64,000 bases of DNA from Pararhodobacter marinus (GTDB taxonomy: Bacteria > Pseudomonadota > Alphaproteobacteria > Rhodobacterales > Rhodobacteraceae), in assembly GCF_003122215.1 (NCBI RefSeq), contig NZ_QEYD01000009.1, forward strand, positions 124,001 to 188,000, written 5' to 3'. The notes beneath the pieces are model-generated. The model had not been told where the DNA came from, did no database searches, and was given only the letters and a program-made list of their open reading frames with translations. The position numbers and the translations under genes were made by a program. Positions 1-64,000 of this stretch are shown in pieces. How positions within the stretch are numbered: the stretch's first letter is position 1; the number at the start of each line of letters is the position of its first letter.

Positions 1-560
1 ACATCGCCCAGCGCCATGCCCTCGCGCCCGGTGAGGCGGAAATACGCCTCGCGGATCGCCCAGAACACGCCGCCGCCGAGGGCCGCGCCCAGGATCGCGG
101 TGCTGGCGCGCTGGGCCAGGGGGGGCCAGGCGTAGCCATCGCCCGCCAGCGCCACCGCAAGGCCAAGCAGCGCGGCGGCGGCCATCAGCGGCTCGGGCAG
201 GCGAAACCAGCGCAGATCGGCCACGGCGAGCGCCAGAAGCGACCACATCCACAATCCCAGAAGCAGCGCGCGCAGGGGATCGGGGGCGACCCAGGCTGCC
301 GCAACCCCCATCGCGGCACCAAGGATCTCGGCTTGCCACAGGACCGACGGGATCTTCACGCCGCAATGCCGGCAGCGTCCGTTCAGCAAAGGCCATGACA
401 GAAGCGGCACCAGGTCCGCCGCCGCCAGCGCAGTGCCGCAGCCCCGGCAATGCGACCGGGCCGCGACGAAGGGCTCGCCCCGTACCAGCCGCTCGGCCAC
501 CAGGGCGGCGAAGGATCCCATCGCCGCCCCCAGAAGTCCCAGAACGATCATCAACCCCAT
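1..560 (-). CDS. gspO: Prepilin peptidase GspO (partial, 3' end outside window)
   Basis: Translating the minus strand from the ATG at 558-560 gives an inner-membrane prepilin peptidase that would cleave and N-methylate the GspG-K pseudopilins encoded next door. The N-terminus is hydrophobic and is followed by the paired cysteine motifs CRGC and CRHC (about residues 37-40 and 62-65), typical of bifunctional PilD/GspO. The first catalytic Asp lies in ADLRWFRLPEPL. The second lies in EGMALGD at the very window edge, matching the family's GxGD site. Several Ala/Leu-rich membrane segments lie between them. The gene is divergent from gspG, with an 83-bp intergenic region. The C-terminal part is not in the window, so its integrity past the second active-site Asp cannot be judged. 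Confidence 0.9.
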   Translation of the reverse strand, partial: MGLMIVLGLLGAAMGSFAALVAERLVRGEPFVAARSHCRGCGTALAAADLVPLLSWPLLNGRCRHCGVKIPSVLWQAEILGAAMGVAAAWVAPDPLRALLLGLWMWSLLALAVADLRWFRLPEPLMAAAALLGLAVALAGDGYAWPPLAQRASTAILGAALGGGVFWAIREAYFRLTGREGMALGD

Positions 561-643
561 GCGAGCGCTTCCCGTCGCGGTTGCCGAGGCCCCGGCACGG
601 GGATAGGGTCTGAGGAGAGCATTGGAACTCGCAGGTTTCCCGA

Positions 644-1138
644 ATGACGTTTCGCGTCCCCTTTAACCCCAAATCGACTTTGTACACCAAGAAAAGACGC
701 CCCGGGCGGCGGTTGCGCCGCGATGCCGGTCTGACGCTGATCGAGCTGATGGTGGTGGTCGTCATCCTTGCGCTTCTGGCCGTGGTGATCGTGCCCCGCG
801 TCATCGACCGGCCCGACCAGGCCCGCGCGGCGCGGGCGCAGTCGGATATCGCGGCGATCGGCTCGGCGCTCAATCTCTACCGGCTCGATACCGGCAGCTA
901 CCCGACGACCGATCAGGGCCTTGCCGCTTTGGTCAGCCGTCCGACCGTCGCGCCGGTACCGCAGAACTGGGCTGATGGCGGCTATCTCGAGCGCGTCCCC
1001 GAAGATCCCTGGGGCCGCGCCTATCTCTATCTGGCGCCGGGCGTGCACGGGCCCTATGACCTCGTGAGCTATGGCGCGGACGGGCGCAGCGGGGGAACCG
1101 GGGCCGATGCGGACATCACCAGCTGGCAGGGCGAATAA
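644..1138 (+). CDS. gspG: Type II secretion major pseudopilin GspG
   Basis: Major pseudopilin of the type II secretion pilus-like piston. The protein (164 aa) has a long basic leader of about 29 residues ending in Gly, then LTLIELMVVVVILALL, the class III prepilin cleavage site with Glu at +5. The C-terminal half has the family's conserved pattern: DPWGRAYLYLAPG, then HGPYDLVSYGADG and GGTGADADI, the region that binds calcium in GspG. The first mature residue is Leu rather than the usual Phe. The start is taken from the first ATG of the frame; no strong ribosome site is visible and the leader is longer than usual, so a later start is possible. First gene of gspGHIJKLMN. Confidence 0.95.
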   Translation: MTFRVPFNPKSTLYTKKRRPGRRLRRDAGLTLIELMVVVVILALLAVVIVPRVIDRPDQARAARAQSDIAAIGSALNLYRLDTGSYPTTDQGLAALVSRPTVAPVPQNWADGGYLERVPEDPWGRAYLYLAPGVHGPYDLVSYGADGRSGGTGADADITSWQGE

Positions 1139-1622
1139 CGCGGTCGGTGCCGTCCGGGGCGTGACGCTGATCGAGCTTCTGGTCGTGGTGACGATCATGG
1201 CGGTGCTGGCGCTGGGCGTCGGCCTGTCCGCCGGGGGGCTGTTCGCGCCGCGCGGCGGCGTCTCGACCGCCGACCAACTGACACAGGCGGATCTGCGGGC
1301 GCGCGATGCGGCAGTTCTGGGGCGCGCGCGGATCGGGATCTACCCGCGCCGCGACGGCTGGATCATGGCGCGCCGCGATGACGCGGGGCGCTGGCAGCCC
1401 GAGGGTGCGCCGCTTCGCGTGGCCGATGCGCGGCTGACATGGCAGGTCGACGGGCGGCGCTATCTGCCGGGCCTGTCCGAGCCCGGCACGCGCGAGGCGC
1501 CGCCCGTGCAATTCGCACCGGATGGCGGCAGTACCGGCTTTTCCCTGCGCGTCGAACAGGGCCGTGACCGCCTTGACTGCGACGCCGAAGCCGGGCGGAG
1601 GCTGGAATGCGGCCTCCGATGA
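1107..1622 (+). CDS. gspH: Type II secretion minor pseudopilin GspH
   Basis: Minor pseudopilin (171 aa from this start). A short leader ends in VRG, followed by VTLIELLVVVTIMAVLALG, the prepilin signature with Glu at +5. The remainder is a globular domain with little family-wide conservation, as usual for GspH. The ATG at 1107 is preferred to an upstream ATG at 1071 because it gives a normal-length leader and follows a purine-rich stretch at 1091-1097. It overlaps the end of gspG by 32 bp. The gspI start overlaps its stop. Role: it joins GspI, J and K in the tip complex of the pseudopilus in the periplasm. Confidence 0.9.
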   Translation: MRTSPAGRANNAVGAVRGVTLIELLVVVTIMAVLALGVGLSAGGLFAPRGGVSTADQLTQADLRARDAAVLGRARIGIYPRRDGWIMARRDDAGRWQPEGAPLRVADARLTWQVDGRRYLPGLSEPGTREAPPVQFAPDGGSTGFSLRVEQGRDRLDCDAEAGRRLECGLR

Positions 1623-1987
1623 CGCCCCGCCGGCGCCCGGCCCGGGGGTTCACCCTGATCGAACTGGCGGTCGCGGTGGCGATCCTCGCCATCGGCACCG
1701 TCGCGGCGTACCGGAGCTTCGATCAGGCGCAGCGCGGGATCGGCGGGCAGCTGGACCGGACGCTCGCCACCGAGGTCGCGCTCAACCGCGCGGCCGAGCT
1801 TCGGCTGGAAGGAATGCGTGCGGGCCGCTCGCTGCCGGGCACCGAACCGATGGGCGGTATCGGCTGGGCGGTCGACGTCACCGAGGCGGCCACGGCGGGT
1901 GGCCTGATCGAGGCCACGATCCTTGTGACCGCCGACGAGCGCCCGGGTGCCCGCTATGTCGTCGTCGTTCCCGAGGCGCGGCCATGA
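1619..1987 (+). CDS. gspI: Type II secretion minor pseudopilin GspI
   Basis: Minor pseudopilin of 122 aa. The leader MTPRRRPARG is followed by FTLIELAVAVAILAIGTVAAYR, a textbook prepilin cleavage site. The ATG at 1619 overlaps the gspH stop as ATGA; a second in-frame ATG at 1607 is possible but less likely. GspI forms the core of the tip complex with GspJ and GspK. The length fits the family. Translationally coupled to gspH and gspJ. Confidence 0.9.
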   Translation: MTPRRRPARGFTLIELAVAVAILAIGTVAAYRSFDQAQRGIGGQLDRTLATEVALNRAAELRLEGMRAGRSLPGTEPMGGIGWAVDVTEAATAGGLIEATILVTADERPGARYVVVVPEARP

Positions 1988-2529
1988 GCGCGCGGCGCGG
2001 CAACCGGGGCTTCACGCTGATCGAATTGCTGGCCGCGATGGCGATCCTGGCCGTCGTCTCGGTCATGGCGGTTCAGGCGCTGAGCGGCGTGTTCTTCCAG
2101 CGCTCGGTCCTGACGCGAGTCGATGACGAGGCGGCGGAGCTGACGCGCGCCCTGTCGCTGCTGCGGCAGGATCTGGAAGCGATCGTGATCGCCGAGCCCG
2201 AGGATTCCCGGACGCAGGCCCTGCGGGAGACGCGCGGCACCATAGGCTGGGCGCGTGGCGGGCTGGCGGCGATCCCCGGCGACGGCGCCGGGCGCTTCGG
2301 CGCGGTGGAATGGGCGCTCGACGGTGAGTTGCTGACACGGCGCGTCAACCGCGCGGATACCGATCCGCCAAACGAGGCCGGGGCGCGAACTGTCCTGACC
2401 GGCGTGACCGCGTTCACGATCACCGCGCTGGGCACGTCGGTGGCGTCCGTCCCCGCCATCGCCAGCGGCTACGAGGCCCGGCTGGAAACCCGCCGCTGGG
2501 GCGCCCTGCGCGTCGTGGTGGCGCCATGA
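1984..2529 (+). CDS. gspJ: Type II secretion minor pseudopilin GspJ
   Basis: Minor pseudopilin of 181 aa beginning MSARRGNRG, then FTLIELLAAMAILAVVSVMA. The start at 1984 overlaps the gspI stop in an ATGA, which decides between this and a longer upstream open frame. The body contains the GspJ-like patterns LTRALSLLRQDLEAIV and VEWALDGELLTRRVNRA (compare the R/Q-rich segments of GspJ that pack against GspI and GspK). Tip-complex protein of the periplasmic pseudopilus. Confidence 0.9.
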   Translation: MSARRGNRGFTLIELLAAMAILAVVSVMAVQALSGVFFQRSVLTRVDDEAAELTRALSLLRQDLEAIVIAEPEDSRTQALRETRGTIGWARGGLAAIPGDGAGRFGAVEWALDGELLTRRVNRADTDPPNEAGARTVLTGVTAFTITALGTSVASVPAIASGYEARLETRRWGALRVVVAP

Positions 2530-3392
2530 GCGCAAGGCGTCCTCCGGGCCGGATGCGCGGCGTGGCGCTGATCCAGGCGCTGCTGATCGTGGCGGCCATC
2601 GCGGCGGTCGCGGTCGCGCTGCTGGTGCGCGTGGACCGGGCGCAGGAACGGTTGCAATGGCGCGCGACCTCGGAACAGGCGGCGCTGTACCTGGCAAGCG
2701 GCGTCGAATTCCTGCGCAGTTCCCTGCCGCGCGAAACGGTGCATGAAGGACAGGACTGGGCGCAGACACGCGCCCCGCTCGACATCGACCGCGGCACCTT
2801 GGGATGGGCGGTCAGCGATCTGCAGGGCCGGTTCAACCTCTCTTTGCTGCAAGAGGACGAAGGCGAGGTTTTCGCCGCAGCCTTTGCCCGTCTCGCTGCC
2901 GAGGCGGGGCTGTCCGAGGGGGCGGCCCGCGCGATGATCGACCGGATCGCCGGGATCGAGGGGCCGCTGCCGCTGATCCTGCCCGACCTTCTGGCCGAGG
3001 ATCTGGACGCGTCGGAGCTGGACGCCTGGGAGACCCTGCGCCCGCAGATCGCCGCCTGGACCGGGCTGCCGATGAACATCAACACATTGCCGCGCGCGGT
3101 GCTCGACGCCCTTCTGCCCGAGATCCCCGCCGAGCAACGGCGCCTGATCTTTCAGCGCGTGCGCGACGAGCCGGTCGACGAGATCGACGAGCTGATGAAC
3201 TGGGCCATGCCGCAATTGGGCGAAGCGGCGGCGCAACAATTGACGGCCCTGCCGCTCTCGGGGCAATCACGGCTGTTCGCCGCCGAACTGGAAGCGCGCC
3301 TTGACAGCGTGACTCTGCGTCGGTCAGTTGTGATCGATACCGGCGCGCCCGAGGGCGACAGCGCCGTCCGTTTGTCCTTGCCTGGGCCCTGA
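2526..3392 (+). CDS. gspK: Type II secretion minor pseudopilin GspK
   Basis: Largest minor pseudopilin (288 aa), predicted to cap the pseudopilus tip. The leader MSARRPPGRMRG is followed by VALIQALLIVAAIAAVAVALLV. Residue +5 is Gln rather than Glu, in keeping with the family rule that GspK lacks the Glu5 found in all other pseudopilins. The long helical insert characteristic of GspK is visible around residues 120-230, including the GLPMNINTLPRAVLDALLPE stretch. The start overlaps the gspJ stop as ATGA. The next gene begins 3 bp downstream. Confidence 0.92.
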   Translation: MSARRPPGRMRGVALIQALLIVAAIAAVAVALLVRVDRAQERLQWRATSEQAALYLASGVEFLRSSLPRETVHEGQDWAQTRAPLDIDRGTLGWAVSDLQGRFNLSLLQEDEGEVFAAAFARLAAEAGLSEGAARAMIDRIAGIEGPLPLILPDLLAEDLDASELDAWETLRPQIAAWTGLPMNINTLPRAVLDALLPEIPAEQRRLIFQRVRDEPVDEIDELMNWAMPQLGEAAAQQLTALPLSGQSRLFAAELEARLDSVTLRRSVVIDTGAPEGDSAVRLSLPGP

Positions 3393-3395
3393 CGC

Positions 3396-4565
3396 ATGAC
3401 CGAACCCGCCCCGATACGGCGTCGCCGCGCCTCCGTGCCCGCGCTCTGGCGGATGGGGACGGACACGCCGCCGCCGGCGGGCGCCTTCGTGGCGCTGGTG
3501 CCGGGGGCCGATGCGCCGCTGATCGCGCTCAGCCTGCCCGCGACGCTGAAAGGCGCCGCGCGCGAGGATGTCGCGCGACGGCAGGCGCAGGACCGGCTGG
3601 GTGGCGGGCTGGATGTGCGCCCCGCGCGGCTGGGCCGGGCCGAGGACTGGAGCCGCGTCGCCGTGGCCGAGCGTGCCGCCGTGCTGCGCTGGCGTGCGGC
3701 CATCGGCGCGGCGATGCCCCGCTGCCGGGCGGTCCTGCCCGATTTCCTGGCCCTTCCCGCCGCGCCCGGCCTGTGGACGGTCGAAGCCGACCGCGACGGC
3801 GTGCGCGCGCGTCTGGGGCCGGGCGACGGGTTCAGCGCGGAACATGCGCTGGCAGGCAGGATGCTGACGCTGGCGCTGTCCGAGGCCCGCGCGGCGGGCA
3901 ATGCCCCGCGCGCCGTGCTGCTGACGGGCGAGACCTCGGGCGCCTTCGCCGATCTGTTCGACGGCATCGACATCCTGCGCGACGCCTCGGACCTGCCGGC
4001 AGACCGGGCGCCCGCGATCCTGGGCCATGACGAGCTTGCCGTCGATTTCCTGCGCGACCCGCAGGCCGATGCCGACCAGATCGAGACCCGCCTGCGCCGC
4101 GTCGTCTGGCCCGCCGCACTGGTGGTGATCGGTGCGCTGTCCTGGGCCGGGGCGCAGGCGCTGGCGATGCGCAACGACCGGGTCGAGGCGCTGGCGCTGC
4201 AGGACCGCACGCTGGAAGCGGTCCGGCGCGATATCCTGCCCTCGGGGCCGATCCTGGATCTGGAACTGCAGGTGATGCAGGCCATCGAGCGGCGGCGCAA
4301 CGCGGGCGGCGATACGGCCGCGCCGGAAACCCCGTTGGAGACGTTGCGCCGCGCCGCGCCGGTGCTGGCCGGGGTCGAGCTGGTCACGGTGTCGATGGCG
4401 ACGGACGGGCTGTCGGTCGAAGTGCGCGTGCCCGATTTCCAGTCGCTCGACGCGTTGTCCGAGGCGCTGGCCGACGCCGGGATCGCCGCCCGCATCGCGC
4501 AATCGGCCACCGATGCCGAAGAGGGTGGGGTCGGCGCGACGCTGGATCTGGAGGCGGGAACATGA
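3396..4565 (+). CDS. gspL: Type II secretion assembly platform protein GspL
   Basis: Inner-membrane platform protein (389 aa) linking the cytoplasmic ATPase GspE to GspM and the pseudopilus. Residues 1 to about 230 form the cytoplasmic actin-like domain. One membrane helix follows at about 232-253 (VVWPAALVVIGALSWAGAQA). The periplasmic part after it ends in a ferredoxin-like fold region (VELVTVSMATDGLSVEVRVP). Identification rests on position, size and topology, since GspL sequences are weakly conserved. The stop overlaps the gspM start in an ATGA. Confidence 0.85.
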   Translation: MTEPAPIRRRRASVPALWRMGTDTPPPAGAFVALVPGADAPLIALSLPATLKGAAREDVARRQAQDRLGGGLDVRPARLGRAEDWSRVAVAERAAVLRWRAAIGAAMPRCRAVLPDFLALPAAPGLWTVEADRDGVRARLGPGDGFSAEHALAGRMLTLALSEARAAGNAPRAVLLTGETSGAFADLFDGIDILRDASDLPADRAPAILGHDELAVDFLRDPQADADQIETRLRRVVWPAALVVIGALSWAGAQALAMRNDRVEALALQDRTLEAVRRDILPSGPILDLELQVMQAIERRRNAGGDTAAPETPLETLRRAAPVLAGVELVTVSMATDGLSVEVRVPDFQSLDALSEALADAGIAARIAQSATDAEEGGVGATLDLEAGT

Positions 4566-5062
4566 TCGCGGCGCTCGCCCGTCTCCTCGCCCGTCGTTCG
4601 AAGCGCGAGCGCACGCTTCTGGCGCTTCTGGCGCTGGGCGCAGTGCCGGTGGCCTTCGTGGGGCTGGTCGCGCTGCCGCTGATCGAGGCGCGGGCCGCCG
4701 CGCGGGCAGAGCTGGACGCCGCGCGCGCGACCCGCGACTGGTACGCGGCCCGTCAGGTCGAGATCGCGGCTTTGCCCGCTCCCGACACCGCCGCGCCCGC
4801 CACCGAGCCGCCCGCGCCTGTGGGGCTGGGCGGGATCGAGGCGCGGCTGATCGCGGCGGATCTGCGCGACGCGGTCAGCCAGCTGGCCAATGCGCCCGAC
4901 CGGGGCGTGCGCCTGTCCTTTGCCGAAGCGCCCTTCGCGGGGGTCATGGATTGGGTCGATGCGCTGGGCGACGGCTCGGGCTACCGGGTCGCGGCGCTGA
5001 CCTTCGAGCGGGTATCGCCCGGTCTGATCGATGCCGAGATCCGGCTGGAGCCGCTGCGATGA
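4562..5062 (+). CDS. gspM: Type II secretion protein GspM
   Basis: Bitopic inner-membrane protein of 166 aa: a short basic cytoplasmic N-terminus (LLARRSKRERT), one membrane helix at about residues 18-38, an Ala-rich coiled segment (EARAAARAELDAARATRDWY) and a small periplasmic domain. This is the normal GspM layout and size. It stabilises GspL in the platform. It overlaps gspL upstream and gspN downstream by 4 bp each. The call is mainly positional. Confidence 0.82.
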   Translation: MIAALARLLARRSKRERTLLALLALGAVPVAFVGLVALPLIEARAAARAELDAARATRDWYAARQVEIAALPAPDTAAPATEPPAPVGLGGIEARLIAADLRDAVSQLANAPDRGVRLSFAEAPFAGVMDWVDALGDGSGYRVAALTFERVSPGLIDAEIRLEPLR

Positions 5063-5541
5063 TCCGTGCCCTTGCCCTTGTCCTTGGCCTGCTGATCGGG
5101 CTGTCGCTGGCCGCGCTCTATGCCGGAACGCTGGGCCATCTGAGACAGGCGAACCTGCCGCTGCCGGGCTGGACCGACACGCTTGACGCCGGCTCGCGGG
5201 TGATCGAGGGGCGCGGCACGCTGAACGGTGCGGCGCTGACTTGGCGGGCGACGGGGCTCGACGGGCTGCGGCTGTCGCTCAGCGGCCCCGACTGGCAGGT
5301 GCAGGGGCAGGGGATGCCGGGACCGGGCGGGCTTGCCGTTTCGGACCTGTCGGGGGTTCTGCCACTCGGCGTCCTGGGGGCGGGCGAGGGCGCGCTGGTG
5401 ATCGAGGCGGGCCTGCTGGACGTCGCGTTTGACGGCACGCTGCGCGAGGGCCGGATCGACGGCACCGCGCGCGGGTCGGATCCCGAGGGGGCGGTAACGC
5501 TGGTGCACGAAAACGGCGGCTGGATCTTGTCGGCGCGCTGA
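5059..5541 (+). CDS. gspN: Short GspN-like type II secretion protein
   Basis: Protein of 160 aa with an N-terminal membrane anchor (MIRALALVLGLLIGLSLAALYAG) followed by a beta-rich domain with repeated glycine turns (DLSGVLPLGVLGAGEGALVIE). The position after gspM fits GspN, an accessory component not present in all type II systems. It is clearly shorter than the usual GspN of roughly 250 residues, so it may be a reduced version. The start overlaps the gspM stop as ATGA. The gene converges on gspF with 6 bp between the stop codons, leaving no room for a conventional terminator. Confidence 0.7.
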   Translation: MIRALALVLGLLIGLSLAALYAGTLGHLRQANLPLPGWTDTLDAGSRVIEGRGTLNGAALTWRATGLDGLRLSLSGPDWQVQGQGMPGPGGLAVSDLSGVLPLGVLGAGEGALVIEAGLLDVAFDGTLREGRIDGTARGSDPEGAVTLVHENGGWILSAR

Positions 5542-5547
5542 GCAGGC

Positions 5548-6756
5548 TCAGCCGTTGACCAGCGCCTGCATGTCGAAAATGGGCAGCAGGATCGCCAGGA
5601 CGATGGTCAGCACCATGCCGCCCACGATCACCATCGAGGCCGGCTCGATGATCACCGAGACGCGCTTGCGCTCGGTCCTGAGCCAGCTTTCCGCCAGCAC
5701 CGCCGCGCGTTCCGTCATCGGTCCCAGCCGGGCCGAGGCCTCGCCCGCCTGCACCAGTTGCCGCGCGACGGGATGCAGGAAGGGCAAGCGAGCCAGCGCC
5801 TGGCTGACGCTTTCGCCCCGGCGCAGCGCCTCGCCCGCCTCGTCCGCATGGGCGCGGTAGCTGGCGATGTCCAGCACACCCGCCGAGAAGCGCAGGGCCT
5901 CGGTCAGCGGCAGGCGGGAATTGATTACCACGGCCAGCGTGCGCAGGTATTGCGCGGCCGAGGCCATGCGCAGGAAACGCCCGATCAGCGGCGTGCGCAG
6001 CAAGATCTCGTCGCGCCGGTTGCGCAGCGAAGGGGTGCGGTTGATCGTCATCACCGCGAAGACCAGAAGCACGCCGATCACCAGCTCCAGCACCCAGTTG
6101 TCGCGGATCCAGTCGACGATGCCCATCACGGTGACGGTCAGCGGCGGCAGCGGGCGGCCCGAGCCTTCGAACATCGACACGATTTCGGGCGCCACGGTGG
6201 TCATCAGGATGGCGCAGACCACCACCGCGACCACGGTCACGAAGGCCGGGTAGATCAGCGCCGAGGTGATCGCCGCGCGGTCGCCGGCGCTGGTTTCCAG
6301 ATGCTCGGCCAGGGTCTTGAACACGGCGGCCAGATCGCCCGATTGTTCGCCCGCGCGCACGGCGGCGGCGTACCACGCGGGCAAGGCGCCGCCCGCACGG
6401 TCCAGCGCATCGGCCATGCTTTCGCCCTGCATGAGGCCCGCGCGGGCCTCGGCGGCGAGCTTTTCGATCCGCGCGGCCCCGGCGGCGCCCTGAACCGCTT
6501 CCAGTGCCGCATCCGCGGCAAGCCCGGCCCCCAGCAACACAGACATCTGCCGGGTGAAGACGGCCAGCAGGTCGCGGTCGACCTTGCGCTCGCGCCGGCG
6601 GGTTCGGGTCTGTGTGACGGCCTGCGCTTCCAGCGACGAGGGCATGAGGCCCAGCTCGCTCACCCGTTGTGAGGCCGTCGCTTCGTCTTCGGCCACGACC
6701 ATGCCGCGCCGGCGTTTGCCCTCGGGCGTGTAGGCGGTATAGGCATAGGTGCGCAT
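5548..6756 (-). CDS. gspF: Type II secretion inner-membrane platform protein GspF
   Basis: Polytopic platform protein (402 aa). It starts MRTYAYTAYTPEGKRRRGMV, the GspF/PilC N-terminal pattern. Two copies of the T2SF domain are visible: FTRQMSVLLGAGLAADAAL at about residue 67 and RFLRMASAAQYLRTLAVVI at about residue 270. Membrane helices lie around residues 168-190, 218-235 and 370-395. The C-terminus GGMVLTIVLAILLPIFDMQ is typical. Second-to-last step of the gspC-D-E-F order on this strand; 1 bp separates its start from the gspE stop. Confidence 0.95.
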   Translation of the reverse strand: MRTYAYTAYTPEGKRRRGMVVAEDEATASQRVSELGLMPSSLEAQAVTQTRTRRRERKVDRDLLAVFTRQMSVLLGAGLAADAALEAVQGAAGAARIEKLAAEARAGLMQGESMADALDRAGGALPAWYAAAVRAGEQSGDLAAVFKTLAEHLETSAGDRAAITSALIYPAFVTVVAVVVCAILMTTVAPEIVSMFEGSGRPLPPLTVTVMGIVDWIRDNWVLELVIGVLLVFAVMTINRTPSLRNRRDEILLRTPLIGRFLRMASAAQYLRTLAVVINSRLPLTEALRFSAGVLDIASYRAHADEAGEALRRGESVSQALARLPFLHPVARQLVQAGEASARLGPMTERAAVLAESWLRTERKRVSVIIEPASMVIVGGMVLTIVLAILLPIFDMQALVNG

Positions 6757-6757
6757 T

Positions 6758-8194
6758 TCACGCGGTCTCGCCCAGAACGCGGCGCACCTCGGCGGGCGAG
6801 GTCTGGCCCTCGGCCACCAGCGCCAGCGCGGATTGCATCAGCGACGGCCGCTCGCCCGCCGCTTCGCGCAGCCGCACTTCGGATGCGTCGCTGTCGATCG
6901 CGGCCCGCAGCTTTTCGTCGATTTCCAGGATGTCATAGACGCCGACCCGGCCGGAATATCCGGTGCCGTCGCAGGCCTCGCAGCCCTGCGCGTGGTGGAT
7001 CTGCGCGGGGGCGGGGACATTGTGCAGCCGGAACAGCGCGGTATCCTCGGGCGTGGGCGCCTCGGCTCTGGCGCATTTCGGACAGAGCCGCCGCACCAGC
7101 CGCTGGGCCAGAACGCCCCGCAGCGTGGCGGAAATCAGGTAGCCCTCGACCCCCAGTTCGCGCAGCCGCACCACCGCCGACAGCGCGGTATTGGCGTGCA
7201 GCGACGAGAAAACGAGGTGCCCGGTCAGCGCCGCCTCGCTGGCGGTCTGCGCGGTTTCGCCGTCGCGGATCTCGCCCACCAGGATGACGTCGGGATCCTG
7301 CCGCAGGATCGAGCGCAAGCCGCGCGCGAAGGTCAGGCCGATATCGGGATTGACCGGGGTCTGGCTGATGCCGGGCAGGTCGTATTCGACCGGGTCCTCG
7401 ACCGTCAGGATCGTGCGCTCGCGCCGGTCGGCGAGCCTGAGCAGCGAATAGAGCGTCGTGGTTTTCCCCGAGCCGGTCGGCCCGGTGGCCAGGATGATTC
7501 CGTTGGGCAGCGCCGCCAGCCGGTTCAGCCGCGCCGCGTTTTCCGGGGACAAGCCCAGCCGGTCCAGCTCCATCAACCCGCCCGAGCGGTCCAGAAGACG
7601 CATCACCACCCGCTCGCCATGATGGCCGGGCAGGGTGGACAGACGCACGTCGATGGCCCGTCCGCCCAGCCTGAGCGCGATGCGCCCGTCCTGCGGCAGG
7701 CGCGTTTCGGCGATGTCGAGGCCCGACATGACCTTCAGCCGCGACACGACGCGCTTGGCGGGCACGTCGCGGCGGTCGAAGACGGTCTGCATCGTGCCGT
7801 CGATGCGCATTCGCGCGCGCAGGCCGGATTCGTGCGGTTCAAGATGAAGGTCCGAGGCCGAGCCGCGCACCGCCTGCCGCAGAAGCTGGTTCACCAGCCG
7901 GATCACCGGCGCGTCCTCGGGATCTTCCAGAATGTCCCGCGCGGTCTGCCTGGTGGTGTCTTCAAGGTCGAAGGCGACTTCCTCGCCCTCTTCGGTGCCG
8001 GAATCGTAGAGCCGCGACAGGCGGTGCTGGAACGTGTCCAGGTCCAGCATGTCGGGCGCCAGAGCCGCGCCCGCCGCGCGCCGGGCCGCGCGCAGGCCGT
8101 TCATCGTGGCCTCGGGGCCTGCCAGCAGGGTCGTGTCATCCAGCGCGACCTGATTGTCGCGCGCAAAGGCAAGGGGAAGCCGCGCCCCGCTCAT
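6758..8194 (-). CDS. gspE: Type II secretion ATPase GspE
   Basis: Cytoplasmic hexameric ATPase (478 aa) that drives pseudopilus assembly. Visible motifs are Walker A GPTGSGKTTT at residues 238-247, the Asp box TVEDPVEYDLPG, Walker B ILVGEIRDGETAQ and the His box GHLVFSSLHANTA. A C-terminal tetracysteine zinc site (CPKC, then CEAC about 40 residues later) is typical of GspE and PilB. The N-terminal GspL-binding domain (about 1-90) is shorter than in classical GspE. The start overlaps the gspD stop as ATGA. Confidence 0.96.
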   Translation of the reverse strand: MSGARLPLAFARDNQVALDDTTLLAGPEATMNGLRAARRAAGAALAPDMLDLDTFQHRLSRLYDSGTEEGEEVAFDLEDTTRQTARDILEDPEDAPVIRLVNQLLRQAVRGSASDLHLEPHESGLRARMRIDGTMQTVFDRRDVPAKRVVSRLKVMSGLDIAETRLPQDGRIALRLGGRAIDVRLSTLPGHHGERVVMRLLDRSGGLMELDRLGLSPENAARLNRLAALPNGIILATGPTGSGKTTTLYSLLRLADRRERTILTVEDPVEYDLPGISQTPVNPDIGLTFARGLRSILRQDPDVILVGEIRDGETAQTASEAALTGHLVFSSLHANTALSAVVRLRELGVEGYLISATLRGVLAQRLVRRLCPKCARAEAPTPEDTALFRLHNVPAPAQIHHAQGCEACDGTGYSGRVGVYDILEIDEKLRAAIDSDASEVRLREAAGERPSLMQSALALVAEGQTSPAEVRRVLGETA

Positions 8195-10122
8195 TGCCCG
8201 ACATCGACGTTCAGCCGCGGCGGCAGCGGCGGGAACAGACGGTCGCGCACCGCTTGATCGACATAGGTCTGATCGAAGGGCTGGTTCAGATCGACCCCGT
8301 CGAAGGGAAAGCCGGTGCGGCGCACATCGGGGTAAAGCCCGGCATTCGAGCGCGGCATGATCTGGCGGCTGAGCGCCTCGCCCTCGCGCGCGATCTCGCG
8401 GGTGATGCGCTGCGCTTCGGTTTCGCTGCGCACGACACGCGGGCGCAACATGATGAGCAACACGCGCTGGCCCTCTTGCACCGAACGCCCGCGGAACAGC
8501 TGGCCCACGACGGGAATGGCGCTGAGCCCCGGCACGCGCTGGTTCTGCGAGGTCGAATTGTCCTCGATCAGGCCGCCGAGGATGATCACCTCGCCGTCGC
8601 CCACCAGAGCATTGGTCGACAGCCGGCGCCGTGCCGTGATCTCGCCGCCGGCAGCCGAGGTCGAGCCCGTCAGGTTCGACACTTCCTGCGCAATCGCCAT
8701 GCGCACGGTGGCATCGTCGGTGATCTGCGGCGTCACCGTCAGCGTCAGGCCCACATCCTGCCGTTCGATGGTCTGGAACGGGTTCTCGGCCGAGCCGCCC
8801 TCGGTCGAGGAGTACTGCCCGGTCACGAAGGGCACGTTCTGTGCCACGACGATCTCGGCTTCCTGGTTGTTGAGCGTCAGCACGGCGGGGGTCGACAGTA
8901 GCCGCGTCGTGCGCTCGCGCGCGATGGCGGTGATGAGCGCGGCGAAATTGCCGTCGTTGTAGCCGATGAAGCCGCCATTGCCGGGATTGGGCGTACCCCC
9001 GGCCATGGCCGAGGCGATCAGCGTGATCAGCGACGAGCGTCCGTCCATCGAGAACGAGGTACCGCCGCCGATGGCCTGATTGAGAAGCCCGCCGAACTGC
9101 ACGGACAGGTCGCTGAAATTCTCGGCCGAAATCTCGAAGATCACCGCTTCGATCAGCACCTGCGACGGGCGCACGTCCAGCGCCTGCACGGCCCGCGCAA
9201 TCGCCTCCATCCGTTCGCGCGGCGCGGTGATCAGAAGCGAGTTCGATTGCGGTTCGGCCACCACGGTGACGCCGTTGGTGCTGCCTTCGCCCTCTGCGCT
9301 GCCGCCCATGGATTCGCGTACCACCTCGGCCAGCTCGGTCGCCTGCGCATAGTTCAGCCGCACCACGCGCGAGGTCGGACCGACCTGCGGACGGTCCAGT
9401 TGCATGACAACGCTGCGAACCCGGTCGCGGTATTCCGACGGACCCGAGACGACGATGGCATTGCCGCCCGCATCGGCGGCGACGCTGCCCGCCCCGGTGG
9501 TCGAGGGCAGGGCGGTCTGCAGCACGCCGATCAGTTCCGAGGCGACGGCATGGTTCAGGCGGATCGTTTCGACCGAGCGGTTGCTGGCCTGACCCAGCCG
9601 GGCGACAAGCTGCTCGATCCGGCCGATATTCTCGCGCCGGTCGGACAGGATCAGCAGCCCGGCCGAGGGCACGGGCGTCAGGATCGCCTCAGGCGGGACA
9701 AGCGGCTGGACGACTTCGAAGACTTCGGCCAGATCCTCGGTCGGAACCGGGATCACCCGGGTCACAAAGGCGCCGCCCGCGCGGCTGACCGTCGTGCCGG
9801 GCGCCAGACCCGGCGCGGCGCGCATCGGCACGATCCGGTCGATGCCCTCGCCCTCGACAATCGCCAGGCCGTTGAGCTCCAGCACGTTGAGGAAGATTTC
9901 GTAGCTTGCCGCCGGGCTGACCGGCACCGGGGCGAAGACCGAGACCGACCCCTGAACCTGCGGATCGATCAGGAAGTTGCGGTTGGTCTGTTCGCTGACC
10001 AGCTGGATATAGCTGCGCAGATCGACATCGCGCAGATCCAGCCGGATCTGCGCCCTGACCGCCCCCGCGACCGAGGTCAGCGCAAGAACGGCGACAATAA
10101 GAAGGGCGGCAAGTCGGTTCAT
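8191..10122 (-). CDS. gspD: Type II secretion outer-membrane secretin GspD
   Basis: Secretin of 643 aa forming the outer-membrane channel. A signal peptide (about residues 1-24, ending GAVRA) is followed by the N0 domain (IRLDLRDVDLRSYIQLVSEQ) and three N1-N3 repeats recognisable by their VRLNYAQATELAEV-type strands. The C-terminal secretin domain carries the conserved VPFVTG and the terminal QRVPGLSAIPVVGQLFRGR motif. The short Arg- and Pro-rich C-terminal extension could be the pilotin-binding S domain, but no pilotin gene was recognised unless it is the lipoprotein gene at 11330. Confidence 0.96.
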   Translation of the reverse strand: MNRLAALLIVAVLALTSVAGAVRAQIRLDLRDVDLRSYIQLVSEQTNRNFLIDPQVQGSVSVFAPVPVSPAASYEIFLNVLELNGLAIVEGEGIDRIVPMRAAPGLAPGTTVSRAGGAFVTRVIPVPTEDLAEVFEVVQPLVPPEAILTPVPSAGLLILSDRRENIGRIEQLVARLGQASNRSVETIRLNHAVASELIGVLQTALPSTTGAGSVAADAGGNAIVVSGPSEYRDRVRSVVMQLDRPQVGPTSRVVRLNYAQATELAEVVRESMGGSAEGEGSTNGVTVVAEPQSNSLLITAPRERMEAIARAVQALDVRPSQVLIEAVIFEISAENFSDLSVQFGGLLNQAIGGGTSFSMDGRSSLITLIASAMAGGTPNPGNGGFIGYNDGNFAALITAIARERTTRLLSTPAVLTLNNQEAEIVVAQNVPFVTGQYSSTEGGSAENPFQTIERQDVGLTLTVTPQITDDATVRMAIAQEVSNLTGSTSAAGGEITARRRLSTNALVGDGEVIILGGLIEDNSTSQNQRVPGLSAIPVVGQLFRGRSVQEGQRVLLIMLRPRVVRSETEAQRITREIAREGEALSRQIMPRSNAGLYPDVRRTGFPFDGVDLNQPFDQTYVDQAVRDRLFPPLPPRLNVDVGQ

Positions 10123-10183
10123 GGCGCGATTGTTTCCGTATCCTCGGCAGATTCAACGTGAATGGGCAGGTTTCCGCAAAAAA

Positions 10184-11161
10184 TCAACGGCCAATACCCA
10201 TCAGGCGGCTGTCGGGGGGCTGGGACGGTCCGGCATCGGGAAAGCCGCCATAGGTTTCACCCCCGGGCCCGCCCGGAACGCCATAGGACGGATCGCCCGG
10301 ATCCTGCGCGTAAGGGTCCTGCGTATAGGGATCCTGAGCGTAGGGATCTTGGGCGTAGGGATCCTGCATGTAAGGATCCTGCGCATAGGGGTCCTGCTGA
10401 TAAGGGTCCCCGGCATACGGATCCTGTGTGTAGGGGTCGCGGCCATAGCTCTCGCCGCGCCCGAACGGGTCGCGCCTGTCGCGTCCGAACGGGTCCCCGC
10501 CCGGAGCCCCCTCGCCGGGCGGTTCGGTCAGGTCGATCGAACGCGATCCGCCGGGGGGGCGCCTTTCCAGCCGGGGACGCGGTTCCTCGTAGCGCGACAC
10601 ATCGACGGGACCGGCATTCTCGGCAAAGTCGATGATCGCCTGTTCGCCGAACACGTCGATCACCAGTCCGTCGCGCGTCACGGCAAGGATTTCGAACCCG
10701 TCGGGCAGGATGTCGCCCTGGCGGAAGATCTCGATCCCGTTGCGGCCTTCGACCAGCGCGAAGGCGTCGCCCTCGGCATCGTTGACGATGAGCCCGCGCA
10801 GCCGGATCGTCGACAGATCGACGGATTCACGCGGATCGGGCGGGGGCGCGACGGGTTCGGGCTCGGCCGCGACCGGCGTCTCGACCGGCGTTTCGGGAAG
10901 CGTGCCGAAAAGCGGGGCCCAGCCGGTTTCGGGTTCCGTGTCCAAGCCGGGGCCCGCAACGCCCGGAGCCGGGGTCGAGGCGACGTCGCTGATCGCGGGC
11001 AAGGGCGGGATATCGGGCGCCGGGGCCAGAAGCGCCAGCGCAACGAGGCCCAGCCCGAACCCGGCCACGATCCCCGCCGGAAGCAGCGCCAGCGCCGGTG
11101 CCCGCCCGCCGGAAGCGCGGGACGCGAACGCGGCGCGTGCGGTGCCGGTGGCCGTAATCAT
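10184..11161 (-). CDS. gspC: GspC-like type II secretion protein with a DPYxQ repeat tail
   Basis: Inner-membrane protein of 325 aa placed where gspC belongs, as first gene of gspCDEF. It has a basic N-terminus, one membrane helix at about residues 24-47, a Pro-rich periplasmic linker (50-112) and a homology-region-like beta domain (about 113-183, LSTIRLRGLIVND to FGEQAIIDF) that would bind GspD N0. Instead of the PDZ or coiled-coil domain of classical GspC it ends in an Asp/Pro/Gly-rich tail. Residues 242-286 of that tail are nine consecutive DPYxx pentapeptides, mostly DPYAQ or DPYTQ. The tail is unusual. Its promoter should lie in the 168 bp before the lipoprotein gene. Confidence 0.82.
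   Translation of the reverse strand: MITATGTARAAFASRASGGRAPALALLPAGIVAGFGLGLVALALLAPAPDIPPLPAISDVASTPAPGVAGPGLDTEPETGWAPLFGTLPETPVETPVAAEPEPVAPPPDPRESVDLSTIRLRGLIVNDAEGDAFALVEGRNGIEIFRQGDILPDGFEILAVTRDGLVIDVFGEQAIIDFAENAGPVDVSRYEEPRPRLERRPPGGSRSIDLTEPPGEGAPGGDPFGRDRRDPFGRGESYGRDPYTQDPYAGDPYQQDPYAQDPYMQDPYAQDPYAQDPYTQDPYAQDPGDPSYGVPGGPGGETYGGFPDAGPSQPPDSRLMGIGR
10304..10438 (-). repeat. 15-bp tandem repeat coding for DPYxQ pentapeptides
   Basis: Nine in-frame 15-bp units inside gspC, each reading GAY-CCN-TAY-NNN-CAR on the coding strand. They encode DPYTQ, DPYAG, DPYQQ, DPYAQ, DPYMQ, DPYAQ, DPYAQ, DPYTQ and DPYAQ. Codons vary between units at synonymous sites, so the array is not a very recent duplication. 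An array like this may change in copy number by slippage. Confidence 0.95.
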
Positions 11162-11329
11162 GCGCGATGAGCCTCTGTTGCCCCAGAATTCTCTGTCCCC
11201 CGGTCCGGTGGTCTGCGCAGGGAAGCCCGTCTCAGGGGCGTCGGCGAACCAGTTGAAAACCGAGGGGTGTTTTTCTGGACATTATCAGGCGCACTGCATA
11301 GAATGAAATCACAAAAGCAGGTGAGAGTA

Positions 11330-11854
11330 GTGCTCAGAACCGTCACGTCCAGAAGCGTCCGGCTGGCCTTGTGCTCGGCTCTCGCTCTCGCCAGCTGCGA
11401 GGCAGCGGGCACCATGGCGGGGGGCGGTCCGCAATCGGATTACCTGGTGGCGCGGCAGGCGCTGGAAACCGGCAATTACGACATCGCGATCCGCCATTAC
11501 GCGCGCCTGATCGAAAGCGTCGACGCCAATTCCGCGGCGCGTCTGCAGCTTGAATATGCCCATGCCCTGTTGCGGGCCAACCAGTATTTCCAGGCGATCA
11601 CGGTGGCCGACGTTCTGATCCAGCGGCATGACGGGTCGATCCGCGCCTCGGCGCTGGCCGTCCGGGGCACCGCGCGCCACGAAGCCGCGCGTGAACGTCT
11701 GGCGGCAGGTTTGCGCGACGGCGATACGCGTGCGCTGCTGGTCTCTGCGCAGAACGACATCAACGCTTTCGTCGCGCAGGAAGGCACGCTGGACAGCACC
11801 GGCTCGATGCGCGCGCGGGCCAGTCTGATCACGCAGGATCTGCAATCGGTCTGA
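11330..11854 (+). CDS. TPR-like lipoprotein
   Basis: Predicted lipoprotein of 174 aa. The GTG at 11330 is chosen because a GGTGAGAG ribosome site precedes it and it gives a 22-residue signal ending in the lipobox LASC (Cys23). An in-frame ATG at 11303 would add nine residues. The mature part reads as helix-turn-helix repeats (YLVARQALETGNYDIAIRHY, then YAHALLRANQYFQAITVADV), in the style of tetratricopeptide repeats. Divergent from gspCDEF. A role as pilotin or chaperone of the secretion system is possible from position, but TPR lipoproteins also occur in many other settings. Confidence 0.75.
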   Translation: MLRTVTSRSVRLALCSALALASCEAAGTMAGGGPQSDYLVARQALETGNYDIAIRHYARLIESVDANSAARLQLEYAHALLRANQYFQAITVADVLIQRHDGSIRASALAVRGTARHEAARERLAAGLRDGDTRALLVSAQNDINAFVAQEGTLDSTGSMRARASLITQDLQSV

Positions 11855-11890
11855 CCTCGTGCCCGAGGCGCCCCGAGGCGCTCCCGGGGC

Positions 11891-11910
11891 GGGCGTTCGC
11901 GGTAACGCCC
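11891..11910 (+). terminator. Probable terminator after the lipoprotein gene
   Basis: GGGCGTT and AACGCCC form a perfect 7-bp stem around a 6-nt loop, followed by AAAATTT. It lies 36 bp past the lipoprotein stop. The A-rich run just downstream suggests weak or bidirectional use. Confidence 0.5.
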
Positions 11911-12012
11911 AAAATTTACCTTAAAATTACGTGAAGCCGTCGAAATTTGGCCGCGATCCGCCACCAGTCTGGCGCCCTGATTTGGGTAGTATCTGGTGAC
12001 AAGGGTAACGGT

Positions 12013-12516
12013 ATGACGGCAATTTCCCCAAAGGCCCGTTGGCGGGCCTCGTTCCCCGTTTGGGCAAGCCTTGCCCTCGGCGCGGGCGCGGCAACGCCGG
12101 CCATCGGCATGACCGAATTGCTGGGCGGCGGCTATCTTGTGGCGCAAAACAACATCTGCGCGCAATTTGGCTGGGCCGGCACGCATCAGGTGCTGGCGCG
12201 GCTGCAGCCACAGGGCGCGCCCGGCAATGAACGCAACGTCTCGCAGATGTCGCTGCTGTTCGGTACCGGCACGGTGTCCTTCACTTTCAACAACAACGGC
12301 CGCTATCGCAGCACGCAGGTGATCGATACCGCGGCCTATGTCTGGAACGGGCCGGTCATGCCCGCCGATCCGACCATGTCCTTCAGCTGGTACTATTACG
12401 GCGACATTCCCGGGCGCTGGGATCAGGAGCTCGATCAACTGATCATGGAATTTTCCAATTTCAACGAGCACGAAGGCTGCGACATGATTGCCTATCTGTC
12501 GCTGCATCGTCCCTGA
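12013..12516 (+). CDS. Small exported protein of unknown function (paralogue A)
   Basis: Protein of 167 aa with an apparent N-terminal export signal (basic start, hydrophobic segment FPVWASLALGAGAATPAIG). The start at 12013 follows AAGGG with good spacing. The mature part has two cysteines, one near the N-terminus (NNICAQFGW) and one near the C-terminus (EHEGCDMIAYLSL), which could form a disulfide. The family is not recognised. The pattern of G-rich start, first Cys, NFN, then GC and a final beta strand is shared with the next gene, suggesting a tandem duplication. A secreted or periplasmic location is inferred. Proximity to the type II system makes it a candidate substrate, without direct evidence. 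Confidence 0.75.
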   Translation: MTAISPKARWRASFPVWASLALGAGAATPAIGMTELLGGGYLVAQNNICAQFGWAGTHQVLARLQPQGAPGNERNVSQMSLLFGTGTVSFTFNNNGRYRSTQVIDTAAYVWNGPVMPADPTMSFSWYYYGDIPGRWDQELDQLIMEFSNFNEHEGCDMIAYLSLHRP

Positions 12517-12538
12517 GCCTCAGCAAGGAACCGAGACA

Positions 12539-13045
12539 ATGATCCGACCGATCCGCTTCACCCTGTTCCACCTCGCGCCGATGGCCTTCCTGCTGTTGGT
12601 CGTCCTTGCCGTGCCCGCCCGGGCCGAGTTTACCGGCGCGGGCTTCATCACCGATCCCTGGGGATGCGAGGATTACGGCTTTCCGACCCAGACCGAGATG
12701 GTGCGCGCGCGCTACTCCGCCCGCGAGATCGACGGCGGCGCCAGCGAACTGGTGCTGAACTTTGCCGTGGGCGGCAGCAACGTGCTGCGCATCTGGAACA
12801 CGCTCGAGCCCGATAACGGCTGGATGCGGGCCTATGGCAATGTCATCTGGGGGCGGCTTTACAGCATGGGCGCGCAGACCTGGGTCCGCGTGCTGGCGCG
12901 CGAAGGCGTGCCCTTCGCGACCACCACCTTCAACGAATACAGCGAACATATCCGCCTGCGGCTGCGGATCACCAATTTCAACGGGATGCGCGGTTGCGGC
13001 GTGACGCTGGTCCTGATGCTGAACAACTGGACCAACAATATCTGA
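12539..13045 (+). CDS. Small exported protein of unknown function (paralogue B)
   Basis: Protein of 168 aa with a clear signal peptide (hydrophobic core MAFLLLVVLAVPARA, likely cleavage after ARA). The start is fixed by AAGGAA upstream. The mature form has cysteines in DPWGCEDYGF and MRGCGVTLVLML. Alignment by eye with the preceding gene: GAGFITDPWGCEDYG against GGGYLVAQNNICAQFG, and ITNFNGMRGCGVTLVLML against FSNFNEHEGCDMIAYLSL. Family unknown. It lies 22 bp behind the first paralogue, so the two are probably co-transcribed, and a strong terminator follows. Confidence 0.75.
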   Translation: MIRPIRFTLFHLAPMAFLLLVVLAVPARAEFTGAGFITDPWGCEDYGFPTQTEMVRARYSAREIDGGASELVLNFAVGGSNVLRIWNTLEPDNGWMRAYGNVIWGRLYSMGAQTWVRVLAREGVPFATTTFNEYSEHIRLRLRITNFNGMRGCGVTLVLMLNNWTNNI

Positions 13046-13069
13046 CCCCGGGATCCGGGGCGACAGACC

Positions 13070-13093
13070 AAAGGGCGCCGCGTGGCGCCCTTT
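13070..13093. terminator. Strong intrinsic terminator between convergent operons
   Basis: AAAGGGCGCC and GGCGCCCTTT form a perfect 10-bp stem around the loop GCGT, followed by CTTTCGTT. The A/T ends on both sides make it usable in both directions, between the exported protein gene (plus) and fdsD (minus). A smaller CCCCG/CGGGG hairpin sits just upstream at 13046-13060. Confidence 0.85.
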
Positions 13094-13106
13094 CTTTCGT
13101 TGGGGA

Positions 13107-13328
13107 TCAGGCCGCGGCGGGGCGGCGGATCTGTCCGGCGGCTTCGATCACCAGCGGATGGAACCCGTCGCCGCCCGCATCGATCAGGTCGAAGAACTGG
13201 CGGCGCATCCGCGGTTCCCAGAAATCGTTGATATGCGCGGCAAGGCCGGCGACGCCCTCGTCATGCGGCTTCGAGGCCATGAAGGCGGCGATCTGGTTGG
13301 CCATGCGGACGATCTTGTCAGCGGACAT
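13107..13328 (-). CDS. fdsD: Formate dehydrogenase delta subunit FdsD
   Basis: Small protein of 73 aa matching the FdsD family: MSADKIVRMANQIAAFMASK, then HINDFWEPRMRRQ and a C-terminal region ending in an Ala/Pro-rich tail. FdsD is the small subunit of the cytoplasmic NAD-dependent molybdenum formate dehydrogenase, reported to help assembly or stability of the complex rather than carry a redox centre. Last gene of the fdsGBA-fdhD-fdsD operon. It overlaps the fdhD end by 11 bp. Confidence 0.9.
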   Translation of the reverse strand: MSADKIVRMANQIAAFMASKPHDEGVAGLAAHINDFWEPRMRRQFFDLIDAGGDGFHPLVIEAAGQIRRPAAA

Positions 13329-14127
13329 GAGGCTCTCTCGTCTGGATACGGTCGGAATGGGTGAATAGCTCGAAACGGTCGGGCCGGGCCTGGGCGATCA
13401 GCGTGATGCCCAGCTTTTCGGCCAGATCCACTGCCGTGGCGGTGGGCGAGGAGACGGCGATGATCATCGGCGCGCCGATCGCCGCCACTTTCTGCACAAG
13501 GTCGATGGAAACGCGCGATGTCAGGACGACCGCGCCCGCGGCTGTAGGGTGCGTGCTGGCACGCACCAATGCGCCCGCGAGCTTGTCGAGCGCGTTGTGC
13601 CGCCCGACATCCTCGCGCGCGGCGATCATCCGCGCGCCGTCCCAGAACGCCGCGCAATGCGCGCTGCGCGTGACATCGTGCAGGGCCTGCTGGCGGGGCA
13701 GGGCGTCGATGGCGTCCTGCACCTGCGCGGGGACCAGCCGGAAGCCGCCGGGCGCCACCGGCGCCATGTCGCGCATCGCCTGTTCCAGGCTGTCGATACC
13801 GCACAGCCCGCAGCCCACCGGCCCCGCCATGACGCGGCGGCGTTCGGTCAGTCGCGCCTCGGCCGCGGCCGAGACCCAAAGCTGCACGTCGAGCCCGCGC
13901 GCGGTCTCGACCACGTCGACGCTGTCGATCTCCTCGGGCCGCGCCAGCCCTTCGGTCAGCGCGAACCCATAGGCGAAATCGGCCAGATGGTCGGGCGTCG
14001 CCATCATCACCGCCTGCGTGGTGCCGTTGAAGGTCAGCGCAACGCCGACCTCCTCGGGCAGCACGCGGTCGCCCGGCACGATATCCGTGCCGAACGCCAG
14101 GCGGGGACGGGGGCGGGCGCCCTGCAT
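13318..14127 (-). CDS. fdhD: Formate dehydrogenase accessory sulfurtransferase FdhD/FdsC
   Basis: Homologue (269 aa) of FdhD/FdsC, which passes sulfur to the bis-MGD molybdenum cofactor and delivers it to the catalytic subunit. The GCGLCG motif carries the two active-site cysteines (about residues 106 and 109). Further conserved pieces are DHLADFAYGFALTEG, RDVGRHNALDKLAGA-like (here EDVGRHNALDKLAG) and SRVSIDLVQKVAAIG. The ATG at 14127 sits 4 bp after the fdsA stop. A longer frame to 14181 would run into fdsA and is less likely. Operon position between fdsA and fdsD is the usual one in alphaproteobacteria. Confidence 0.95.
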   Translation of the reverse strand: MQGARPRPRLAFGTDIVPGDRVLPEEVGVALTFNGTTQAVMMATPDHLADFAYGFALTEGLARPEEIDSVDVVETARGLDVQLWVSAAAEARLTERRRVMAGPVGCGLCGIDSLEQAMRDMAPVAPGGFRLVPAQVQDAIDALPRQQALHDVTRSAHCAAFWDGARMIAAREDVGRHNALDKLAGALVRASTHPTAAGAVVLTSRVSIDLVQKVAAIGAPMIIAVSSPTATAVDLAEKLGITLIAQARPDRFELFTHSDRIQTREPHVR

Positions 14128-14131
14128 GGCC

Positions 14132-17014
14132 TCACTCGGCCGCCGGCAGGATGCGGCGTGCCATCTCGGCCTGCGCGGCATAGTCTTCCTGCCATTGCGA
14201 CGGACCGTTCGACGGGCTCACCTGCACCGCCGTCACCTTGTATTCCGGGCAGTTCGTGGCCCAGTCCGAGAAGTCGGTGGTGACGACATTGGCCTGCGTG
14301 TCGGGGTGGTGGAAGGTCGTGTAGACCACCCCCGGCGACACCTTGTCGGTGATCGTCGCGCGCAGCGTGGTTTCCCCCGAACGCGAGGCCAGCCGGACGT
14401 AATCGCCGTCGCGGATGCCCCGGTTTTCGGCGTCGTGCGGGTGGATTTCCAGCACGTCCTGATCGTGCCAGACCACGTTGTGGGTGCGCCGGGTCTGGGC
14501 GCCCACGTTGTACTGGCTCAGGATCCGCCCGGTCGTCAGCAAGAGCGGGAAGCGGGGCCCGGTCTTTTCATCCGTCGCCACGTATTCGGTGCGGATGAAC
14601 TTGCCCTTGCCGCGCACGAAGCCGTCGATATGCATCATCGGCGTGCCGTCGGGCGCCTTGTCGTTGCAGGGCCACTGGATCGAGTTCTTTTCCTCGAGCG
14701 CATCGTAGCTCACGCCCGCGAAGGACGGGGTCAGCATCGCGATCTCGTCCATGATCTGGCTGGGATGGGCATAGTTCCAGTTGGCGCCCATCGCCTGCGC
14801 GAACATCTGCGTGACTTCCCAGTCGGCATAGCCGTTCTTCGGCGCCATGACCTTGCGCACGCGGTTGATGCGGCGCTCGGCATTGGTGAAGGTGCCGTCC
14901 TTTTCCAGGAAGGACGAGCCCGGGAAGAACACATGCGCGTAATTCGCGGTCTCGTTCAGGAACAGGTCATGGACGATCACGCATTCCATCGCGGCCAGGC
15001 CGGCGGCGACATGCTTGGTGTCGGGATCCGACTGCAGGATGTCCTCGCCCTGGCAGTAGAGGCCCTTGAAGGTGCCCTCGACCGCGGCGTCCAGCATGTT
15101 GGGGATGCGCAGGCCCGGCTCGTTGTCGATCTGCACGCCCCAGGTTTCCTCGAACAGGTTGCGCACCTCGTCGAGTTTCACATGGCGATAGCCCGGCAGT
15201 TCGTGCGGGAACGAGCCCATGTCGCACGAGCCCTGCACGTTGTTCTGGCCGCGCAGCGGGTTCACGCCCACGCCCGGACGACCGATATTGCCGGTCAGCA
15301 TGGCGAGGTTGGCGATCCCGATCACGGTGGTCGAGCCCTGGCTGTGCTCGGTCACGCCCAGTCCGTAATAGATCGCGCCGTTGCCGCCCTTGGCATAAAG
15401 CCGCGCGGCTTCGCGCAGGGTCTGGGCGGGCACGCCGGTCAGCATCTCGGTGGCTTCGGGCGAATGACGCTCTTCGCTGACGAAATCCGCGTAATCCTGG
15501 AACTCGTCCCAGTCGCAGCGCTCGCGGATGAAGGCCTCGTCCATCAGGCCCTCGGTCACGATCACATGCGCCAGTGCGGTCACGACGGCCACGTTGGTGC
15601 CCGGACGCAGCGCCAGGTGATGGGCCGCCTTGATATGCGGCGCCTCCACCGTCTCGGTGCGGCGCGGGTCGATCACGATCAGCTTGGCGCCCTTGCGCAG
15701 GCGCTTCTTCATGCGGCTGGCAAAGACCGGGTGCGCGGCGCTGGGATTGGCGCCGATCACCATGATCACGTCCGATTCCTCGACCGAGTCGAAGTCCTGC
15801 GTGCCGGCCGAAGTGCCATAGGTCTGGCCCAGCCCGTAACCGGTGGGCGAGTGGCAGACACGGGCGCAGGTATCGGTGTTGTTGTTCTGGAACACCGCAC
15901 GGGTCAGCTTCTGCACGAGGTAGGTTTCCTCGTTCGTGCAGCGCGACGAGGTGATCACGCCGACCGACTGGCGGCCATGCTTGTCGATCAGGCCCTTCAT
16001 GCGGTTCGCGGCGAAGGTCATCGCCTCTTCCCACGACACTTCTTTCCACGGATCCGTGACCTTGTCGCGGATCATCGGGTTCAGGATGCGTTCCTTGTGC
16101 GTGGCATAGCCATAGGCGAAGCGGCCCTTGACGCAGCTATGGCCGCGGTTCGCCTTGCCGTCCTTGTGCGGCACCATGCGGACGAGTTCGTCGCCGCGCA
16201 TTTCCGCCTTGAACGAGCAGCCGACGCCGCAATAGGCGCAGGTGGTGATGACCGAACGCTCGGGCGTGCCGATCTCGACGACCGATTTCTCGACAAGCGT
16301 GGCGGTCGGGCAGGCCTGCACGCAGGCGCCGCAGCTCACGCAATCGGACGACAGGAAGCTGTCGGCCGCAGTCCCGGCGGACACGCGGCTGTCAAAGCCC
16401 CGCCCCTGGATCGTCAGCGCGAAGGTGCCCTGCACCTCTTCGCAGGCCCGCACGCAGCGCGAGCAGACGATGCATTTGGACGGATCGTAGTCGAAATACG
16501 GGTTCGACGTGTCCTTGGCCATGTATTGCGGGTTGGCGTGGCCGTTGTTGCGCGGGCGGAAATGGGTATCCACGGCCTCGTAACGCACGTCGCGCAGACC
16601 CACGGCACCGGCCATGTCCTGCAGCTCGCAATCGCCGTTGGCCGCGCAGGTCAGGCAGTCCAGCGGGTGATCCGAGATGTAGAGCTCCATCACGCCCTTG
16701 CGCAGGCGCTTGACGGTCTCGGTCTGGGTGTGGACGTTCAGCCCCTCGGCCACCGGCGTGGTGCACGAGGCCGGCGTGCCGTTGCGGCCGTCGATCTGCA
16801 CAAGGCACAGGCGGCACGAGCCGAAAGCGTCGATGCTGTCGGTCGCGCAGAGCTTGGGAATCTGGATCCCGGCCATCGAGGCGGCGCGCATGATCGAGGT
16901 GCCCTCGGGCACGGTGACTTCGAAACCGTCGATGGTCAGCGTGACCTGTTTCTCGGATTTCGAGGCGGGCGTGCCGTAGTCACGGTCGTCCCAGGGAATG
17001 ATGAAGTCCTTCAT
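14132..17014 (-). CDS. fdsA: NAD-dependent formate dehydrogenase alpha (catalytic) subunit FdsA
   Basis: Catalytic subunit (960 aa) oxidising formate to CO2 at a bis-MGD molybdenum site. In order: an N-terminal [2Fe-2S] domain (LCATDSIDAFGSCRLC), a His/Cys-ligated [4Fe-4S] motif (HPLDCLTCAANGDC), two ferredoxin motifs (CIVCSRCVRAC and CVSCGACVQACP), a further [4Fe-4S] motif (CAYCGVGC), then the molybdopterin domain. The metal-ligand Cys lies in NTDTCARVCHSPT. The start at 17014 follows a GGAGG site. It overlaps the stop of a 33-codon micro-ORF lying between fdsB and this gene. Confidence 0.98.
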   Translation of the reverse strand: MKDFIIPWDDRDYGTPASKSEKQVTLTIDGFEVTVPEGTSIMRAASMAGIQIPKLCATDSIDAFGSCRLCLVQIDGRNGTPASCTTPVAEGLNVHTQTETVKRLRKGVMELYISDHPLDCLTCAANGDCELQDMAGAVGLRDVRYEAVDTHFRPRNNGHANPQYMAKDTSNPYFDYDPSKCIVCSRCVRACEEVQGTFALTIQGRGFDSRVSAGTAADSFLSSDCVSCGACVQACPTATLVEKSVVEIGTPERSVITTCAYCGVGCSFKAEMRGDELVRMVPHKDGKANRGHSCVKGRFAYGYATHKERILNPMIRDKVTDPWKEVSWEEAMTFAANRMKGLIDKHGRQSVGVITSSRCTNEETYLVQKLTRAVFQNNNTDTCARVCHSPTGYGLGQTYGTSAGTQDFDSVEESDVIMVIGANPSAAHPVFASRMKKRLRKGAKLIVIDPRRTETVEAPHIKAAHHLALRPGTNVAVVTALAHVIVTEGLMDEAFIRERCDWDEFQDYADFVSEERHSPEATEMLTGVPAQTLREAARLYAKGGNGAIYYGLGVTEHSQGSTTVIGIANLAMLTGNIGRPGVGVNPLRGQNNVQGSCDMGSFPHELPGYRHVKLDEVRNLFEETWGVQIDNEPGLRIPNMLDAAVEGTFKGLYCQGEDILQSDPDTKHVAAGLAAMECVIVHDLFLNETANYAHVFFPGSSFLEKDGTFTNAERRINRVRKVMAPKNGYADWEVTQMFAQAMGANWNYAHPSQIMDEIAMLTPSFAGVSYDALEEKNSIQWPCNDKAPDGTPMMHIDGFVRGKGKFIRTEYVATDEKTGPRFPLLLTTGRILSQYNVGAQTRRTHNVVWHDQDVLEIHPHDAENRGIRDGDYVRLASRSGETTLRATITDKVSPGVVYTTFHHPDTQANVVTTDFSDWATNCPEYKVTAVQVSPSNGPSQWQEDYAAQAEMARRILPAAE

Positions 17015-17112
17015 TGGGCTTTCCTCCCGTTCGAGGTGGCTGCGGGCTTCGGTTGGCGGTTCAGGATCAGTTCGGATTTGAGCCATTCAACGAGGTCGTT
17101 CTGCCGGGTCAT
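17011..17112 (-). CDS. 33-codon micro-ORF coupled between fdsB and fdsA
   Basis: Reading frame of 33 codons beginning MTRQNDLVEWLKSELIL and ending NGRKAQ. Its ATG overlaps the fdsB stop (ATGA) and its own TGA overlaps the fdsA ATG (ATGA), so it exactly fills the gap between the two genes. The first half is a plausible amphipathic helix; the second half is Pro/Lys/Arg-rich. The fdsA ribosome site lies inside its last codons. No family recognised. It may be a real small protein, or a leader that only keeps ribosomes moving from fdsB to fdsA. Confidence 0.5.
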   Translation of the reverse strand: MTRQNDLVEWLKSELILNRQPKPAATSNGRKAQ

Positions 17113-18635
17113 TCGGCGGCCTCCTTCGCGGTGGCGAAATCGTCGGGGAAATGCGTGAGCGCCGACAGAACCGGATAGGGGGTGAACCCGCCCAGTGCAC
17201 AGAGCGAGCCCGATTTCATCGTGTTGCACAGGTCGGTGATCAGCGGCAGGCCCGAGGTATCGCCCGCCGCGACGCGGTCCAGCGTCTCGACCCCGCGCAC
17301 CGCGCCGATCCGGCAGGGCGTGCATTTCCCGCAGCTTTCGATGGCGCAGAATTCCATCGCGAAGCGCGCCATTTTCAGCATGTCGGTGCTGTCATCGGCG
17401 ATGGTCAGACCGGCATGGCCGATGAGACCGTCCTTGGCCGCGAAATCCTCATAGGTGAAGGGCGTGTCGAACAGCGCGGGCGGGAACCATGCGCCCAGTG
17501 GTCCGCCGACCTGCACCGCCTTCACCGGACGGCCCGAAGCCGTGCCGCCGGCGATGTCCTCGACGATCTCGCCCAGCGAGAGGCCGAAGGCCGTCTCGAA
17601 CAGGCCGCCGTATTTCACGTTGCCGGCGATCTGCAGCGCCATCGTCCCGTGCGAACGACCCATGCCGTAATTCTTGTAGAACGCCGCGCCGCGATCCATG
17701 ATCACCGGCACCGATGCCAGCGAGATCACGTTGTTGACGACCGTGGGCTTGCCCATGAAGCCTTCGAGCGCCGGAAGCGGCGGCTTCGCGCGCACCACGG
17801 CGCGCTTGCCTTCCATCGAGTTCAGAAGGCTCGTCTCCTCGCCGCAGACATAGGCGCCAGCGCCCACGCGGACTTCCATGTCGAAGCTGTAATCCGATCC
17901 CATGACGCGCGGGCCAAGGATGCCTTCGCGACGCGCGATCTCGATCGCCTTCTGGAACTGGCTGATCGCGACCGGGTATTCCGACCGGGTATAGATATAG
18001 CCCTTGGTCGCCCCCACCGCGATACCGGCGATGGCCATGCCTTCGATCAGGGTGAAGGGGTCGCCTTCCATCAGCATCCGGTCGGCGAAGGTGGCGCTGT
18101 CGCCCTCGTCGGCATTGCAGACGATGTATTTCTGCGGACCGGCGGCGTCGTGCACCGTCTTCCACTTGATCCCGGTCGGGAAGCCCGCGCCGCCCCGGCC
18201 GCGCAGGCCCGAATCGGTGACTTCCTGCACGATCTCGGCGGGCGCCATCGACAGCGCGCGTTTCAGGCCTTTCAGCCCGTGATGCAATTCGTAATCATGC
18301 AGCGACAACGGGTCGATGATGCCGCAACGCGCGAAGGTCAGGCGCGTCTGGCGCACCATCCACGGCAATTCCTCGGTCAGGCCAAGCGCCTTGGGATGGC
18401 TTTCCAGCCCGTCGAACAGCGCGGCCACGTCTTCGGGCTCCATCGGGCCAAAGGCCAGGCGGCCATCGTCGGTGGCGACTTCGACCAGCGGTTCCAGCCA
18501 GACCATCCCGCGCGAGCCGTTGCGCACGATGGTGATATCGACGCCGCGCTTGGCGGCTTCGGCGGTGATCGCGTCGGCAACGTCATCGGCACCCAGGGCG
18601 ACGGCGGCCGAATCAAGGGGGACCCAGATCTTCAT
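17109..18635 (-). CDS. fdsB: NAD-dependent formate dehydrogenase beta subunit FdsB
   Basis: Diaphorase subunit (508 aa), homologous to NuoF, passing electrons from FdsA to NAD+ via FMN. An N-terminal thioredoxin-like part (about 1-110) is fused to the NuoF-like core. FMN/NADH-site motifs are GRGGAGFPTGIKW and NADEGDSATFADR; the [4Fe-4S] site is ESCGKCTPCRIG with a downstream Cys in LCNTMKSGSLCALG. Start and stop overlap the fdsG stop and the micro-ORF start. Length and domain order match FdsB of soluble formate dehydrogenases. Confidence 0.97.
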   Translation of the reverse strand: MKIWVPLDSAAVALGADDVADAITAEAAKRGVDITIVRNGSRGMVWLEPLVEVATDDGRLAFGPMEPEDVAALFDGLESHPKALGLTEELPWMVRQTRLTFARCGIIDPLSLHDYELHHGLKGLKRALSMAPAEIVQEVTDSGLRGRGGAGFPTGIKWKTVHDAAGPQKYIVCNADEGDSATFADRMLMEGDPFTLIEGMAIAGIAVGATKGYIYTRSEYPVAISQFQKAIEIARREGILGPRVMGSDYSFDMEVRVGAGAYVCGEETSLLNSMEGKRAVVRAKPPLPALEGFMGKPTVVNNVISLASVPVIMDRGAAFYKNYGMGRSHGTMALQIAGNVKYGGLFETAFGLSLGEIVEDIAGGTASGRPVKAVQVGGPLGAWFPPALFDTPFTYEDFAAKDGLIGHAGLTIADDSTDMLKMARFAMEFCAIESCGKCTPCRIGAVRGVETLDRVAAGDTSGLPLITDLCNTMKSGSLCALGGFTPYPVLSALTHFPDDFATAKEAAE

Positions 18636-19114
18636 CAGCGCGCTCCCTCAAGGATCTTGTCCAGTTTCGCCGCGTCGGCACGGCCCACCAGCTTGCCGTT
18701 GACCATGGCCGCCGGTCCGCAGGCGCACAGGCCCAGACAGAACACCGGCTCCAGCGTGATCGCGCCATCCGCGGTCGTGTCGTGCCAGTCGATGCCCAGC
18801 TTTTCGCGCGTGCGGTCGGCCAGCGCGTCGGCGCCCACGGATTGGCAGGCTTCCGCGCGGCACAGCTTCAGCACCGTGCGGCCCGCCGGGTTCTCGCGGA
18901 AGTCATGGTAGAAGGACATCACGCCATGCGCCTCGGCGCGGCTGATGTTCAGATCCTGCGCGATGATCGGCAGCGCTTCCTGCGGGACATGGCCGAAAGC
19001 CTCCTGCACGGCATGCAGGATCGGCAGCAGCGGCCCTTCGAGGTCGCGATGGGCGTTGAGAATGTCGCGCAGGGTTTCTTCGCCTGCAGCGTCAAAGGCG
19101 GGTGTGGCTGGCAT
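18635..19114 (-). CDS. fdsG: NAD-dependent formate dehydrogenase gamma subunit FdsG
   Basis: Subunit of 159 aa homologous to NuoE, with one thioredoxin-like [2Fe-2S] centre. Its four cysteines are LCRAEACQ and FCLGLCACGP. The preceding helical part (ILHAVQEAFGHVPQEALPII) is typical of NuoE-type proteins. The ATG at 19114 is preceded by a GGAGGAG site, which rules out the longer frame to 19165. First gene of the operon; the fdsB start overlaps its stop (TGATG). Confidence 0.97.
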   Translation of the reverse strand: MPATPAFDAAGEETLRDILNAHRDLEGPLLPILHAVQEAFGHVPQEALPIIAQDLNISRAEAHGVMSFYHDFRENPAGRTVLKLCRAEACQSVGADALADRTREKLGIDWHDTTADGAITLEPVFCLGLCACGPAAMVNGKLVGRADAAKLDKILEGAR

Positions 19115-19163
19115 GTGGCTCCTCCGACCGGATTGACGGTTTCCTACCGGGAAAGCGATTGCC

Positions 19164-19208
19164 ATTCAAATTGTGAATTCCGTTGTTTGATAGATTGTAT
19201 CTATCGAA
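19164..19208 (-). promoter_or_regulatory. Two inverted repeats upstream of fdsG, probable LysR operator
   Basis: In the 110 bp between the LysR gene and fdsG lie two dyads: ATTCA-AATTG-TGAAT (19164-19178) and, at 19186-19208, arms TTTGATAGA and TCTATCGAA around TTGTA with one mismatch in 9. Both fit the loose T-N11-A style of LysR-family sites. The first is 50 bp from the fdsG start, so it may overlap the promoter. Confidence 0.55.
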
Positions 19209-19224
19209 CACGCGGGCCGCCCGG

Positions 19225-20103
19225 TCAGGCAAGGCTTTCGACGAAAGCGTCCAGCAAAAGGGTGCGCCGACCGACCGGAGGAAGGATGAAAGCGACATCC
19301 GAGATCCCGCCGACAGAGCCCGTCAGCGGGATGCAGCGCAGCGCGCGACCCTGCGCGTAGAACAGCGCGGTGGTCAGCGGCAGGATCGTCGCGGTATCGT
19401 GGTCGGTGATGTGGCTGATCAGCGCGATGATCGAGTTCGATTCGATCCTGGGCGCAGTGGCGATCCGCGCATGGGCGAGGTTGCGGTCGATGATCCGGCG
19501 GTTCTGCATGTCCGGGGTCAGCAGGCACAGCGAAAACCCGCCCAGCTCCTTCCAGTTCATGCTGTCGGGCAGGTCGGGATCGTCCTGCGTCACCAGCGCG
19601 TAGCTTTCCTCGTAAAGCGGCAGGGTCTTGAAGCCGGGCAGCCGGTCCTGTGCCTGATCGGCGCGCGCATAGGACAGGCCCGCGTCGATTTCGAACTCGG
19701 CCAGCCGTTCCAGGATCTCGTGGCTGTTGAGCGACAGGATCTGCAGCCGAACGCCCGGATGCTGGGCCAGGAACGGCTGCGTCAGGTCATGGACCGAGGC
19801 CAGCGCGGTCGGAATCACCCCCAGCCGCAGCGTGCCCGACAGGCCCTCGCGCGCGACGGCGACGTCGGATTTCAGCGCGCGCGCCTCGGCCACGATGGTC
19901 TTCGCGCGGGCAAGGACGCGCTCGCCCTCGGGGGTCAGGCCGATGAACCGCGCGCCGCGCTGCACAAGCTGAACGCCCAGCTGCTGTTCCAGCGACTTGA
20001 GGGCCGAGGACAGCGTGGGCTGGGTGACATGGCAAAGCTCGGCCGCGCGTCCGAAATGGCGCTCGCGTGCCAGGGCAATAAGCATTTCAAGCTTGTCGAT
20101 CAT
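19225..20103 (-). CDS. LysR-family regulator, likely of the fds operon
   Basis: LysR-type regulator (292 aa). The N-terminal winged helix reads HFGRAAELCHVTQPTLSSALKSLEQQLG (about residues 16-44), followed by the linker helix and a periplasmic-binding-like effector domain (from about residue 90, LRLGVIPTALASVHDLTQPF). It sits directly upstream of fdsG on the same strand, the usual position of fdsR-type regulators of formate dehydrogenase. The ATG at 20103 is preferred over the upstream TTG at 20121. It is divergent from the aminotransferase gene, 114 bp apart, so it could also act there. Confidence 0.88.
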   Translation of the reverse strand: MIDKLEMLIALARERHFGRAAELCHVTQPTLSSALKSLEQQLGVQLVQRGARFIGLTPEGERVLARAKTIVAEARALKSDVAVAREGLSGTLRLGVIPTALASVHDLTQPFLAQHPGVRLQILSLNSHEILERLAEFEIDAGLSYARADQAQDRLPGFKTLPLYEESYALVTQDDPDLPDSMNWKELGGFSLCLLTPDMQNRRIIDRNLAHARIATAPRIESNSIIALISHITDHDTATILPLTTALFYAQGRALRCIPLTGSVGGISDVAFILPPVGRRTLLLDAFVESLA

Positions 20104-20217
20104 GTGTTTAGCATGCTCCAAACTGAGAGCGGCGGAAAGTGCGCAAGAGCCCGCGCATCAAGGTTTTCCCACCCGGACAACGGGCTACGTGGGGACGGGA
20201 GAAAAGAGGAGGGTTGC

Positions 20218-21363
20218 ATGCATATCGAACCGTTCGGGGTCGAGATCTGGATGAACGCATGGGAAACCCAGTGCGAATGGAACCTTGCCGAGACCTGCGT
20301 CGACAGCCTGACCATCGGTGAGTTGCTGGAACTCACCGGGGCCAATGCGGACATGCTGGCCCAGCTTCTGCCGATGCGCATGAGCTATGGCGATATCGAC
20401 GGCTCCGACCGCCTGCGCCGCGCCATCGCGCAGCTCTATGACCGTCAGACGCCCGAGCGGATCATCGTCACCCACGGCACGATCGGCGCGAACATGCTGG
20501 TGCACAAGGCGCTGGTCGGACGGGGCGACCGGGTCGTGTCGATCGTGCCGACCTATCAGCAGCACCATTCGATTCCCGAAAGCCTTGGCGCCGATGTCCA
20601 CCTGCTGCATCTGCGGCCCGAGGATGGCTGGCTGCCCGATCTCGACCGCCTGCGCGCGCTGGTCCGGCCCGGCACGAAGCTGATCGCGCTGACCAATCCC
20701 AACAACCCGACCGGCGCGCTCATCCCGCGCGCCATGCTGGACGAGATCGCCGCCATCGCCCGCGAGGCCGGCGCCTATGTGCTGTGCGACGAGGTCTATC
20801 GCGGCACCGATCAGGATGGCGACGGGCGCAGCGCGTCGATGGCCGATCTTTACGAGAAGGGGATTTCGACCGCCGGCATGTCCAAGGCGTTCTCGCTGGC
20901 GGGGCTGCGGCTGGGCTGGATCGCCGCCCCGCCCGAGGTGATCGCCGCGGTATCCGTCCACCGCGATTACGACACGATCAGCGTGGGGCGGATCGACGAT
21001 CATTTCGCCAGTGTCGCGCTGGAGAATGCCGAGCGGATCCTCGCCCGCTCGCAGCGCATCACGCGCACCAATCTGCAGATCCTGTCGGACTGGATCGACC
21101 GCGAGCCGCTGCTCGACTGGGTGCCGCCGCGCTCGGGCACAACCGCTTTCGTGCGCTACGACCTGCCGCTGACCTCGCAGGAATTCTGTCTCGACCTGCT
21201 CGAGGAAACCGGGGTGATGTTCACGCCCGGCTCGGCGCTGGGCGTCGAGGGCTATCTGCGGATCGGTTTCGCCAATTCCACCGAGATCCTGCGCGAGGGA
21301 CTGGCGCGGACCAGCGTTTTCCTGGCCCGCAGGCCCCGCCCGGGAACGATTTACGCCGCCTGA
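20218..21363 (+). CDS. PLP-dependent class I/II aminotransferase-fold enzyme
   Basis: Fold-type I PLP enzyme (381 aa). Visible motifs: THGTIGANMLVHKAL (cofactor phosphate region), LTNPNNPTGALI (substrate and ring binding), LCDEVYRG, and the Schiff-base Lys in GMSKAFSLAGLRLGW with a C-terminal Arg in YLRIGFAN. The N-terminus (IEPFGVEIWMNAWE, NLAETCVDSLT) resembles capreomycidine-synthase or arginine-oxidase-like members rather than typical aspartate aminotransferases, but this sub-assignment is tentative. A GAGGAGGG ribosome site precedes the ATG at 20218. The stop codon is buried in a terminator hairpin. Substrate unknown. Confidence 0.85.
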   Translation: MHIEPFGVEIWMNAWETQCEWNLAETCVDSLTIGELLELTGANADMLAQLLPMRMSYGDIDGSDRLRRAIAQLYDRQTPERIIVTHGTIGANMLVHKALVGRGDRVVSIVPTYQQHHSIPESLGADVHLLHLRPEDGWLPDLDRLRALVRPGTKLIALTNPNNPTGALIPRAMLDEIAAIAREAGAYVLCDEVYRGTDQDGDGRSASMADLYEKGISTAGMSKAFSLAGLRLGWIAAPPEVIAAVSVHRDYDTISVGRIDDHFASVALENAERILARSQRITRTNLQILSDWIDREPLLDWVPPRSGTTAFVRYDLPLTSQEFCLDLLEETGVMFTPGSALGVEGYLRIGFANSTEILREGLARTSVFLARRPRPGTIYAA

Positions 21364-21377
21364 TCGCTCAGGCGGCG
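21354..21377. terminator. Bidirectional hairpin terminator overlapping a stop codon
   Basis: CGCCGCCTGA and TCAGGCGGCG form a perfect 10-bp stem around TCGC. The left arm contains the aminotransferase stop codon. The convergent MFS gene ends 22 bp further on. No T-run follows, so strength is uncertain. Confidence 0.6.
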
Positions 21378-21399
21378 CAAGAGGGTCGGCTTGCCGATG

Positions 21400-22590
21400 T
21401 CAGGCGGCAAGCTGGCGCGTCGTCAGCGCGGCGGCCGCGCTGAGGAAGGCCAGGATCCCGCAGCCCGCGATGACGCTGAGCATGCTCACCGCCGAGTTCT
21501 CCAGGAACAGGCTGGTCACGGCGATCATCAGGCCGCCGGTCAGCATCTGGATCGTTCCGCCGATCGACGCCGCCAGTCCCGCGATATCGGGATGCGGGTC
21601 CATCGCCATCGCCATCGTCGTCGGCAGCGCCAGCCCAAGGCAGGCATTGGCGACGAACAGCCCGCCCACGACCACGGGCAGCGAGGCAAAGCCCGCCCAG
21701 CCAACCAGCGCCAGAACCACCGTCGCCGCCGCGAAACCGCTGACCGCGCCCGAGATCACGCGCTCCAGCCCGAACCGGCCGGACAGGCGGCCCGAAAGCT
21801 GCGACGCGCCGAAGAAGCCCACGGCGTTGATCGCGAAAGCCAGCGAGAAGCCGGTCGGCGACAGGCCGAATTCGCGGGTATAGACGAAGCTGCCCGAGGC
21901 GAGGAAAACGAAGAAGCTGGCCATGCCGAAGCCGCCGATCATCGTCAGGCCCAGGAAGGTCCGGTCCGTCAGCAACCGCCGCGCGCCCGCCCAGATCGCC
22001 CGCAGCCGCACCGGCTGGCGCCGCTCGGCAGGCAGGCTTTCGGGCAGCACGAACAGGATCAGCAACAGGCTCAGCACCGAGGCCCCGGCCAGAACGCCGA
22101 AGATCTCGCGCCAGCCGCCGAAGGTCATCACCATCGAGCCGGTCAGCGGCGCCAGCATCGGCGAGACCGAGATCACGATCATGATCGCCGACATCATCCG
22201 CGCCGCATCGGCGCCCGAGGCCATGTCGCGGATCACCGCGCGCGGCACCGTCATCAGCGTCGCCGCCCCCAGCGCCTGCAGCGCGCGCGCGCCGATCAGG
22301 GTGCCGATATTGGGCGCCATCGCCGCCAGAACCGAAGCCACGAGGAAGATGGACACGCCGATCACCAGCGGACGCTTACGCCCCAGCGCGTCGGACATCG
22401 GGCCGTAGATCATCTGCGCGATGCCGAAAACCAGGAAATACGCGGTCAGGGTCAGCGCGGCCCCGGCCTCGGTCGTGCCGAGATCGGTGGCGACCTGCGG
22501 CAGGGCAGGCAGGTACATGTCGATCGCAAAGGGACCGACAGCGGCGAGAAGCCCAAGCAAAAGGGCCATGCGGAAACGGGGATCGCGCAT
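21400..22590 (-). CDS. Bcr/CflA-type MFS drug exporter
   Basis: Twelve-helix major facilitator of 396 aa. The family signature is present: GPFAIDMYLPALPQVATDLG at the end of helix 1, then QMIYGPMSDALGRKRPLVIG (motif A between helices 2 and 3) and QALGAATLMTVPRAVIRDM. These match the Bcr/CflA subfamily of bicyclomycin/chloramphenicol-type exporters; the true substrate is unknown. The ATG at 22590 gives a short cytoplasmic N-terminus; the longer frame to 22686 would add an unconserved leader. It stands alone, convergent with the aminotransferase. Confidence 0.9.
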   Translation of the reverse strand: MRDPRFRMALLLGLLAAVGPFAIDMYLPALPQVATDLGTTEAGAALTLTAYFLVFGIAQMIYGPMSDALGRKRPLVIGVSIFLVASVLAAMAPNIGTLIGARALQALGAATLMTVPRAVIRDMASGADAARMMSAIMIVISVSPMLAPLTGSMVMTFGGWREIFGVLAGASVLSLLLILFVLPESLPAERRQPVRLRAIWAGARRLLTDRTFLGLTMIGGFGMASFFVFLASGSFVYTREFGLSPTGFSLAFAINAVGFFGASQLSGRLSGRFGLERVISGAVSGFAAATVVLALVGWAGFASLPVVVGGLFVANACLGLALPTTMAMAMDPHPDIAGLAASIGGTIQMLTGGLMIAVTSLFLENSAVSMLSVIAGCGILAFLSAAAALTTRQLAA

Positions 22591-22748
22591 CGGGAAACCT
22601 GTGGATCTGTCGAAATCGGGAAACCCGCGCGCGACGGCGCCCGGGCAAGGGTCCGGGGAATATCGTTTGCATGTGAAACAAGTCAAGGCAGCAGCCGAGG
22701 TTTTCGTACCCCGTCTCCGCGGCGCGTCAATTTCCGCGCATCGCCGCT

Positions 22749-24362
22749 TCAGACCCGGCGGTCGGCCCGGATCATGTCGGCGGCCTTTTCGGCGATCATG
22801 ATCGCGGGGGCATTGGTATTGCCCGAGACGATACGCGGCATGATCGAGGCATCGACCACCCGCATCCCGCGCAGCCCGTTAACCCTGAGCGCGGGATCGA
22901 CCACGGCAGCCCCGTCCGTGCCCATCGCGCAGGTCCCGACCGGGTGATACACGGTGCGCGCGTGGCGGCGCAGATAGGCGCGCAGGCCGGGTTCGTCCGT
23001 GACAGCCTCGCCCGGGATCACCTCGGTCAGGCCGTGCCGCGCCATCGGGTCTTGCCGCAGGATCCGCCGGGCAAGGGCGATGCCCCGGAGCAGCCGCTCG
23101 GTATCGCTGTCGGCCTGCAACAGGCCCAGATCGACCTGCGGGCGCCCCTCGGGGCCTGAGCGCGTCACCGAGCCCCGGCTGTCGGGGCGAAGCACGCAGG
23201 TATGCACCGACACGCCATGCCCCCATTCCACCATCCGCCCCCGGTGGCTTTTCAGTCCGGGAATCAGGTGGAACTGGATATCCGGGCGCGGCTCGGCGGG
23301 CGATGAGCGCACGAAGCCCCCCGCCTCGACCATGTTCGATGCGAACATGCCGCGCGACCGGGTGACCCAGTTCAGCAGATCCAGCGCCCGGCGCGGCAGC
23401 GCGGGCAGCGAGACGCCATAGGCCGCGCGGCTCTGCGTGCGGCAGATCACCATGCAATCCACATGGTCCTGCAGATTGCGTCCGACACCCGGCAAATCGT
23501 GCACGGGCGCGCCGCCCCAGCCCGCGATCTCGTCAGCCGGGCCGATCCCAGAGCGCAGCAGGATGTCGGGCGACCCGATGGCGCCCGCCGACAGGATGAT
23601 CTCGCCCGCCGCCGCGATCCGCATGATCGTTCCATCCGCCCGGCGCCCGAGGACCGCCGTGGCGCGACGGTCGGTGATCTCGATCCGCTCAACCTCGATC
23701 CCGGTTTCGATGCGCAGATTGGGCCTTCCACGCACCGGCTTCAGGAAGGCTTCGGCGGTCGAGTGGCGTTTGCCCCCTTTCTGCGTGACCTGGTAGAGGC
23801 CCATGCCCTCGGGTTCGGGCGTGTTGAAATCGGCGCAGGCGCCCAGTTGCAATTGCCCGGCCGCGTCCAGGAAATCGGCATCCACGGGCGAGGGGTCGCG
23901 CAGGTCCGATACCGAAAGCGGGCCGTCGCGTCCGTGATAGGCATCGTCGAGCGCGGGGTCCGAATTGGCCTCGGACTTGCGGAAATAGGGCAGGACCGAG
24001 TCGTAATCCCAGCCCGTGCAGCCCATCGCCGCCCAGTCGTCGTAATCCGCGCGGTGGCCCCGGATATAGATCATCCCGTTGATCGCCGACGACCCGCCCA
24101 GCACCCGCCCGCGCGGGATCGAGATCCGGCGCCCGTCCAGCGCGGCCTGCGGGGTCGAGGCATAGAGCCAGTTGTGGCGCCGGTCCTTCGTCAGCACCAT
24201 CACTCCCAGCGGAACGCGGATCAGCGGGCTGCGGTCCCGTGGCCCGGCCTCAATCAGGCAGACGCGGGTGGCTGGGTCCTCGCTCAGCCGGTGGGCCAGC
24301 ACGGCGCCGGACGATCCCGCGCCGACGATGACGTAATCGAAGTGTGGTGTCTCAGCCGTCAC
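22749..24362 (-). CDS. GMC-family FAD-dependent alcohol dehydrogenase/oxidase
   Basis: Glucose-methanol-choline oxidoreductase (537 aa, GTG start at 24362 behind GGAGGAG). The FAD dinucleotide motif GAGSSG is at residues 14-19, then the GMC signature GRVLGGSSAINGMIYIRG, a second signature (GEIILSAGAIGSPDILLRSGIGP) and the C-terminal active-site stretch HPVGTCAMG to VSGNTNAPAIMIAEKAADMI. It looks like choline-dehydrogenase or long-chain/aromatic alcohol dehydrogenase members. It is divergent from the SARP-like regulator; the 17-bp repeat at 24431 lies 68 bp upstream of this start, in the same orientation and at similar distance as the copy in front of the P450 gene. That suggests joint control with the P450 operon. 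Confidence 0.92.
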   Translation of the reverse strand: MTAETPHFDYVIVGAGSSGAVLAHRLSEDPATRVCLIEAGPRDRSPLIRVPLGVMVLTKDRRHNWLYASTPQAALDGRRISIPRGRVLGGSSAINGMIYIRGHRADYDDWAAMGCTGWDYDSVLPYFRKSEANSDPALDDAYHGRDGPLSVSDLRDPSPVDADFLDAAGQLQLGACADFNTPEPEGMGLYQVTQKGGKRHSTAEAFLKPVRGRPNLRIETGIEVERIEITDRRATAVLGRRADGTIMRIAAAGEIILSAGAIGSPDILLRSGIGPADEIAGWGGAPVHDLPGVGRNLQDHVDCMVICRTQSRAAYGVSLPALPRRALDLLNWVTRSRGMFASNMVEAGGFVRSSPAEPRPDIQFHLIPGLKSHRGRMVEWGHGVSVHTCVLRPDSRGSVTRSGPEGRPQVDLGLLQADSDTERLLRGIALARRILRQDPMARHGLTEVIPGEAVTDEPGLRAYLRRHARTVYHPVGTCAMGTDGAAVVDPALRVNGLRGMRVVDASIMPRIVSGNTNAPAIMIAEKAADMIRADRRV

Positions 24363-24430
24363 AGACTCCTCCGCCGGTGCCGCGCATTGTTTCGCAACCC
24401 GGCCCGGTGGGGACAGCCTAGGCGCAAGCG

Positions 24431-24447
24431 CTTTGGTTTTTCTTTGG
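24431..24447 (-). promoter_or_regulatory. Operator-like 17-mer, copy 1 (GMC/regulator intergenic)
   Basis: CTTTGGTTTTTCTTTGG on the plus strand, that is two CTTTGG half-sites at an 11-bp period. The exact reverse complement occurs at 25991-26007. Direct repeats one helix turn apart are the usual target style of SARP/OmpR-type winged helices. Distance to the GMC start is 68 bp, to the regulator start 77 bp. Confidence 0.7.
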
Positions 24448-24524
24448 TATGTGTCGTGAGCTGACATACTCTCCTGAGACAACCTCTCTTTCAGCGGCCC
24501 GAAGGAAAGGAAGGGGATGAGGAC

Positions 24525-26024
24525 ATGGCCACGCTGCCCGAGTCGACCGCCCAGCACGAGATCAACGCCGCGCTCTTTTGCGGCTTTTCCGACCGGGACT
24601 TCATGGTCCGGTCGCTGGCGGCGTGGCCCGAAGGCCGGCTGCTGATCACCGACGACCCGCAGCTTCTGCCCGAGATCCCCGCCGCGCAACGGCTGGCCTA
24701 TGCCGGGCTGGGGGTGCAGACGCTGCCCTTCGATCCCGAACACGCGCTCGCCAGGCTGCGCGAGGCGCTGGGCGGGCGCGACGGCGTGCAGGCGGTTCTG
24801 ATCGACATGAGCTGGGCCCTGGTGGCGATGATGGGCGTGGCGGCGGTCGAGCATTGGGGCAACCTGGCCGAGCGTATCGGAGCCGAGACGGGGCTTGCGG
24901 TGGTCTCGCTCTACAACCGGCAAAGGCTGATCGAGGAACAGCTTCAATCCGCCTTTCGCGCGCATCAGCAGTTCCTTGCGCCCAGCGGGCTTTATGAAAA
25001 CCCCTACTGGATGCCACGCGAATTGCTGCGTGAATCCACCTTGGACGAGCAGCTTGGCTTCATGCTGGGACGGGTGGTGCCCGATTTTGCCGGGCAGAGC
25101 TTTTTCCGCACTTTCGACAAGGCCGCCGCGCGCGGGGCGTCCCCCGACTGGGTGGACCAATCCGCGCCGCTTCTGGCCATGCCGGGGCAACGCGATCGGT
25201 GGCATATCCATTGCCTGGGTCCGCTGCGTGTCTTCGTCGAAGGCTACCGCGAGGTCGACTGGCAGACCGCGGGCAGTGCGCCGCGCAAGACCAAGACCCT
25301 GTTCGCCTATCTGCTGAACGCGGGCGAAAAGGGGGCCCATGCCGACCAGATCGGCGAGTTGCTGTGGCAGGGGACAGAATCGGAGAAGACCAAGCGCGCG
25401 CGGCTGCACCACACCGTCGCGATGCTGCGCAAGACGCTGGGCAGCGCCGATGCCGTCTTGCGGATGGGCGATTACTACCGGCTGAACGTCCCGCCCGGAA
25501 GCCTTGTGGATATCACCACCTTCGAACAGCTTTGCCGCCGCGCCCTGTCGCTGGCCCGGCACGGCAAGGAGGACGCGGCCTTCGCGGTCTATTTCGAGGC
25601 CGAGCGGCTTTATGCGGGCGATCTCTTCGCGGATCTGCCGCTCGATTACCTCGCCACCGAAACCGAGGACTGGATCATGCCGCGCCGCACATGGCTGCGC
25701 GAAATGGCGATGCGCGTGCTCTACGACCTGTCGAAACTGCTGCGGCGCTACCGTCGCCATGCCGAGGCGCTGCACTGGTCGCAAAAGGCCATCGCGATGG
25801 ATCCGACCAGCGAGGCCGCCAATGCCGAAGCGATGCGCGTGTTCCACGCGATGGGTCGCCCCGCGGCGATGCACCGCCAGTATCGGCAATACCGCAAGGC
25901 CATGGCCAGTCTGGGCGAAGACAGGGAAGGCGTTGAAATCAGGGCGGTTTATGACGAGCTGTGCCGCTCTCTGGACCGCCTCACGCCCGGCCAAAGAAAA
26001 ACCAAAGAACTGGCCATACGCTGA
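24525..26024 (+). CDS. SARP-type transcriptional regulator with sensor-like N-terminus
   Basis: Regulator of 499 aa. Residues 227-320 form an OmpR/SARP-type winged helix (WHIHCLGPLRVFVEG, APRKTKTLFAYLLN, GELLWQG, HHTVAMLRKTLG). Residues about 335-495 form a bacterial transcriptional activator domain of TPR-like helices (YFEAERLYAGDLFADLPLDY, LLRRYRRHAEALHWSQKAIAMDP). The N-terminal 190 residues (AALFCGFSDRDFMVRSLAAW, LITDDPQLLPE) resemble a MEDS/RecA-like sensory domain as in DcmR-type regulators; this is tentative. Such fusions are known but uncommon outside actinobacteria. The gene stands between two identical operator-like 17-mers, the second inside its last codons. It is likely the activator of the GMC and P450 transcription units. 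Confidence 0.85.
   Translation: MATLPESTAQHEINAALFCGFSDRDFMVRSLAAWPEGRLLITDDPQLLPEIPAAQRLAYAGLGVQTLPFDPEHALARLREALGGRDGVQAVLIDMSWALVAMMGVAAVEHWGNLAERIGAETGLAVVSLYNRQRLIEEQLQSAFRAHQQFLAPSGLYENPYWMPRELLRESTLDEQLGFMLGRVVPDFAGQSFFRTFDKAAARGASPDWVDQSAPLLAMPGQRDRWHIHCLGPLRVFVEGYREVDWQTAGSAPRKTKTLFAYLLNAGEKGAHADQIGELLWQGTESEKTKRARLHHTVAMLRKTLGSADAVLRMGDYYRLNVPPGSLVDITTFEQLCRRALSLARHGKEDAAFAVYFEAERLYAGDLFADLPLDYLATETEDWIMPRRTWLREMAMRVLYDLSKLLRRYRRHAEALHWSQKAIAMDPTSEAANAEAMRVFHAMGRPAAMHRQYRQYRKAMASLGEDREGVEIRAVYDELCRSLDRLTPGQRKTKELAIR
25991..26007 (+). promoter_or_regulatory. Operator-like 17-mer, copy 2 (upstream of the P450 operon)
   Basis: CCAAAGAAAAACCAAAG, two CCAAAG half-sites 11 bp apart, the perfect reverse complement of 24431-24447. 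It lies within the last codons of the regulator gene, 79 bp before the P450 start. Relative to the gene it would control, orientation is the same as for the GMC gene. Confidence 0.7.
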
Positions 26025-26086
26025 TTCGCATGCTCGCCACCCGCCGCTATCGGTGTCAGGGTCGGCGCGTCTGGGAGGATATCGAC

Positions 26087-27337
26087 ATGGAAACGATGGA
26101 CGGCATTTTGCCGTCGGACGGCTTTGATCCGTTCGACCTGAACCGGCCTCATGCCCGGTGGGAACAGTTCCGCAAGGAAGAGCCGATTTTTTATCACGAG
26201 CCTAGCGGTTACTGGGTCGTGTCCCGTTTCGACGACATCAAGGCGATCTTCGACGACTGGAAGACCTTCAGCTCGGAGAACGCGCAGAAACCCATGCGGC
26301 CGATGTCGGAGGCCGGGCGGCAGATTCTGAAAGAGGGGGGCTTCACGGCCTATTCCGGCCTGACCGCCCGGGTCCCGCCCGACCACACCCGCATCCGCAA
26401 GGTCGCGCAATCGTGCTTCGGCCCGCGCCGCTTCAAGTCGATCGAGCCGCAGATCGAAGAGATCGTGAAGACCCATCTCGACAAACTAGAAGCGGCGGGC
26501 CGCGACGGCAAGCCCGTCGATTTCTGGGACATCGTCGCCTACCCGGTGCCCGCGCATGTGCTGTTCACGCTGATGGGCATCCCCGACAGGGACGTGCCGA
26601 AGATCAAGCAATACGGCGCCAGCCGGGGCAAGATGACGTGGTCGGACCTGTCGGACGAGGAAATGATCCCCGTCGCGCATGACATGGTAGCCTACTGGCA
26701 ATACATCCACGACCTTCTGGACATGCGCCGCGACGCGCCGGGCGACGATTTCCCCTCGGATCTTTTGCGGCTTCAGGCCGAAGGCGCCGACATCTCCAAC
26801 GAGGAGATCGCGGGCGTCCTGTACTCGACGCTGTTCGCGGGGCACGAGACAACCTCGACCTTCATGGGCAATTACGTCATCGCGATGATGCAGAACCCCG
26901 AGGCCTGGGACGCGATCAAGGCCGATCCGTCGCTCATTCCCAACGCGGTCGAAGAGATGCTGCGCTATATGCCGTCGGTCGTGGGCTGGCGGCGCAAGGC
27001 TCGGACCGAAGCCGTGGTTGGCGGCGTCCGGCTGCCCGCCGGCGCCGAGGTGCTGATGATCACCGGCTCGGCCAACCGTGACGAATCGCAGTTCCCCGAT
27101 GGCGAAAAGCTGGACATCACCCGGCAGAATGCCCGCACGCATCTGAGCTTCGGCTACGGGATCCATTACTGCCTTGGTTTCCAGCTGGCCAAGATGGAGG
27201 GCGCGGTCTTGCTGCGGCAATTGTCCGAGCGCTTCCCCGACCTGTGCCTCGCGCCGGGATTCGAGGCCGAGTACCACCGCAACATCACCTTCCGCGTCCC
27301 GACCTCGGTGATGGTGCAACTGGGTGGCGCGGCATGA
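26087..27337 (+). CDS. Cytochrome P450 (CreJ-like context)
   Basis: Soluble bacterial P450 (416 aa) lacking a membrane anchor. I-helix oxygen-activation motif AGHETTS at 251-257, ExxR pair E290/R293, heme-binding FGYGIHYCLG with the thiolate ligand Cys362. The start is set by GGGAGGAT 6 bp upstream; an open frame continues to 25961 but has no support. First gene of an eight-gene operon that also encodes a [2Fe-2S] ferredoxin (33783), its likely electron donor; no ferredoxin reductase is in the window. By neighbours, it would oxidise the alkyl side chain of a phosphorylated phenol, as CreJ does in Corynebacterium glutamicum. This is inference; the sequence alone does not give the substrate. 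The stop overlaps the next start as ATGA. Confidence 0.93.
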   Translation: METMDGILPSDGFDPFDLNRPHARWEQFRKEEPIFYHEPSGYWVVSRFDDIKAIFDDWKTFSSENAQKPMRPMSEAGRQILKEGGFTAYSGLTARVPPDHTRIRKVAQSCFGPRRFKSIEPQIEEIVKTHLDKLEAAGRDGKPVDFWDIVAYPVPAHVLFTLMGIPDRDVPKIKQYGASRGKMTWSDLSDEEMIPVAHDMVAYWQYIHDLLDMRRDAPGDDFPSDLLRLQAEGADISNEEIAGVLYSTLFAGHETTSTFMGNYVIAMMQNPEAWDAIKADPSLIPNAVEEMLRYMPSVVGWRRKARTEAVVGGVRLPAGAEVLMITGSANRDESQFPDGEKLDITRQNARTHLSFGYGIHYCLGFQLAKMEGAVLLRQLSERFPDLCLAPGFEAEYHRNITFRVPTSVMVQLGGAA

Positions 27338-28404
27338 AGACCGACGGCAGGTACACGCTGAGCTTCGATGCGATCGGCAAGCACGATCTGGCGCGGGTCG
27401 GCGGCAAATGCGCCTCGCTGGGCGAGATGACGCAGGCAGGAGTCGCGGTGCCGCCGGGTTTTGCCGTGACGACCGACGGCTATCTGGCAATGCTGGAACA
27501 GACCGGGCTCAGGGCCGAGATCGAGCGCCATCTGCACGGCGTCGATCCCGAGGATTTCGACGCGCTGGACCGCGCGGCGCAGGCGATCCGCATCCGTATC
27601 CGCGGCCACAGGATCCCGTCCGAGGTCGAGGCCGCGATCCGCGATGCCTATGCCTCGATGGGCGGGGATACGCCCGTCGCCGTGCGCTCGTCCGCCACGG
27701 CCGAGGACCTGCCGGATGCCAGCTTCGCGGGCCAGCAGGACACCTATCTGTGGGTGCGGGGCGCGGACGCGGTGGTCGAGAAGGTGCGCGATTGCTGGGC
27801 CTCGCTGTTCGCCACCCGTGCCGTCGCCTACCGCGAAAGGAACCGCATCCCCCATGCCGACGTGAACATGAGCGTGGGCGTGCAGAAGATGGTCAACGCG
27901 CGCGCTGCCGGGGTGGCGATGTCGCTGGACCCGGTCAATGGAGACCGCACGCGGATCGTCATCGATGCCAGCTGGGGGTTGGGCGAAATGGTCGTCTCGG
28001 GTGTCGTGACGCCCGACAATTACAGCGTCGAGAAGGTTCTGATGGAGATCATCGACCGCAAGATCAGCGACAAGCATGTCGAGCTGATCGGCGATGCCGA
28101 GCGGGGCGAAACCGTCGAGCGCGAGGTCGACGAGGCCCGCCGGGCGACGCCTTGCCTGAGCGATGCGCAGGTGATCGCCGTGGCGCAGCTTGCCAAGCGG
28201 CTGGAGAAACAGAATGGCTGTCCGCAGGACGTGGAATGGGCCATCGACGCCGATCTGCCCGACGGCGAGAACCTGCTGGCGCTGCAATCGCGCCCTGAAA
28301 CCATCTGGTCGCAGAAGAAGAAGGACAAACCCCGCAACCCCTACGCGACCGGAATGATGAGTATCGTCGGAACCTTGAACAATCCCTACGGCTCGAAGCG
28401 CTGA
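27334..28404 (+). CDS. ATP-binding subunit of a phenylphosphate-synthase-like phosphotransferase
   Basis: Protein of 356 aa equal to the N-terminal ATP-grasp half of PEP synthase: GGKCASLGEMTQAGVAVPPGF, then AVRSSATAEDLPDASFAGQQ, ASWGLGEMVVSG and the closing DVEWAIDADLPDGENLLALQ followed by SRPET. Phenylphosphate synthase beta (PpsB) of Thauera and one partner of the CreHI pair have this stand-alone layout. It would use ATP to charge the His of the next subunit. The ATG overlaps the P450 stop. There is no phosphohistidine domain in this chain, as expected for a split enzyme. The gene is intact. Confidence 0.88.
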   Translation: MKTDGRYTLSFDAIGKHDLARVGGKCASLGEMTQAGVAVPPGFAVTTDGYLAMLEQTGLRAEIERHLHGVDPEDFDALDRAAQAIRIRIRGHRIPSEVEAAIRDAYASMGGDTPVAVRSSATAEDLPDASFAGQQDTYLWVRGADAVVEKVRDCWASLFATRAVAYRERNRIPHADVNMSVGVQKMVNARAAGVAMSLDPVNGDRTRIVIDASWGLGEMVVSGVVTPDNYSVEKVLMEIIDRKISDKHVELIGDAERGETVEREVDEARRATPCLSDAQVIAVAQLAKRLEKQNGCPQDVEWAIDADLPDGENLLALQSRPETIWSQKKKDKPRNPYATGMMSIVGTLNNPYGSKR

Positions 28405-28452
28405 GCGCGGGCCGAAGGGGCGAGTATCTGTGCCATTCAGGGAGGATCGAGA

Positions 28453-30264
28453 ATGGACGCGCAAACGCCGCTGTTTCCCAGCGCCTATGACATGAAGGCG
28501 CCGGCCGGCGCCGAAGGCTGGGAAAGCATCTATCCTTATTACGTGCTGTTCAGACCCGAGAAACGCGCCGAGGAGGACGGCAAGTTCTGGTTCTGCAACA
28601 GCCAGCACTGGCCGACGCCTTTCCGTCCCTTCGATACGATCATGGTCGATTTCGCCACCAAGGGGCTGGGCCAGTACAACACCCGTCACCTGCTGGTACC
28701 GCCCGCCAATGGCGTCGATTACCGCATCCTGAACGGCTACGTCTATTTCTCGCCCATCGGTGTCGCGCCCGAGGATATCGAGGCCCGGATCCCGCAATTC
28801 CTGGAGCGGGCGGGTCATTACTACATGAATTGGGACGCGTTGCTGGCCAACTGGAAGACCAAGGTCATGGCGGCGATCGAAGAGCTCGACGCGATCCAGT
28901 TCGAACCGTTGCCCGAGGTGGTCGATGTCGATTGGGTGAAAGAGGGCAGGGGGCTCGACAACACCTATGATCTGTTCAACCGCTACGACGACGCGATCCG
29001 GCTGTGCTACAAGATCTGGCAATACCATTTCGAGTTCCTGAACCTCGGTTACGCGGCCTATCTGGATTTCTTCGGCTTCCTGAAAGGCGAGTTTCCGCAG
29101 ATCCCCGATCAGGCCATCGCGAAGATGGTTCAGGGCGTCGACAGCGAGCTGTTCCGCCCCGATGACGAGCTGAAGAAGCTGGCGAAGCTGGCGGTGGAAA
29201 AGGGTCTGTCGCCCGTGTTCGAGAGCGACCATGTCGACGTGATCCTGGCCGATCTGGCGACGAAGCCCGGCGGCAAGGAATGGCTGGCCGCGTGGGAGGA
29301 AGCCAAGGATCCGTGGTTCAATTTCACCAGCGGCAACGGGTTCTATTCGACCGACAAGTACTGGATCGACCATCTCGACATCCCGATGACCTATCTGAAG
29401 GACTACATCAAACGCATCGAGGCGGGCGACGAGATCATGCGCCCGACCGACAAGCTGCTGGCCGAGCGGGACCGCATCACCGCCGAATACCGCGAAATGA
29501 TGGATGACGAGGCGCAGGCGGTCTTCGATCAGAAGCTGGGCCTGTCGCGCACCGTGTTCCCCTATGTCGAGGACCACAATTTCTACATCGAGCATTGGGC
29601 GCTCGGTGTGTTCTGGCGCAAGATGCGGCAGCTTTCGAAGCTGCTCATGGATCAGGGCCTGTGGGACAGCGAGGACGGCATGTTCTTCCTGTCGCGCAAC
29701 GAGGTCCGCGACGTGCTGTGGGATTACTCTGCCGCCTGGGCCATCGGTACCAGTCTTCAGGGCGCGACCCACTGGCCGGAAGAGATCCGCCGCCGCCGTG
29801 GCATCGTCGATGCGCTGGCCTCGCAATCGCCGCAGCCCGCGCTCAACAACCCGCCCGAGGTCATCACCGAACCCTTCACCATCATGCTCTGGGGCATCAC
29901 CAGCGACTCGATCAAGCGCTGGGTGGGCGAGGGCTCGACCGATGGCGCGCTGCACGGCATGGCCGGGTCGCCCGGTGTGGTCGAGGGCGTCGCGCGCGTG
30001 CTGCGCTCGCCCGACCAGCTGGGCGAGCTGCAGAAGGGCGAGATCCTTGTCACCCCCGTGACCGCGCCGTCCTGGGCGCCGGTCTTCGGCAAGATCGGCG
30101 CGGCGGTCACGGATATCGGCGGGATGATGAGCCACGCGGCCATCGTCTGCCGGGAATACGGCCTGCCCGCCGTCACCGGCACCGGCAATGCCTCGTCGCG
30201 GATCAAGACGGGGATGCGGGTGCGCGTGGACGGCAATGCCGGCACCGTGACGATCCTTGAATGA
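28453..30264 (+). CDS. Phosphohistidine subunit of a phenylphosphate-synthase-like phosphotransferase
   Basis: Protein of 603 aa. Residues 1 to about 500 form a large domain, presumably for the phosphoryl acceptor, with many aromatic residues (YYVLFRPEKRAEEDGKFWF, YKIWQYHFEFLNLGYAAYL). The C-terminal 100 residues are the mobile phosphohistidine domain of PEP-utilising enzymes (GMAGSPGVVEGVARV, GGMMSHAAIVCREYGLPAV) with catalytic His561. Phenylphosphate synthase alpha has the same length and architecture. Partnered with the ATP-grasp subunit upstream it would phosphorylate a hydroxyl group, plausibly a phenol. A good GGAGG site precedes the ATG. The usual PEP-synthase pyruvate-binding barrel is absent, which argues against central-carbon function. 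Confidence 0.87.
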   Translation: MDAQTPLFPSAYDMKAPAGAEGWESIYPYYVLFRPEKRAEEDGKFWFCNSQHWPTPFRPFDTIMVDFATKGLGQYNTRHLLVPPANGVDYRILNGYVYFSPIGVAPEDIEARIPQFLERAGHYYMNWDALLANWKTKVMAAIEELDAIQFEPLPEVVDVDWVKEGRGLDNTYDLFNRYDDAIRLCYKIWQYHFEFLNLGYAAYLDFFGFLKGEFPQIPDQAIAKMVQGVDSELFRPDDELKKLAKLAVEKGLSPVFESDHVDVILADLATKPGGKEWLAAWEEAKDPWFNFTSGNGFYSTDKYWIDHLDIPMTYLKDYIKRIEAGDEIMRPTDKLLAERDRITAEYREMMDDEAQAVFDQKLGLSRTVFPYVEDHNFYIEHWALGVFWRKMRQLSKLLMDQGLWDSEDGMFFLSRNEVRDVLWDYSAAWAIGTSLQGATHWPEEIRRRRGIVDALASQSPQPALNNPPEVITEPFTIMLWGITSDSIKRWVGEGSTDGALHGMAGSPGVVEGVARVLRSPDQLGELQKGEILVTPVTAPSWAPVFGKIGAAVTDIGGMMSHAAIVCREYGLPAVTGTGNASSRIKTGMRVRVDGNAGTVTILE

Positions 30265-30270
30265 CTTCAA

Positions 30271-30292
30271 GGGGGCCGTTCCGGCGGCCCCC
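30271..30292 (+). other. GC-rich hairpin inside the P450 operon
   Basis: GGGGGCCG and CGGCCCCC pair perfectly around the loop TTCCGG, 6 bp after the phosphohistidine-subunit stop and 26 bp before the first HD gene. No T-run follows. It may protect the upstream mRNA segment or partly reduce downstream expression. Confidence 0.6.
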
Positions 30293-30318
30293 CGACTGTC
30301 CCGCCTGCGGAGTTTCCG

Positions 30319-30915
30319 ATGCCTGCCGACCTGTCGCGCTATGATGCCGTCTGGCGCGCCGCCGAACCCTACATGCGCGCGCGCAAGAACGATGTGCATA
30401 TCCCGCTGTCCTTCGCGTGGTGCGTGAAATTGCTCGACCATTTCCCCGAGGCCGACCGCGATGTCTGCCTGCTGGCGATCCTGCTGCACGATATCGGCTG
30501 GTGGGCCATCGACATGGACGAGATCCTCGAGCAGGGGTTCCGGTCCGGGAATATCCTGCAATCCGATGTCCGCTACCGGCACGAGGCCGAAGGCGTGCGG
30601 CTGGGAACCGAAGTGCTGCAACAAACTGGCTGGTCCGACGCCATCATCGCGCAGGTCTGCGAGATCATCGACGGCCACGATACCCGCCCCGAACCCCGCC
30701 ATCTGAACGACCGCATCGTGCGCGACAGCGACAAGCTGTGGCGCTACGAGGTGACGGGCACCGCCGTGGGCTGCGACTGGTTCGGGGAGACGCCGGTCCA
30801 GAACTGCGACCGCAACGAAAAGGTGCTGCCGAAATTCGAAACCGAACCGGGCCGCGCCATGGCCGAGGCCGAGCTGGCCAGGACCCGCGCGCTTTTGCTG
30901 GCGCATCTGCTTTAG
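30319..30915 (+). CDS. HD-domain phosphohydrolase 1 (CreD-like role)
   Basis: Single HD domain of 198 aa. Metal-binding residues in order: His27, His57-Asp58 (LLHDIGWW), His88 (YRHEAEG), His120-Asp121 (DGHDT) and Asp138 (DSDKLW). HD proteins are metal-dependent phosphohydrolases. Lying directly after the two phosphotransferase subunits, it would fit removal of the phosphate group after side-chain oxidation, the job of CreD in the Corynebacterium pathway. It is similar in length and motif spacing to the second HD protein at 32359, suggesting duplication and specialisation. Start preceded by GGAG. Confidence 0.85.
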   Translation: MPADLSRYDAVWRAAEPYMRARKNDVHIPLSFAWCVKLLDHFPEADRDVCLLAILLHDIGWWAIDMDEILEQGFRSGNILQSDVRYRHEAEGVRLGTEVLQQTGWSDAIIAQVCEIIDGHDTRPEPRHLNDRIVRDSDKLWRYEVTGTAVGCDWFGETPVQNCDRNEKVLPKFETEPGRAMAEAELARTRALLLAHLL

Positions 30916-30925
30916 GGGGCTGCGG

Positions 30926-32362
30926 ATGGAGATGTTCATCGACGGTCTGTCTGTCCCTGCCCGGTCGGGCCGGCGCATGACGGTCACCGACCCGACGACG
31001 GGGCAGGCGTTCGAGACCGTGCCCCTGGGCGGGTCCGAGGATGCTGATGCCGCCATCGTCTCGGCCATGCGGACCTTCGAAGGCTGGAAGCGCGTGCCGA
31101 TGACCGAGCGCGCGCGGCTGCAGAAAGCCTGCGCACAGGCGATGCGCGAGAACGCCGAGAGCATCGGCGCGGTCCTGCAGCGTGAACTGGGCCGCCCGCT
31201 GGCGGGGTGCGTGAGCGAGATCGCGCGCTCGGCCGACCTGCTCGACATCTATGCCGAAGAAGGATTGCGCCTTCGGGCGGCGATGCCGCTTGGATCGGCC
31301 CCGGGCGAGCGGATCGTCATCACCCGCGACCCGGTGGGCGTGGTCGTGGCGATCACGCCTTTCAACTACCCGATCACGCTGTTGATGTTCAAACTCGGCG
31401 CGGCGCTGATCGCCGGCTGCCCGGTCGTCGCCAAGCCCAGCGAGGAAACGCCGCTCTCGACCCTGATGCTGGCCCGGCTGTTCCACGACACGGGTCTGCC
31501 CGCGGGCCTGTTCAACGTCGTCACCGGCGACCGCGCGCTGGGCGAGGCGCTGGTCGCGCATCCGGTGCCGCGCAAGGTGGCGTTCACCGGCTCGGTCCCG
31601 GCGGGCAAGGCCATCGCCGCCGCCTGCGCGGGCACGATGAAGCGCGTCACGCTGGAGCTGGGCGGGCATTCGGCGGCCATCGTCTGCGCCGATGCCGATC
31701 TGGACCGCGCCGCGGCTGCCATCACCCGGCACGGCTTCGCCAATTCCGGGCAGTTCTGCTACCGCGTCAACCGCGTCTATATCGAGCGCCCGGTCTACGA
31801 CGCGATGCTGGAGCGGCTCGCCGCTGGGGCCAAGGCGCTGACGCTGGCCCCGGCGGGCGGGCAGGGGGATCTGGGCCCGCTGGTCAACGACCGCATCTTC
31901 GCCAACAGCGAAAGCCAGATCGCCGACGCCCGGGCGAAGGGCGCGCGTATCCTGACAGGCGGTACGCGGGCCACGGGGCCGGGCTATGACGCTGGCTGCT
32001 ACCTGCCCCCCACGCTGATCGCCGAGGCCACGCCCGAGATGCTGATCATGCAGGACGAGACCTTCGGCCCGGTCATCGGCCTCGCCCCGGTCGACAGCCC
32101 CGCCGAGGCGCTGCGGCTGACCAACGAGTCACGCTTCGGGCTGGCTGGTTTCGTCTTCACCCGCGATCTCGCGACGGGGCTGGCGCTGTGCGAAGGGATC
32201 GAGGCCGGGTCGGTCTGGCTCAACGATATCCGGCGCTCCAGCCATCATGTGCCCTTCGGCGGCATGAAGGAAAGCGGCCTTGGTCGCGAGAAGGGGCGCT
32301 ACGGCGTCGAAAGCTACCTTGAATACAAGACGATGTATCTGAGCTGGGAGGAAGCGCTGTGA
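30926..32362 (+). CDS. NAD(P)-dependent aldehyde dehydrogenase
   Basis: Aldehyde dehydrogenase (478 aa). Catalytic Cys278 in NSGQFCYRVNRVY, general base Glu244 in VTLELGGHSA, nucleotide-binding residues in TPFNYPITLLMFKLGAAL and VAFTGSVPAGK, and the C-terminal VPFGGMKESGLGREKG. It belongs to the succinate-semialdehyde/benzaldehyde-type branch by general look. In the operon it would oxidise the aldehyde made from the P450 product by the SDR (role of CreC). It sits between the two HD genes. The stop overlaps the next start (GTGA). Confidence 0.93.
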   Translation: MEMFIDGLSVPARSGRRMTVTDPTTGQAFETVPLGGSEDADAAIVSAMRTFEGWKRVPMTERARLQKACAQAMRENAESIGAVLQRELGRPLAGCVSEIARSADLLDIYAEEGLRLRAAMPLGSAPGERIVITRDPVGVVVAITPFNYPITLLMFKLGAALIAGCPVVAKPSEETPLSTLMLARLFHDTGLPAGLFNVVTGDRALGEALVAHPVPRKVAFTGSVPAGKAIAAACAGTMKRVTLELGGHSAAIVCADADLDRAAAAITRHGFANSGQFCYRVNRVYIERPVYDAMLERLAAGAKALTLAPAGGQGDLGPLVNDRIFANSESQIADARAKGARILTGGTRATGPGYDAGCYLPPTLIAEATPEMLIMQDETFGPVIGLAPVDSPAEALRLTNESRFGLAGFVFTRDLATGLALCEGIEAGSVWLNDIRRSSHHVPFGGMKESGLGREKGRYGVESYLEYKTMYLSWEEAL

Positions 32363-33015
32363 CCCCCGACGAAACCTTTCTGCCCCGCGACCTGCCGCTT
32401 TGGCACGAGGCCCGGCCCTATCTCGACGTGCGCAACAACGACGAACACACGATCGTCGCCTATGGCCTTGCGCGCGCGCTTCTGGCGCAGATCCCCGAGG
32501 CCGACGACAGCGTCGTCCTGCCCGCCATCGTGCTGCATGACGTGGGCTGGAAACGCATCCCCGAGGACCTGCTGCTGCTGGCCATCGGGCGCAATCCCAC
32601 ACGCAAGGACCTGGTCCGCGAACACGAGCTGCACTCGGTCGAAATCGCGCGCGGGATCCTTGAAAAGCACCGGCCCGAGGGCGTGGATATCGACGCGGTT
32701 CTGGCGGTGATCGACGGCCACGACACGGTGAAAGAGGCCAAGGATATCAACGACGCGGTGATGAAGGATGCCGACAAGGGCTGGCGTACCACGCCGCACG
32801 GGATGCGCACCATCGCGGGCTGGTACGACGTGCCGGTGACCGAGATCCTGCACATGCTGCGCGAGCGGTCGAACCCGCTCATGCTGACCCCGCAGGGCCG
32901 CGCCATGGCCGAGGCGAACACAGCCGCCGTCTGGGCCGAGGAATCGATCCGCCGCTATCTGGGCCACGGCCCGACCTATACCCGCCTGAAACCCAGCGAA
33001 GGATCCGGATCGTGA
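32359..33015 (+). CDS. HD-domain phosphohydrolase 2
   Basis: Second HD-domain protein, 218 aa, GTG start in a GTGA overlap with the aldehyde dehydrogenase stop. Metal residues: His30, His60-Asp61 (VLHDVGWK), His89/His92 (REHELHSVE), His121-Asp122 (DGHDT), Asp139 (DADKGW). Shares motif order and the YxxxRNND start region with HD protein 1 (YMRARKND against YLDVRNND) but has a different C-terminus ending in GPTYTRLKPSEGSGS. Possible roles are phosphatase for a second intermediate, or for removing wrongly phosphorylated compounds. Coupled to the SDR downstream. Confidence 0.83.
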   Translation: MTPDETFLPRDLPLWHEARPYLDVRNNDEHTIVAYGLARALLAQIPEADDSVVLPAIVLHDVGWKRIPEDLLLLAIGRNPTRKDLVREHELHSVEIARGILEKHRPEGVDIDAVLAVIDGHDTVKEAKDINDAVMKDADKGWRTTPHGMRTIAGWYDVPVTEILHMLRERSNPLMLTPQGRAMAEANTAAVWAEESIRRYLGHGPTYTRLKPSEGSGS

Positions 33016-33773
33016 CCGAGATAAGCCTGAACGGAAACCGCGTCCTCGTCACCGGCGCCGGGGCGGGGCTGGGCCGCGCCTTTGCGCAGGCCTTTGCCGG
33101 GGCCGGTGCGCGGGTCGTGGCGGCCGACATCAATCGCGCCGGGGCCGAGGAAACCGCCGCCCTCATCGTCGAGCAGGGCCACGAAGCCGTCGCTGCCGAG
33201 GTCGATGTGACCAAAACCGCCTCGTGCCGGGCGCTGGTGGAAACGGCGCAGAGCGCGCTGGGCGGGATCGACACGCTGGTCAATAACGCCGCGCTCTATG
33301 CCGGGCTCGAACGACGCCCCTTCGAACAGATCGACGAGGATGTCTGGGACCGGGTCATGGCGGTGAATATCAAGGGCGTCTGGCAGATGACCCGCGCGGT
33401 ATCGGGCGCGATGCGCGCGGGCGGCGGCGGCTCGATCGTCAATATCGCTTCGGCCACGGTGTTTTCGGGCTCGCCGATGTGGATGCACTACGTCGCCTCG
33501 AAAGGCGCCGTCATCGCCATGAGCCGCACCATGGCGCGCGAGATGGGGCGCGACGGGATCCGCGTCAATGTCATCGCGCCGGGCTTCACCCTGACCGAGG
33601 CGAGCCTCTCGCTGATCGAGGATGCGGCGGCCTACGGCATCGACCGCGCCGCGCTCAGGCGCAACGCCGAGACCGGAGACATCACCGGCGGCGCGCTGTA
33701 TCTTGCGTCGTCCCTGTCCTCGTTCGTGACCGGTCAGACGCTGGTCATCGACGGCGGCAAGCAATTCATCTGA
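33012..33773 (+). CDS. Short-chain dehydrogenase/reductase
   Basis: Classical SDR (253 aa, GTG start overlapping the HD2 stop). Cofactor motif TGAGAGLG at 14-21, Asp39 at the end of strand beta-2 favouring NAD(H), NNAA at 91-94, catalytic Ser147, Tyr160 and Lys164 (YVASK), and the C-terminal VTGQTLVIDGGKQFI. By operon position it would oxidise the alcohol made by the P450 to the aldehyde (role of CreG). The GMC enzyme outside the operon could do a similar step. A ribosome site for the ferredoxin follows within 10 bp. Confidence 0.92.
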   Translation: MTEISLNGNRVLVTGAGAGLGRAFAQAFAGAGARVVAADINRAGAEETAALIVEQGHEAVAAEVDVTKTASCRALVETAQSALGGIDTLVNNAALYAGLERRPFEQIDEDVWDRVMAVNIKGVWQMTRAVSGAMRAGGGGSIVNIASATVFSGSPMWMHYVASKGAVIAMSRTMAREMGRDGIRVNVIAPGFTLTEASLSLIEDAAAYGIDRAALRRNAETGDITGGALYLASSLSSFVTGQTLVIDGGKQFI

Positions 33774-33782
33774 GAGGGATCC

Positions 33783-34103
33783 ATGGTCAAAGTCACCTTC
33801 ATCGAGGAAAACGGCACGAAGCGCGAGATCGACGCGGTGCCCGGCGACCCGCTGATGTATGCGGCCCGCGACGCGGGCGTCGAAGGGATCATCGCGGAGT
33901 GCGGCGGCTCCGCGATGTGCGCGACCTGCCATTGCTACCTGCTCGAGGCGCCCAACGGTCCCTTGCCCAAACCGCAGCCGGCCGAGGCCGACACGCTGGA
34001 ATTCATGGCCAACGAACCGCGCGCGGTATCGCGGCTGACCTGCCAGGTCACCGTGACCGAGGCGCTGGAGGGCGCGGTGTTCCAGGTGGCGACAGGGCGC
34101 TGA
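33783..34103 (+). CDS. Adrenodoxin/putidaredoxin-type [2Fe-2S] ferredoxin
   Basis: Ferredoxin of 106 aa with the vertebrate-type cluster motif: Cys40, Cys46 and Cys49 in ECGGSAMCATCHCYL, and Cys87 in RLTCQV. This class donates electrons to bacterial P450s (putidaredoxin, CreE), so it is the natural partner of the P450 that opens the operon. The matching NAD(P)H ferredoxin reductase must be encoded elsewhere. Last gene of the operon. Downstream, 34104-34250 holds only weak GC-rich hairpins (CGCCCG/CGGGCG at 34127-34147; GGCGCC twice at 34201-34222) that may end this and the convergent operon. Confidence 0.93.
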   Translation: MVKVTFIEENGTKREIDAVPGDPLMYAARDAGVEGIIAECGGSAMCATCHCYLLEAPNGPLPKPQPAEADTLEFMANEPRAVSRLTCQVTVTEALEGAVFQVATGR

Positions 34104-34250
34104 GCCGGGCATCGACGGACGGCGTTCGCCCGGCGGCGCGGCGGGCGATGAGCGCGGATTTGAGTATTTGAAGCAGAATGAAAGGGCTAGCGCGCGCGGG
34201 GGCGCCGCCGGTGGGGGGCGCCGCCGCTGTGGTCTGTCGGGCGGGGCGCC

Positions 34251-36248
34251 TCAGGCCGAGACGCGCGCCGCGGCGAAATCGGCGAACCAGTCCAGCGCGG
34301 CGGGGTTCTTCGTCGCGTCGCGGCTTGCCACCTTGTCCACCGGCTGACCCAGCAGCAGCTTGCGCACCGGGACCTCCATCTTCTTGCCGGTCAGGGTGGT
34401 CGGGATCTCGGGCGCTTCGACGATCTCGTCGGGGACGTGGCGCGGGCTGCGTTCCGAGCGCAGGCGCTTGACGATCTCGGCGCGCTTGGCGTCGTCGAGC
34501 GCAGCGCCCGGGTGCATCTGCACGAAAAGCGGCATGTAATAGCCGCCCTTGCCGTCCTCGATGCAGATGATCAGGCTGTCGGCCACGCCCTCGATCCCCT
34601 CCATCGTGCGATAGATCTCGGCCGAGCCGATGCGCACGCCGAACCGGTTGAGCGTGGCGTCCGAACGGCCCAGCACGTAGCTGCCGCCCCGCGCGTTGAA
34701 GCGCACGCGGTCGCCATGGCGCCAGATGCCGGGATAGGTGTCGAAATAGCTGTCCTCGTAGCGCGCGAAATCCTCGTCGCCCCACAGAAACAGCGGCATC
34801 GAGGGCATCGGCTTGCGGATCACCAGCTCGCCCACCTCGTCGATCACGACCTTGCCGTCTTCATCGAAGGCGCAGGCGTCGCAGCCCAGCGCGGGCGCCT
34901 GGATCTCGCCGGCGCGCACGGGCAGCAGGATCGTGCCCGCGAGGATGCCGCCGCAAACTTCGGTGCCGCCCGATTGCGTGGTCGCGAACAGGTCTTTCTT
35001 CACGCCCTCATGGATCCAGGCGAGGATCTCGGGCGTGGCGGGCGAGCCGGTCAGGAACATGCTTTTCAGCGCCGAGAGGTCGTAGTCCCTCCCCGGCACG
35101 ATGCCTTGCTGGCGCACCATCGTCATGAAGGTGGGCGAGACGCCGAAATGGCTGACCCTGGTGGCTTCGATGATCCGCCAGAGCGCGCCCGCATCGGGGT
35201 AGGTCGGGTGTCCGTCATAGAGCGTGGCCTGCCCGTTCAGAAGCGGGCCGTGCATCAGCGTGTTCCAGACCATCCAGCCGGTGGTGGAATAGCAGAAATA
35301 CGTGTCGCCAGCGCCCAGATCGAGCCCGAAGGCCGCGTTCTTCAGATGCTCCAGCACGATGCCGTGATGCGAATGCACGATCGGTTTGGGCAGGCCCGTC
35401 GTCCCCGAGGAGAACAGCGTCCAGAGTGGGTGGTCCGAGGCGACGCGCTCGAAGGTGAAATCCTCGCGCGCGACCTCGGGCCCGCCAAGCATCGCGTCCC
35501 AGTCGATCACCTCGCCGTGGAACTCGGGCGCCTTCGCCGCGCCGGGCAGGTAATCGAGCATCACCAGTGTCGTCGCGCTCGGCAGGTGCGACAGGATCCG
35601 GCTCAGATCGCCGGTGCGGTCGAAATCCTTGCCGCCGTAGCGGTAGCCGTTGACCGCGAAGACCAGCTTGGGCTCGATCTGGCTGAAGCGGTCGATCACC
35701 GTCTGCGGCCCGAATTCGGGCGCCGCCGTGGCCCAGGTCGCGCCAAGGGACGTGGCGGCCAGCATGGCGATCACGGTTTCGGGGATGTTGGGCATGTAGG
35801 CGACGACACGGTCGCCCTTGGTCACGCCCATCTGGCGCAGGCGGGTGGCGAGCTTGCGCACCTGTCCGCCGACCTCGGCCCAGGACATCGCCGCGAGCGG
35901 GCGGGTTTCCGAGCAATGATGCAGCATCACGCGGGACGGATCGCCGGTGGCTTCGTGGCGCAGGACCTGTTCGGCGAAGTTCATCCGCGTGCCGGTGAAC
36001 CAGCGGGTGCGGGGCATGGGGTCGCTGGTGACGACCTCTTGCAAGTCGCCGTCCATCTCGATGCCGAAGAAGTCGCGCACGGCCTGCCAGAACCCGTCAA
36101 GATCGGTGACCGACCAGTGATGAAGCGCGGCGTAATCGTCGAAGACATGGCCCCGTTCGGCCAGGAAAGCGAGAAAATCGGTGACGACGGCTTTTGACAG
36201 CCGGTCGTCCGATGCTTGCCAGAGAATATCGCCTTCGGTGACCATCAT
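34251..36248 (-). CDS. aacS: Acetoacetyl-CoA synthetase (acetoacetate-CoA ligase)
   Basis: AMP-forming acyl-CoA synthetase (665 aa) of the acetoacetyl-CoA synthetase type. It has the N-terminal ACAS region (FWQAVRDFFGIEM, RWFTGTRMNFAEQVL), the ATP motif FSSGTTGLPKPIVHS at about 279-293, the adenylate motif ATTQSGGTEVCGG and the C-terminal catalytic Lys in TLTGKKMEVPVRKLL. It converts acetoacetate, or a related beta-keto acid, to the CoA ester. Last gene of the BCCP-AccC-carboxyltransferase-HAD operon, overlapping the HAD stop (ATGA). In that setting its substrate could be the product of the carboxylase. Confidence 0.92.
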   Translation of the reverse strand: MMVTEGDILWQASDDRLSKAVVTDFLAFLAERGHVFDDYAALHHWSVTDLDGFWQAVRDFFGIEMDGDLQEVVTSDPMPRTRWFTGTRMNFAEQVLRHEATGDPSRVMLHHCSETRPLAAMSWAEVGGQVRKLATRLRQMGVTKGDRVVAYMPNIPETVIAMLAATSLGATWATAAPEFGPQTVIDRFSQIEPKLVFAVNGYRYGGKDFDRTGDLSRILSHLPSATTLVMLDYLPGAAKAPEFHGEVIDWDAMLGGPEVAREDFTFERVASDHPLWTLFSSGTTGLPKPIVHSHHGIVLEHLKNAAFGLDLGAGDTYFCYSTTGWMVWNTLMHGPLLNGQATLYDGHPTYPDAGALWRIIEATRVSHFGVSPTFMTMVRQQGIVPGRDYDLSALKSMFLTGSPATPEILAWIHEGVKKDLFATTQSGGTEVCGGILAGTILLPVRAGEIQAPALGCDACAFDEDGKVVIDEVGELVIRKPMPSMPLFLWGDEDFARYEDSYFDTYPGIWRHGDRVRFNARGGSYVLGRSDATLNRFGVRIGSAEIYRTMEGIEGVADSLIICIEDGKGGYYMPLFVQMHPGAALDDAKRAEIVKRLRSERSPRHVPDEIVEAPEIPTTLTGKKMEVPVRKLLLGQPVDKVASRDATKNPAALDWFADFAAARVSA

Positions 36249-37102
36249 GCCCTCTCCTCGGTCTTTGTCCGCCTCGCGAACCAGGGCTGGTCGGCGAAGC
36301 CTTCGAGTGACGCGAGCACCACTTGCGCGCGTTCGTCAGAGGGGTACCCTTTGAACCCGTCGGCGTCCACTACCCCGGTGGTGACGCCGACGCAAAACGC
36401 CCCCGCCCTGCGGCCCATGCGGATTTCCAGCTTCGGGTCGTCGCCGACGATGACCATTTCCTCGGGGCGCGCGCCGGTCAGCGCGCTGACGATGTCCAGC
36501 CCCGCCGCTTCGGGCTTGCCGAAGACGGTGACGGGCACGCCGGTGGCATTGGTCAGCGCGGCGGCGATGGCGCCCGAAATGCCCAGCAGCTTCTTGCCGC
36601 CCGCGCCCGCGAAATAAGGCGCGACCGAGCCCGCATAGGGTTTCGCGCCGTTCCACACGGCCTGCACCACCGCCTCGACCTGCTCGGCGTTGAAATCCTT
36701 GCACCAGCCCAGCAGCACGGCATCGACCTTGGGCGCGTCCTTGGTGGGGGCGATGACCTCGATCCCGGCCTCTTCGACGGGGACGGTCGTGCCCTCGGCG
36801 CCCATCACCATGAGGCGCGTATAACCCATGGCCCTGAGCGCGCGGGCCGCGACGGCGGCGGGGGTCAGGACGTGACCGGGCTCAAGCACCAGGCCAGCCT
36901 CGGCCAGCGCCGGATAATAATGCGCGGGCGGAAAGAAGGTGCCGTTGGTATAGGCCACGACGGGCAGGCCCATCGCCTTGCAATCGGCCAGCGCCTGCAC
37001 GGCGCCGGGCAGGGCGGTATAGGTGCCCTTTTCCTTGTCCATCAGCGCCAGCGTGCCGTCGATGTCGAAGACCACGGCCTTGATCGGGTGCGTGTGCATC
37101 AC
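36245..37102 (-). CDS. HAD-superfamily phosphatase (NagD / 4-nitrophenylphosphatase type)
   Basis: HAD class IIA hydrolase of 285 aa: nucleophile motif FDIDGTL (Asp13, Asp15), the Thr/Asn loop VAYTNGT, Lys in FGKPEAAG and the acidic motif VGDDPKLEIRMG, with a C2-type cap between. Relatives hydrolyse phosphoglycolate, nucleotides or aryl phosphates. Its substrate here is unknown. It is unusual to find such an enzyme between a carboxyltransferase and an acyl-CoA synthetase, coupled to both by ATGA overlaps. Confidence 0.88.
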   Translation of the reverse strand: MMHTHPIKAVVFDIDGTLALMDKEKGTYTALPGAVQALADCKAMGLPVVAYTNGTFFPPAHYYPALAEAGLVLEPGHVLTPAAVAARALRAMGYTRLMVMGAEGTTVPVEEAGIEVIAPTKDAPKVDAVLLGWCKDFNAEQVEAVVQAVWNGAKPYAGSVAPYFAGAGGKKLLGISGAIAAALTNATGVPVTVFGKPEAAGLDIVSALTGARPEEMVIVGDDPKLEIRMGRRAGAFCVGVTTGVVDADGFKGYPSDERAQVVLASLEGFADQPWFARRTKTEERA

Positions 37103-38562
37103 GGGCTTCCTTTCAGTTCCAGTTTCAGCCCCGGCTTTTCGATCCGGATCGCGCCCAGACCCTTGCGCGCGGTCAGTTCCTTCATCAGATGCAGGACGGG
37201 CCGCGATTTGGGGTCATAGCCGCGACGCGCCGGTCCGGCGGCGACCATGGCGTCTACTTGGTCCGCGGGCATGACGGCGCGCAAGAGAAATTCCTCGTCG
37301 CTGTAGCCGGAGCCGATCTTCGCGCGCAATTCGTCGAGCGAGCCCATCTGCGGCTCTTCCTCCAGTTCGCGCGCGCGTTTGGTGTCGCGGATCCGCGCCT
37401 CGACATGCTTGTCCATCGGCATCGCGGGCTGGCCGAAACGGCCCAGCACATAGCGCGTCACCTCGTCGGGGATGGTCTTGTAGCGCTCGCCCTGCATGAC
37501 GTTCATCAGCGCCATGGTGCCCACGACCTGCGAAAAGGGCGTGACCATGATCGGATAGCCCAGCTCGGCGCGCACCTGCTCGACCTCGTCCAGAACCTTG
37601 GGCAGCAGGTCGAGCCTGCGGATTTCCCCCAGCTGGCGCTTCATCGTGCCCATCATCCCGCCCGGCATCTGGTGGCGGAAATAGGCGCGGTCGAATTCGC
37701 CGGGCTGACCATGGACCAGCCCCTCGGCGGCGACCAGCGCCTCGAAATAGGCATCCATCTGCGCGACGGCCTCGTCATCGACATCGACCGAATGCCCCAG
37801 ATCGCGCAGGTTGCCGATCACGGGGGTGGCCCAAGGCTGCGCGGTGCCGTTAGCTGCGCCTTTGGCCGCCGTGTGCAGGGTCGTGGCGCCCAGCGGGGCG
37901 GCTTCGAGATAGCTGAAGGGCGCGAGCCCGATCGTGGTGTGGGAATGGAATTCCAGCGGCACCGCGCCCATCACCGCCTTCAGCGCCGGGATCAGGGTTT
38001 TCGCCCGTTCTGGCGTGACCAGCCCGCCGGGGTCTTTCAGATACAGCCGGTCGAATTGCCCGGTCGCGGTCAGCTTGCGCGCGGCTTCGGCGAAATGGGC
38101 GTCGTCATGCAGCGGCGACAGGGTGAAGGTCAGCGCTGCGACGATCTGGCTGCCGCCCGCGCGTCGGGTGATGCCCGCCATGTTCAGCATCGCGGGGACG
38201 TTGTTCATCGGGTCCATGATGGCGAACCGGCGAATGCCGTTCTTGACCAGCAGCCGGAAGGCGAATTCCATCAGCTCGTCCGAGGCCACTTCCCACGAGA
38301 TGAAGCGCATTCCCGTCGTGAGGAATTGCAGCGGCGTTGTCGGGCAGGCCTCGGCCATCAGGCGCAGGCGTTCCCACGGGTTTTCCTTCTTGAAGCGCAC
38401 CGCGACGCCCATATGCGTCGAGGCCAGGAAGTCTATGGCGTGGAAGCCCACGCGCTCCATCACCGGGGCGATCTGCAGCATCATCCCGGTATCGAGACCC
38501 GTGGCCCCCCAGTTCGACTGATTGCCGTCGCGCAGCGTCGTGTCGATCAGCTTGATGCTCAT
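37099..38562 (-). CDS. Biotin-dependent carboxyltransferase, PycB/oxaloacetate-decarboxylase-alpha type
   Basis: Stand-alone carboxyltransferase (487 aa) of the HMGL-like fold. The substrate and metal motif is DTTLRDGNQS at 7-16 (pyruvate carboxylases and OadA usually read DTTLRDAHQS). The Lys expected to bear carbamate is in DRLYLKDPGGL and the metal-binding His pair in LEFHSHTTIG. The PYC_OADA helical domain follows (VTPFSQVVGTMALMNVMQGERY). There is no biotinyl domain at the C-terminus; a separate BCCP is encoded two genes upstream. The Gly-Asn replacement next to the Asp hints at an acceptor other than pyruvate. The start overlaps the AccC stop (ATGA). Confidence 0.87.
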   Translation of the reverse strand: MSIKLIDTTLRDGNQSNWGATGLDTGMMLQIAPVMERVGFHAIDFLASTHMGVAVRFKKENPWERLRLMAEACPTTPLQFLTTGMRFISWEVASDELMEFAFRLLVKNGIRRFAIMDPMNNVPAMLNMAGITRRAGGSQIVAALTFTLSPLHDDAHFAEAARKLTATGQFDRLYLKDPGGLVTPERAKTLIPALKAVMGAVPLEFHSHTTIGLAPFSYLEAAPLGATTLHTAAKGAANGTAQPWATPVIGNLRDLGHSVDVDDEAVAQMDAYFEALVAAEGLVHGQPGEFDRAYFRHQMPGGMMGTMKRQLGEIRRLDLLPKVLDEVEQVRAELGYPIMVTPFSQVVGTMALMNVMQGERYKTIPDEVTRYVLGRFGQPAMPMDKHVEARIRDTKRARELEEEPQMGSLDELRAKIGSGYSDEEFLLRAVMPADQVDAMVAAGPARRGYDPKSRPVLHLMKELTARKGLGAIRIEKPGLKLELKGSP

Positions 38563-39917
38563 GCGTTTTCTCCCGTTCCGGCCAACAACTTGCCGAGGTA
38601 GGTGGTATCGACGCCGCCCTTGCGGAACGCGGCATCCGACAGGATCGCGCGATGCAGGGGGACGTTGGTGGTGATGCCGTCCAGCACGCAGACATCGAGT
38701 GCGGTGAGCATCCGCGCGATCGCCTCGTCGCGCGTGGCCCCCCAGGTGATCAGCTTGGCCACCATCGAATCGTAATAGGGCGGGATCATCGCGCCGGGCA
38801 GCATATGCGTGTCGACGCGCAGACCGGGCAGGGCGGGAAACCATGCCTGCGTGACCCGTCCGGGCGAGGGCCTGAAATCCTGCGCCATGTCCTCGGCGTT
38901 CAGCCGGCATTCGACGGCGTGGCCGCTCGGGCGGATATCGTCCTGGGTCAGCGTCAGCGGCTTGCCCTCGGCAATCGCGATCTGCAGGGCGATCAGGTCA
39001 AGGCCGGTGATCGCCTCGGTCACCGGATGCTCCACCTGCACCCGTGCATTCATCTCGAGAAAGTAGAATTCCGAACGCTCGACATCGACCAGAAACTCGA
39101 CCGTCCCCAGCGAGCGATAACCGATATGGCGCGCATAGCGCACGGCCGCGTCCAGCAGGCCCCGCCGCAGTTCGGGGGGCAGATGGGGCGCGGGCGCTTC
39201 CTCGACCACCTTCTGGTAACGGCGCTGGACCGAGCAGTCGCGCTCGCCCGCGTGAAGGATCGTGTCGCCGTCCGACAGGATCTGCACTTCGACATGGCGG
39301 CCCACGGTGACGAAGCGTTCCAGATAGACGCGCGAATCGCCAAAGGCCGCTTCGGCCTCGGCCATGGCCATGTCCAGCTGGGCGGGCAGCGATGTCGCGT
39401 CGTCGACGCGCTTCATCCCCTTGCCGCCGCCCCCCGCGACCGCCTTGATGAGCAGCGGAAAGCCCACCTTGTCGGCCAGCACCGTCGCGTCGTCGAGCGT
39501 CTCGACCGTGCCGCCCGGCACCACCGGCACCCGCGCCGCGACCGCGTGAGAGCGCGCGGTCAGCTTGTCGCCCACCGCCGACAGGTTGTCGGGCGACGGG
39601 CCGATGAAGATCAGGCCCTCATCGGCGCAGGCCTGCGCCAGGTCGCGATTTTCCGACAGGAAGCCATAGCCCGGGTGCACGGCGTCGCAGCCGGTGCCCC
39701 TCGCGGCCTCGATCACCGTGCCCACGCGCAGATAGCTGTCCTTCGAGGGCGCCGGTCCCAGCACCACCGCGCGCGTGGCCAGTTTCGCGCCCAGAGATTC
39801 GGTATCGGCCGCCGAGACGCCCAGCACCGTTTCCAGTCCAAGGGCGCGCGCGGTGCGGATGATGCGCACGGCGATTTCGCCGCGATTGGCGATGAAGATA
39901 CGCTTGATGTCCGGCAT
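38559..39917 (-). CDS. Biotin carboxylase subunit (AccC-type)
   Basis: ATP-grasp biotin carboxylase (452 aa) charging biotin on the neighbouring BCCP with bicarbonate. Motifs: IFIANRGEIAVRIIR at the N-terminus, HPGYGFLSEN, the ATP loop KAVAGGGGKGMKRV, RDCSVQRRYQKVVEEAPAP, and EMNARVQVEHPVTEAITGLD. Full length, no fusion. It is a dedicated copy in this catabolic-looking operon. Whether a second accC serves fatty-acid synthesis elsewhere in the genome cannot be seen here. Confidence 0.93.
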   Translation of the reverse strand: MPDIKRIFIANRGEIAVRIIRTARALGLETVLGVSAADTESLGAKLATRAVVLGPAPSKDSYLRVGTVIEAARGTGCDAVHPGYGFLSENRDLAQACADEGLIFIGPSPDNLSAVGDKLTARSHAVAARVPVVPGGTVETLDDATVLADKVGFPLLIKAVAGGGGKGMKRVDDATSLPAQLDMAMAEAEAAFGDSRVYLERFVTVGRHVEVQILSDGDTILHAGERDCSVQRRYQKVVEEAPAPHLPPELRRGLLDAAVRYARHIGYRSLGTVEFLVDVERSEFYFLEMNARVQVEHPVTEAITGLDLIALQIAIAEGKPLTLTQDDIRPSGHAVECRLNAEDMAQDFRPSPGRVTQAWFPALPGLRVDTHMLPGAMIPPYYDSMVAKLITWGATRDEAIARMLTALDVCVLDGITTNVPLHRAILSDAAFRKGGVDTTYLGKLLAGTGENA

Positions 39918-39921
39918 GGGA

Positions 39922-40374
39922 TCAGGCCGGGCGGACGCGGATCAGGCACTGGCCATGCTCGACCAGCTCGCCATTGGGCGCGGCAATTTCCGTCACCGTG
40001 CCGGCGATGCCCGCCTCGACCGAGTTCATCAGTTTCATGACCTCGATGATGCCGATCACCGTGTCGGCCTGTACCGTGTCGCCCGGCTTGACGAAGGGAG
40101 CGGCGCCGGGGCGGGGGGCGTGCCAGAAGGTGCCCAGCAGCGGGGCCGGAACCTCGGTCCCGCCGCTCTCGGGCGCGATGGGCGCCGCCACCGGCTCGGA
40201 CGTTTTCGCGGCTGCGGGCGCGGGTGCAGGGGCGGCCACCGGCGCGGACGGGTTCGCCCCCCGGCGCCGCAATTCCAGCTTCAGATCGCCCATCTCAAGC
40301 TTCAGTTCATCGAATTCCGATCCGTCGACCAGCTTCAGGATCTCGTCGATATCGGCGCGTGTCAGCTCTGCCAT
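39922..40374 (-). CDS. Biotin carboxyl carrier protein
   Basis: Carrier protein of 150 aa: an N-terminal helical region (MAELTRADIDEILKLVDGSE), a Pro/Ala-rich linker at about 41-75 and a C-terminal biotinyl domain with the modification site EVMKLMNSV, Lys114. The thumb region typical of AccB (PLLGTFWHAPRPG) is present. The start at 40374 has a GGAGG site; the longer open frame to 40449 runs across the operator. First gene of the carboxylase operon. Confidence 0.9.
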   Translation of the reverse strand: MAELTRADIDEILKLVDGSEFDELKLEMGDLKLELRRRGANPSAPVAAPAPAPAAAKTSEPVAAPIAPESGGTEVPAPLLGTFWHAPRPGAAPFVKPGDTVQADTVIGIIEVMKLMNSVEAGIAGTVTEIAAPNGELVEHGQCLIRVRPA

Positions 40375-40441
40375 AGGCTCCTCCCGTTTGACCGGAAGAC
40401 TAGAGGCGAGGCGGCTTCGACGACAATCTGGCGGCGCCGAA

Positions 40442-40460
40442 GGTTTCACATGGTGAAACC
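40442..40460 (-). promoter_or_regulatory. Perfect palindrome, candidate IclR operator
   Basis: GGTTTCACATGGTGAAACC: arms GGTTTCAC and GTGAAACC around ATG. It lies between the IclR-family gene stop and the BCCP gene, 67 bp before the BCCP start, which is a fitting place for a repressor or activator of the carboxylase operon. Confidence 0.65.
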
Positions 40461-41270
40461 CTAAGGCCGTTTGGCCAACAGGTCGGCCACCGCCTCGGCC
40501 GCCTCGCGGACGGGCCCCGCGAACCGCGCGGCTCCGCTCTCGCGCCCGTGGACCCGGCGGCTCCAGGTGATGTTCAGCGTCCCGGGCACATGGCTGCCCA
40601 GCAGGATCGGCACCGCCAGCGATTCCCGCCCGTCATCGGCCTGCGCGCGGCCCCGGTCGAAATCGCCCCCGAAATCGGGGTCGCGCAGCCCGTAGCCCTG
40701 CGCTTCGGTCTCGCGCATCAGATGGGCGATGTAATCGGGATTGCGCGCCTTGGCGTCGCCCGCGTGTTCCGAGCGTCTGAGCGTCTCGAGGATCGCTTCG
40801 CGCACAGGCGGCTCGCAAAACGTCACGAAGGCCCGCCCCGAGGCCGAGCGCAGCATGTTCACCCGGAACCCGACCGGGCCCAGCGGGATCTGGTCGAAAT
40901 AGGCGCGCGAGGCGTTGGTCTCGATCACCTCCATATGCGTGAGCCGCGGCACGGCCAGGACCGAGGGCCACCGGATCCGGTCCGACAGACGCTCAAGCAG
41001 CGGCGAGGCGGTTTCGACCAGCGCAAGCTCGCGGTCCATGCGGCCGGCCTGCTCGACCAGCGAATAGGACGGCACATAGGCGTCGTCGGCCATCCGCTGC
41101 CAGACCATGCCCCGCTCGCGCAGGGTTTTCAGGATGCGCAGGATCGTCGCCTTGGGCAGGCCGGTCTGCTGGTGCAGCGCGTGCAGGGTCAGCGCGCCCG
41201 AGCTTTGCAAAAGCTGCAGCACGTCGAGCCCGCGCGCGAGGGCCCGGATGGTCTTGACGGCGTCGGCCAT
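40461..41270 (-). CDS. IclR-family transcriptional regulator
   Basis: Regulator of 269 aa. N-terminal winged helix (RALARGLDVLQLLQ, LTLHALHQQTGLPKATILRILKTLRERG) and the IclR effector domain (WPSVLAVPRLTHMEVIETN, LRSASGRAFVTFCEP, GYGLRDPDFGGDF). IclR proteins commonly govern aromatic and short-chain acid catabolism. It is upstream of the BCCP gene on the same strand, with a palindrome between them. The ATG at 41270 is chosen at the start of family similarity; the open frame goes on to 41381. Confidence 0.9.
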   Translation of the reverse strand: MADAVKTIRALARGLDVLQLLQSSGALTLHALHQQTGLPKATILRILKTLRERGMVWQRMADDAYVPSYSLVEQAGRMDRELALVETASPLLERLSDRIRWPSVLAVPRLTHMEVIETNASRAYFDQIPLGPVGFRVNMLRSASGRAFVTFCEPPVREAILETLRRSEHAGDAKARNPDYIAHLMRETEAQGYGLRDPDFGGDFDRGRAQADDGRESLAVPILLGSHVPGTLNITWSRRVHGRESGAARFAGPVREAAEAVADLLAKRP

Positions 41271-41379
41271 GTTTATCCCTGCCGGTTGCCGCGGCAGGCT
41301 AGGGCGCGCCCGATGCGCTGACAAGCGTCTTGCCCGGTCGCGGGATGAGGGGCAGGTTACGCCAAGGGGAGGATTGGTC

Positions 41380-41847
41380 ATGGACGCATTTCACGACGGC
41401 GGTTGCGCCTGTGGCGCCGTGCGGTACCGCGTGCACGGCACACCGGAAAAGGCAGCGATCTGCCATTGTCGCTATTGCCAGCTGCGCACCGGCTCGGCTT
41501 TCGGCGTCTCGGTCTATTTCCGTGACGAGGCGGTCGAGATGCTCTCGGGCGAGCTGAAGGATTACAGCTTCCGCACGGAATCGGATCGCCGCTTCACCCA
41601 GCGCTTCTGCCCTGAATGCGGAACCACCCTTGTTTGGTCGCTCGAGGTATTCCCCGGCCTGACCGGCATCGCCGGCGGCACCTTCGATCCGCCGACCTTC
41701 TGGTACGATATCCGGCGCGAGGTCTATGCCCGGTCGCGCGCGCCCTTCCTTGCGCCCAACGACGCCATCGCGTCCTTCGACACGTCGAACAGCCATAATC
41801 CCGTCCTGGTCGAGAAGCCCTCGCGCGTGGGCGGGAAAGGGCAATAG
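41380..41847 (+). CDS. GFA-family zinc protein 1
   Basis: Protein of 155 aa of the glutathione-dependent formaldehyde-activating-enzyme-like (GFA, CENP-V) family. Zinc cysteines: GGCACGAVRY near the N-terminus, CHCRYC and FCPECGTTL. Most members are not proven formaldehyde enzymes; some are S-(hydroxymethyl)glutathione-related and others bind other substrates. A clear AAGGGGAGG site precedes the ATG. A relative occurs at 52564. Single gene, divergent from the IclR gene. Confidence 0.88.
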   Translation: MDAFHDGGCACGAVRYRVHGTPEKAAICHCRYCQLRTGSAFGVSVYFRDEAVEMLSGELKDYSFRTESDRRFTQRFCPECGTTLVWSLEVFPGLTGIAGGTFDPPTFWYDIRREVYARSRAPFLAPNDAIASFDTSNSHNPVLVEKPSRVGGKGQ

Positions 41848-42360
41848 CGGGGCGGAGCGCGGATGCGGGCGGGGCCGGTCGCCCGGCGGGACTGGCCCGC
41901 TTTTCCTGCGCAACTTCAAACGGTAAGCCAAGCGTTGCCAGTCGCCGCCACGGGCGCTTGATGGGGTCTTGCGCAGAACGCGGCGGCAGCATAATTCATC
42001 ATCGTTGGTCGCGCGTTCCGCCCGGTCAGCTGCCGCGCGCAGGCCAGCAGACGCTGTCCGCGCCTCCGGTCACGACGCAGATCTTTTCTTCGGGGCCTTC
42101 CATGCCGTCTGCCATTCCGTGTCCTTTCCGACTCTCCGCTGATGCCCTCATGCCGGGCGGATCCTGCCTGCGCAGCAAGAAGGCGGAACGCATCGCGGCG
42201 CCTTAATTCGCAGCGGAATATGAACGCGACGCAAGGAAACAGAGCGTGAACCGGATTCCCGCTTGGCGGGATTTCGCCACGCGGAACTCAACAGCTCTTT
42301 CCTTTTGCATCTGCAAAACCATGATCAACCCCGGTCAGTGAACTTTTACGGAGTCCCGGA
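41848..42360. other. 513-bp intergenic region upstream of opgG
   Basis: Largest gap in the window. No gene of normal size is supported. It holds a CCCGC/GCGGG hairpin at 42258-42270, a lower-GC stretch from about 42200 to 42350 that should contain the opgG promoter, and a possible 29-codon ORF on the minus strand (separate entry). Confidence 0.7.
42026..42115 (-). CDS. Possible 29-residue small protein
   Basis: Short frame beginning MADGMEGPEEKICVVTGG and ending WPARGS, with two cysteines. An AAAGGA ribosome site stands 6 nt before the ATG, and third codon positions are GC-rich as in the neighbouring genes. No family recognised and no operon partner on this strand. Could be chance. Confidence 0.3.
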   Translation of the reverse strand: MADGMEGPEEKICVVTGGADSVCWPARGS

Positions 42361-44010
42361 TTGAAGCCCTTGTCTGAAGCCGCTTTGGCGGCGCCGCTTC
42401 GGTTGCAAAACAGCCGCCGTCAAATGCTTGCCGGACTGGCCGGAACGGTTGCGTCTCTGGCGATGCTGCGCGCGGCGCCGGCGCTGTCTCAGGAAACTCC
42501 GGACACCGAATCGCCAGCGCCTGAGTCGCAGGCCCCGGCACCCCAAGCGCAGGCTTTTTCCTTCGACTGGCTGACCGACCGGGTGCGCGAGGCCAGCCTG
42601 GTGGAACCCGCGCCTGCCGAACAGGTCGAGGGTTTCCTGTCCGACCTGACCTATGACCGCTACCAGATGATCCAGTTCCGCACCGACCACACGCGCTGGT
42701 CCGATCCCGGCCAGCGGATGCGGTTGCAGGCGTTCCATCTGGGCTGGCTGTTCCGCGAGCCGGTGCATGTCTACGAGATCGTCGACGGCACGGCGCAGCC
42801 CCTGGATTTCTCGACCGCCGATTTCGAATACCGGGGCGAGCTGGCGGACGAAGTCCCCGCCGATGCGCAGCTTCCGGGCGTGGCGGGCTTCCGCCTGCTG
42901 GCCGCGCTGAACCGCGCCGACCATTTCGACGAGGTGATCTCTTTCCTGGGCGCCAGCTATTTCCGGGCGCTGGGGCGGGGCAATGTCTATGGCCTGTCCG
43001 CGCGCGGGCTGGCGGTGAATACCGGTCTGTCCGACAGCGAGGAATTCCCGCGCTTCATCGATTTCTGGCTCGAGCGTCCGGCATCGGACAATGCGCCGAT
43101 GACGGTCTATGCACGGCTTGAAAGCCGGTCGGTCACCGGCGCCTATCGCTTCGTCATCACCCCCGGCGACACGACCGAGGTCGAGGTGACGGCGCGCATC
43201 TTCCTGCGCAGCGATATCCGCCAGCTGGGCGTGGCGCCGCTGACCTCGATGTTCATGTTCGGCGGTGCCGATCCCGACGAAACGCAGGATTTCCGTCCCG
43301 CCGTCCATGACAGCGAATACCTCGTGCTGAACATGCGCAGCGGGGAAACCAATGTGCGCGCGCTGAACAACCCGCCGCGGCTGGCCTCGTCCTATATGGG
43401 CGTGCAGTCGCCGCAATCCTTCGGTCTGGTGCAGCGCAGCCGGTCATTCGAGGATTATCTCGATGCCGAAGCGCATTACGAACGCCGCCCCTCGTTGATC
43501 GTCGAGCCGATCGGCGACTGGGGGCAGGGGACCATCCGGCTGATCGAGATCCCCTCGGCCTTCGAGGGCAACGACAACATCGTCGCCTATTGGGTGCCCG
43601 ACCGGCCGACGCGCCGCGGCGACTCCTTCGAGGTGGGCTATCGCCTGCTCTGGGGCGGCGAGCCGAGGGGCGCGGCCAATCCCGAACTTGCACAGGTCTT
43701 GCGCACCCGTGCCGGAATCGCGGGCGTCGCGGGCGCCGAAATCGATCCGAACATGCGCAAATTCGTCATTGATTTCAAAGGCGGGCTTCTGTCGGAACTT
43801 TCCGCCGAGTCCGACGTTCAGCCCGAGGTCAGTACCGGACGCGGCGAATTGGTCGGCACGGTGCTCAGCAAGATCAGCGGAAGCGATACCTGGCGGCTGG
43901 TGCTGGAAGTCAGGGCGGATCCCGGCTCGGTCGTGGAACTGCGCGCGGTGTTGAAGGGTTATGACAGGACGCTTTCCGAGACGTGGCTGTACCAATGGGT
44001 GCGAGAATGA
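42361..44010 (+). CDS. opgG: Periplasmic glucan biosynthesis protein OpgG/OpgD, Tat-exported
   Basis: Glucan biosynthesis protein G/D family (549 aa), acting in the periplasm on the backbone of osmoregulated glucans made by OpgH. TTG start behind GGAG at 42350-42353. The signal peptide carries a twin-arginine motif, NSRRQMLAGLAG, followed by a hydrophobic stretch ending PALSQ; a Pro/Gln/Ala-rich linker follows. Conserved blocks include FLSDLTYDRYQMIQFR, FLGASYFRALGRGNVYGLSA and GLAVNTG, then FEGNDNIVAYWVP. Tat targeting is more typical of OpgD. First gene of opgG-(57-codon ORF)-opgH-opgC. Confidence 0.93.
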   Translation: MKPLSEAALAAPLRLQNSRRQMLAGLAGTVASLAMLRAAPALSQETPDTESPAPESQAPAPQAQAFSFDWLTDRVREASLVEPAPAEQVEGFLSDLTYDRYQMIQFRTDHTRWSDPGQRMRLQAFHLGWLFREPVHVYEIVDGTAQPLDFSTADFEYRGELADEVPADAQLPGVAGFRLLAALNRADHFDEVISFLGASYFRALGRGNVYGLSARGLAVNTGLSDSEEFPRFIDFWLERPASDNAPMTVYARLESRSVTGAYRFVITPGDTTEVEVTARIFLRSDIRQLGVAPLTSMFMFGGADPDETQDFRPAVHDSEYLVLNMRSGETNVRALNNPPRLASSYMGVQSPQSFGLVQRSRSFEDYLDAEAHYERRPSLIVEPIGDWGQGTIRLIEIPSAFEGNDNIVAYWVPDRPTRRGDSFEVGYRLLWGGEPRGAANPELAQVLRTRAGIAGVAGAEIDPNMRKFVIDFKGGLLSELSAESDVQPEVSTGRGELVGTVLSKISGSDTWRLVLEVRADPGSVVELRAVLKGYDRTLSETWLYQWVRE

Positions 44011-44180
44011 AACCGGAACTTGAACTGACATCGCAATCGGATCTCGACATCGTCGAGGCCGCGCACTGGCTGCCGCCGCAGGCGCCGATGGAGATGCCCG
44101 AGCAACAGCTCGAGCGTCCGCGCGTCCGGCTGGGTGGCCGGCGGTTCTTGCCCTCTCTCATCTTTCGTCAGCGCGTCTGA
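44007..44180 (+). CDS. 57-codon ORF resembling the OpgH N-terminus
   Basis: Frame MKPELELTSQSDLDIVEA to FLPSLIFRQRV (57 aa), start overlapping the opgG stop as ATGA, stop 11 bp before opgH. It contains WLPPQAPMEMPEQQLERP, a PPxAPxxMPEQ pattern I associate with the cytoplasmic N-terminus of OpgH glucosyltransferases. Here it is in a different frame from opgH. Either it is a separate small subunit, or opgH is interrupted by a frameshift near 44130-44190 (natural or a sequence error). Confidence 0.6.
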   Translation: MKPELELTSQSDLDIVEAAHWLPPQAPMEMPEQQLERPRVRLGGRRFLPSLIFRQRV

Positions 44181-44191
44181 GGCAGCGGTTC

Positions 44192-45985
44192 ATGCGCAAA
44201 CCGCTTGCCCCGGATACCCGCACCGTCGTGGTGCGCAGCCTTGCGATCACCCTGTCGGTGGTCGCGGCACTGTCGGCGACGGTCCTGCTGGCCGAAGCAG
44301 CGATCCAGGACGGGCTGGATGCATGGGACGTGGTTCGCTCGGCGCTGATCTTCATCACCACGGCCTGGCTGGCCTGGGGCGCGTCGCTGGCCTTCACGGG
44401 CCTTCCGGGCCGTGCCCTGCGCGCGCAGGACGAAGCGCCGCGCGCCCCGCAACCGCCGACCGTGGTCCTGGTGCCGATCTGCAACGAAGACCCGGTCGCC
44501 ACCTTCGCCCGCATCGCCGCGATGGACAGCTCGAGCCGCGCAGCCGGTATCCGGGCCGATTTCGCCATCCTGTCGGATACCCGCGACGAGGCCGCCGCGC
44601 TGAAAGAGCGCCACGCCTATGTCCGGCTGCTGGAGGAAACCGGCGGGCAGGGGCGGATCTTCTACCGGCGCCGCAGCTCGAACCGGGGGCGCAAGGCGGG
44701 CAATATCGAGGAATTCATCCGCACGTCCGGCGGCGCTTACGAGTTTGCCGTCATTCTTGACGCCGACAGTCTGATGGAAGGCGCGACGATCCGCACGATG
44801 ATCGCGCGGATGCAGGCCGACCCCCGGCTGGGCCTCTTGCAGACGCTGCCGCGCGTGATCGGTTCGCGTTCGCTGTTCGGGCGGGCGATGCAATTCGCCG
44901 CCGCGTTCCACGGCCCGGTCTTTACCCGCGGCCTTGCGCGGATGCAGGGGCATACCGGTCCGTTCTGGGGCCACAACGCCATCGTCCGCGTGCGGGCTTT
45001 CGCTGAAAGCTGTGCGCTGCCGGAACTGACCGGACGGCCCCCGTTCGGCGGCCATATCCTGAGCCACGATTATGTCGAGGCCGCGCTTCTGGCCCGCGCC
45101 GGCTGGTCGGTGCGCGTCGACGGGGCTATCGAAGGCTCGTACGAGGAAGGCCCCGACAACCTGCTCGCCTATGCCCGCCGCGACCGCCGCTGGTGTCAGG
45201 GCAACCTGCAGCACATGCGTCTTCTGACCGCGCCCGGCCTGTCGGCGTGGAGCCGGTTCGTCTTCGTGCAGGGCATTTTCGCCTATCTGGTGTCTCTGCT
45301 CTGGGGTGGGTTCATGCTGGCCTCGATCGCCGCTACGCTGAATGCGCCCGCGCCCGACTACTTCCCCGAACCCCATGCGCTGTTCCCGGTCTTTCCCTCG
45401 GACCGCTCGAAAGAGATCACGGCGCTGGTCTTCGGCATCGCCGGGCTTCTGGTCCTCCCCAAGGTGGCGATCTGGACCGGGGCGGCGCTGTCCGGCCGCG
45501 ACCGGGGGTTCGGCGGGACGCTGAAAGCCGGGCTGTCGGTTTTGACCGAGATCGCCCTCAGCTCGGTCATCGCGCCCGTCATGCTGATGTATCAGAGCCG
45601 CTCGGTGTTGCAGGTCCTGTCGGGCCGCGACGGCGGCTGGCCCGCCAATCAGCGCGGCGAGGGTCGGCTGCGCTGGCGCGACGGGGTGCAGGCGGGGCTG
45701 TGGATCTCGGCGGTGGGCGCGGTCACGCTGCTGGTCGCATCGAGCGTGGCGCCCGACCTGGCGCCGTGGCTGTTGCCCGTCTGCCTGCCGATGCTGGCCG
45801 CGCCCGCGCTGATCACGCTGACCTCGCGCCGTCTGGGCCGCAGCCTGTTCGACATCCCCGAAGAGCGCGACATGCCCGACATCGTGCGGCTCTACACCGT
45901 GACGCATGCGTCGTGGCAGAACGGCGCACAAGGCAAAGCCCGGCAAGCGACGCCTGAAACCGGGGTCGCCGATGTCGCCCTCTGA
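44192..45985 (+). CDS. opgH: Glucan biosynthesis glucosyltransferase OpgH
   Basis: Membrane family-2 glucosyltransferase (597 aa) using UDP-glucose to make and export the glucan backbone. Two N-terminal membrane helices (about 14-33 and 46-68), then the catalytic domain: VVLVPICNEDP, RRRSSNRGRKAGNIEEF, ILDADSLMEG (DxD), FWGHNAIVRVRAF, and QGNLQHMRLL as the Q/RxxRW-like site (RRDRRWCQGN). Further helices follow from about residue 350. The N-terminus is shorter than in typical OpgH, the missing stretch apparently being the preceding 57-codon ORF. It overlaps opgC by 14 bp. Confidence 0.93.
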   Translation: MRKPLAPDTRTVVVRSLAITLSVVAALSATVLLAEAAIQDGLDAWDVVRSALIFITTAWLAWGASLAFTGLPGRALRAQDEAPRAPQPPTVVLVPICNEDPVATFARIAAMDSSSRAAGIRADFAILSDTRDEAAALKERHAYVRLLEETGGQGRIFYRRRSSNRGRKAGNIEEFIRTSGGAYEFAVILDADSLMEGATIRTMIARMQADPRLGLLQTLPRVIGSRSLFGRAMQFAAAFHGPVFTRGLARMQGHTGPFWGHNAIVRVRAFAESCALPELTGRPPFGGHILSHDYVEAALLARAGWSVRVDGAIEGSYEEGPDNLLAYARRDRRWCQGNLQHMRLLTAPGLSAWSRFVFVQGIFAYLVSLLWGGFMLASIAATLNAPAPDYFPEPHALFPVFPSDRSKEITALVFGIAGLLVLPKVAIWTGAALSGRDRGFGGTLKAGLSVLTEIALSSVIAPVMLMYQSRSVLQVLSGRDGGWPANQRGEGRLRWRDGVQAGLWISAVGAVTLLVASSVAPDLAPWLLPVCLPMLAAPALITLTSRRLGRSLFDIPEERDMPDIVRLYTVTHASWQNGAQGKARQATPETGVADVAL

Positions 45986-47225
45986 CACCAAGCTGGTCCG
46001 GTTTCCGGGCGCTGCCCCGGCCCGTCGCCCGCGCGATCCGCGCATCGATGCGTTTCGCGGCGTGGCACTGGTGATGATCTTCGTCGATCACGTGCCGGGA
46101 AACCCCTACGAGACGCTGACGCTGCGCAACTGGGGCTTCTCGGATGCGGCGGAATCCTTCTTCGTGATGTCGGGTATCGCCGCCGGGCTGGCCTATAGCG
46201 GGCGCTTCACCGGCGAGAACCGCGCGCGCAATGGATGGTGGGCGGCGGTCAAGCCGATGTGGATGCGCGCATGGACGCTTTATCAGGCGCAGATCCTGCT
46301 GACCCTCTGGGCCATCGCGATTTTCGCGGCGGGGGCGATCCTGTTCAACCTTCCCGAGCTGCTTGAGAAGATCAACCTGCGGCAGGTTTTCGGTAACACC
46401 GCCGAGGCGCTGATCGGTATCCCGCTGATGACGCATCAGCTGGGCTATGTGAACATCCTGCCCGCCTATGCAGTGCTGCTGTTCTTCGCCCCCCTCGCGA
46501 TGCTGCTGGGACATTGGCGGCCCTGGGCGCTGGCGGCGGCGTCGGTGGGGCTGTGGTTCGCGGCGGGCTGGTGGCGGCTCAACCTGCCCAATTTTCCCAA
46601 TCCGGGCGGATGGTTCTTCAACCCGGTGGCATGGCAGCTGGTCTTCTTGGTGGGGCTGCTGATCGGCATGGCGCTGCGGCGCGAACAGCGCTTCGTCCCG
46701 AAAAGCCGCGTTCTTCTGGCTTTGACGGCGGGGTATCTGCTGCTGGTCGTGGCGTGGAAATACATCCCCGCTCTCGGCGCGTTCATGAACCATCAGATGG
46801 CGCGGCTGGGCGGGCTTGGCGTGCCGTTTCATATCGTTTCGCATGACAAGACCTTCCTGTCGCTGCCCCGCCTGCTGCATGTTCTGTCGATGGTCTATGT
46901 GCTGTCCTATTTCGACGTCGTGCGCCGCCTGACCGCGATGGGCTGGGCCGCGCCGTTGCGGCTGATGGGGCGGCAGGGGCTTCTGGTCTTCTCGGCGGGA
47001 ACCGCGATGTCGCTCGCCTTTCAGGTCGTGATGGACGGCTATGGCGACCCGGTGTGGATGGCGTGGGTGCTGCCCCCACTCGGCATCGCGCTGAGCATTG
47101 CCGTTGCGGCGCTGGCCGAATGGCAGGCGCGCCTGCCCGGCAAGGCACAGGCCGCGCAAGCCGCCGAGCCCGCACCACCACCCGGCCGCGACTGGATGCG
47201 CGCGCAGCAGACGCCCGCCGAGTAA
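45972..47225 (+). CDS. opgC: OpgC-type membrane acyltransferase for glucan modification
   Basis: Polytopic membrane protein (417 aa) of the OpgC family, which adds succinyl or similar groups to periplasmic glucans. The start RRPRDPRIDAFRGVALVMIF and the VDHVPGNPYETLTLRNWGFS stretch are the family hallmarks, followed by about ten membrane helices and a Pro/Ala-rich cytoplasmic tail. The start at 45972 lies within the opgH end. It converges on livG with 3 bp between stop codons. Confidence 0.92.
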   Translation: MSPSDTKLVRFPGAAPARRPRDPRIDAFRGVALVMIFVDHVPGNPYETLTLRNWGFSDAAESFFVMSGIAAGLAYSGRFTGENRARNGWWAAVKPMWMRAWTLYQAQILLTLWAIAIFAAGAILFNLPELLEKINLRQVFGNTAEALIGIPLMTHQLGYVNILPAYAVLLFFAPLAMLLGHWRPWALAAASVGLWFAAGWWRLNLPNFPNPGGWFFNPVAWQLVFLVGLLIGMALRREQRFVPKSRVLLALTAGYLLLVVAWKYIPALGAFMNHQMARLGGLGVPFHIVSHDKTFLSLPRLLHVLSMVYVLSYFDVVRRLTAMGWAAPLRLMGRQGLLVFSAGTAMSLAFQVVMDGYGDPVWMAWVLPPLGIALSIAVAALAEWQARLPGKAQAAQAAEPAPPPGRDWMRAQQTPAE

Positions 47226-47228
47226 GGT

Positions 47229-47987
47229 TCAAACCGTCCCGAGATAGGCCTTGATCACCCCGGGATCGTTGAGCACAGCCTCGGGCGCGCCATCGGCCAG
47301 CGAACGCCCGTAATCGAGCACATGGATCCGGTCGGCAAGGTCGGCGACCATCTGCATGTCATGCTCGATCCAGATCATCGCGATGCCCAGCTCCGCCTTG
47401 GTCTTCAGGATGTAATAGGCCAGATCCTCGCGCTCTTCGCGGGTCAGCCCGGCCGAGGGTTCGTCAAGCAGCAACAGCGACGGACCCAGCGCCAGCGCGC
47501 GGGCGAAACCGACGAGCTTCTGCGTGCCATAGGGCAGGTCGGTGACGGGCGTGTCGGCCAGTGCCGTCAGGTCGCACAGATCGAGGATCCGGGCGATCTG
47601 CGCGCGATGCTCGCGCTCCTGTCGTCGCGCGCCGGGCAGGCCCAGCATTTCGGACAAGGGATTCGAGCGGATCGCCAGATGCCGCGCGGCCATCAGGTTG
47701 TCGGCGACATTGAGCCGCGCGAAGACCTCGCCGTGCTGGAAGGTGCGCGCGATGCCGAGGGCGGCCACCTCATGCGGCTTCTTGCCGATGATGTCCTGCC
47801 CGCGAAAGCGCACCGCGCCCGTCGGCCGGTAAAGCCCGCTGATGCAGTTGAACACCGTCGTCTTGCCCGCCCCATTGGGGCCGATCAGCGCCAGAAGCTC
47901 GCCCTCGTTCACCGAGAGCGACACCTCGTTGAGGACCTGCAGACCGCCGAAGGACAGCGAGATCTTGTCGACCACCAGTTCGCTCAT
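47229..47987 (-). CDS. livG: Branched-chain-amino-acid-type ABC transporter ATPase LivG
   Basis: ABC ATPase (252 aa) of the HAAT family. Walker A GPNGAGKTT, Q-loop region, signature LPYGTQKLVGFARAL (a degenerate LSGGQ as is normal for LivG), Walker B LLLLDEPSAGL and the switch His in IWIEHDMQMV. The C-terminal DPGVIKAYLG is typical. Energises import of the ligand bound by the 50633 protein. Start overlaps the livF stop. Confidence 0.93.
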   Translation of the reverse strand: MSELVVDKISLSFGGLQVLNEVSLSVNEGELLALIGPNGAGKTTVFNCISGLYRPTGAVRFRGQDIIGKKPHEVAALGIARTFQHGEVFARLNVADNLMAARHLAIRSNPLSEMLGLPGARRQEREHRAQIARILDLCDLTALADTPVTDLPYGTQKLVGFARALALGPSLLLLDEPSAGLTREEREDLAYYILKTKAELGIAMIWIEHDMQMVADLADRIHVLDYGRSLADGAPEAVLNDPGVIKAYLGTV

Positions 47988-48778
47988 GCCTTCAGCTCCT
48001 TGTCGCGCGCCATTGCCAGATCGCGGTAGCTGCGCCGCCCCTCGCTGCCGGTGCCCAGATAGGCGTTGCGCACGGCGTCATTCGATTCCAGCTCGGCTGA
48101 ACTGCCGCTGAGCACCACCCCGCCATGCTCCATCACGAAGGCCCGTTCAGCCAGACGGAAGGCCACGGCGGCGCTTTGCTCGACCAGCAGGATGGTCAGG
48201 CCCAGATCGGTGCGGATGGATTTCAGATGCTCGACGATCTCTTCCACGATCACCGGCGCCAGACCCAGCGACAGCTCGTCGATCAGCATCAGCCGGGGCG
48301 CGCAGACGATGGCGCTGCCCAGGGCCAGCATCTGCCGCTCGCCGCCCGACAGAAGCCCCGCCTCGCGTTTTTTCAGCGCGCCGAGACGCGGGAAATGGGT
48401 ATAGACCAGATCCTGCAGCCGCGCGCGCTCGGCCCCGTCGCTGCGCGACGAGACGACCTCGAGATTCTCGTGCACGCTGAGATTGGGAAAGACCTTGTCG
48501 CGCTCGGGCACAAGGGCGATTCCCTGCCGGGTGATCTGATAGGGCGGGCGGCGGGCCAGTTCGGTTCCGTCGAAGCGGATGCTGCCCTGTGTCACGCGCG
48601 CATTGTCCAGCCCGATGAAGCCCGAGATCGCGCGCAGCGTCGTGGTCTTGCCTGCGCCGTTCGCGCCGAGGATGGCGACGATCTGCCCCGAATCCACGCT
48701 GAGCGACACGCCGGTCAGCGCCGTGATCGCCCGCTGATACGAGACATGCAGGTTCTCGACCGTCAGAAGCGTGCTCAT
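47984..48778 (-). CDS. livF: Branched-chain-amino-acid-type ABC transporter ATPase LivF
   Basis: ABC ATPase (264 aa): Walker A GANGAGKTT, LivF-type GIALVPERDKVFPNLSVHEN, signature LLSGGERQMLALGSAI, Walker B LMLIDELSLGLAP, switch His replaced by Gln in LLVEQSAAVAF as in most LivF proteins. The 20-residue basic C-terminal extension (GSEGRRSYRDLAMARDKELK) is longer than usual. Start at 48778 overlaps the livM stop as ATGA. Confidence 0.93.
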   Translation of the reverse strand: MSTLLTVENLHVSYQRAITALTGVSLSVDSGQIVAILGANGAGKTTTLRAISGFIGLDNARVTQGSIRFDGTELARRPPYQITRQGIALVPERDKVFPNLSVHENLEVVSSRSDGAERARLQDLVYTHFPRLGALKKREAGLLSGGERQMLALGSAIVCAPRLMLIDELSLGLAPVIVEEIVEHLKSIRTDLGLTILLVEQSAAVAFRLAERAFVMEHGGVVLSGSSAELESNDAVRNAYLGTGSEGRRSYRDLAMARDKELKA

Positions 48779-49761
48779 CGCGTTCCCCTCTTGCCGCCGA
48801 TGCGCCGCAGGATGCCGACCAGCCCGCCCGGTTCGAACACCAGAAAGGCGATCATGATCAGCCCGAAAGCCGCGTAGTTCATGGCGAAGATTGACCCGGC
48901 CAGACCGCCGCTTGACGGCAGAACGCCGCTTGCGGCTTCGATGGCATGGGGCAGGATGGTCACGAAAGCCGCGCCCAGCACCGCGCCCAGCAGGCTGCCC
49001 ATGCCGCCGATGATGATCATCGCGACATACTGGATGGTGACGAAAAGCGAGAACGCCTCGATCGACACGAAGCCGCGGTAATAGGCGAACAGCGCACCCG
49101 CCATCGCGGTGATGGCCGAGCTGATGACGAAGGCCCATAGCTTGGTGCGCGCCACGTTGATGCCCAGAGCCGCCGCGACCGGCTCGGTGTCGTGGATCGC
49201 CGCCCAGGCCCGCCCGGTGCGCGAGCGTAAAAGGTTGCGCGCCAGCAGCCAGACCAGCACCGCGACCACCAGCAGAACGGGGTACCACGCGACCGGGTCC
49301 CAGAATTCAAAGCCGAAGACGACGGGCGGGTCGATCAGGATGCCCGTGGAAAAGCCGCGCCGCGTTTCGTATTCGCCGCCGACATAGACCACGAGGAAAT
49401 GCAGCGCCAGGGTACTGACGGCCAGATAGATGCCGCGCAGCCTGAGCGAGGGCAGGCCGAAGATCACGCCCAGAAGCGCGCCGGTCAGCGCGGCGGCGGG
49501 GATGCCGATCCAGAAAGGCGCCGCGATCTCCTGCGCGAGGATCCCGGCGGTGAAGGCCCCCGCCGCCAAGAGCCCCGCGTGGCCCAGCGAGATCTGCCCG
49601 GCAAAGCCCGTGAGCAGCATCAGCGCGATGGCGCCGATCGTGGCCAGCAGGATCTGGTTGGCGATGTCGAGCGTCGCGCCCGAGGCAAGGAAGGGCAGCG
49701 CGATCAGGGCCGCGATGGCGACCAGCGCCGTCACGACGCGCATAGGGGACAGGTCAGACAC
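48775..49761 (-). CDS. livM: ABC transporter permease LivM
   Basis: Permease of 328 aa with about nine membrane helices. LivM signatures: GFAGQISLGHAGLLAAGAFT, SLRLRGIYLAVSTLAL, RNLLRSRTGRAWAAIHDTEP and GGMGSLLGAVLGAAFVTILP. It overlaps livH by 8 bp and livF by 4 bp. Confidence 0.93.
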   Translation of the reverse strand: MSDLSPMRVVTALVAIAALIALPFLASGATLDIANQILLATIGAIALMLLTGFAGQISLGHAGLLAAGAFTAGILAQEIAAPFWIGIPAAALTGALLGVIFGLPSLRLRGIYLAVSTLALHFLVVYVGGEYETRRGFSTGILIDPPVVFGFEFWDPVAWYPVLLVVAVLVWLLARNLLRSRTGRAWAAIHDTEPVAAALGINVARTKLWAFVISSAITAMAGALFAYYRGFVSIEAFSLFVTIQYVAMIIIGGMGSLLGAVLGAAFVTILPHAIEAASGVLPSSGGLAGSIFAMNYAAFGLIMIAFLVFEPGGLVGILRRIGGKRGTR

Positions 49762-50623
49762 GGTCCAGCGCCTCCCGCGTGCCGAAAAGGCCCCAGGGCC
49801 GCACGACCAGCATCACGATCAGGATCAGGAAGGGTACCACATCGGCCAGCAGCGGGTTGACGTACTGGATCAGCAGCACCTCGGCCGCGGCCACGATCAG
49901 CGAGCCGATCAGCGCCCCCAGCAGGCTGTCGAGCCCGCCCACCAGCGCCGCCGGGAAGGCCTTGAGCCCGATCATGATCAGCGTCTGGTCCAGCCCTGCA
50001 TCCAGCGAGATCAGCATCCCCGCGACCGACCCCGTGAACATCGCGATGGCCCAGACCATGGCATAGATGCCGTGCAGGTTGATGCCGCGCTGCGCGGCCA
50101 AGAGCGGGTTCTGCCCCGCCGCCCGCATCCGCAGCCCCCAGCGGCTGAGCCGCAGGAAGGCGAAGAGCGAGGCGTAGACCAGCGCCGTCACGATCACCAG
50201 GATCAGCGACAGGCTGGAGATCCGCGCGCCGGGCAGGACCTGCACCGAGCTGGAATGAATGCCCAGCGGGACCGCCGGGTATTGATGCGCGGCCGAGAAG
50301 AAGATGACGATCAGCCCGCGCAACAGGATGCCCAGAGCGATCGTCGTCAGGATCGCCGCCAGCACCGATTCGCCGGTCATCCGCCGCATCAGCAGCAGGT
50401 AGACCAGCGCCCCCATCGTCAGGCTGAGGATGGCCGCGACCGGAATCGCGACCATCGGGTTCGAGGTGAAGCTGGCCGTCATGAGAAGCAGATACGCCCC
50501 CACCATCATCAGCTCGCCATGGGCAAGGTTCAGAACGCGGCTGACGCGGTAGATCAGGACGTAGCCGCAGGAAATCAGCGCGTAGATCGCGCTCAGGACG
50601 ATGATATTGGCAACCAGCTGCAT
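49754..50623 (-). CDS. livH: ABC transporter permease LivH
   Basis: Permease of 289 aa with about eight membrane helices. LivH signatures: LISCGYVLIYRVSRVLNLAHGELMMVGAY (read in two parts around the first helix), RLSRWGLRMRAAGQNPLLAAQRGIN and LVGGLDSLLGALIGSLIVAA. Lies 9 bp behind the binding-protein gene. Confidence 0.92.
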   Translation of the reverse strand: MQLVANIIVLSAIYALISCGYVLIYRVSRVLNLAHGELMMVGAYLLLMTASFTSNPMVAIPVAAILSLTMGALVYLLLMRRMTGESVLAAILTTIALGILLRGLIVIFFSAAHQYPAVPLGIHSSSVQVLPGARISSLSLILVIVTALVYASLFAFLRLSRWGLRMRAAGQNPLLAAQRGINLHGIYAMVWAIAMFTGSVAGMLISLDAGLDQTLIMIGLKAFPAALVGGLDSLLGALIGSLIVAAAEVLLIQYVNPLLADVVPFLILIVMLVVRPWGLFGTREALDRV

Positions 50624-50632
50624 GGGACGTCC

Positions 50633-51793
50633 TTATTCGACGGTATAGGCGGCCCAGTCCTGGACCACGTCGATTGCGCCTTCATCGGCATTCCAGCGGT
50701 AGACGCGGTAATATTGCGTCGCGCGGAAATGGTTCTCGGGCGTCCATTCGATGGGACCGCCGCGCAGGCCCTGCGTATCGACGTTCAGATTCTCCATCGC
50801 GGCGTTGACGGCCTCGGCATCCGCGGGCCAGCCCGCCGATTGAAGCGCCGCGTCGATCACCAGACCGGCGATCCAGCCCTCGGCCATCTGGTCGGGGGCA
50901 TAGGTCGCGCCCGCCGCTTCGGCCGCTGCGCGGATTTCCTGGTGGACCGGCAGATCCTCGGCGAAGAGCGAATTGGCACCGATGGCGTAGAAGCCTTCAT
51001 CCTGCAGACGCGCGAGTTCGCCTTCGGCTTCCAGATGGGCCCAGGCGATGTATTCGCCCTCCCAGCCCAGACGGCGCAGGGCTTCGAAGGTGCGCACTTC
51101 GGTCACCCAGGGCGCCCAGGAATAGACCCAGTCCGCTCCCGCCTGGCTGATCGTCGTGGCGAAGGGCGTGTAATCGGCGGTGGGCGGCGGCACGATGGTC
51201 GGCGCCTGCGGGCGCATCCCGCGCTCGGTGGCGAGCCCCTCGGCGGCTTCGATCTCGCCGCGCGACAGCGGGATCGCCATGGCCGACAGGCCCAGCGAGA
51301 TATCGGTGCCCGCCTGCGCCTCGATGAAGTCCAGCGTGGCCTGGCTGTCATAGCGCGCGGCGAAAGCGGTGGTGCAGAACAGAAGCGGCTCGGCCGGCGG
51401 ATAGACCTCGGCCGGGCAGGCCGAAGCGGCAAAGAGCAGCGGCACCCCGGCGCGGCGGGCGTCGGCCATCATCGGCGCATAGGTCGAGGACAGGCTGGCA
51501 TTGATCATCAACACCACCTCTTCCTGGCCCAGCAGGCGGCGCGAATTGGTGGCGCCGCGCGACGGCTCGCCGCTGTCGTCAAGCACGATCAGCTCGACCG
51601 GGTGGCCGTCGATGCCGCCGCCCTCGTTCAGGCGGTTGATATACAGCTGAAGCCCCTCGATGGCGGGCGCGTAGCTGCCGGCAACGGGGCCGGTGAGCGC
51701 GCCGCTCAGACCGATGCGATAGGCGTCTTGTGCGCCGGCTGCCGTACCCAAAAGGCCGGCCGCCGCCGCAAGGGCGATGGTCCGCGAAATCAT
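50633..51793 (-). CDS. Periplasmic substrate-binding protein of the liv-type transporter
   Basis: Family-I solute-binding protein (386 aa). The signal peptide (TIALAAAAGLLGTAAGAQ) is followed by YRIGLSGALTGPVAGSYAP and the typical INRLNEGGGIDGHPVELIVLDDSG. Cys residues in ASACPAEV and LLFCTTA may form a disulfide. The start at 51793 follows GGGGAGGA. Ligand not deducible. Linked genes (aryl-CoA ligase, O-demethylase) favour an aromatic or methoxylated acid rather than an amino acid, as for several liv-type systems in aromatic degradation. First gene of the transporter operon; the promoter region is shared with the divergent marR. Confidence 0.9.
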   Translation of the reverse strand: MISRTIALAAAAGLLGTAAGAQDAYRIGLSGALTGPVAGSYAPAIEGLQLYINRLNEGGGIDGHPVELIVLDDSGEPSRGATNSRRLLGQEEVVLMINASLSSTYAPMMADARRAGVPLLFAASACPAEVYPPAEPLLFCTTAFAARYDSQATLDFIEAQAGTDISLGLSAMAIPLSRGEIEAAEGLATERGMRPQAPTIVPPPTADYTPFATTISQAGADWVYSWAPWVTEVRTFEALRRLGWEGEYIAWAHLEAEGELARLQDEGFYAIGANSLFAEDLPVHQEIRAAAEAAGATYAPDQMAEGWIAGLVIDAALQSAGWPADAEAVNAAMENLNVDTQGLRGGPIEWTPENHFRATQYYRVYRWNADEGAIDVVQDWAAYTVE

Positions 51794-51840
51794 GGTGTCC
51801 TCCCCTGGACGGTTTCCTCCCCGGACTGCTTTCGCAGCCG

Positions 51841-51860
51841 GTCCATGGAAAACCATGGAC
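51841..51860. promoter_or_regulatory. Perfect inverted repeat in the liv/marR intergenic region
   Basis: Arms GTCCATGG and CCATGGAC around AAAA, 48 bp upstream of the binding-protein start. It could be a second operator or an RNA hairpin in the liv leader. Confidence 0.5.
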
Positions 51861-51867
51861 AGCGACA

Positions 51868-51898
51868 GGTTGTCATAGCAATATTTGCTATGTCAACG
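51868..51898. promoter_or_regulatory. Candidate MarR operator in the liv/marR intergenic region
   Basis: The core CATAGCAATATTTGCTATG (51874-51892) is a perfect palindrome. It is embedded in two overlapping matches to CGTTGNYATGNCAACG, the second (TTGCTATGTCAACG, 51885-51898) being nearly identical to a site at 57790-57803 before the O-demethylase operon. Confidence 0.65.
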
Positions 51899-52011
51899 CT
51901 TTTGATGCGGTGACGGCCGTCCCTGCGACGATGGCTTGCGCTGCAATGCGGCAGTGGTCTTCGCGGCGATGCGCCAGTAAAAGGGGGACGTGACCTGAGG
52001 AGAGAGACGCC

Positions 52012-52551
52012 ATGACCCGCGATGCGGCCCGCGCGGCACCGAGCGACCTGAGCAACGGATCGAACCTGCCCGCGCTGGACCGCGACGGGCATTCCGTTCT
52101 GGATCTCGACGGCTATATTCCGTTCCTGATCAGCGCCGTCGGCAACAAGTGGTCGCGCAGTTCATCGAACCTGTACCTGAAGGAATTCGGCATCGGCGTG
52201 ACCGAGTGGCGGATGCTGGCGATGCTGGCGATCGAGCCGCGCATCACCGCCTACCGGATGTGTCAGGTCATCGGCCTGGACAAGGCCGCGGCCAGCCGGG
52301 GACTGAAGGCGATGGAAGCGCGCGGCCTCGTGCGCAGCTGGCAGGAAGACCCGCAGAATCACCGCAAGCTGATCGAGCTGACGGACGAGGGCTGGGCGCT
52401 GCATGATCGCATCATCGTCGTCGCAAGGCGGCGCGAGGCGCTGATGCTGGCCGATCTCAGCCGCGACGAGGTCGCCACGCTCGCCGCACTGCTGCGCCGG
52501 ATGCACAAGCGTATCCCCGACCTCTTGGCCATCGACAGCGAGGATTTCTGA
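52012..52551 (+). CDS. MarR-family transcriptional regulator
   Basis: MarR-type winged-helix regulator (179 aa): SNLYLKEFGIGVTEWRMLAM, recognition region AYRMCQVIGLDKAAASRGLKAME, wing ARGLVRSWQEDPQNHRKLIELT. MarR proteins often respond to aryl-acid or aryl-CoA ligands in catabolic clusters. It lies divergent from the liv transporter, with a palindrome between, and convergent with the GFA gene that ends the O-demethylase operon 12 bp away. So it sits centrally in one catabolic locus. A GAGGAGAGAG site precedes the ATG. Confidence 0.92.
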   Translation: MTRDAARAAPSDLSNGSNLPALDRDGHSVLDLDGYIPFLISAVGNKWSRSSSNLYLKEFGIGVTEWRMLAMLAIEPRITAYRMCQVIGLDKAAASRGLKAMEARGLVRSWQEDPQNHRKLIELTDEGWALHDRIIVVARRREALMLADLSRDEVATLAALLRRMHKRIPDLLAIDSEDF

Positions 52552-52563
52552 GGCACCGGCCCG

Positions 52564-53052
52564 CTACTGTCCGCTGATGCGGGGTGCATCCAGACAAAGC
52601 GGCGCGATGCGCGCGCCCTCGGGCGTCGACAGATCCCCGCCATAGACCCGCGCGCCTTCGGGCATCACCGTCCAGTCTGCCGCCTGATCGGCGAAGATGT
52701 AATGCGTCCGCGCCGGGCTGCGGTCGAAGCCGTTCGGGTCGTCCAGCGTGCCGGCGTAGATCCCGACCAAGTCGGGCCAGCGCTGAAACTCCAGCCACAG
52801 TTTCGTGCCGCAACGCTGACAGAAACGGATCTGCACGATGTGGCCGCTGCCCTCGGACAGGTGGTCATAGGTGGCGGGTTGCCCCTGAACCAGCCGGAAC
52901 CGCGCCCGTTTGTAAAGCGCATCGACCAGATAGGCGCCGCCGGTCGCGCGCTGGCAGAAGCGGCAGTGGCAGACCGTCACGGTGGACGGCTGCCCCTGTG
53001 CCTCGTAGACCACATCGCCGCACAGGCAGCGCCCCTGATGCGGCTCGCTCAT
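52564..53052 (-). CDS. GFA-family zinc protein 2
   Basis: GFA/CENP-V-type protein of 162 aa with zinc cysteines GRCLCGDVVY, CHCRFC and FCQRCGTKLW. Distant relative of the protein at 41380. Last gene of the O-demethylase operon. Formaldehyde handling would make sense beside a demethylase, but a tetrahydrofolate enzyme releases no free formaldehyde, so the function is left open. The start at 53052 overlaps the thioesterase stop by 1 bp. Confidence 0.87.
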   Translation of the reverse strand: MSEPHQGRCLCGDVVYEAQGQPSTVTVCHCRFCQRATGGAYLVDALYKRARFRLVQGQPATYDHLSEGSGHIVQIRFCQRCGTKLWLEFQRWPDLVGIYAGTLDDPNGFDRSPARTHYIFADQAADWTVMPEGARVYGGDLSTPEGARIAPLCLDAPRISGQ

Positions 53053-53468
53053 CAGCCTTCGCCCTTGAAGCGCGCGACCAGCTCGGCCGGGATCGGCGCC
53101 GACTTGATGCCGCGTTCGGGGTCCTTGACGGTCCAGACGCGGGTTTCGAACCCTTCGACGCAAAGCTTGCCGTTCAGGGTCAGCGTGTGGCGGATGTCGA
53201 AACTGCGGTCCTTCACCTCGGCGATCTCGGTGGTGATCTCGACATCGTCGCCATAGCGGCAGGGCGCCTTGAACACCGCGCGGGTATCGACCAGCGGGCA
53301 GCCCGCCGCGTCGAAGCGCTTCAGCATTTCCTGCTTGGGCCAGCCCGCGGCTTCGTACAGCATGGTCGTGCCGTGGTCGAACCAGCGGAAGAATTGCGGA
53401 TTGAAGACGATGCCGGCGGGGTCGCAATCGCCCCATTCGACACGGCGGCTCAGAGTGGATTTCAGCAT
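53052..53468 (-). CDS. 4-hydroxybenzoyl-CoA-type hotdog thioesterase
   Basis: Acyl-CoA thioesterase of 138 aa. VEWGDCDPAGIVFNPQFFRWFD at residues 10-31 (written as the family block with the catalytic Asp in GDCDPAG) is close to the 4-hydroxybenzoyl-CoA thioesterase signature. It could release an aryl or acyl acid from CoA, either as pathway step or to rescue trapped CoA. It overlaps neighbours by 1 bp at both ends, so it is tightly coupled with the CoA ligase. Confidence 0.88.
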   Translation of the reverse strand: MLKSTLSRRVEWGDCDPAGIVFNPQFFRWFDHGTTMLYEAAGWPKQEMLKRFDAAGCPLVDTRAVFKAPCRYGDDVEITTEIAEVKDRSFDIRHTLTLNGKLCVEGFETRVWTVKDPERGIKSAPIPAELVARFKGEG

Positions 53469-54889
53469 CAGCCCTTGTTCCTCAGGTCGTTCACGCGCTT
53501 GGCTTTCATCTCGGTCTTGGGCAGCGTGTCGGGCGCCAGAACCTCGACCGCGCAGCGGATCTCGCAGCGTGAGCGGATTTCCCTGGCGACCGCCTCGCCC
53601 GCCGAGGGATCGGTGTGCTCGACCAGCACCGTCATCACATCAAGCCCGTCTTCCTGCGTCACCAGCTTGATCTGGAACTCGTCGCCGGTGCCGCGCACGG
53701 CGCGCACGGCTTCCTCGATCTGCACCGGGAAGAACTTGATGCCGCGCAGGTTGATCAGGTCGTCCGAGCGCCCGGTCATGCAGCCCATGGCGCGGACGTG
53801 GTTGCGGCCACAGGCGCAGGGCTCGGTCGACAGGCGGGTGTAATCCCCCACCAGAAACCGCAGCTGCGCCGAGCTTTCGCTGTTGAGATTGGTGCAGACG
53901 GTGAGGCCCCTTTCGCCTTCGCCCACCGGCTTCAATTGCGTCGGGTCGACGGTTTCCCAGACCTGGATATCTTCCATCAGGTGGATGAAATTCTCGTCCC
54001 CCTCCTGGTATTCCGGGCAGGAATAGCCGCCGCAATGGGGCGAGACCTCGGTGCAGCCGTAGAATTCCAGCGACTTCGCGCCCCACAGGTCCTGCAACCG
54101 CTCCAGCGTGCCCGCGACGCCCGAAAACGGCTCGCCGCCCGTCACCAGCCACTTGACCGACGACGCGGCCGGATCGAGGCCCATATCCTGCATCACCCGG
54201 CCCAGATACAGCGCGTAGGACGGCGTGCAGACCAGAACCGTGGGTTTGAAACGGTCGATATGATGGACCCGCGCCTTGCCGTCCATGCCGCCGCCGGGAA
54301 TGACCGGCAGTTCCATCTTGGCCAGCGTGTATTGCACCCCCCAGGCAAAGACATGGGGGCCGAAACCCACCATCGGGAAGGCGACATCGCCCTTGCGCAG
54401 CCCGCCGGAAAAAAGAGCCCTGGCATTGGCCTGCTCCCAGAACCGGCGGTCGAAATGGGTGTAGCGGAAGACGCGCGGCACGCCGGTCGAGCCCGAGGAC
54501 GAGAAATGCATCCAGCCGCGATCGGCCCATTCCGCCTGTCCGCAGGTGGTGTAGGTGCCATAGGGCGGATGCGCGACCGCGTCCTCCATCATCTCCTGCT
54601 TGGTGACGACGGGCCAGTTCGCGACCAGGCTGTCCACGTCGCGAAGATCGGTCGGCGCCACGCCCAGCCTGTCGAAGCGGCGGCGGTAGAAATCGCTGTT
54701 CTCGTAGAGAAACGGCGCCACGGCAGCGATCTTCTCATCCTGCACGGCGCGGATCCTGTCGCGCGACCAGGTGTCCTTGTCGGACCAGTATTGCGCGTTC
54801 AGAGGCGTGCTGCGGTCCTCGTCGTACTTTTCGAGCACCGCTTTCCACGCTGCGCGGGTCTCCTCGGCCCGCTTGGGTTCTTGTGCCAT
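53468..54889 (-). CDS. PaaK-like aryl-CoA ligase (AMP-forming)
   Basis: Phenylacetate-CoA-ligase-type enzyme of 473 aa. ATP motif SSSGSTGVPR at about residue 134, GGEPFSG, YGCTEVSPHCGG (adenylate site), GDYTRL with the following CACGR, and the C-terminal GRSDDLINLRGIKFFP and LPKTEMKAKRV (catalytic Lys). Relatives activate phenylacetate, benzoate, anthranilate or coenzyme-F-like acids; the exact acid is not visible. The operon suggests a methoxylated or demethylated aromatic acid. It lies 63 bp behind the thiolase gene. Confidence 0.9.
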   Translation of the reverse strand: MAQEPKRAEETRAAWKAVLEKYDEDRSTPLNAQYWSDKDTWSRDRIRAVQDEKIAAVAPFLYENSDFYRRRFDRLGVAPTDLRDVDSLVANWPVVTKQEMMEDAVAHPPYGTYTTCGQAEWADRGWMHFSSSGSTGVPRVFRYTHFDRRFWEQANARALFSGGLRKGDVAFPMVGFGPHVFAWGVQYTLAKMELPVIPGGGMDGKARVHHIDRFKPTVLVCTPSYALYLGRVMQDMGLDPAASSVKWLVTGGEPFSGVAGTLERLQDLWGAKSLEFYGCTEVSPHCGGYSCPEYQEGDENFIHLMEDIQVWETVDPTQLKPVGEGERGLTVCTNLNSESSAQLRFLVGDYTRLSTEPCACGRNHVRAMGCMTGRSDDLINLRGIKFFPVQIEEAVRAVRGTGDEFQIKLVTQEDGLDVMTVLVEHTDPSAGEAVAREIRSRCEIRCAVEVLAPDTLPKTEMKAKRVNDLRNKG

Positions 54890-54952
54890 CTTTCCCTCCC
54901 TCGATGCCGCCCGCCAGCCTCTGCCGGGCGCGTGTTGCGCGTCAAGGACCGC

Positions 54953-56152
54953 TCAGCGGACCTCGATAATCACCGCCATGCCGCTATCCCCCGCGGCACA
55001 GCCCTGAAACAGACCATAGCCGCCCCCGCGCAGTTCCAGCTCTTCGATCATCTCGATGATGGCGCGCAGCCCGGTCGGGCCCTGCGGATGGCCCCAGATC
55101 AGTGACGAGCCGAAATTGTTCATGCTCTTCCAGTCGAGCTGAAAGGCGCGGGCAAAGGCGATGTCGTTCACCGCGAAAGGGTTGTGCGACTTGATGACGT
55201 CGATCTGCGTCATCTCCAGCCCCGCGCGCTGGAGCGCCTGTTTCGCCGCAAGGATCGGTGCGGCGGGCATGAAAGCCGGGTCTTCGCGTCCCGATCCGGT
55301 CGCCAGCACCCTGACCAGCGGCCCGTCTCTGACCGGCGACAGGTCGCGGGCGCGCTCGGCGGTCTTCGTCATCACCAGCGCGGCGTTGCCGTCGGCGGGA
55401 TGGGTCTGCCCGGCATAGGTCACAGTGCCGCCCGGACGCATGGGTTTCAGGCCCGCCATCTTGTCGGCGCTGGTCGGATAGACGCCTTCGTCGCCCCTGA
55501 GCGTCGTGACGGTCTTGCGGAACTTCGCGTCGGGAACGTCGAAGCTGTCAGCCATGAAGCGCTTCTGAAACGCCCGGTCATCGGCCAGAGCCGCCTGGTA
55601 TTGTTCGTGACGGTACAGCGCCACGTCGTGTTGTTCCTCGGTCGTGATGCCGAATTTCCGCGCGACATTCTCGGCCGTGTCGACCATCGCGCATTTCGCG
55701 AAGGGATCGTCCATGAAATTGTCGAACATCACGTTCTCGGTGACGCCGGCACCGCCGGGCGCGTGGGGCGCCGGGTAATAGACCTGCGCCGCGTTCGAGG
55801 TCCGGTCGCCCGACATTAGAAGCGCGACCTCGCTGTTGCCCGCCGCCATCTCGCCCACGCCCGTCGCGACCAGCCGCGCGCCGGTGGCGCAGACCTGATT
55901 GACGGTCGGGCCGGGCAGATGCTCGATGCCCATCATCGCCGTGACCCAGGGCAGGCCGTAGAACGCGTGATGCTGGATCATCGTGATGCCAAGCGCGGCG
56001 AAGTCGAAGACGCCGGGGTCGATATTCCGCCGCGCCAGTTCGGATTTCGCGGTGTGGGCCAGGAATTCCATCGAATGCAGATGCGAGAGCGACCCCTGCC
56101 AGCGGGCGAAGGGTGTCGACCAATAGGCCCCGTAAGGGATGTAGGTGTGCAT
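54953..56152 (-). CDS. Atypical thiolase-family protein
   Basis: Thiolase-fold protein of 399 aa. The nucleophile Cys88 is in VNQVCATGARLV. The motif usually HEAFA reads HNPFAVND, the GHP site is kept (WGHPQGPTGLR), and the C-terminal Cys loop reads FQGCAAGDSG instead of CxGGGxG. It is thus a divergent member, closer to SCP-x/acetoacetyl-type thiolases than to FadA. It may cleave or condense an unusual beta-keto acyl-CoA. It lies between the LigM-like and CoA-ligase genes; no enoyl-CoA hydratase or hydroxyacyl-CoA dehydrogenase accompanies it. Confidence 0.85.
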   Translation of the reverse strand: MHTYIPYGAYWSTPFARWQGSLSHLHSMEFLAHTAKSELARRNIDPGVFDFAALGITMIQHHAFYGLPWVTAMMGIEHLPGPTVNQVCATGARLVATGVGEMAAGNSEVALLMSGDRTSNAAQVYYPAPHAPGGAGVTENVMFDNFMDDPFAKCAMVDTAENVARKFGITTEEQHDVALYRHEQYQAALADDRAFQKRFMADSFDVPDAKFRKTVTTLRGDEGVYPTSADKMAGLKPMRPGGTVTYAGQTHPADGNAALVMTKTAERARDLSPVRDGPLVRVLATGSGREDPAFMPAAPILAAKQALQRAGLEMTQIDVIKSHNPFAVNDIAFARAFQLDWKSMNNFGSSLIWGHPQGPTGLRAIIEMIEELELRGGGYGLFQGCAAGDSGMAVIIEVR

Positions 56153-56233
56153 GGCTTCTCCTCTTGCGTCAGGAGCCGACCGACCGGCCTTCTGGCGATA
56201 GCCCCGGCGCCGGGAGCGCCGGGGCCTTGCCGG

Positions 56234-57688
56234 TCACACGTCCTGAAGCGAGCCGCGCTTGATACCGATATCCGAGCGGTAGCTCTGCGCCGCGCGGCTG
56301 ATCGGGCTGGGCGCGACGGTGGCGCGGATCTTCACCTGCTTGTGCGGCTCGATATTGCCCGCGCTGCGGCTGCCGCCGCCATCCTCGCCCCAATACAGCA
56401 CGACCTCGGTGCCCGGCTCGGCGAAATCGGCATCGACCGAGGCCAGCGACATCATCGCGCGCTCGTTCTCGGTATAGCCGGGATAGGTGGCCAGACCGAT
56501 CATGTTGCCGTCCTTGTCCGTCACCTTGTCGTAGTGCATCCGGCCAATCGCGGCCAAGGGCAGGGTGATCGGCAGCGGCTTGTCCTTGGCCTCGCCGCCC
56601 TCGAACTGCGCCTGCATTACCGACAGCACGTCATCGGCGTTCCAGACCAGCGTCACCTTCCGGCGATGCGGCTTGTCGGCCATCGCTTCCAGCGCCTCGC
56701 GGCCGATGAAATCGTGGTCAAACTTGATGATATGGCCGTAATTCACGTCATAGGGCGTGACGTAGTAATCCTCGATGTTTTCGCTATAGAGGCTGCCGCC
56801 CAGCGACATCCGCATCGCCGCGTTCTTGGCCGAGCACCAGTCGCGATAGGGTTTCGTGCCCTGACCGGTATAAACGCCCGAGACCGGAACGGCCCACCAG
56901 CCGCTCTCGATCACGGTGGTGAAATAGGCGATCGAGCCGACCATGCGCAGGCCGTATTTCTTGCCCGCCTTCTGCAACAGCCGCTTCACGTCCTTGTACT
57001 CGGCCCAGGGACCCGAGATTTCCAGCCCCGGCATCCCGCCCATCGAATGGCGCATCCCGCGCGCCTTGTGCGGGCCCATGTTGATCTCGGCCGATTTGAA
57101 GAACTTGATTTCGGGCAGCGGGCCGCCGTTCAGCTCTTCCAGCAGCTCCCAGGCCTTCGGGCCTTCGACCTGGAAGCGGTAGAATTCGCGCTTCTTGGCC
57201 TTGTTGAGCGTCCACATCGGGTCCAGCTCGGTCGTGACGTCATAGGAAAGCGTCTGGGCGTTGAACTCGACCCATTCGGTCGTCGCGGGGTTGCCCACGA
57301 CCATGTAATCGTCCTCGTCCATGCGGTAGAGGATCGCGTCGCCGATCAGGTAGCCTTCGGGCGAACAGCAGACGAGCTGCTTGGCCGCGCCGATGCCGAA
57401 ATTCTTGAAGCTGTTGACCGACAGGTATTGCGTGAAGGCCAGCGCATCCTTGCCGCGCACATGCAGCGACTGCATGTGATAGCTCTGGTCGTGCACGGCG
57501 ATGGTGTTCCGCCACGCCCATTGCTCGTCGCGCCATGTGGTGAATTCGGGCCGCACGCCGTCGCCGGGCATCATCTGGCTGTAGATGGTCAGCGCCGCCT
57601 TGGGGGCATTGCTGAACAGATGGTCGGTGATGTTGGGCACGGTTTCCATCAGGTCGCTGAGCGACTGGGCCTTGTCCTGAGCATTCAT
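56234..57688 (-). CDS. LigM/DesA-like tetrahydrofolate-dependent O-demethylase (GcvT family)
   Basis: Aminomethyltransferase-family protein (484 aa) strongly reminiscent of LigM, the vanillate/3-O-methylgallate O-demethylase of Sphingobium. Shared blocks: FTTWRDEQWAWRNTIAVHDQ, HVRGKDALAF, RFQVEGPKAWELLEELNGG, YGHIIKFDHDFIGREALEA and LYWGEDGGGSR. These enzymes move an aryl methyl group to tetrahydrofolate. The ATG at 57688 follows GGAGGAG. First gene of the operon that continues with thiolase, CoA ligase, thioesterase and GFA. Two operator-like repeats lie upstream. The substrate may differ from vanillate. Confidence 0.9.
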   Translation of the reverse strand: MNAQDKAQSLSDLMETVPNITDHLFSNAPKAALTIYSQMMPGDGVRPEFTTWRDEQWAWRNTIAVHDQSYHMQSLHVRGKDALAFTQYLSVNSFKNFGIGAAKQLVCCSPEGYLIGDAILYRMDEDDYMVVGNPATTEWVEFNAQTLSYDVTTELDPMWTLNKAKKREFYRFQVEGPKAWELLEELNGGPLPEIKFFKSAEINMGPHKARGMRHSMGGMPGLEISGPWAEYKDVKRLLQKAGKKYGLRMVGSIAYFTTVIESGWWAVPVSGVYTGQGTKPYRDWCSAKNAAMRMSLGGSLYSENIEDYYVTPYDVNYGHIIKFDHDFIGREALEAMADKPHRRKVTLVWNADDVLSVMQAQFEGGEAKDKPLPITLPLAAIGRMHYDKVTDKDGNMIGLATYPGYTENERAMMSLASVDADFAEPGTEVVLYWGEDGGGSRSAGNIEPHKQVKIRATVAPSPISRAAQSYRSDIGIKRGSLQDV

Positions 57689-57751
57689 TGTGTCTCTCCT
57701 CCACGGGTCACGAACGCGTCCTGAGCCGGGAAACGAGAGCCGACCGGAATG

Positions 57752-57803
57752 CGTTGCCATGACAACGGTTCAGGGATGACGGATCGACGTTGTTATGTCA
57801 ACG
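57752..57803 (-). promoter_or_regulatory. Two copies of a CGTTGNYATGNCAACG operator motif
   Basis: CGTTGCCATGACAACG (57752-57767) and CGTTGTTATGTCAACG (57788-57803), centres 36 bp apart, 64-115 bp upstream of the LigM-like gene. The second shares 13 of 14 positions with TTGCTATGTCAACG in the liv/marR region. Likely binding sites of the MarR regulator. Confidence 0.65.
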
Positions 57804-57826
57804 GTTAACTTGACGCGCAAAGGAAA

Positions 57827-57849
57827 GCCCCCGCCGAAGGGGCGGGGGC
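57827..57849 (-). terminator. Intrinsic terminator of the HPt/response-regulator operon
   Basis: GCCCCCGCC and GGCGGGGGC form a perfect 9-bp stem around GAAGG; read on the minus strand it is followed by TTTCCTTTG. It lies 58 bp past the HPt stop. Confidence 0.75.
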
Positions 57850-57907
57850 CGGGGTCTTGCCTGTCTGTAGGAAAAGAAAAGCCGCCGCTTTTTCAGCGCG
57901 GTCTTTG

Positions 57908-58309
57908 TCAGCGCAAGCGTCGGGGCGTCGCTTCGGCGCGCGTCGCCCTGAGCAGCATGTCGCGCAGCTTTCGGACCGGTGTCAGGTGGCGATGCGAATC
58001 GCAAGTCTCGGCGTCGCAGCCGGTCATCAGCGTATCCACCTGCGCGGCATGGGCGCCGATCTCGCCCCAGCCGAAGGATTCCGCCGTGCCTGCCAGCCGG
58101 TGCGCCACGAACCGGATCTCATCCAGGGCCGCATCATTGGGCCCGGTGCGGGCCTGCTCGTCCAGTGCCGCGCTCAGGCGCTCGGAGAAATCCGTCATGG
58201 TCGACACGTAGCGCGGCCTAAGGCGGTCGATTGCCGCGTTCAGCTGTTGCTGCGATTCGTCCATCGTTTCCGGTCCATTCCCAACCACAATTCTTGCATT
58301 CGTGTTCAC
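57908..58309 (-). CDS. HPt-domain phosphotransfer protein
   Basis: Protein of 133 aa with one histidine phosphotransfer domain: FVAHRLAGTAESFGWGEIG, phosphorylatable His70. GTG start in a GTGA overlap with the response-regulator stop, behind GGAG. Single-domain HPt proteins pass phosphate between receiver domains. Co-transcribed with the REC-GGDEF-like regulator, so it probably serves the local phosphorelay. Confidence 0.85.
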   Translation of the reverse strand: MNTNARIVVGNGPETMDESQQQLNAAIDRLRPRYVSTMTDFSERLSAALDEQARTGPNDAALDEIRFVAHRLAGTAESFGWGEIGAHAAQVDTLMTGCDAETCDSHRHLTPVRKLRDMLLRATRAEATPRRLR

Positions 58310-59310
58310 GCGATGCTCCAGCGACTGTCATTCGCCGGGATCGCCCGCGGCCGGTCCACGTGGTGGTGCACCGACGCGAAGGCCACGTCGAGCGACCTGT
58401 CGACAGCGCCATGCGAGAACAGAACGCCGATCCGTTGCGGCGTTCCGCCCTGAAACGCGGTCGTCGTGCAGTCGAAGCTGCCGGGGAACCCGGCATTCCA
58501 CAGCGCCAGACTGGCCTTGCGGGCGATATCGGCGCCGTCGAGGCCCGTCACGCTTTCCAGTTCGGCGATGAAACACCCTTCGCCGGCATAGGCGATCAGC
58601 GCGTCGGGATGCCCGATCGCCTGTTTCAGCTTGCGCGTGGCCAGCGTCAGCAGCGCACGGAATTCCCGCGCCGAGAGACGGCCATAGGCATGATTCAGTC
58701 CGTCCAGCCGGAACGCGACCAGCGCCGTCGAGAACAGGCGCGAGCGCGACAGCTGCTTGAGGTAATTCTTCATCGCCACGTAGTCGATCACGCCGGGAAT
58801 GCCCTCGATCACGATGGCTTCGTCAAAGCCGACGCTTTGCCGGGCAGGGCCATTGGCAGAGGCGCTGCCGGTCTCGCGGGTCGCGGCGATCAGGCGCTCT
58901 GCCATTTGCGCGCGCGACCGCAGCTCGGCCATGTCGAACGGCTTGGTGATGTAATCTATGGCCCCGGCGGCAAAGGCATCCCGGATGAACGCGCGTTCAG
59001 AGCGCGCCGTCACCATGATGGCCGGGGTTTCGCGATACTGCTCGTGGCTCTTGATCCAGCTGCACAGCTCGATCCCGGAGCCGCCCGGCATCTCGATATC
59101 GAGAAAGAAGCAATCGTAGGGACGCGTGCGGCGGGTGATCGCCTCCATCGCCTCTGCGGCGCTGTTGACGGATTCGACCTTATAATTGCCGAACGCGCCG
59201 AGCCCGGCCTTCAGCAACTCGCAGGCGATCTCATCGTCATCGACCACCAGCATGGTCAATGAGGCGGGCTGCCAGTCCGAATCGGAATCGTACCTGTTTC
59301 TCGGTTGCAT
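58306..59310 (-). CDS. Response regulator with degenerate GGDEF-like output domain (1)
   Basis: Protein of 334 aa. N-terminal receiver with acidic pocket DDD at 24-26, phospho-acceptor Asp71 (FFLDIEMPG) and Lys in TKPFD. The C-terminal half has GGDEF-like layout, but the signature reads AGEGCF, so cyclase activity is unlikely; a c-di-GMP-independent protein-interaction role is probable. Closely similar in plan to the regulator at 61475. Operon with the HPt gene; divergent from the histidine kinase. Confidence 0.85.
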   Translation of the reverse strand: MQPRNRYDSDSDWQPASLTMLVVDDDEIACELLKAGLGAFGNYKVESVNSAAEAMEAITRRTRPYDCFFLDIEMPGGSGIELCSWIKSHEQYRETPAIMVTARSERAFIRDAFAAGAIDYITKPFDMAELRSRAQMAERLIAATRETGSASANGPARQSVGFDEAIVIEGIPGVIDYVAMKNYLKQLSRSRLFSTALVAFRLDGLNHAYGRLSAREFRALLTLATRKLKQAIGHPDALIAYAGEGCFIAELESVTGLDGADIARKASLALWNAGFPGSFDCTTTAFQGGTPQRIGVLFSHGAVDRSLDVAFASVHHHVDRPRAIPANDSRWSIA

Positions 59311-59583
59311 CGCGCCGGTTTCTCCTTCGCTGAACCCAATGTGGTCGGCGAATGTGGCGCAAGTTTGGCGTGTTTTTAGTAATGTTTAGTTCAACTGAGG
59401 GGGCTTTCGGGCCCGTGGCGACGCCTCTCGGCGTGTGTGTGCAGGACTCGTGCGCCGGCGCGCCGGGAGCCGGATTTTTCCATCGGATCCAGAGTTTAGC
59501 CACATTCTTGGCCGAGAATATATGTCGAATCATGGTGAACCGGCTCCTGCGGTTTCCCACGGACCAAGACGGATAGACGCCCA

Positions 59584-61416
59584 ATGATCACTGCCCAGGT
59601 GAAGCCGAATTGCCGCAATTGCGGGATTCCGATGCTGATTGTCGGACGTGACGGACATGTCGCCGATGTCTGCGAGCTGCTCGAACCGTTGCTGGGCGGC
59701 CCTGCCGATGAGATCGTCGGCCATCCGATCACCGACTTCCTGCCGGGATACTCGCTGGAGCGGCTGATCGAACACGTCAACCCGGCGGCCTCGGATGCCG
59801 TGGTGCGGGGGGTGGCAGGGCGCGATCTGAAGGGCCGGGATCTGGATCTGGGGCTTTTTATCTCGCCGTTCCTCGATCCCGACGGGGGCATGTCGTGCTC
59901 GATCCTGGTGCGCGACATCCGGCACGAGGTCCGCACCGAACGGCTTTTGCGCGACGAGCTTCTGTTGTCGGACAGCGTGGTGCGAAGCGCCCGGATCGGC
60001 GTGTTCGAGTTCTATCCCCGGACCGATACCGTCAAGGTTTCGCGCGTGTGGCGCGAAATGATGGGGATTTTCGGCGGCGATTCCGATTACCTGCAATCGG
60101 AATGGCGTCGCCGCGTGCATCCCGACGATCTGGAACGGGCCCTGGCGCCGGTGCGGAAATGTCTGGACGGTCGGGCACGCCATGCGCATTCTGACTACCG
60201 GGTGCGCAAATCCGAAGACGAGGAATGGCGCTGGGTGCGCGCAGGCGTCACCGTGGGCGAACGCGATGCCGACAACAACCCGATCTGCCTGACCGGAGCG
60301 ATGATCGACGTGACAGACATGAAGGAAACCGAGCACGAGATCCGGCGCAGTGCCGAAACGCTGCGGCTCGCCTTCGACCATGCGCCCATCGGCAAGGCGA
60401 TCAACGGGCTGGACCTGCGGATCCTGCGCGCCAATCAGGCGCTTGCCGATCTTCTGGGCTACACGCCCGAAGAACTGTCGCAGCTCAGCTTCCAGGACAT
60501 CGTCCGCCCCGAGGATTGCGAACAGGCCACGGCGCGTGTCCGGCGCATGATCGCGGGCGAGATCGGCACCTATCAGGTCGAGAAGAGGTTCGTGCGCAAG
60601 GACGGGTCGCTGATCTGGGGGCTGATGATCGCCGGCGTCGTGCATGATAGCGACGGCCAGCCCGTCGAATGGGTTCTGCAGATCGTCGACGTGTCAGAGC
60701 AGCACCGACTGACCGACATGAAGGGCGAGTTCATCGCGACCGTCAGCCACGAATTGCGCACGCCGCTGACGGGGATTTTGGGCGCGCTGACGCTGCTCAA
60801 TTCGATGATGGCGGACAAGCTGCCCGAACAGGCGGCGCGGCTTTTGTACATCGCCGAGGAAAACGGCCACCGGCTGCACGCGCTGATCGACGATATCCTC
60901 GATTTCGAGAAATTCTCGACCGGACGGGCCGCGTTTTCGATCACCCGGTGCGAGATCGTGCCGATGCTCGAAGAGGCGATCCTGGCCAACGATCCGATCG
61001 CCCGGGAATACGGCGTTCATTGCAGCATCATCGCCTATGACCGCTCGCTCAAAGGCTATTGCGACCCAAAGAAATTCCAGCAGGTCATGGCGAATTTCCT
61101 GTCCAATGCCTCGAAATTCGCGACGCCGGATTCAACCATCCGGGTGATCGCGATCCAGTCGGGCGATGCCATCCGCGTCAGCGTCACCAATGACGGGCCG
61201 GGCATTCCGGACGATTTCCGCGACAGCGTGTTCAAGCCCTTCGCACAGGCCGAGATGTCGTCGAAGCGCAGCCGCGGCGGCACCGGGCTGGGGCTGAGCA
61301 TCTGCAAGGAGATCGTCGAGCAATCGGGCGGCACGATCGGTTTCGACAGCGAACCGGGCGGCCAGACGATGTTCTGGTTCACCGTGCCGACGGATCAGGC
61401 GCAGGCCGCCGAATAG
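59584..61416 (+). CDS. Soluble PAS-domain sensor histidine kinase
   Basis: Histidine kinase of 610 aa without membrane helices or signal peptide. An N-terminal region starting with CRNCG (possible metal or redox site) and three PAS-like segments (about 14-110, 135-245, 258-372) lead to HisKA with His389 (ATVSHELRTPLTGILG). The HATPase domain has N box FLSNASKFA, G1 NDGPGIP and G2 GGTGLGLSICKEI. No receiver domain is fused. It presumably phosphorylates one or more of the neighbouring regulators, with HPt as relay. Ligand unknown; internal PAS sensing of redox, light or oxygen is possible. The 273-bp region upstream should hold divergent promoters. Confidence 0.92.
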   Translation: MITAQVKPNCRNCGIPMLIVGRDGHVADVCELLEPLLGGPADEIVGHPITDFLPGYSLERLIEHVNPAASDAVVRGVAGRDLKGRDLDLGLFISPFLDPDGGMSCSILVRDIRHEVRTERLLRDELLLSDSVVRSARIGVFEFYPRTDTVKVSRVWREMMGIFGGDSDYLQSEWRRRVHPDDLERALAPVRKCLDGRARHAHSDYRVRKSEDEEWRWVRAGVTVGERDADNNPICLTGAMIDVTDMKETEHEIRRSAETLRLAFDHAPIGKAINGLDLRILRANQALADLLGYTPEELSQLSFQDIVRPEDCEQATARVRRMIAGEIGTYQVEKRFVRKDGSLIWGLMIAGVVHDSDGQPVEWVLQIVDVSEQHRLTDMKGEFIATVSHELRTPLTGILGALTLLNSMMADKLPEQAARLLYIAEENGHRLHALIDDILDFEKFSTGRAAFSITRCEIVPMLEEAILANDPIAREYGVHCSIIAYDRSLKGYCDPKKFQQVMANFLSNASKFATPDSTIRVIAIQSGDAIRVSVTNDGPGIPDDFRDSVFKPFAQAEMSSKRSRGGTGLGLSICKEIVEQSGGTIGFDSEPGGQTMFWFTVPTDQAQAAE

Positions 61417-61474
61417 GCACCGCCTGCCAAGCCACCAAAGGACTGTACGTTCAAAGCGCAGGGGCCGCGGTCTT

Positions 61475-62452
61475 TCAGATCGCGGCCTTGGCATGGGCGC
61501 GCTCGATCGCCCGGTCGAGGATCTTGCGCACCCGGTTGGCATCCCCCGCGATCGAGTTGATCGGGTTGCTGATCGTGATCGACACGTCGGGCAGCCGCTC
61601 CTGCCGGTTCCCGGCGATGGCGCGGTCCAGAACCTCTTGCACCTGTTTCTCGATCTCGGCCGATTGGCGGATGCTTTCGTCGCGGAACATCACGACGAAA
61701 CTGCCGCCGCCGCAATAGGCCAGCACGCTGTCGAGCGGGTCGAAAACCTCGCTGACGCTCTGGGCGATCTCGGCCATGAGGGCCAGGAAAACCTCGGAAT
61801 CGTTTTCGCGCACGATGCGGTCGGCGTCGCGCAGGGCCACGGCCGCGACCTGCACCTGGCCCAGCTTGCCGCGCGACAGCTGCATCAGGTAATTGACCAG
61901 CGCGGCGTAATCCAGAAGCCCGGAAATTCCCAGAACCGGCGCCGTTCTTTCGAACGCGGTGGCGTCGTTCTTTTTCTCCTGCACGCTTTCCTGGGCATCG
62001 CGCAGCGCTTCGACGATCTGGTTCGCGCTTTTGAGCCGCGCGCGCAGCTCTAGCATGTCGATGGGCTTTGTCAGGTAATCGGTCGCCCCGGCGCGGAAGG
62101 CCCGGTCGACGTAATCGCGTTCGGTCATCGCCGTCAGCATGATGATCGGCGCGCGCGCATATCCCTCGACCTTGCGGATTTCACGGCAGAGTTCGATACC
62201 GTCCATGCGCGGCATGCTGATATCGAGCAGCAGGCAATCGAATGCCTTCGTGCCTTCGCGGATCGCGTCCAGCGCCTTGAGCGGGGAATCGAACGGCACA
62301 ACGTCGCAGGCGCTGACCTCGTTGATGAAAAGCTCGACCAGTTCCAGAATGAAGGGGTCGTCATCGACGACGGCCACCCGCATCGCGGGGCGATCGTCAT
62401 CACCCGTTTCGGCGGCGTGATCTTGGCTTGCGCCAATATTGGCTCGCTTCAT
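61475..62452 (-). CDS. Response regulator with degenerate GGDEF-like output domain (2)
   Basis: Protein of 325 aa with receiver (acidic DDD at 30-32, Asp77 in LLLDISMPRMDG, Lys in TKPID) and a C-terminal GGDEF-like domain whose signature is CGGGSF instead of GGDEF, hence probably not a cyclase. Paralogue of the regulator at 58306: both share a YxxxxNYLxQLSR block (YAALVNYLMQLSRGKLG; YVAMKNYLKQLSRSRLF). It converges with the kinase gene, 58 bp apart; its stop lies in the loop of a GGCCGCG/CGCGGCC hairpin (61463-61487). Confidence 0.87.
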   Translation of the reverse strand: MKRANIGASQDHAAETGDDDRPAMRVAVVDDDPFILELVELFINEVSACDVVPFDSPLKALDAIREGTKAFDCLLLDISMPRMDGIELCREIRKVEGYARAPIIMLTAMTERDYVDRAFRAGATDYLTKPIDMLELRARLKSANQIVEALRDAQESVQEKKNDATAFERTAPVLGISGLLDYAALVNYLMQLSRGKLGQVQVAAVALRDADRIVRENDSEVFLALMAEIAQSVSEVFDPLDSVLAYCGGGSFVVMFRDESIRQSAEIEKQVQEVLDRAIAGNRQERLPDVSITISNPINSIAGDANRVRKILDRAIERAHAKAAI

Positions 62453-62534
62453 CCTGTGATCCTCCTGATCCGCGCCTTAGCCGTCTCTTAATTGTCTACG
62501 CGGATGAAACAGGTATTGCGTTGCATCAAAAAAA

Positions 62535-62918
62535 CTACACCGGCCTTTCCAATCCCATTGCATCGCGGATGCTCTGGGACAGGGTCATGGCATCGAAAGG
62601 TTTCTTCAGAAAGCCGATAACGCCCGGCTCCTTTCCGATGCCACTTTCTGCGGTGTCCGTCCGCCCGGTCATAAAAAGAACCGGAATATCGGCGCATGAT
62701 GCGATCTGGCGCAATCCCTGCAGCACATCCTGACCCCCGAGCCGGGGCATCATGAGATCGAGCAGGATCACATCCGGCGACAATGCCGCGGCATTGTCTA
62801 TCGCGTCACGACCGTTCTGGAACTGATAAACCTCATTCCCGCCTATGTCCTCGAGGGCAATGCGCGAGATTTCCAGGACGTGAGGATCGTCATCGACCTG
62901 TAAGATACGAAGTTTCAT
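62535..62918 (-). CDS. Single-domain CheY-like response regulator
   Basis: Receiver-only protein of 127 aa: acidic residues VDDDP at 8-12, phospho-acceptor Asp54 (ILLDLMMPRLGG), Thr in LFMTGR, Lys in LKKPFD. The ATG at 62918 is behind GGAAGGAG. It lacks an output domain, so it may act as phosphate sink or relay with the nearby HPt protein, or bind a partner directly. It lies 82 bp upstream of the second REC-GGDEF-like gene on the same strand. Confidence 0.9.
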   Translation of the reverse strand: MKLRILQVDDDPHVLEISRIALEDIGGNEVYQFQNGRDAIDNAAALSPDVILLDLMMPRLGGQDVLQGLRQIASCADIPVLFMTGRTDTAESGIGKEPGVIGFLKKPFDAMTLSQSIRDAMGLERPV

Positions 62919-63222
62919 AGCTCCTTCCGGAACACACCTGACCGATGTTCGAATACTGGGAACGCAAGGACGGTGAACAACAAGAACAAGGGTCACACCA
63001 ACCACTTGACCTTACTCTACTGCCCCATGTCCGGGTGTAAAGGCGATTTTGTCACACCCGGGGGCAGGGCCGCCCGCGAGTCGCGAACACAGCGTTTCGG
63101 TTTCGCGGAATCCCTGCTGCTGCGCGTCCTTTGACCCGGCGAGCCGGCGGCTTGCAACAAAGCGGCAGACCCGCTCAGGGCAGGGCCGTCAGCGGGGAAA
63201 GAACGCCAAAAAGAGAGAGAAG
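62919..63222. other. 304-bp intergenic region with a long inverted repeat
   Basis: Between the CheY-like gene and tRNA-Ala. It should contain the CheY-like gene promoter and the tRNA 3' end. The only marked structure is the stem-loop at 63021-63066. No supported gene. Confidence 0.6.
63021..63066. other. Imperfect 46-nt stem-loop
   Basis: The inner arms CCGGGTGT (63031-63038) and ACACCCGG (63054-63061) pair perfectly; the outer TGCCCC and GGGGCA can extend the stem after a bulge. The loop includes GATTTTG. It may be the terminator of tRNA-Ala on the minus strand. Confidence 0.45.
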
Positions 63223-63298
<76 letters not shown>

Positions 63299-63469
63299 CA
63301 CGCGGCGCTATTTGCGGTATCGCCGCGCGCGTGTCAAGGGCCTGAACCCCGGTCATCGCGCAGGAATTTCCGGCCCGGCTTTCGCTGTTTGCAGGTGCGG
63401 CGAAAACATTGCCCTCGGTGGGGCATGCGCGTATGGTGCGCGACTGTTGACCCAAACAGGACCGACCTG

Positions 63470-63940
63470 ATGACGCTTCGCGCCCGGATCACAGACGACC
63501 TCAAGCAGGCGATGAAGAACAAGGACCAGCTTCGGCTGTCCACGCTGCGCCTGATCAATGCCGCGATCAAGGATCGCGACATCGCCCTGCGCGGCGACGG
63601 CGAGGATCGGGAAATGTCCGAAGACGAGATCACCGCCGTCCTGTCGCGGATGGTCAAGCAACGTCAGGAAAGCGCGCGCGCCTATGAAGAGGCGGGGCGG
63701 CTGGAGCTGGTCGAGCGCGAAGAGGCCGAGATCAAGGTGATCGAGACCTATCTGCCGCGCCAATTGTCCGAGGACGAAGTGGCCGCCGCGATCGAAGAGG
63801 TCATCGCCGAGCTGGAAGCGGGATCGATTCGCGACATGGGACCGGTGATGAACGCGCTCAAGTCGCGCTATACCGGGCAGATGGATTTCGGCGCGGTCGG
63901 CCCGCAGGTCAAGGCGCGGCTCAGCGGCGCGGCGTCCTGA
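63470..63940 (+). CDS. GatB/YqeY family protein
   Basis: Protein of 156 aa: [35 protein letters not shown], then the YqeY tail ([18 protein letters not shown]). The family shares the tRNA-binding tail domain of the GatB amidotransferase subunit; its own role is uncertain. The ATG at 63470 follows the family start; an upstream open frame overlaps the tRNA and is rejected. The stop lies in a palindrome, CTGAGCGCTCAG, shared with the convergent gene end. Confidence 0.92.
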
Positions 63941-63944
63941 GCGC

Positions 63945-64000
63945 TCAGACGTAGGATTTCAGGCTAATGAACAGCGCGGCCAGCTCGTCATGCAGCGTCG
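63945..64000 (-). CDS. C-terminal end of an unidentified gene (partial)
   Basis: The minus strand reads TLHDELAALFISLKSYV and a TGA, open to the window edge. Coding-like composition and a convergent position support a real gene end, but too little is present to name it. Confidence 0.5.
   Translation of the reverse strand, partial: TLHDELAALFISLKSYV

Follow-up and report, generated by a model that had tools for sequence, protein, structure and literature searches.

Eight intact genes lie on the forward strand between positions 26087 and 34103 of the window, the whole 64,000-nt stretch of DNA that was analysed and to which all coordinates refer, just where the first-pass annotation had placed an eight-gene operon. 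Their families were assigned via Pfam and NCBIfam. A CreJ-type cytochrome P450 of 416 aa (26087-27337; class A clade, nearest solved structures 5xjn/7ccf and 5gwe) is followed by the ATP-grasp subunit of a two-part dikinase (CreI-type, 27334-28404; PPDK_N, 380 bits; best solved match 9goj, 290.5 bits) and by the substrate/swivel (phosphohistidine) subunit of this enzyme (CreH-type, 28453-30264; NF006150, 995.3 bits, cut-off 650); the subunit sizes of 356 and 603 aa and the position of His561 agree with the earlier description. Next come a CreD-type HD phosphohydrolase (HD1, 198 aa, 30319-30915; Pfam HD, 32.3 bits, cut-off 22) with a conserved His/Asp set, a CreC-type aldehyde dehydrogenase (ALDH, 478 aa, 30926-32362; Aldedh, 485 bits), a second HD phosphohydrolase (HD2, 218 aa, 32359-33015; 27.6 bits, cut-off 22), a CreG-type short-chain dehydrogenase (SDR, 253 aa, 33012-33773; adh_short_C2, 201.5 bits) and a CreF-type [2Fe-2S] ferredoxin (106 aa, 33783-34103; Fer2, 41.2 bits, cut-off 21). 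That most genes are joined by 4-bp overlaps was overstated: such overlaps occur at three of the seven junctions (P450/ATP-grasp, ALDH/HD2 and HD2/SDR), the other four being gaps of 48, 54, 10 and 9 bases. Promoter and terminator scans gave no signal above shuffles. All eight genes were found in identical order, at 55-97% identity, in five of the six relatives mapped first, the sixth (L031) having seven of them and no ferredoxin match; since the order recurs across relatives, the set is not a chance assembly.

A gene for a BTAD-type transcriptional regulator, missed in the first pass, lies 62 bases upstream of the P450 gene (499 aa, 24525-26024, +; BTAD, 56 bits, cut-off 22.1). Of 88 loci compared, 47 have a homologue ahead of the cluster, the actinobacterial loci mostly having an IclR-like gene, and judged from sequence and position the regulator belongs to the conserved Cre unit. 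The divergent GMC oxidoreductase gene beyond it (22749-24362, -; GMC_oxred_N, 170.6 bits; GMC_oxred_C, 114.3 bits) has upstream homologues in 15 of the 88 loci and might, speculatively, code for an alcohol oxidase. On the other side of the cluster, a DesA/LigM-like O-demethylase gene is located at 56234-57760, with a score under the cut-off of its family.

The proposal that the cluster is a proteobacterial counterpart of the Cre system holds. Among 14 control genomes, the NF006150 family of the large kinase subunit matched only Corynebacterium glutamicum, and in the kinase tree the protein is placed on the Cre side, apart from the PpsA- and HpeH-type rows. We rejected the possibility that the 603-aa subunit is a true PEP synthase or rifampin phosphotransferase: PRK08296-type families match its whole length, while solved structures of those enzymes align with it essentially in the last ~110 residues, the swivel domain. 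His561 sits in the motif GGMMSHAAIV and is invariant in all seven aligned orthologues. The P450 scored 431.6 bits against 5xjn/7ccf and 430.3 bits against 5gwe, structures which we take to be CreJ, with the next solved P450 at 250.6 bits (a gap of 181 bits); identity to the presumed CreJ chain is 48% over 398 positions. Counterparts of CreC, CreD, CreF and CreG lie inside the cluster according to Pfam, and the gene content equals creC-creJ as listed for C. glutamicum in PMC7764795, the reductase excepted. On this basis we consider it highly probable, as a rough estimate for the Cre assignment alone, that the eight genes form a Cre-type cluster. The genome holds one full-length large kinase subunit, that of the Cre pair; a second kinase was searched for and rejected, the only other match being a swivel domain within an 866-aa frame.

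The natural substrate might be neither p-cresol nor 4-ethylphenol but another hydroxylated compound, such as a methoxylated alkylphenol or a non-phenolic alcohol. Substrate pockets are not readable from sequence with the tools used, and the O-demethylase gene in the window, below cut-off as it is, would fit such a substrate. We regard this as very improbable, given that the kinase falls on the Cre side in the tree and has a Ser preceding its catalytic His, a residue reported for CreH and PpsA and not for HpeH in PMC12167813. Moreover, related clusters adjoin toluene-4-monooxygenase genes (6 of 80 loci and two plasmids) and pobA-like genes (11 of 80).

In the survey, clusters of this type turned up not only in Actinomycetota but also in Alphaproteobacteria, Bacteroidota and Chloroflexota, and in 22 of 67 well-covered loci the genes run in the order from creJ to creC. 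Two features that had been thought to set the locus apart proved to be common. Of 80 related loci, 59 have HD2, actinobacterial ones among them. A ferredoxin reductase (CreE) gene is indeed missing from the window cluster, but its absence is not distinguishing, as such a gene is present in 50 of the 80 loci, those of other Rhodobacteraceae included; contig 25 of the genome carries a single near-full-length homologue (42%). Across the 80 loci ALDH comes right after HD1 76 times, and SDR right after HD2 in 49 loci. Because these two pairs stay joined through rearrangement, the role of the second phosphatase is directly testable.

The end of a convergent operon (34251-41270, -), also missed in the first pass, lies 147 bases beyond the ferredoxin gene. 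In the direction of transcription this operon comprises an IclR-type regulator (269 aa, 40461-41270; HTH_IclR, 45.8 bits, cut-off 22), an HpeC-like biotin carboxyl carrier protein (150 aa, 39922-40374; TIGR00531, 116.8 bits for a longer frame, cut-off 115.2), an HpeA-like biotin carboxylase (452 aa, 38559-39917; three biotin-carboxylase Pfam domains), an HpeB-like carboxyltransferase (487 aa, 37099-38562; PYC_OADA, 110.5 bits), an HpeD-like HAD-IIA phosphatase (285 aa, 36245-37102; Hydrolase_6, 56.5 bits, cut-off 27; TIGR01460, 83.6 bits, under the cut-off of 100.15) and an HpeE-like acyl-CoA ligase (665 aa, 34251-36248; TIGR01217 acetoacetate--CoA ligase, 711 bits, cut-off 520.9). Compared with PMC9618137 (Table 1), this operon, which unites a three-subunit biotin carboxylase, a NagD-like HAD phosphatase and a CoA ligase, looks like a hydroxyphenylethanone (Hpe) module without a kinase: no HpeHI pair was found in the operon, and the Cre pair stands alone in the genome. 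The module matches two Hpe-like operons that have their own dikinase, L126 (regulator 54%, carrier 48%, biotin carboxylase 63%, carboxyltransferase 64%, phosphatase 41%, ligase 55%) and L127 (carrier 40%, biotin carboxylase 49%, carboxyltransferase 48%, phosphatase 33%). Family scans around the operon identified no hpeF-like hydrolase. An extra SDR closes the operon in nine relatives; no orthologue was found in the genome of the window, where the best identities were 41-43% and the top match was the SDR of the Cre cluster itself.

Both gene sets were followed across genomes. The carboxyltransferase was present in 13 of 25 genomes searched, 10 of which had been picked because Hpe genes adjoined Cre, and in 11 of these 13 the Cre kinase was the sole kinase. 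Within the genus, the full-length kinase and the carboxyltransferase (88-100%) share the identical 4 of 18 genomes; in Pararhodobacter aggregans the Cre genes and the Hpe genes sit on separate contigs. Among 194 relatives, 12 had any carboxyltransferase match: the six at >=76% all possess the Cre kinase, and the six at 37-40% all lack it. Around the Cre loci, Hpe genes were seen within the available flank in 12 of 80; association of HD2 with the Hpe module, which was considered as well, is not supported by these frequencies (59 of 80 against 12 of 80). The cluster might be a plain p-cresol Cre cluster beside an unrelated operon, for example for carboxylation of acetoacetyl-CoA or another acyl compound. 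Such an arrangement would fit the 68 of 80 Cre loci with no Hpe genes within the flank, the 12 of 25 genomes without carboxyltransferase, and the fact that ligase and biotin carrier both score above the NCBIfam cut-offs of ordinary housekeeping families, acetoacetate-CoA ligase and acetyl-CoA carboxylase carrier. It is nevertheless improbable in view of the identical distribution of kinase and carboxyltransferase in the genus, even where they are unlinked, and of the resemblance of the module to the dikinase-bearing operons.

The P450s of the Cre clusters split into two classes, A, which includes those of the window and of Pararhodobacter aggregans, and B, with that of Yoonia vestfoldensis among its members. 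The Hpe carboxyltransferase accompanies 12 of 13 class A and 1 of 28 class B P450s, metagenome bins being among the class B genomes without it, and its presence follows the class of the P450 rather than the lineage of the kinase. With two (on supported branches) to three independent contrasts, which are too few, the association falls short of significance. That the class A substitutions mark Hpe linkage in general was rejected, since the Hpe-linked P450s of L080, L091, L098 and L100 lack them. At L080 the carboxylase genes lie directly behind the SDR gene in a single operon, in which ALDH and HD1 were not found.

Taken together, the cluster most likely phosphorylates alkylphenols and oxidises their side chain, as far as gene families can tell, and some phosphate-tagged products probably pass to the neighbouring gene set, giving a combined breakdown route; we infer every reaction and every substrate of it. 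The ATP-grasp and swivel subunits would phosphorylate the phenol via His561, and the P450 would hydroxylate the ring-adjacent alkyl carbon of the aryl phosphate with electrons from the ferredoxin and from a reductase whose gene lies elsewhere. For a one-carbon chain (p-cresol), SDR and then ALDH would lead to the acid, from which the HD phosphatases would strip the phosphate, and 4-hydroxybenzoate would be passed to PobA. If the chain has two carbons (4-ethylphenol type), oxidation of the secondary alcohol would give 4-phosphoacetophenone, which the biotin enzyme would carboxylate; the HAD phosphatase would take the phosphate off the product, which the CoA ligase would then activate for cleavage.

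That the single dikinase of a Cre-type, phosphate-directed 4-alkylphenol pathway also serves the adjoining carboxylation module appears to us an evenly balanced proposition. A more specific reading, which we put forward tentatively, is that both gene sets form one aerobic pathway: a single phosphate on 4-ethylphenol-type compounds would stay in place during hydroxylation by the P450, oxidation to 4-phosphoacetophenone and the biotin-dependent carboxylation step, and be removed only by the HAD phosphatase, while a distinct P450 class would have evolved for this purpose, and its exchange among clusters would be independent of the kinase. The joint pathway is favoured by the single kinase in the genome, the co-occurrence of kinase and carboxyltransferase, the P450 class split and the L080 operon, and by the activity of homologous HpeCBA on 4-phosphoacetophenone and not on 4-hydroxyacetophenone, as given in PMC9618137. 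The metagenome bins in class B, the few P450-Hpe contrasts and the four Hpe-linked P450s without class A substitutions speak against it, as do the extra SDR without orthologue, the housekeeping cut-offs passed by ligase and carrier, and the separation of module and cluster in other genomes (by ~57 kb in G478, and with no linkage in G009 and G016).

Two parallel pathways might instead have only the kinase in common, Cre converting p-cresol to 4-hydroxybenzoate and the Hpe-like module degrading imported 4-hydroxyacetophenone or acetovanillone phosphorylated by the Cre kinase, with the P450 not feeding the module. Such kinases can be broad, as HpeHI phosphorylates cresol at about one quarter of the hydroxyacetophenone rate (PMC12167813). 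The different regulators of the two operons (BTAD and IclR), their lack of linkage in G009 and G016, and the retention in class A clusters of ALDH and HD1, neither of which the two-carbon branch of the joint pathway would need, point in the same direction. We nonetheless hold parallel pathways to be doubtful, because the carboxyltransferase tracks the P450 class and not the kinase lineage, and because a single operon at L080, where ALDH was not found, encodes P450, SDR and carboxylase.

Alkylphenols are pollutants and lignin products. Phosphate-directed oxidation has been described in Corynebacterium, with p-cresol as the substrate, and acetovanillone and hydroxyacetophenone are substrates for which phosphate-dependent carboxylation has been described. 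Should the joint pathway exist, one tag would carry the substrate through both processes, and 4-ethylphenol-type lignin products would have an aerobic route for which the P450 class would serve as a marker. Neither a joint Cre-Hpe route nor Cre in Rhodobacteraceae was found in the titles and abstract openings of a partly covered literature, in which earlier notice is possible; Fig. S5 of PMC9618137 shows "various combinations" of hpe homologues, and PMC13101465 and PMC9549646 were also drawn on.

Among the known systems, PEP synthase and rifampin phosphotransferase share ATP-grasp and swivel domains with the window kinase, which differs in being made of two separate proteins. Phenylphosphate synthase (PpsAB) of Thauera and Azoarcus has the same two-part layout, and the large kinase subunit is 47.5% identical to the product of an Azoarcus KH32C gene adjoining ppcABDG. 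In the tree, however, the window kinase is not on the PpsA/HpeH side, and its neighbours are a P450 and dehydrogenases instead of phenylphosphate carboxylase genes, none of which were seen among the neighbours scanned (14132-62452, in part; compare L125). With Hpe of Rhodococcus rhodochrous GD02 and Acv of Sphingobium SYK-6 the window shares the three-part biotin carboxylase, the HAD-IIA phosphatase and the CoA ligase, and its IclR regulator is as in L126; it differs in the Cre pair being the only kinase and in the hpeF-like hydrolase not identified nearby. With Cre of C. glutamicum the window has P450, ATP-grasp and swivel kinase of family NF006150, SDR, ferredoxin, HD phosphohydrolase and ALDH in common, whereas it shows another gene order, a second HD phosphatase, a BTAD regulator and no reductase in the cluster. 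Its P450, at 48% identity to the presumed CreJ chain, belongs to a separate class, and an Hpe-like module adjoins the cluster; this distinct P450 class together with the kinase-less module nearby, unnoticed in the first pass, may be what sets the locus apart.

The eight-gene Cre-type operon proposed in the first-pass annotation is present at 26087-34103 on the forward strand, with all eight reading frames intact (P450, ATP-grasp subunit I, 603-aa swivel subunit H, phosphohydrolase HD1, aldehyde dehydrogenase ALDH, phosphohydrolase HD2, the dehydrogenase SDR and ferredoxin) and 4-bp overlaps at three of its seven junctions. The window covers bases 124001-188000 of contig 30 in a genome of 4.49 Mb. 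The Cre assignment stands. The 603-aa subunit scored 995 bits in NF006150 (cut-off 650), a family matched by 4 of 390 genomes of the order and, among 14 well-known control genomes, by C. glutamicum alone. Among solved structures, the P450 matched 5xjn/7ccf (3.5e-128) and 5gwe (8.9e-128) best, the next structure following at 2.9e-73. We take these chains, labelled just 'Cytochrome P450' in the structure tables, to be CreJ, which fits with identity to the 5gwe/5xjn chain being higher for P450s from 32 actinobacterial clusters (median 68%) than for the window P450 (48%). In a quick kinase tree of 44 rows, in which the outgroup branches are long, the window grouped with 39 other Cre-type rows (support 98), outside of which fell one PpsA-type, two HpeH-type and one haloarchaeal row. 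A Haladaptatus salinisoli plasmid (L128) carries an archaeal two-part kinase of this family, with genes for a ring-hydroxylating dioxygenase, an aldehyde dehydrogenase and a metallophosphoesterase in its vicinity. In the named collection, the genus is represented by Pararhodobacter aggregans and Rhodobacter sp. NTK016B, whose large kinase subunits are 80% and 96% identical to that of the window.

The same strand carries a BTAD regulator of 499 aa (24525-26024), 62 bases upstream of the cluster. Beyond it lie, on the minus strand, a divergent GMC oxidoreductase gene (22749-24362) and, behind that, a Bcr/CflA-type MFS transporter (21400-22686). Related loci (L043, L044, L047, L048, L056 and others) also carry a GMC oxidoreductase gene divergently upstream of the BTAD gene, together with an apparent Liv-type ABC transporter, named by eye. 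Farther away on the minus strand are NAD-dependent formate dehydrogenase genes (14132-19165; alpha subunit 948 bits in TIGR01591, cut-off 666) and type II secretion genes of gspD, gspE and gspF type (5548-10122).

A seven-orthologue alignment, used to scan named genomes, brought up at least 501 relatives, and the comparison was made on the best 80. P450 and HD1 were each found in 78 of these loci, ALDH in 76, SDR in 75, ferredoxin in 60, HD2 in 59 and ferredoxin reductase in 50, all of which are minima (tblastn at 1e-6, incomplete contigs included). Gene order was compared in the 67 of these 80 loci where the flanks of the kinase reach 2.6 kb or more upstream and 5.5 kb or more downstream. The order P450-I-H-SDR-Fdx-FdR-HD1-ALDH, which is that of the C. 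glutamicum gene list creJ-I-H-G-F-E-D-C (PMC7764795), occurred in 22, the same order with HD2 before SDR in eight, the window's order P450-I-H-HD1-ALDH-HD2-SDR, with ferredoxin and its reductase optional, in 35, and other orders in two. Since HD1 keeps ALDH and HD2 keeps SDR as partner through rearrangement, each phosphatase may act alongside its paired dehydrogenase; the His/Asp positions are alike and kept in both HD families (HD1 n=89, HD2 n=64). An alphaproteobacterial bin (L083) has the BTAD regulator and both kinase subunits, with no P450, dehydrogenase or HD genes found nearby, and in the Bacteroidota Cecembia (L087) and Nitritalea (L093) a second, distant P450 (27-29% identity) lies between the SDR and ferredoxin genes. 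Toluene-4-monooxygenase genes adjoin the cluster on two Rhodococcus plasmids and in six of the best 80 loci. A pobA-like gene flanks 11 of the 80 (39-92% identity, two partial) and also L030, where it reaches 687 bits in TIGR02360 (cut-off 539); two 63% homologues of it are encoded in the window genome away from the cluster. These findings support conversion of p-cresol to 4-hydroxybenzoate as the family's base function.

Convergent to the Cre cluster, from 41270 down to 34251 on the minus strand, are genes for an IclR regulator, biotin carrier, biotin carboxylase, carboxyltransferase, HAD-IIA phosphatase and acetoacetyl-CoA-synthetase-like ligase. The full-length large kinase subunit has one copy in the window genome and in 22 of 24 further Cre genomes, two Arthrobacter genomes having two and three. 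The carboxyltransferase was found in 13 of these 25 genomes, the window's included, ten of the 25 having been picked for Hpe genes beside Cre. In eleven of these 13 the kinase is single-copy; the other two carry a further, HpeH-like copy (48-49%) at a distance of 1-3 kb from the carboxyltransferase gene. Four of the 18 genus genomes have a full-length kinase, and the carboxyltransferase (88-100%) occurs in exactly those four, the two genes being on separate contigs in two (G009, G016) and about 57 kb apart in a third (G478). Any carboxyltransferase match was found in 12 of 194 relatives: all six at 76% or above had a Cre kinase, and none of the six at 37-40%. One Rhodobacteraceae genome (NORP153, L080) has P450, both kinase subunits, HD2, SDR and carboxylase genes in one operon, in which no ALDH or HD1 was found; its contig stops within the carboxyltransferase gene.

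At similar kinase identity, alphaproteobacterial cluster P450s are either 74-93% (class A) or 51-62% (class B) identical to that of the window, classes being assigned from P450 identities before the kinase tree. Class A P450s form one clade (support 100, stem 0.70 changes per site), whereas their kinases do not (p-AU 0.0013), because the kinases of L045, L052, L056 and L060, whose P450s are class B, branch within the group. In 41 clusters, the carboxyltransferase accompanies 12 of 13 class A P450s, the exception being a metagenome bin (L117) whose contig stops beside the cluster, and one (L080) of 28 in class B. Left out beforehand were L055 (P450 off contig), L062 (same record as L031) and L083 (no P450 found), as well as L053 (class B; second cluster of L046's bin), L066 and four outgroup rows; L043 and L044 were counted once each, as L027 and L029. 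The association gives two independent contrasts on supported branches and three on all, too few for significance, and these mostly run in the expected direction. The two classes are told apart by thirteen positions. Six of these (218, 249, 253, 299, 301, 340) hold a single residue in 35 of 35 B-side rows, the 5gwe/5xjn chain included, and a different one in 12-13 of 13 class A rows. This class A residue set was not found in other Hpe-linked P450s (L080, L091, L098, L100). The Maritimibacter sp. HKST-UBA93 bin has two Cre clusters (L046, L053), one with each P450 class.

Phenol phosphorylation via phosphohistidine is published for homologues of the kinase (PMC12167813), and PMC9618137 describes HpeCBA as acting on 4-phosphoacetophenone, not on the free phenol; HpeD is described as preferring the carboxylated phosphate. 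We suggest that the P450 would hydroxylate the benzylic carbon of 4-ethylphenyl phosphate, after which an alcohol dehydrogenase would yield the Hpe substrate with its phosphate already attached. In nine relatives the Hpe operon closes with an additional SDR, which fits with this alcohol-to-ketone step; since no orthologue of that SDR was found in the window genome, the step would there fall to the CreG-type SDR or to the divergent GMC oxidoreductase. The single ferredoxin reductase homologue (42%), on contig 25 and apart from any P450, may serve the cluster ferredoxin. The Hpe product might be cleaved by a thiolase-like protein (54953-56152) encoded, with a PaaK-like CoA ligase (53468-54889) and a DesA/LigM-like O-demethylase (56234-57760; 497 bits, below the cut-off of 800), in an operon-like run on the minus strand (47229-57760) that includes a Liv-type ABC transporter.

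The Cre and Hpe-like reactions at this locus are predicted from sequence, and more unusual than the Cre assignment is the pairing of the cluster with an Hpe-like module that lacks a kinase and with a P450 class to match. The content of the module matches hpeC, hpeA, hpeB, hpeD and hpeE (PMC9618137, Table 1); against an Hpe identity, its ligase and carrier also pass the cut-offs of two ordinary families, acetoacetate-CoA ligase and acetyl-CoA carboxylase carrier. While the window's module has no kinase gene, comparable modules of Rhizobium leguminosarum pRlBT01c (L126) and Rhodococcus sp. JS3073 (L127, unannotated) include their own kinase, and the ATP-grasp subunit of the latter is 97.4% identical to PDB 9goj, taken to be the HpeI structure of PMC12167813.
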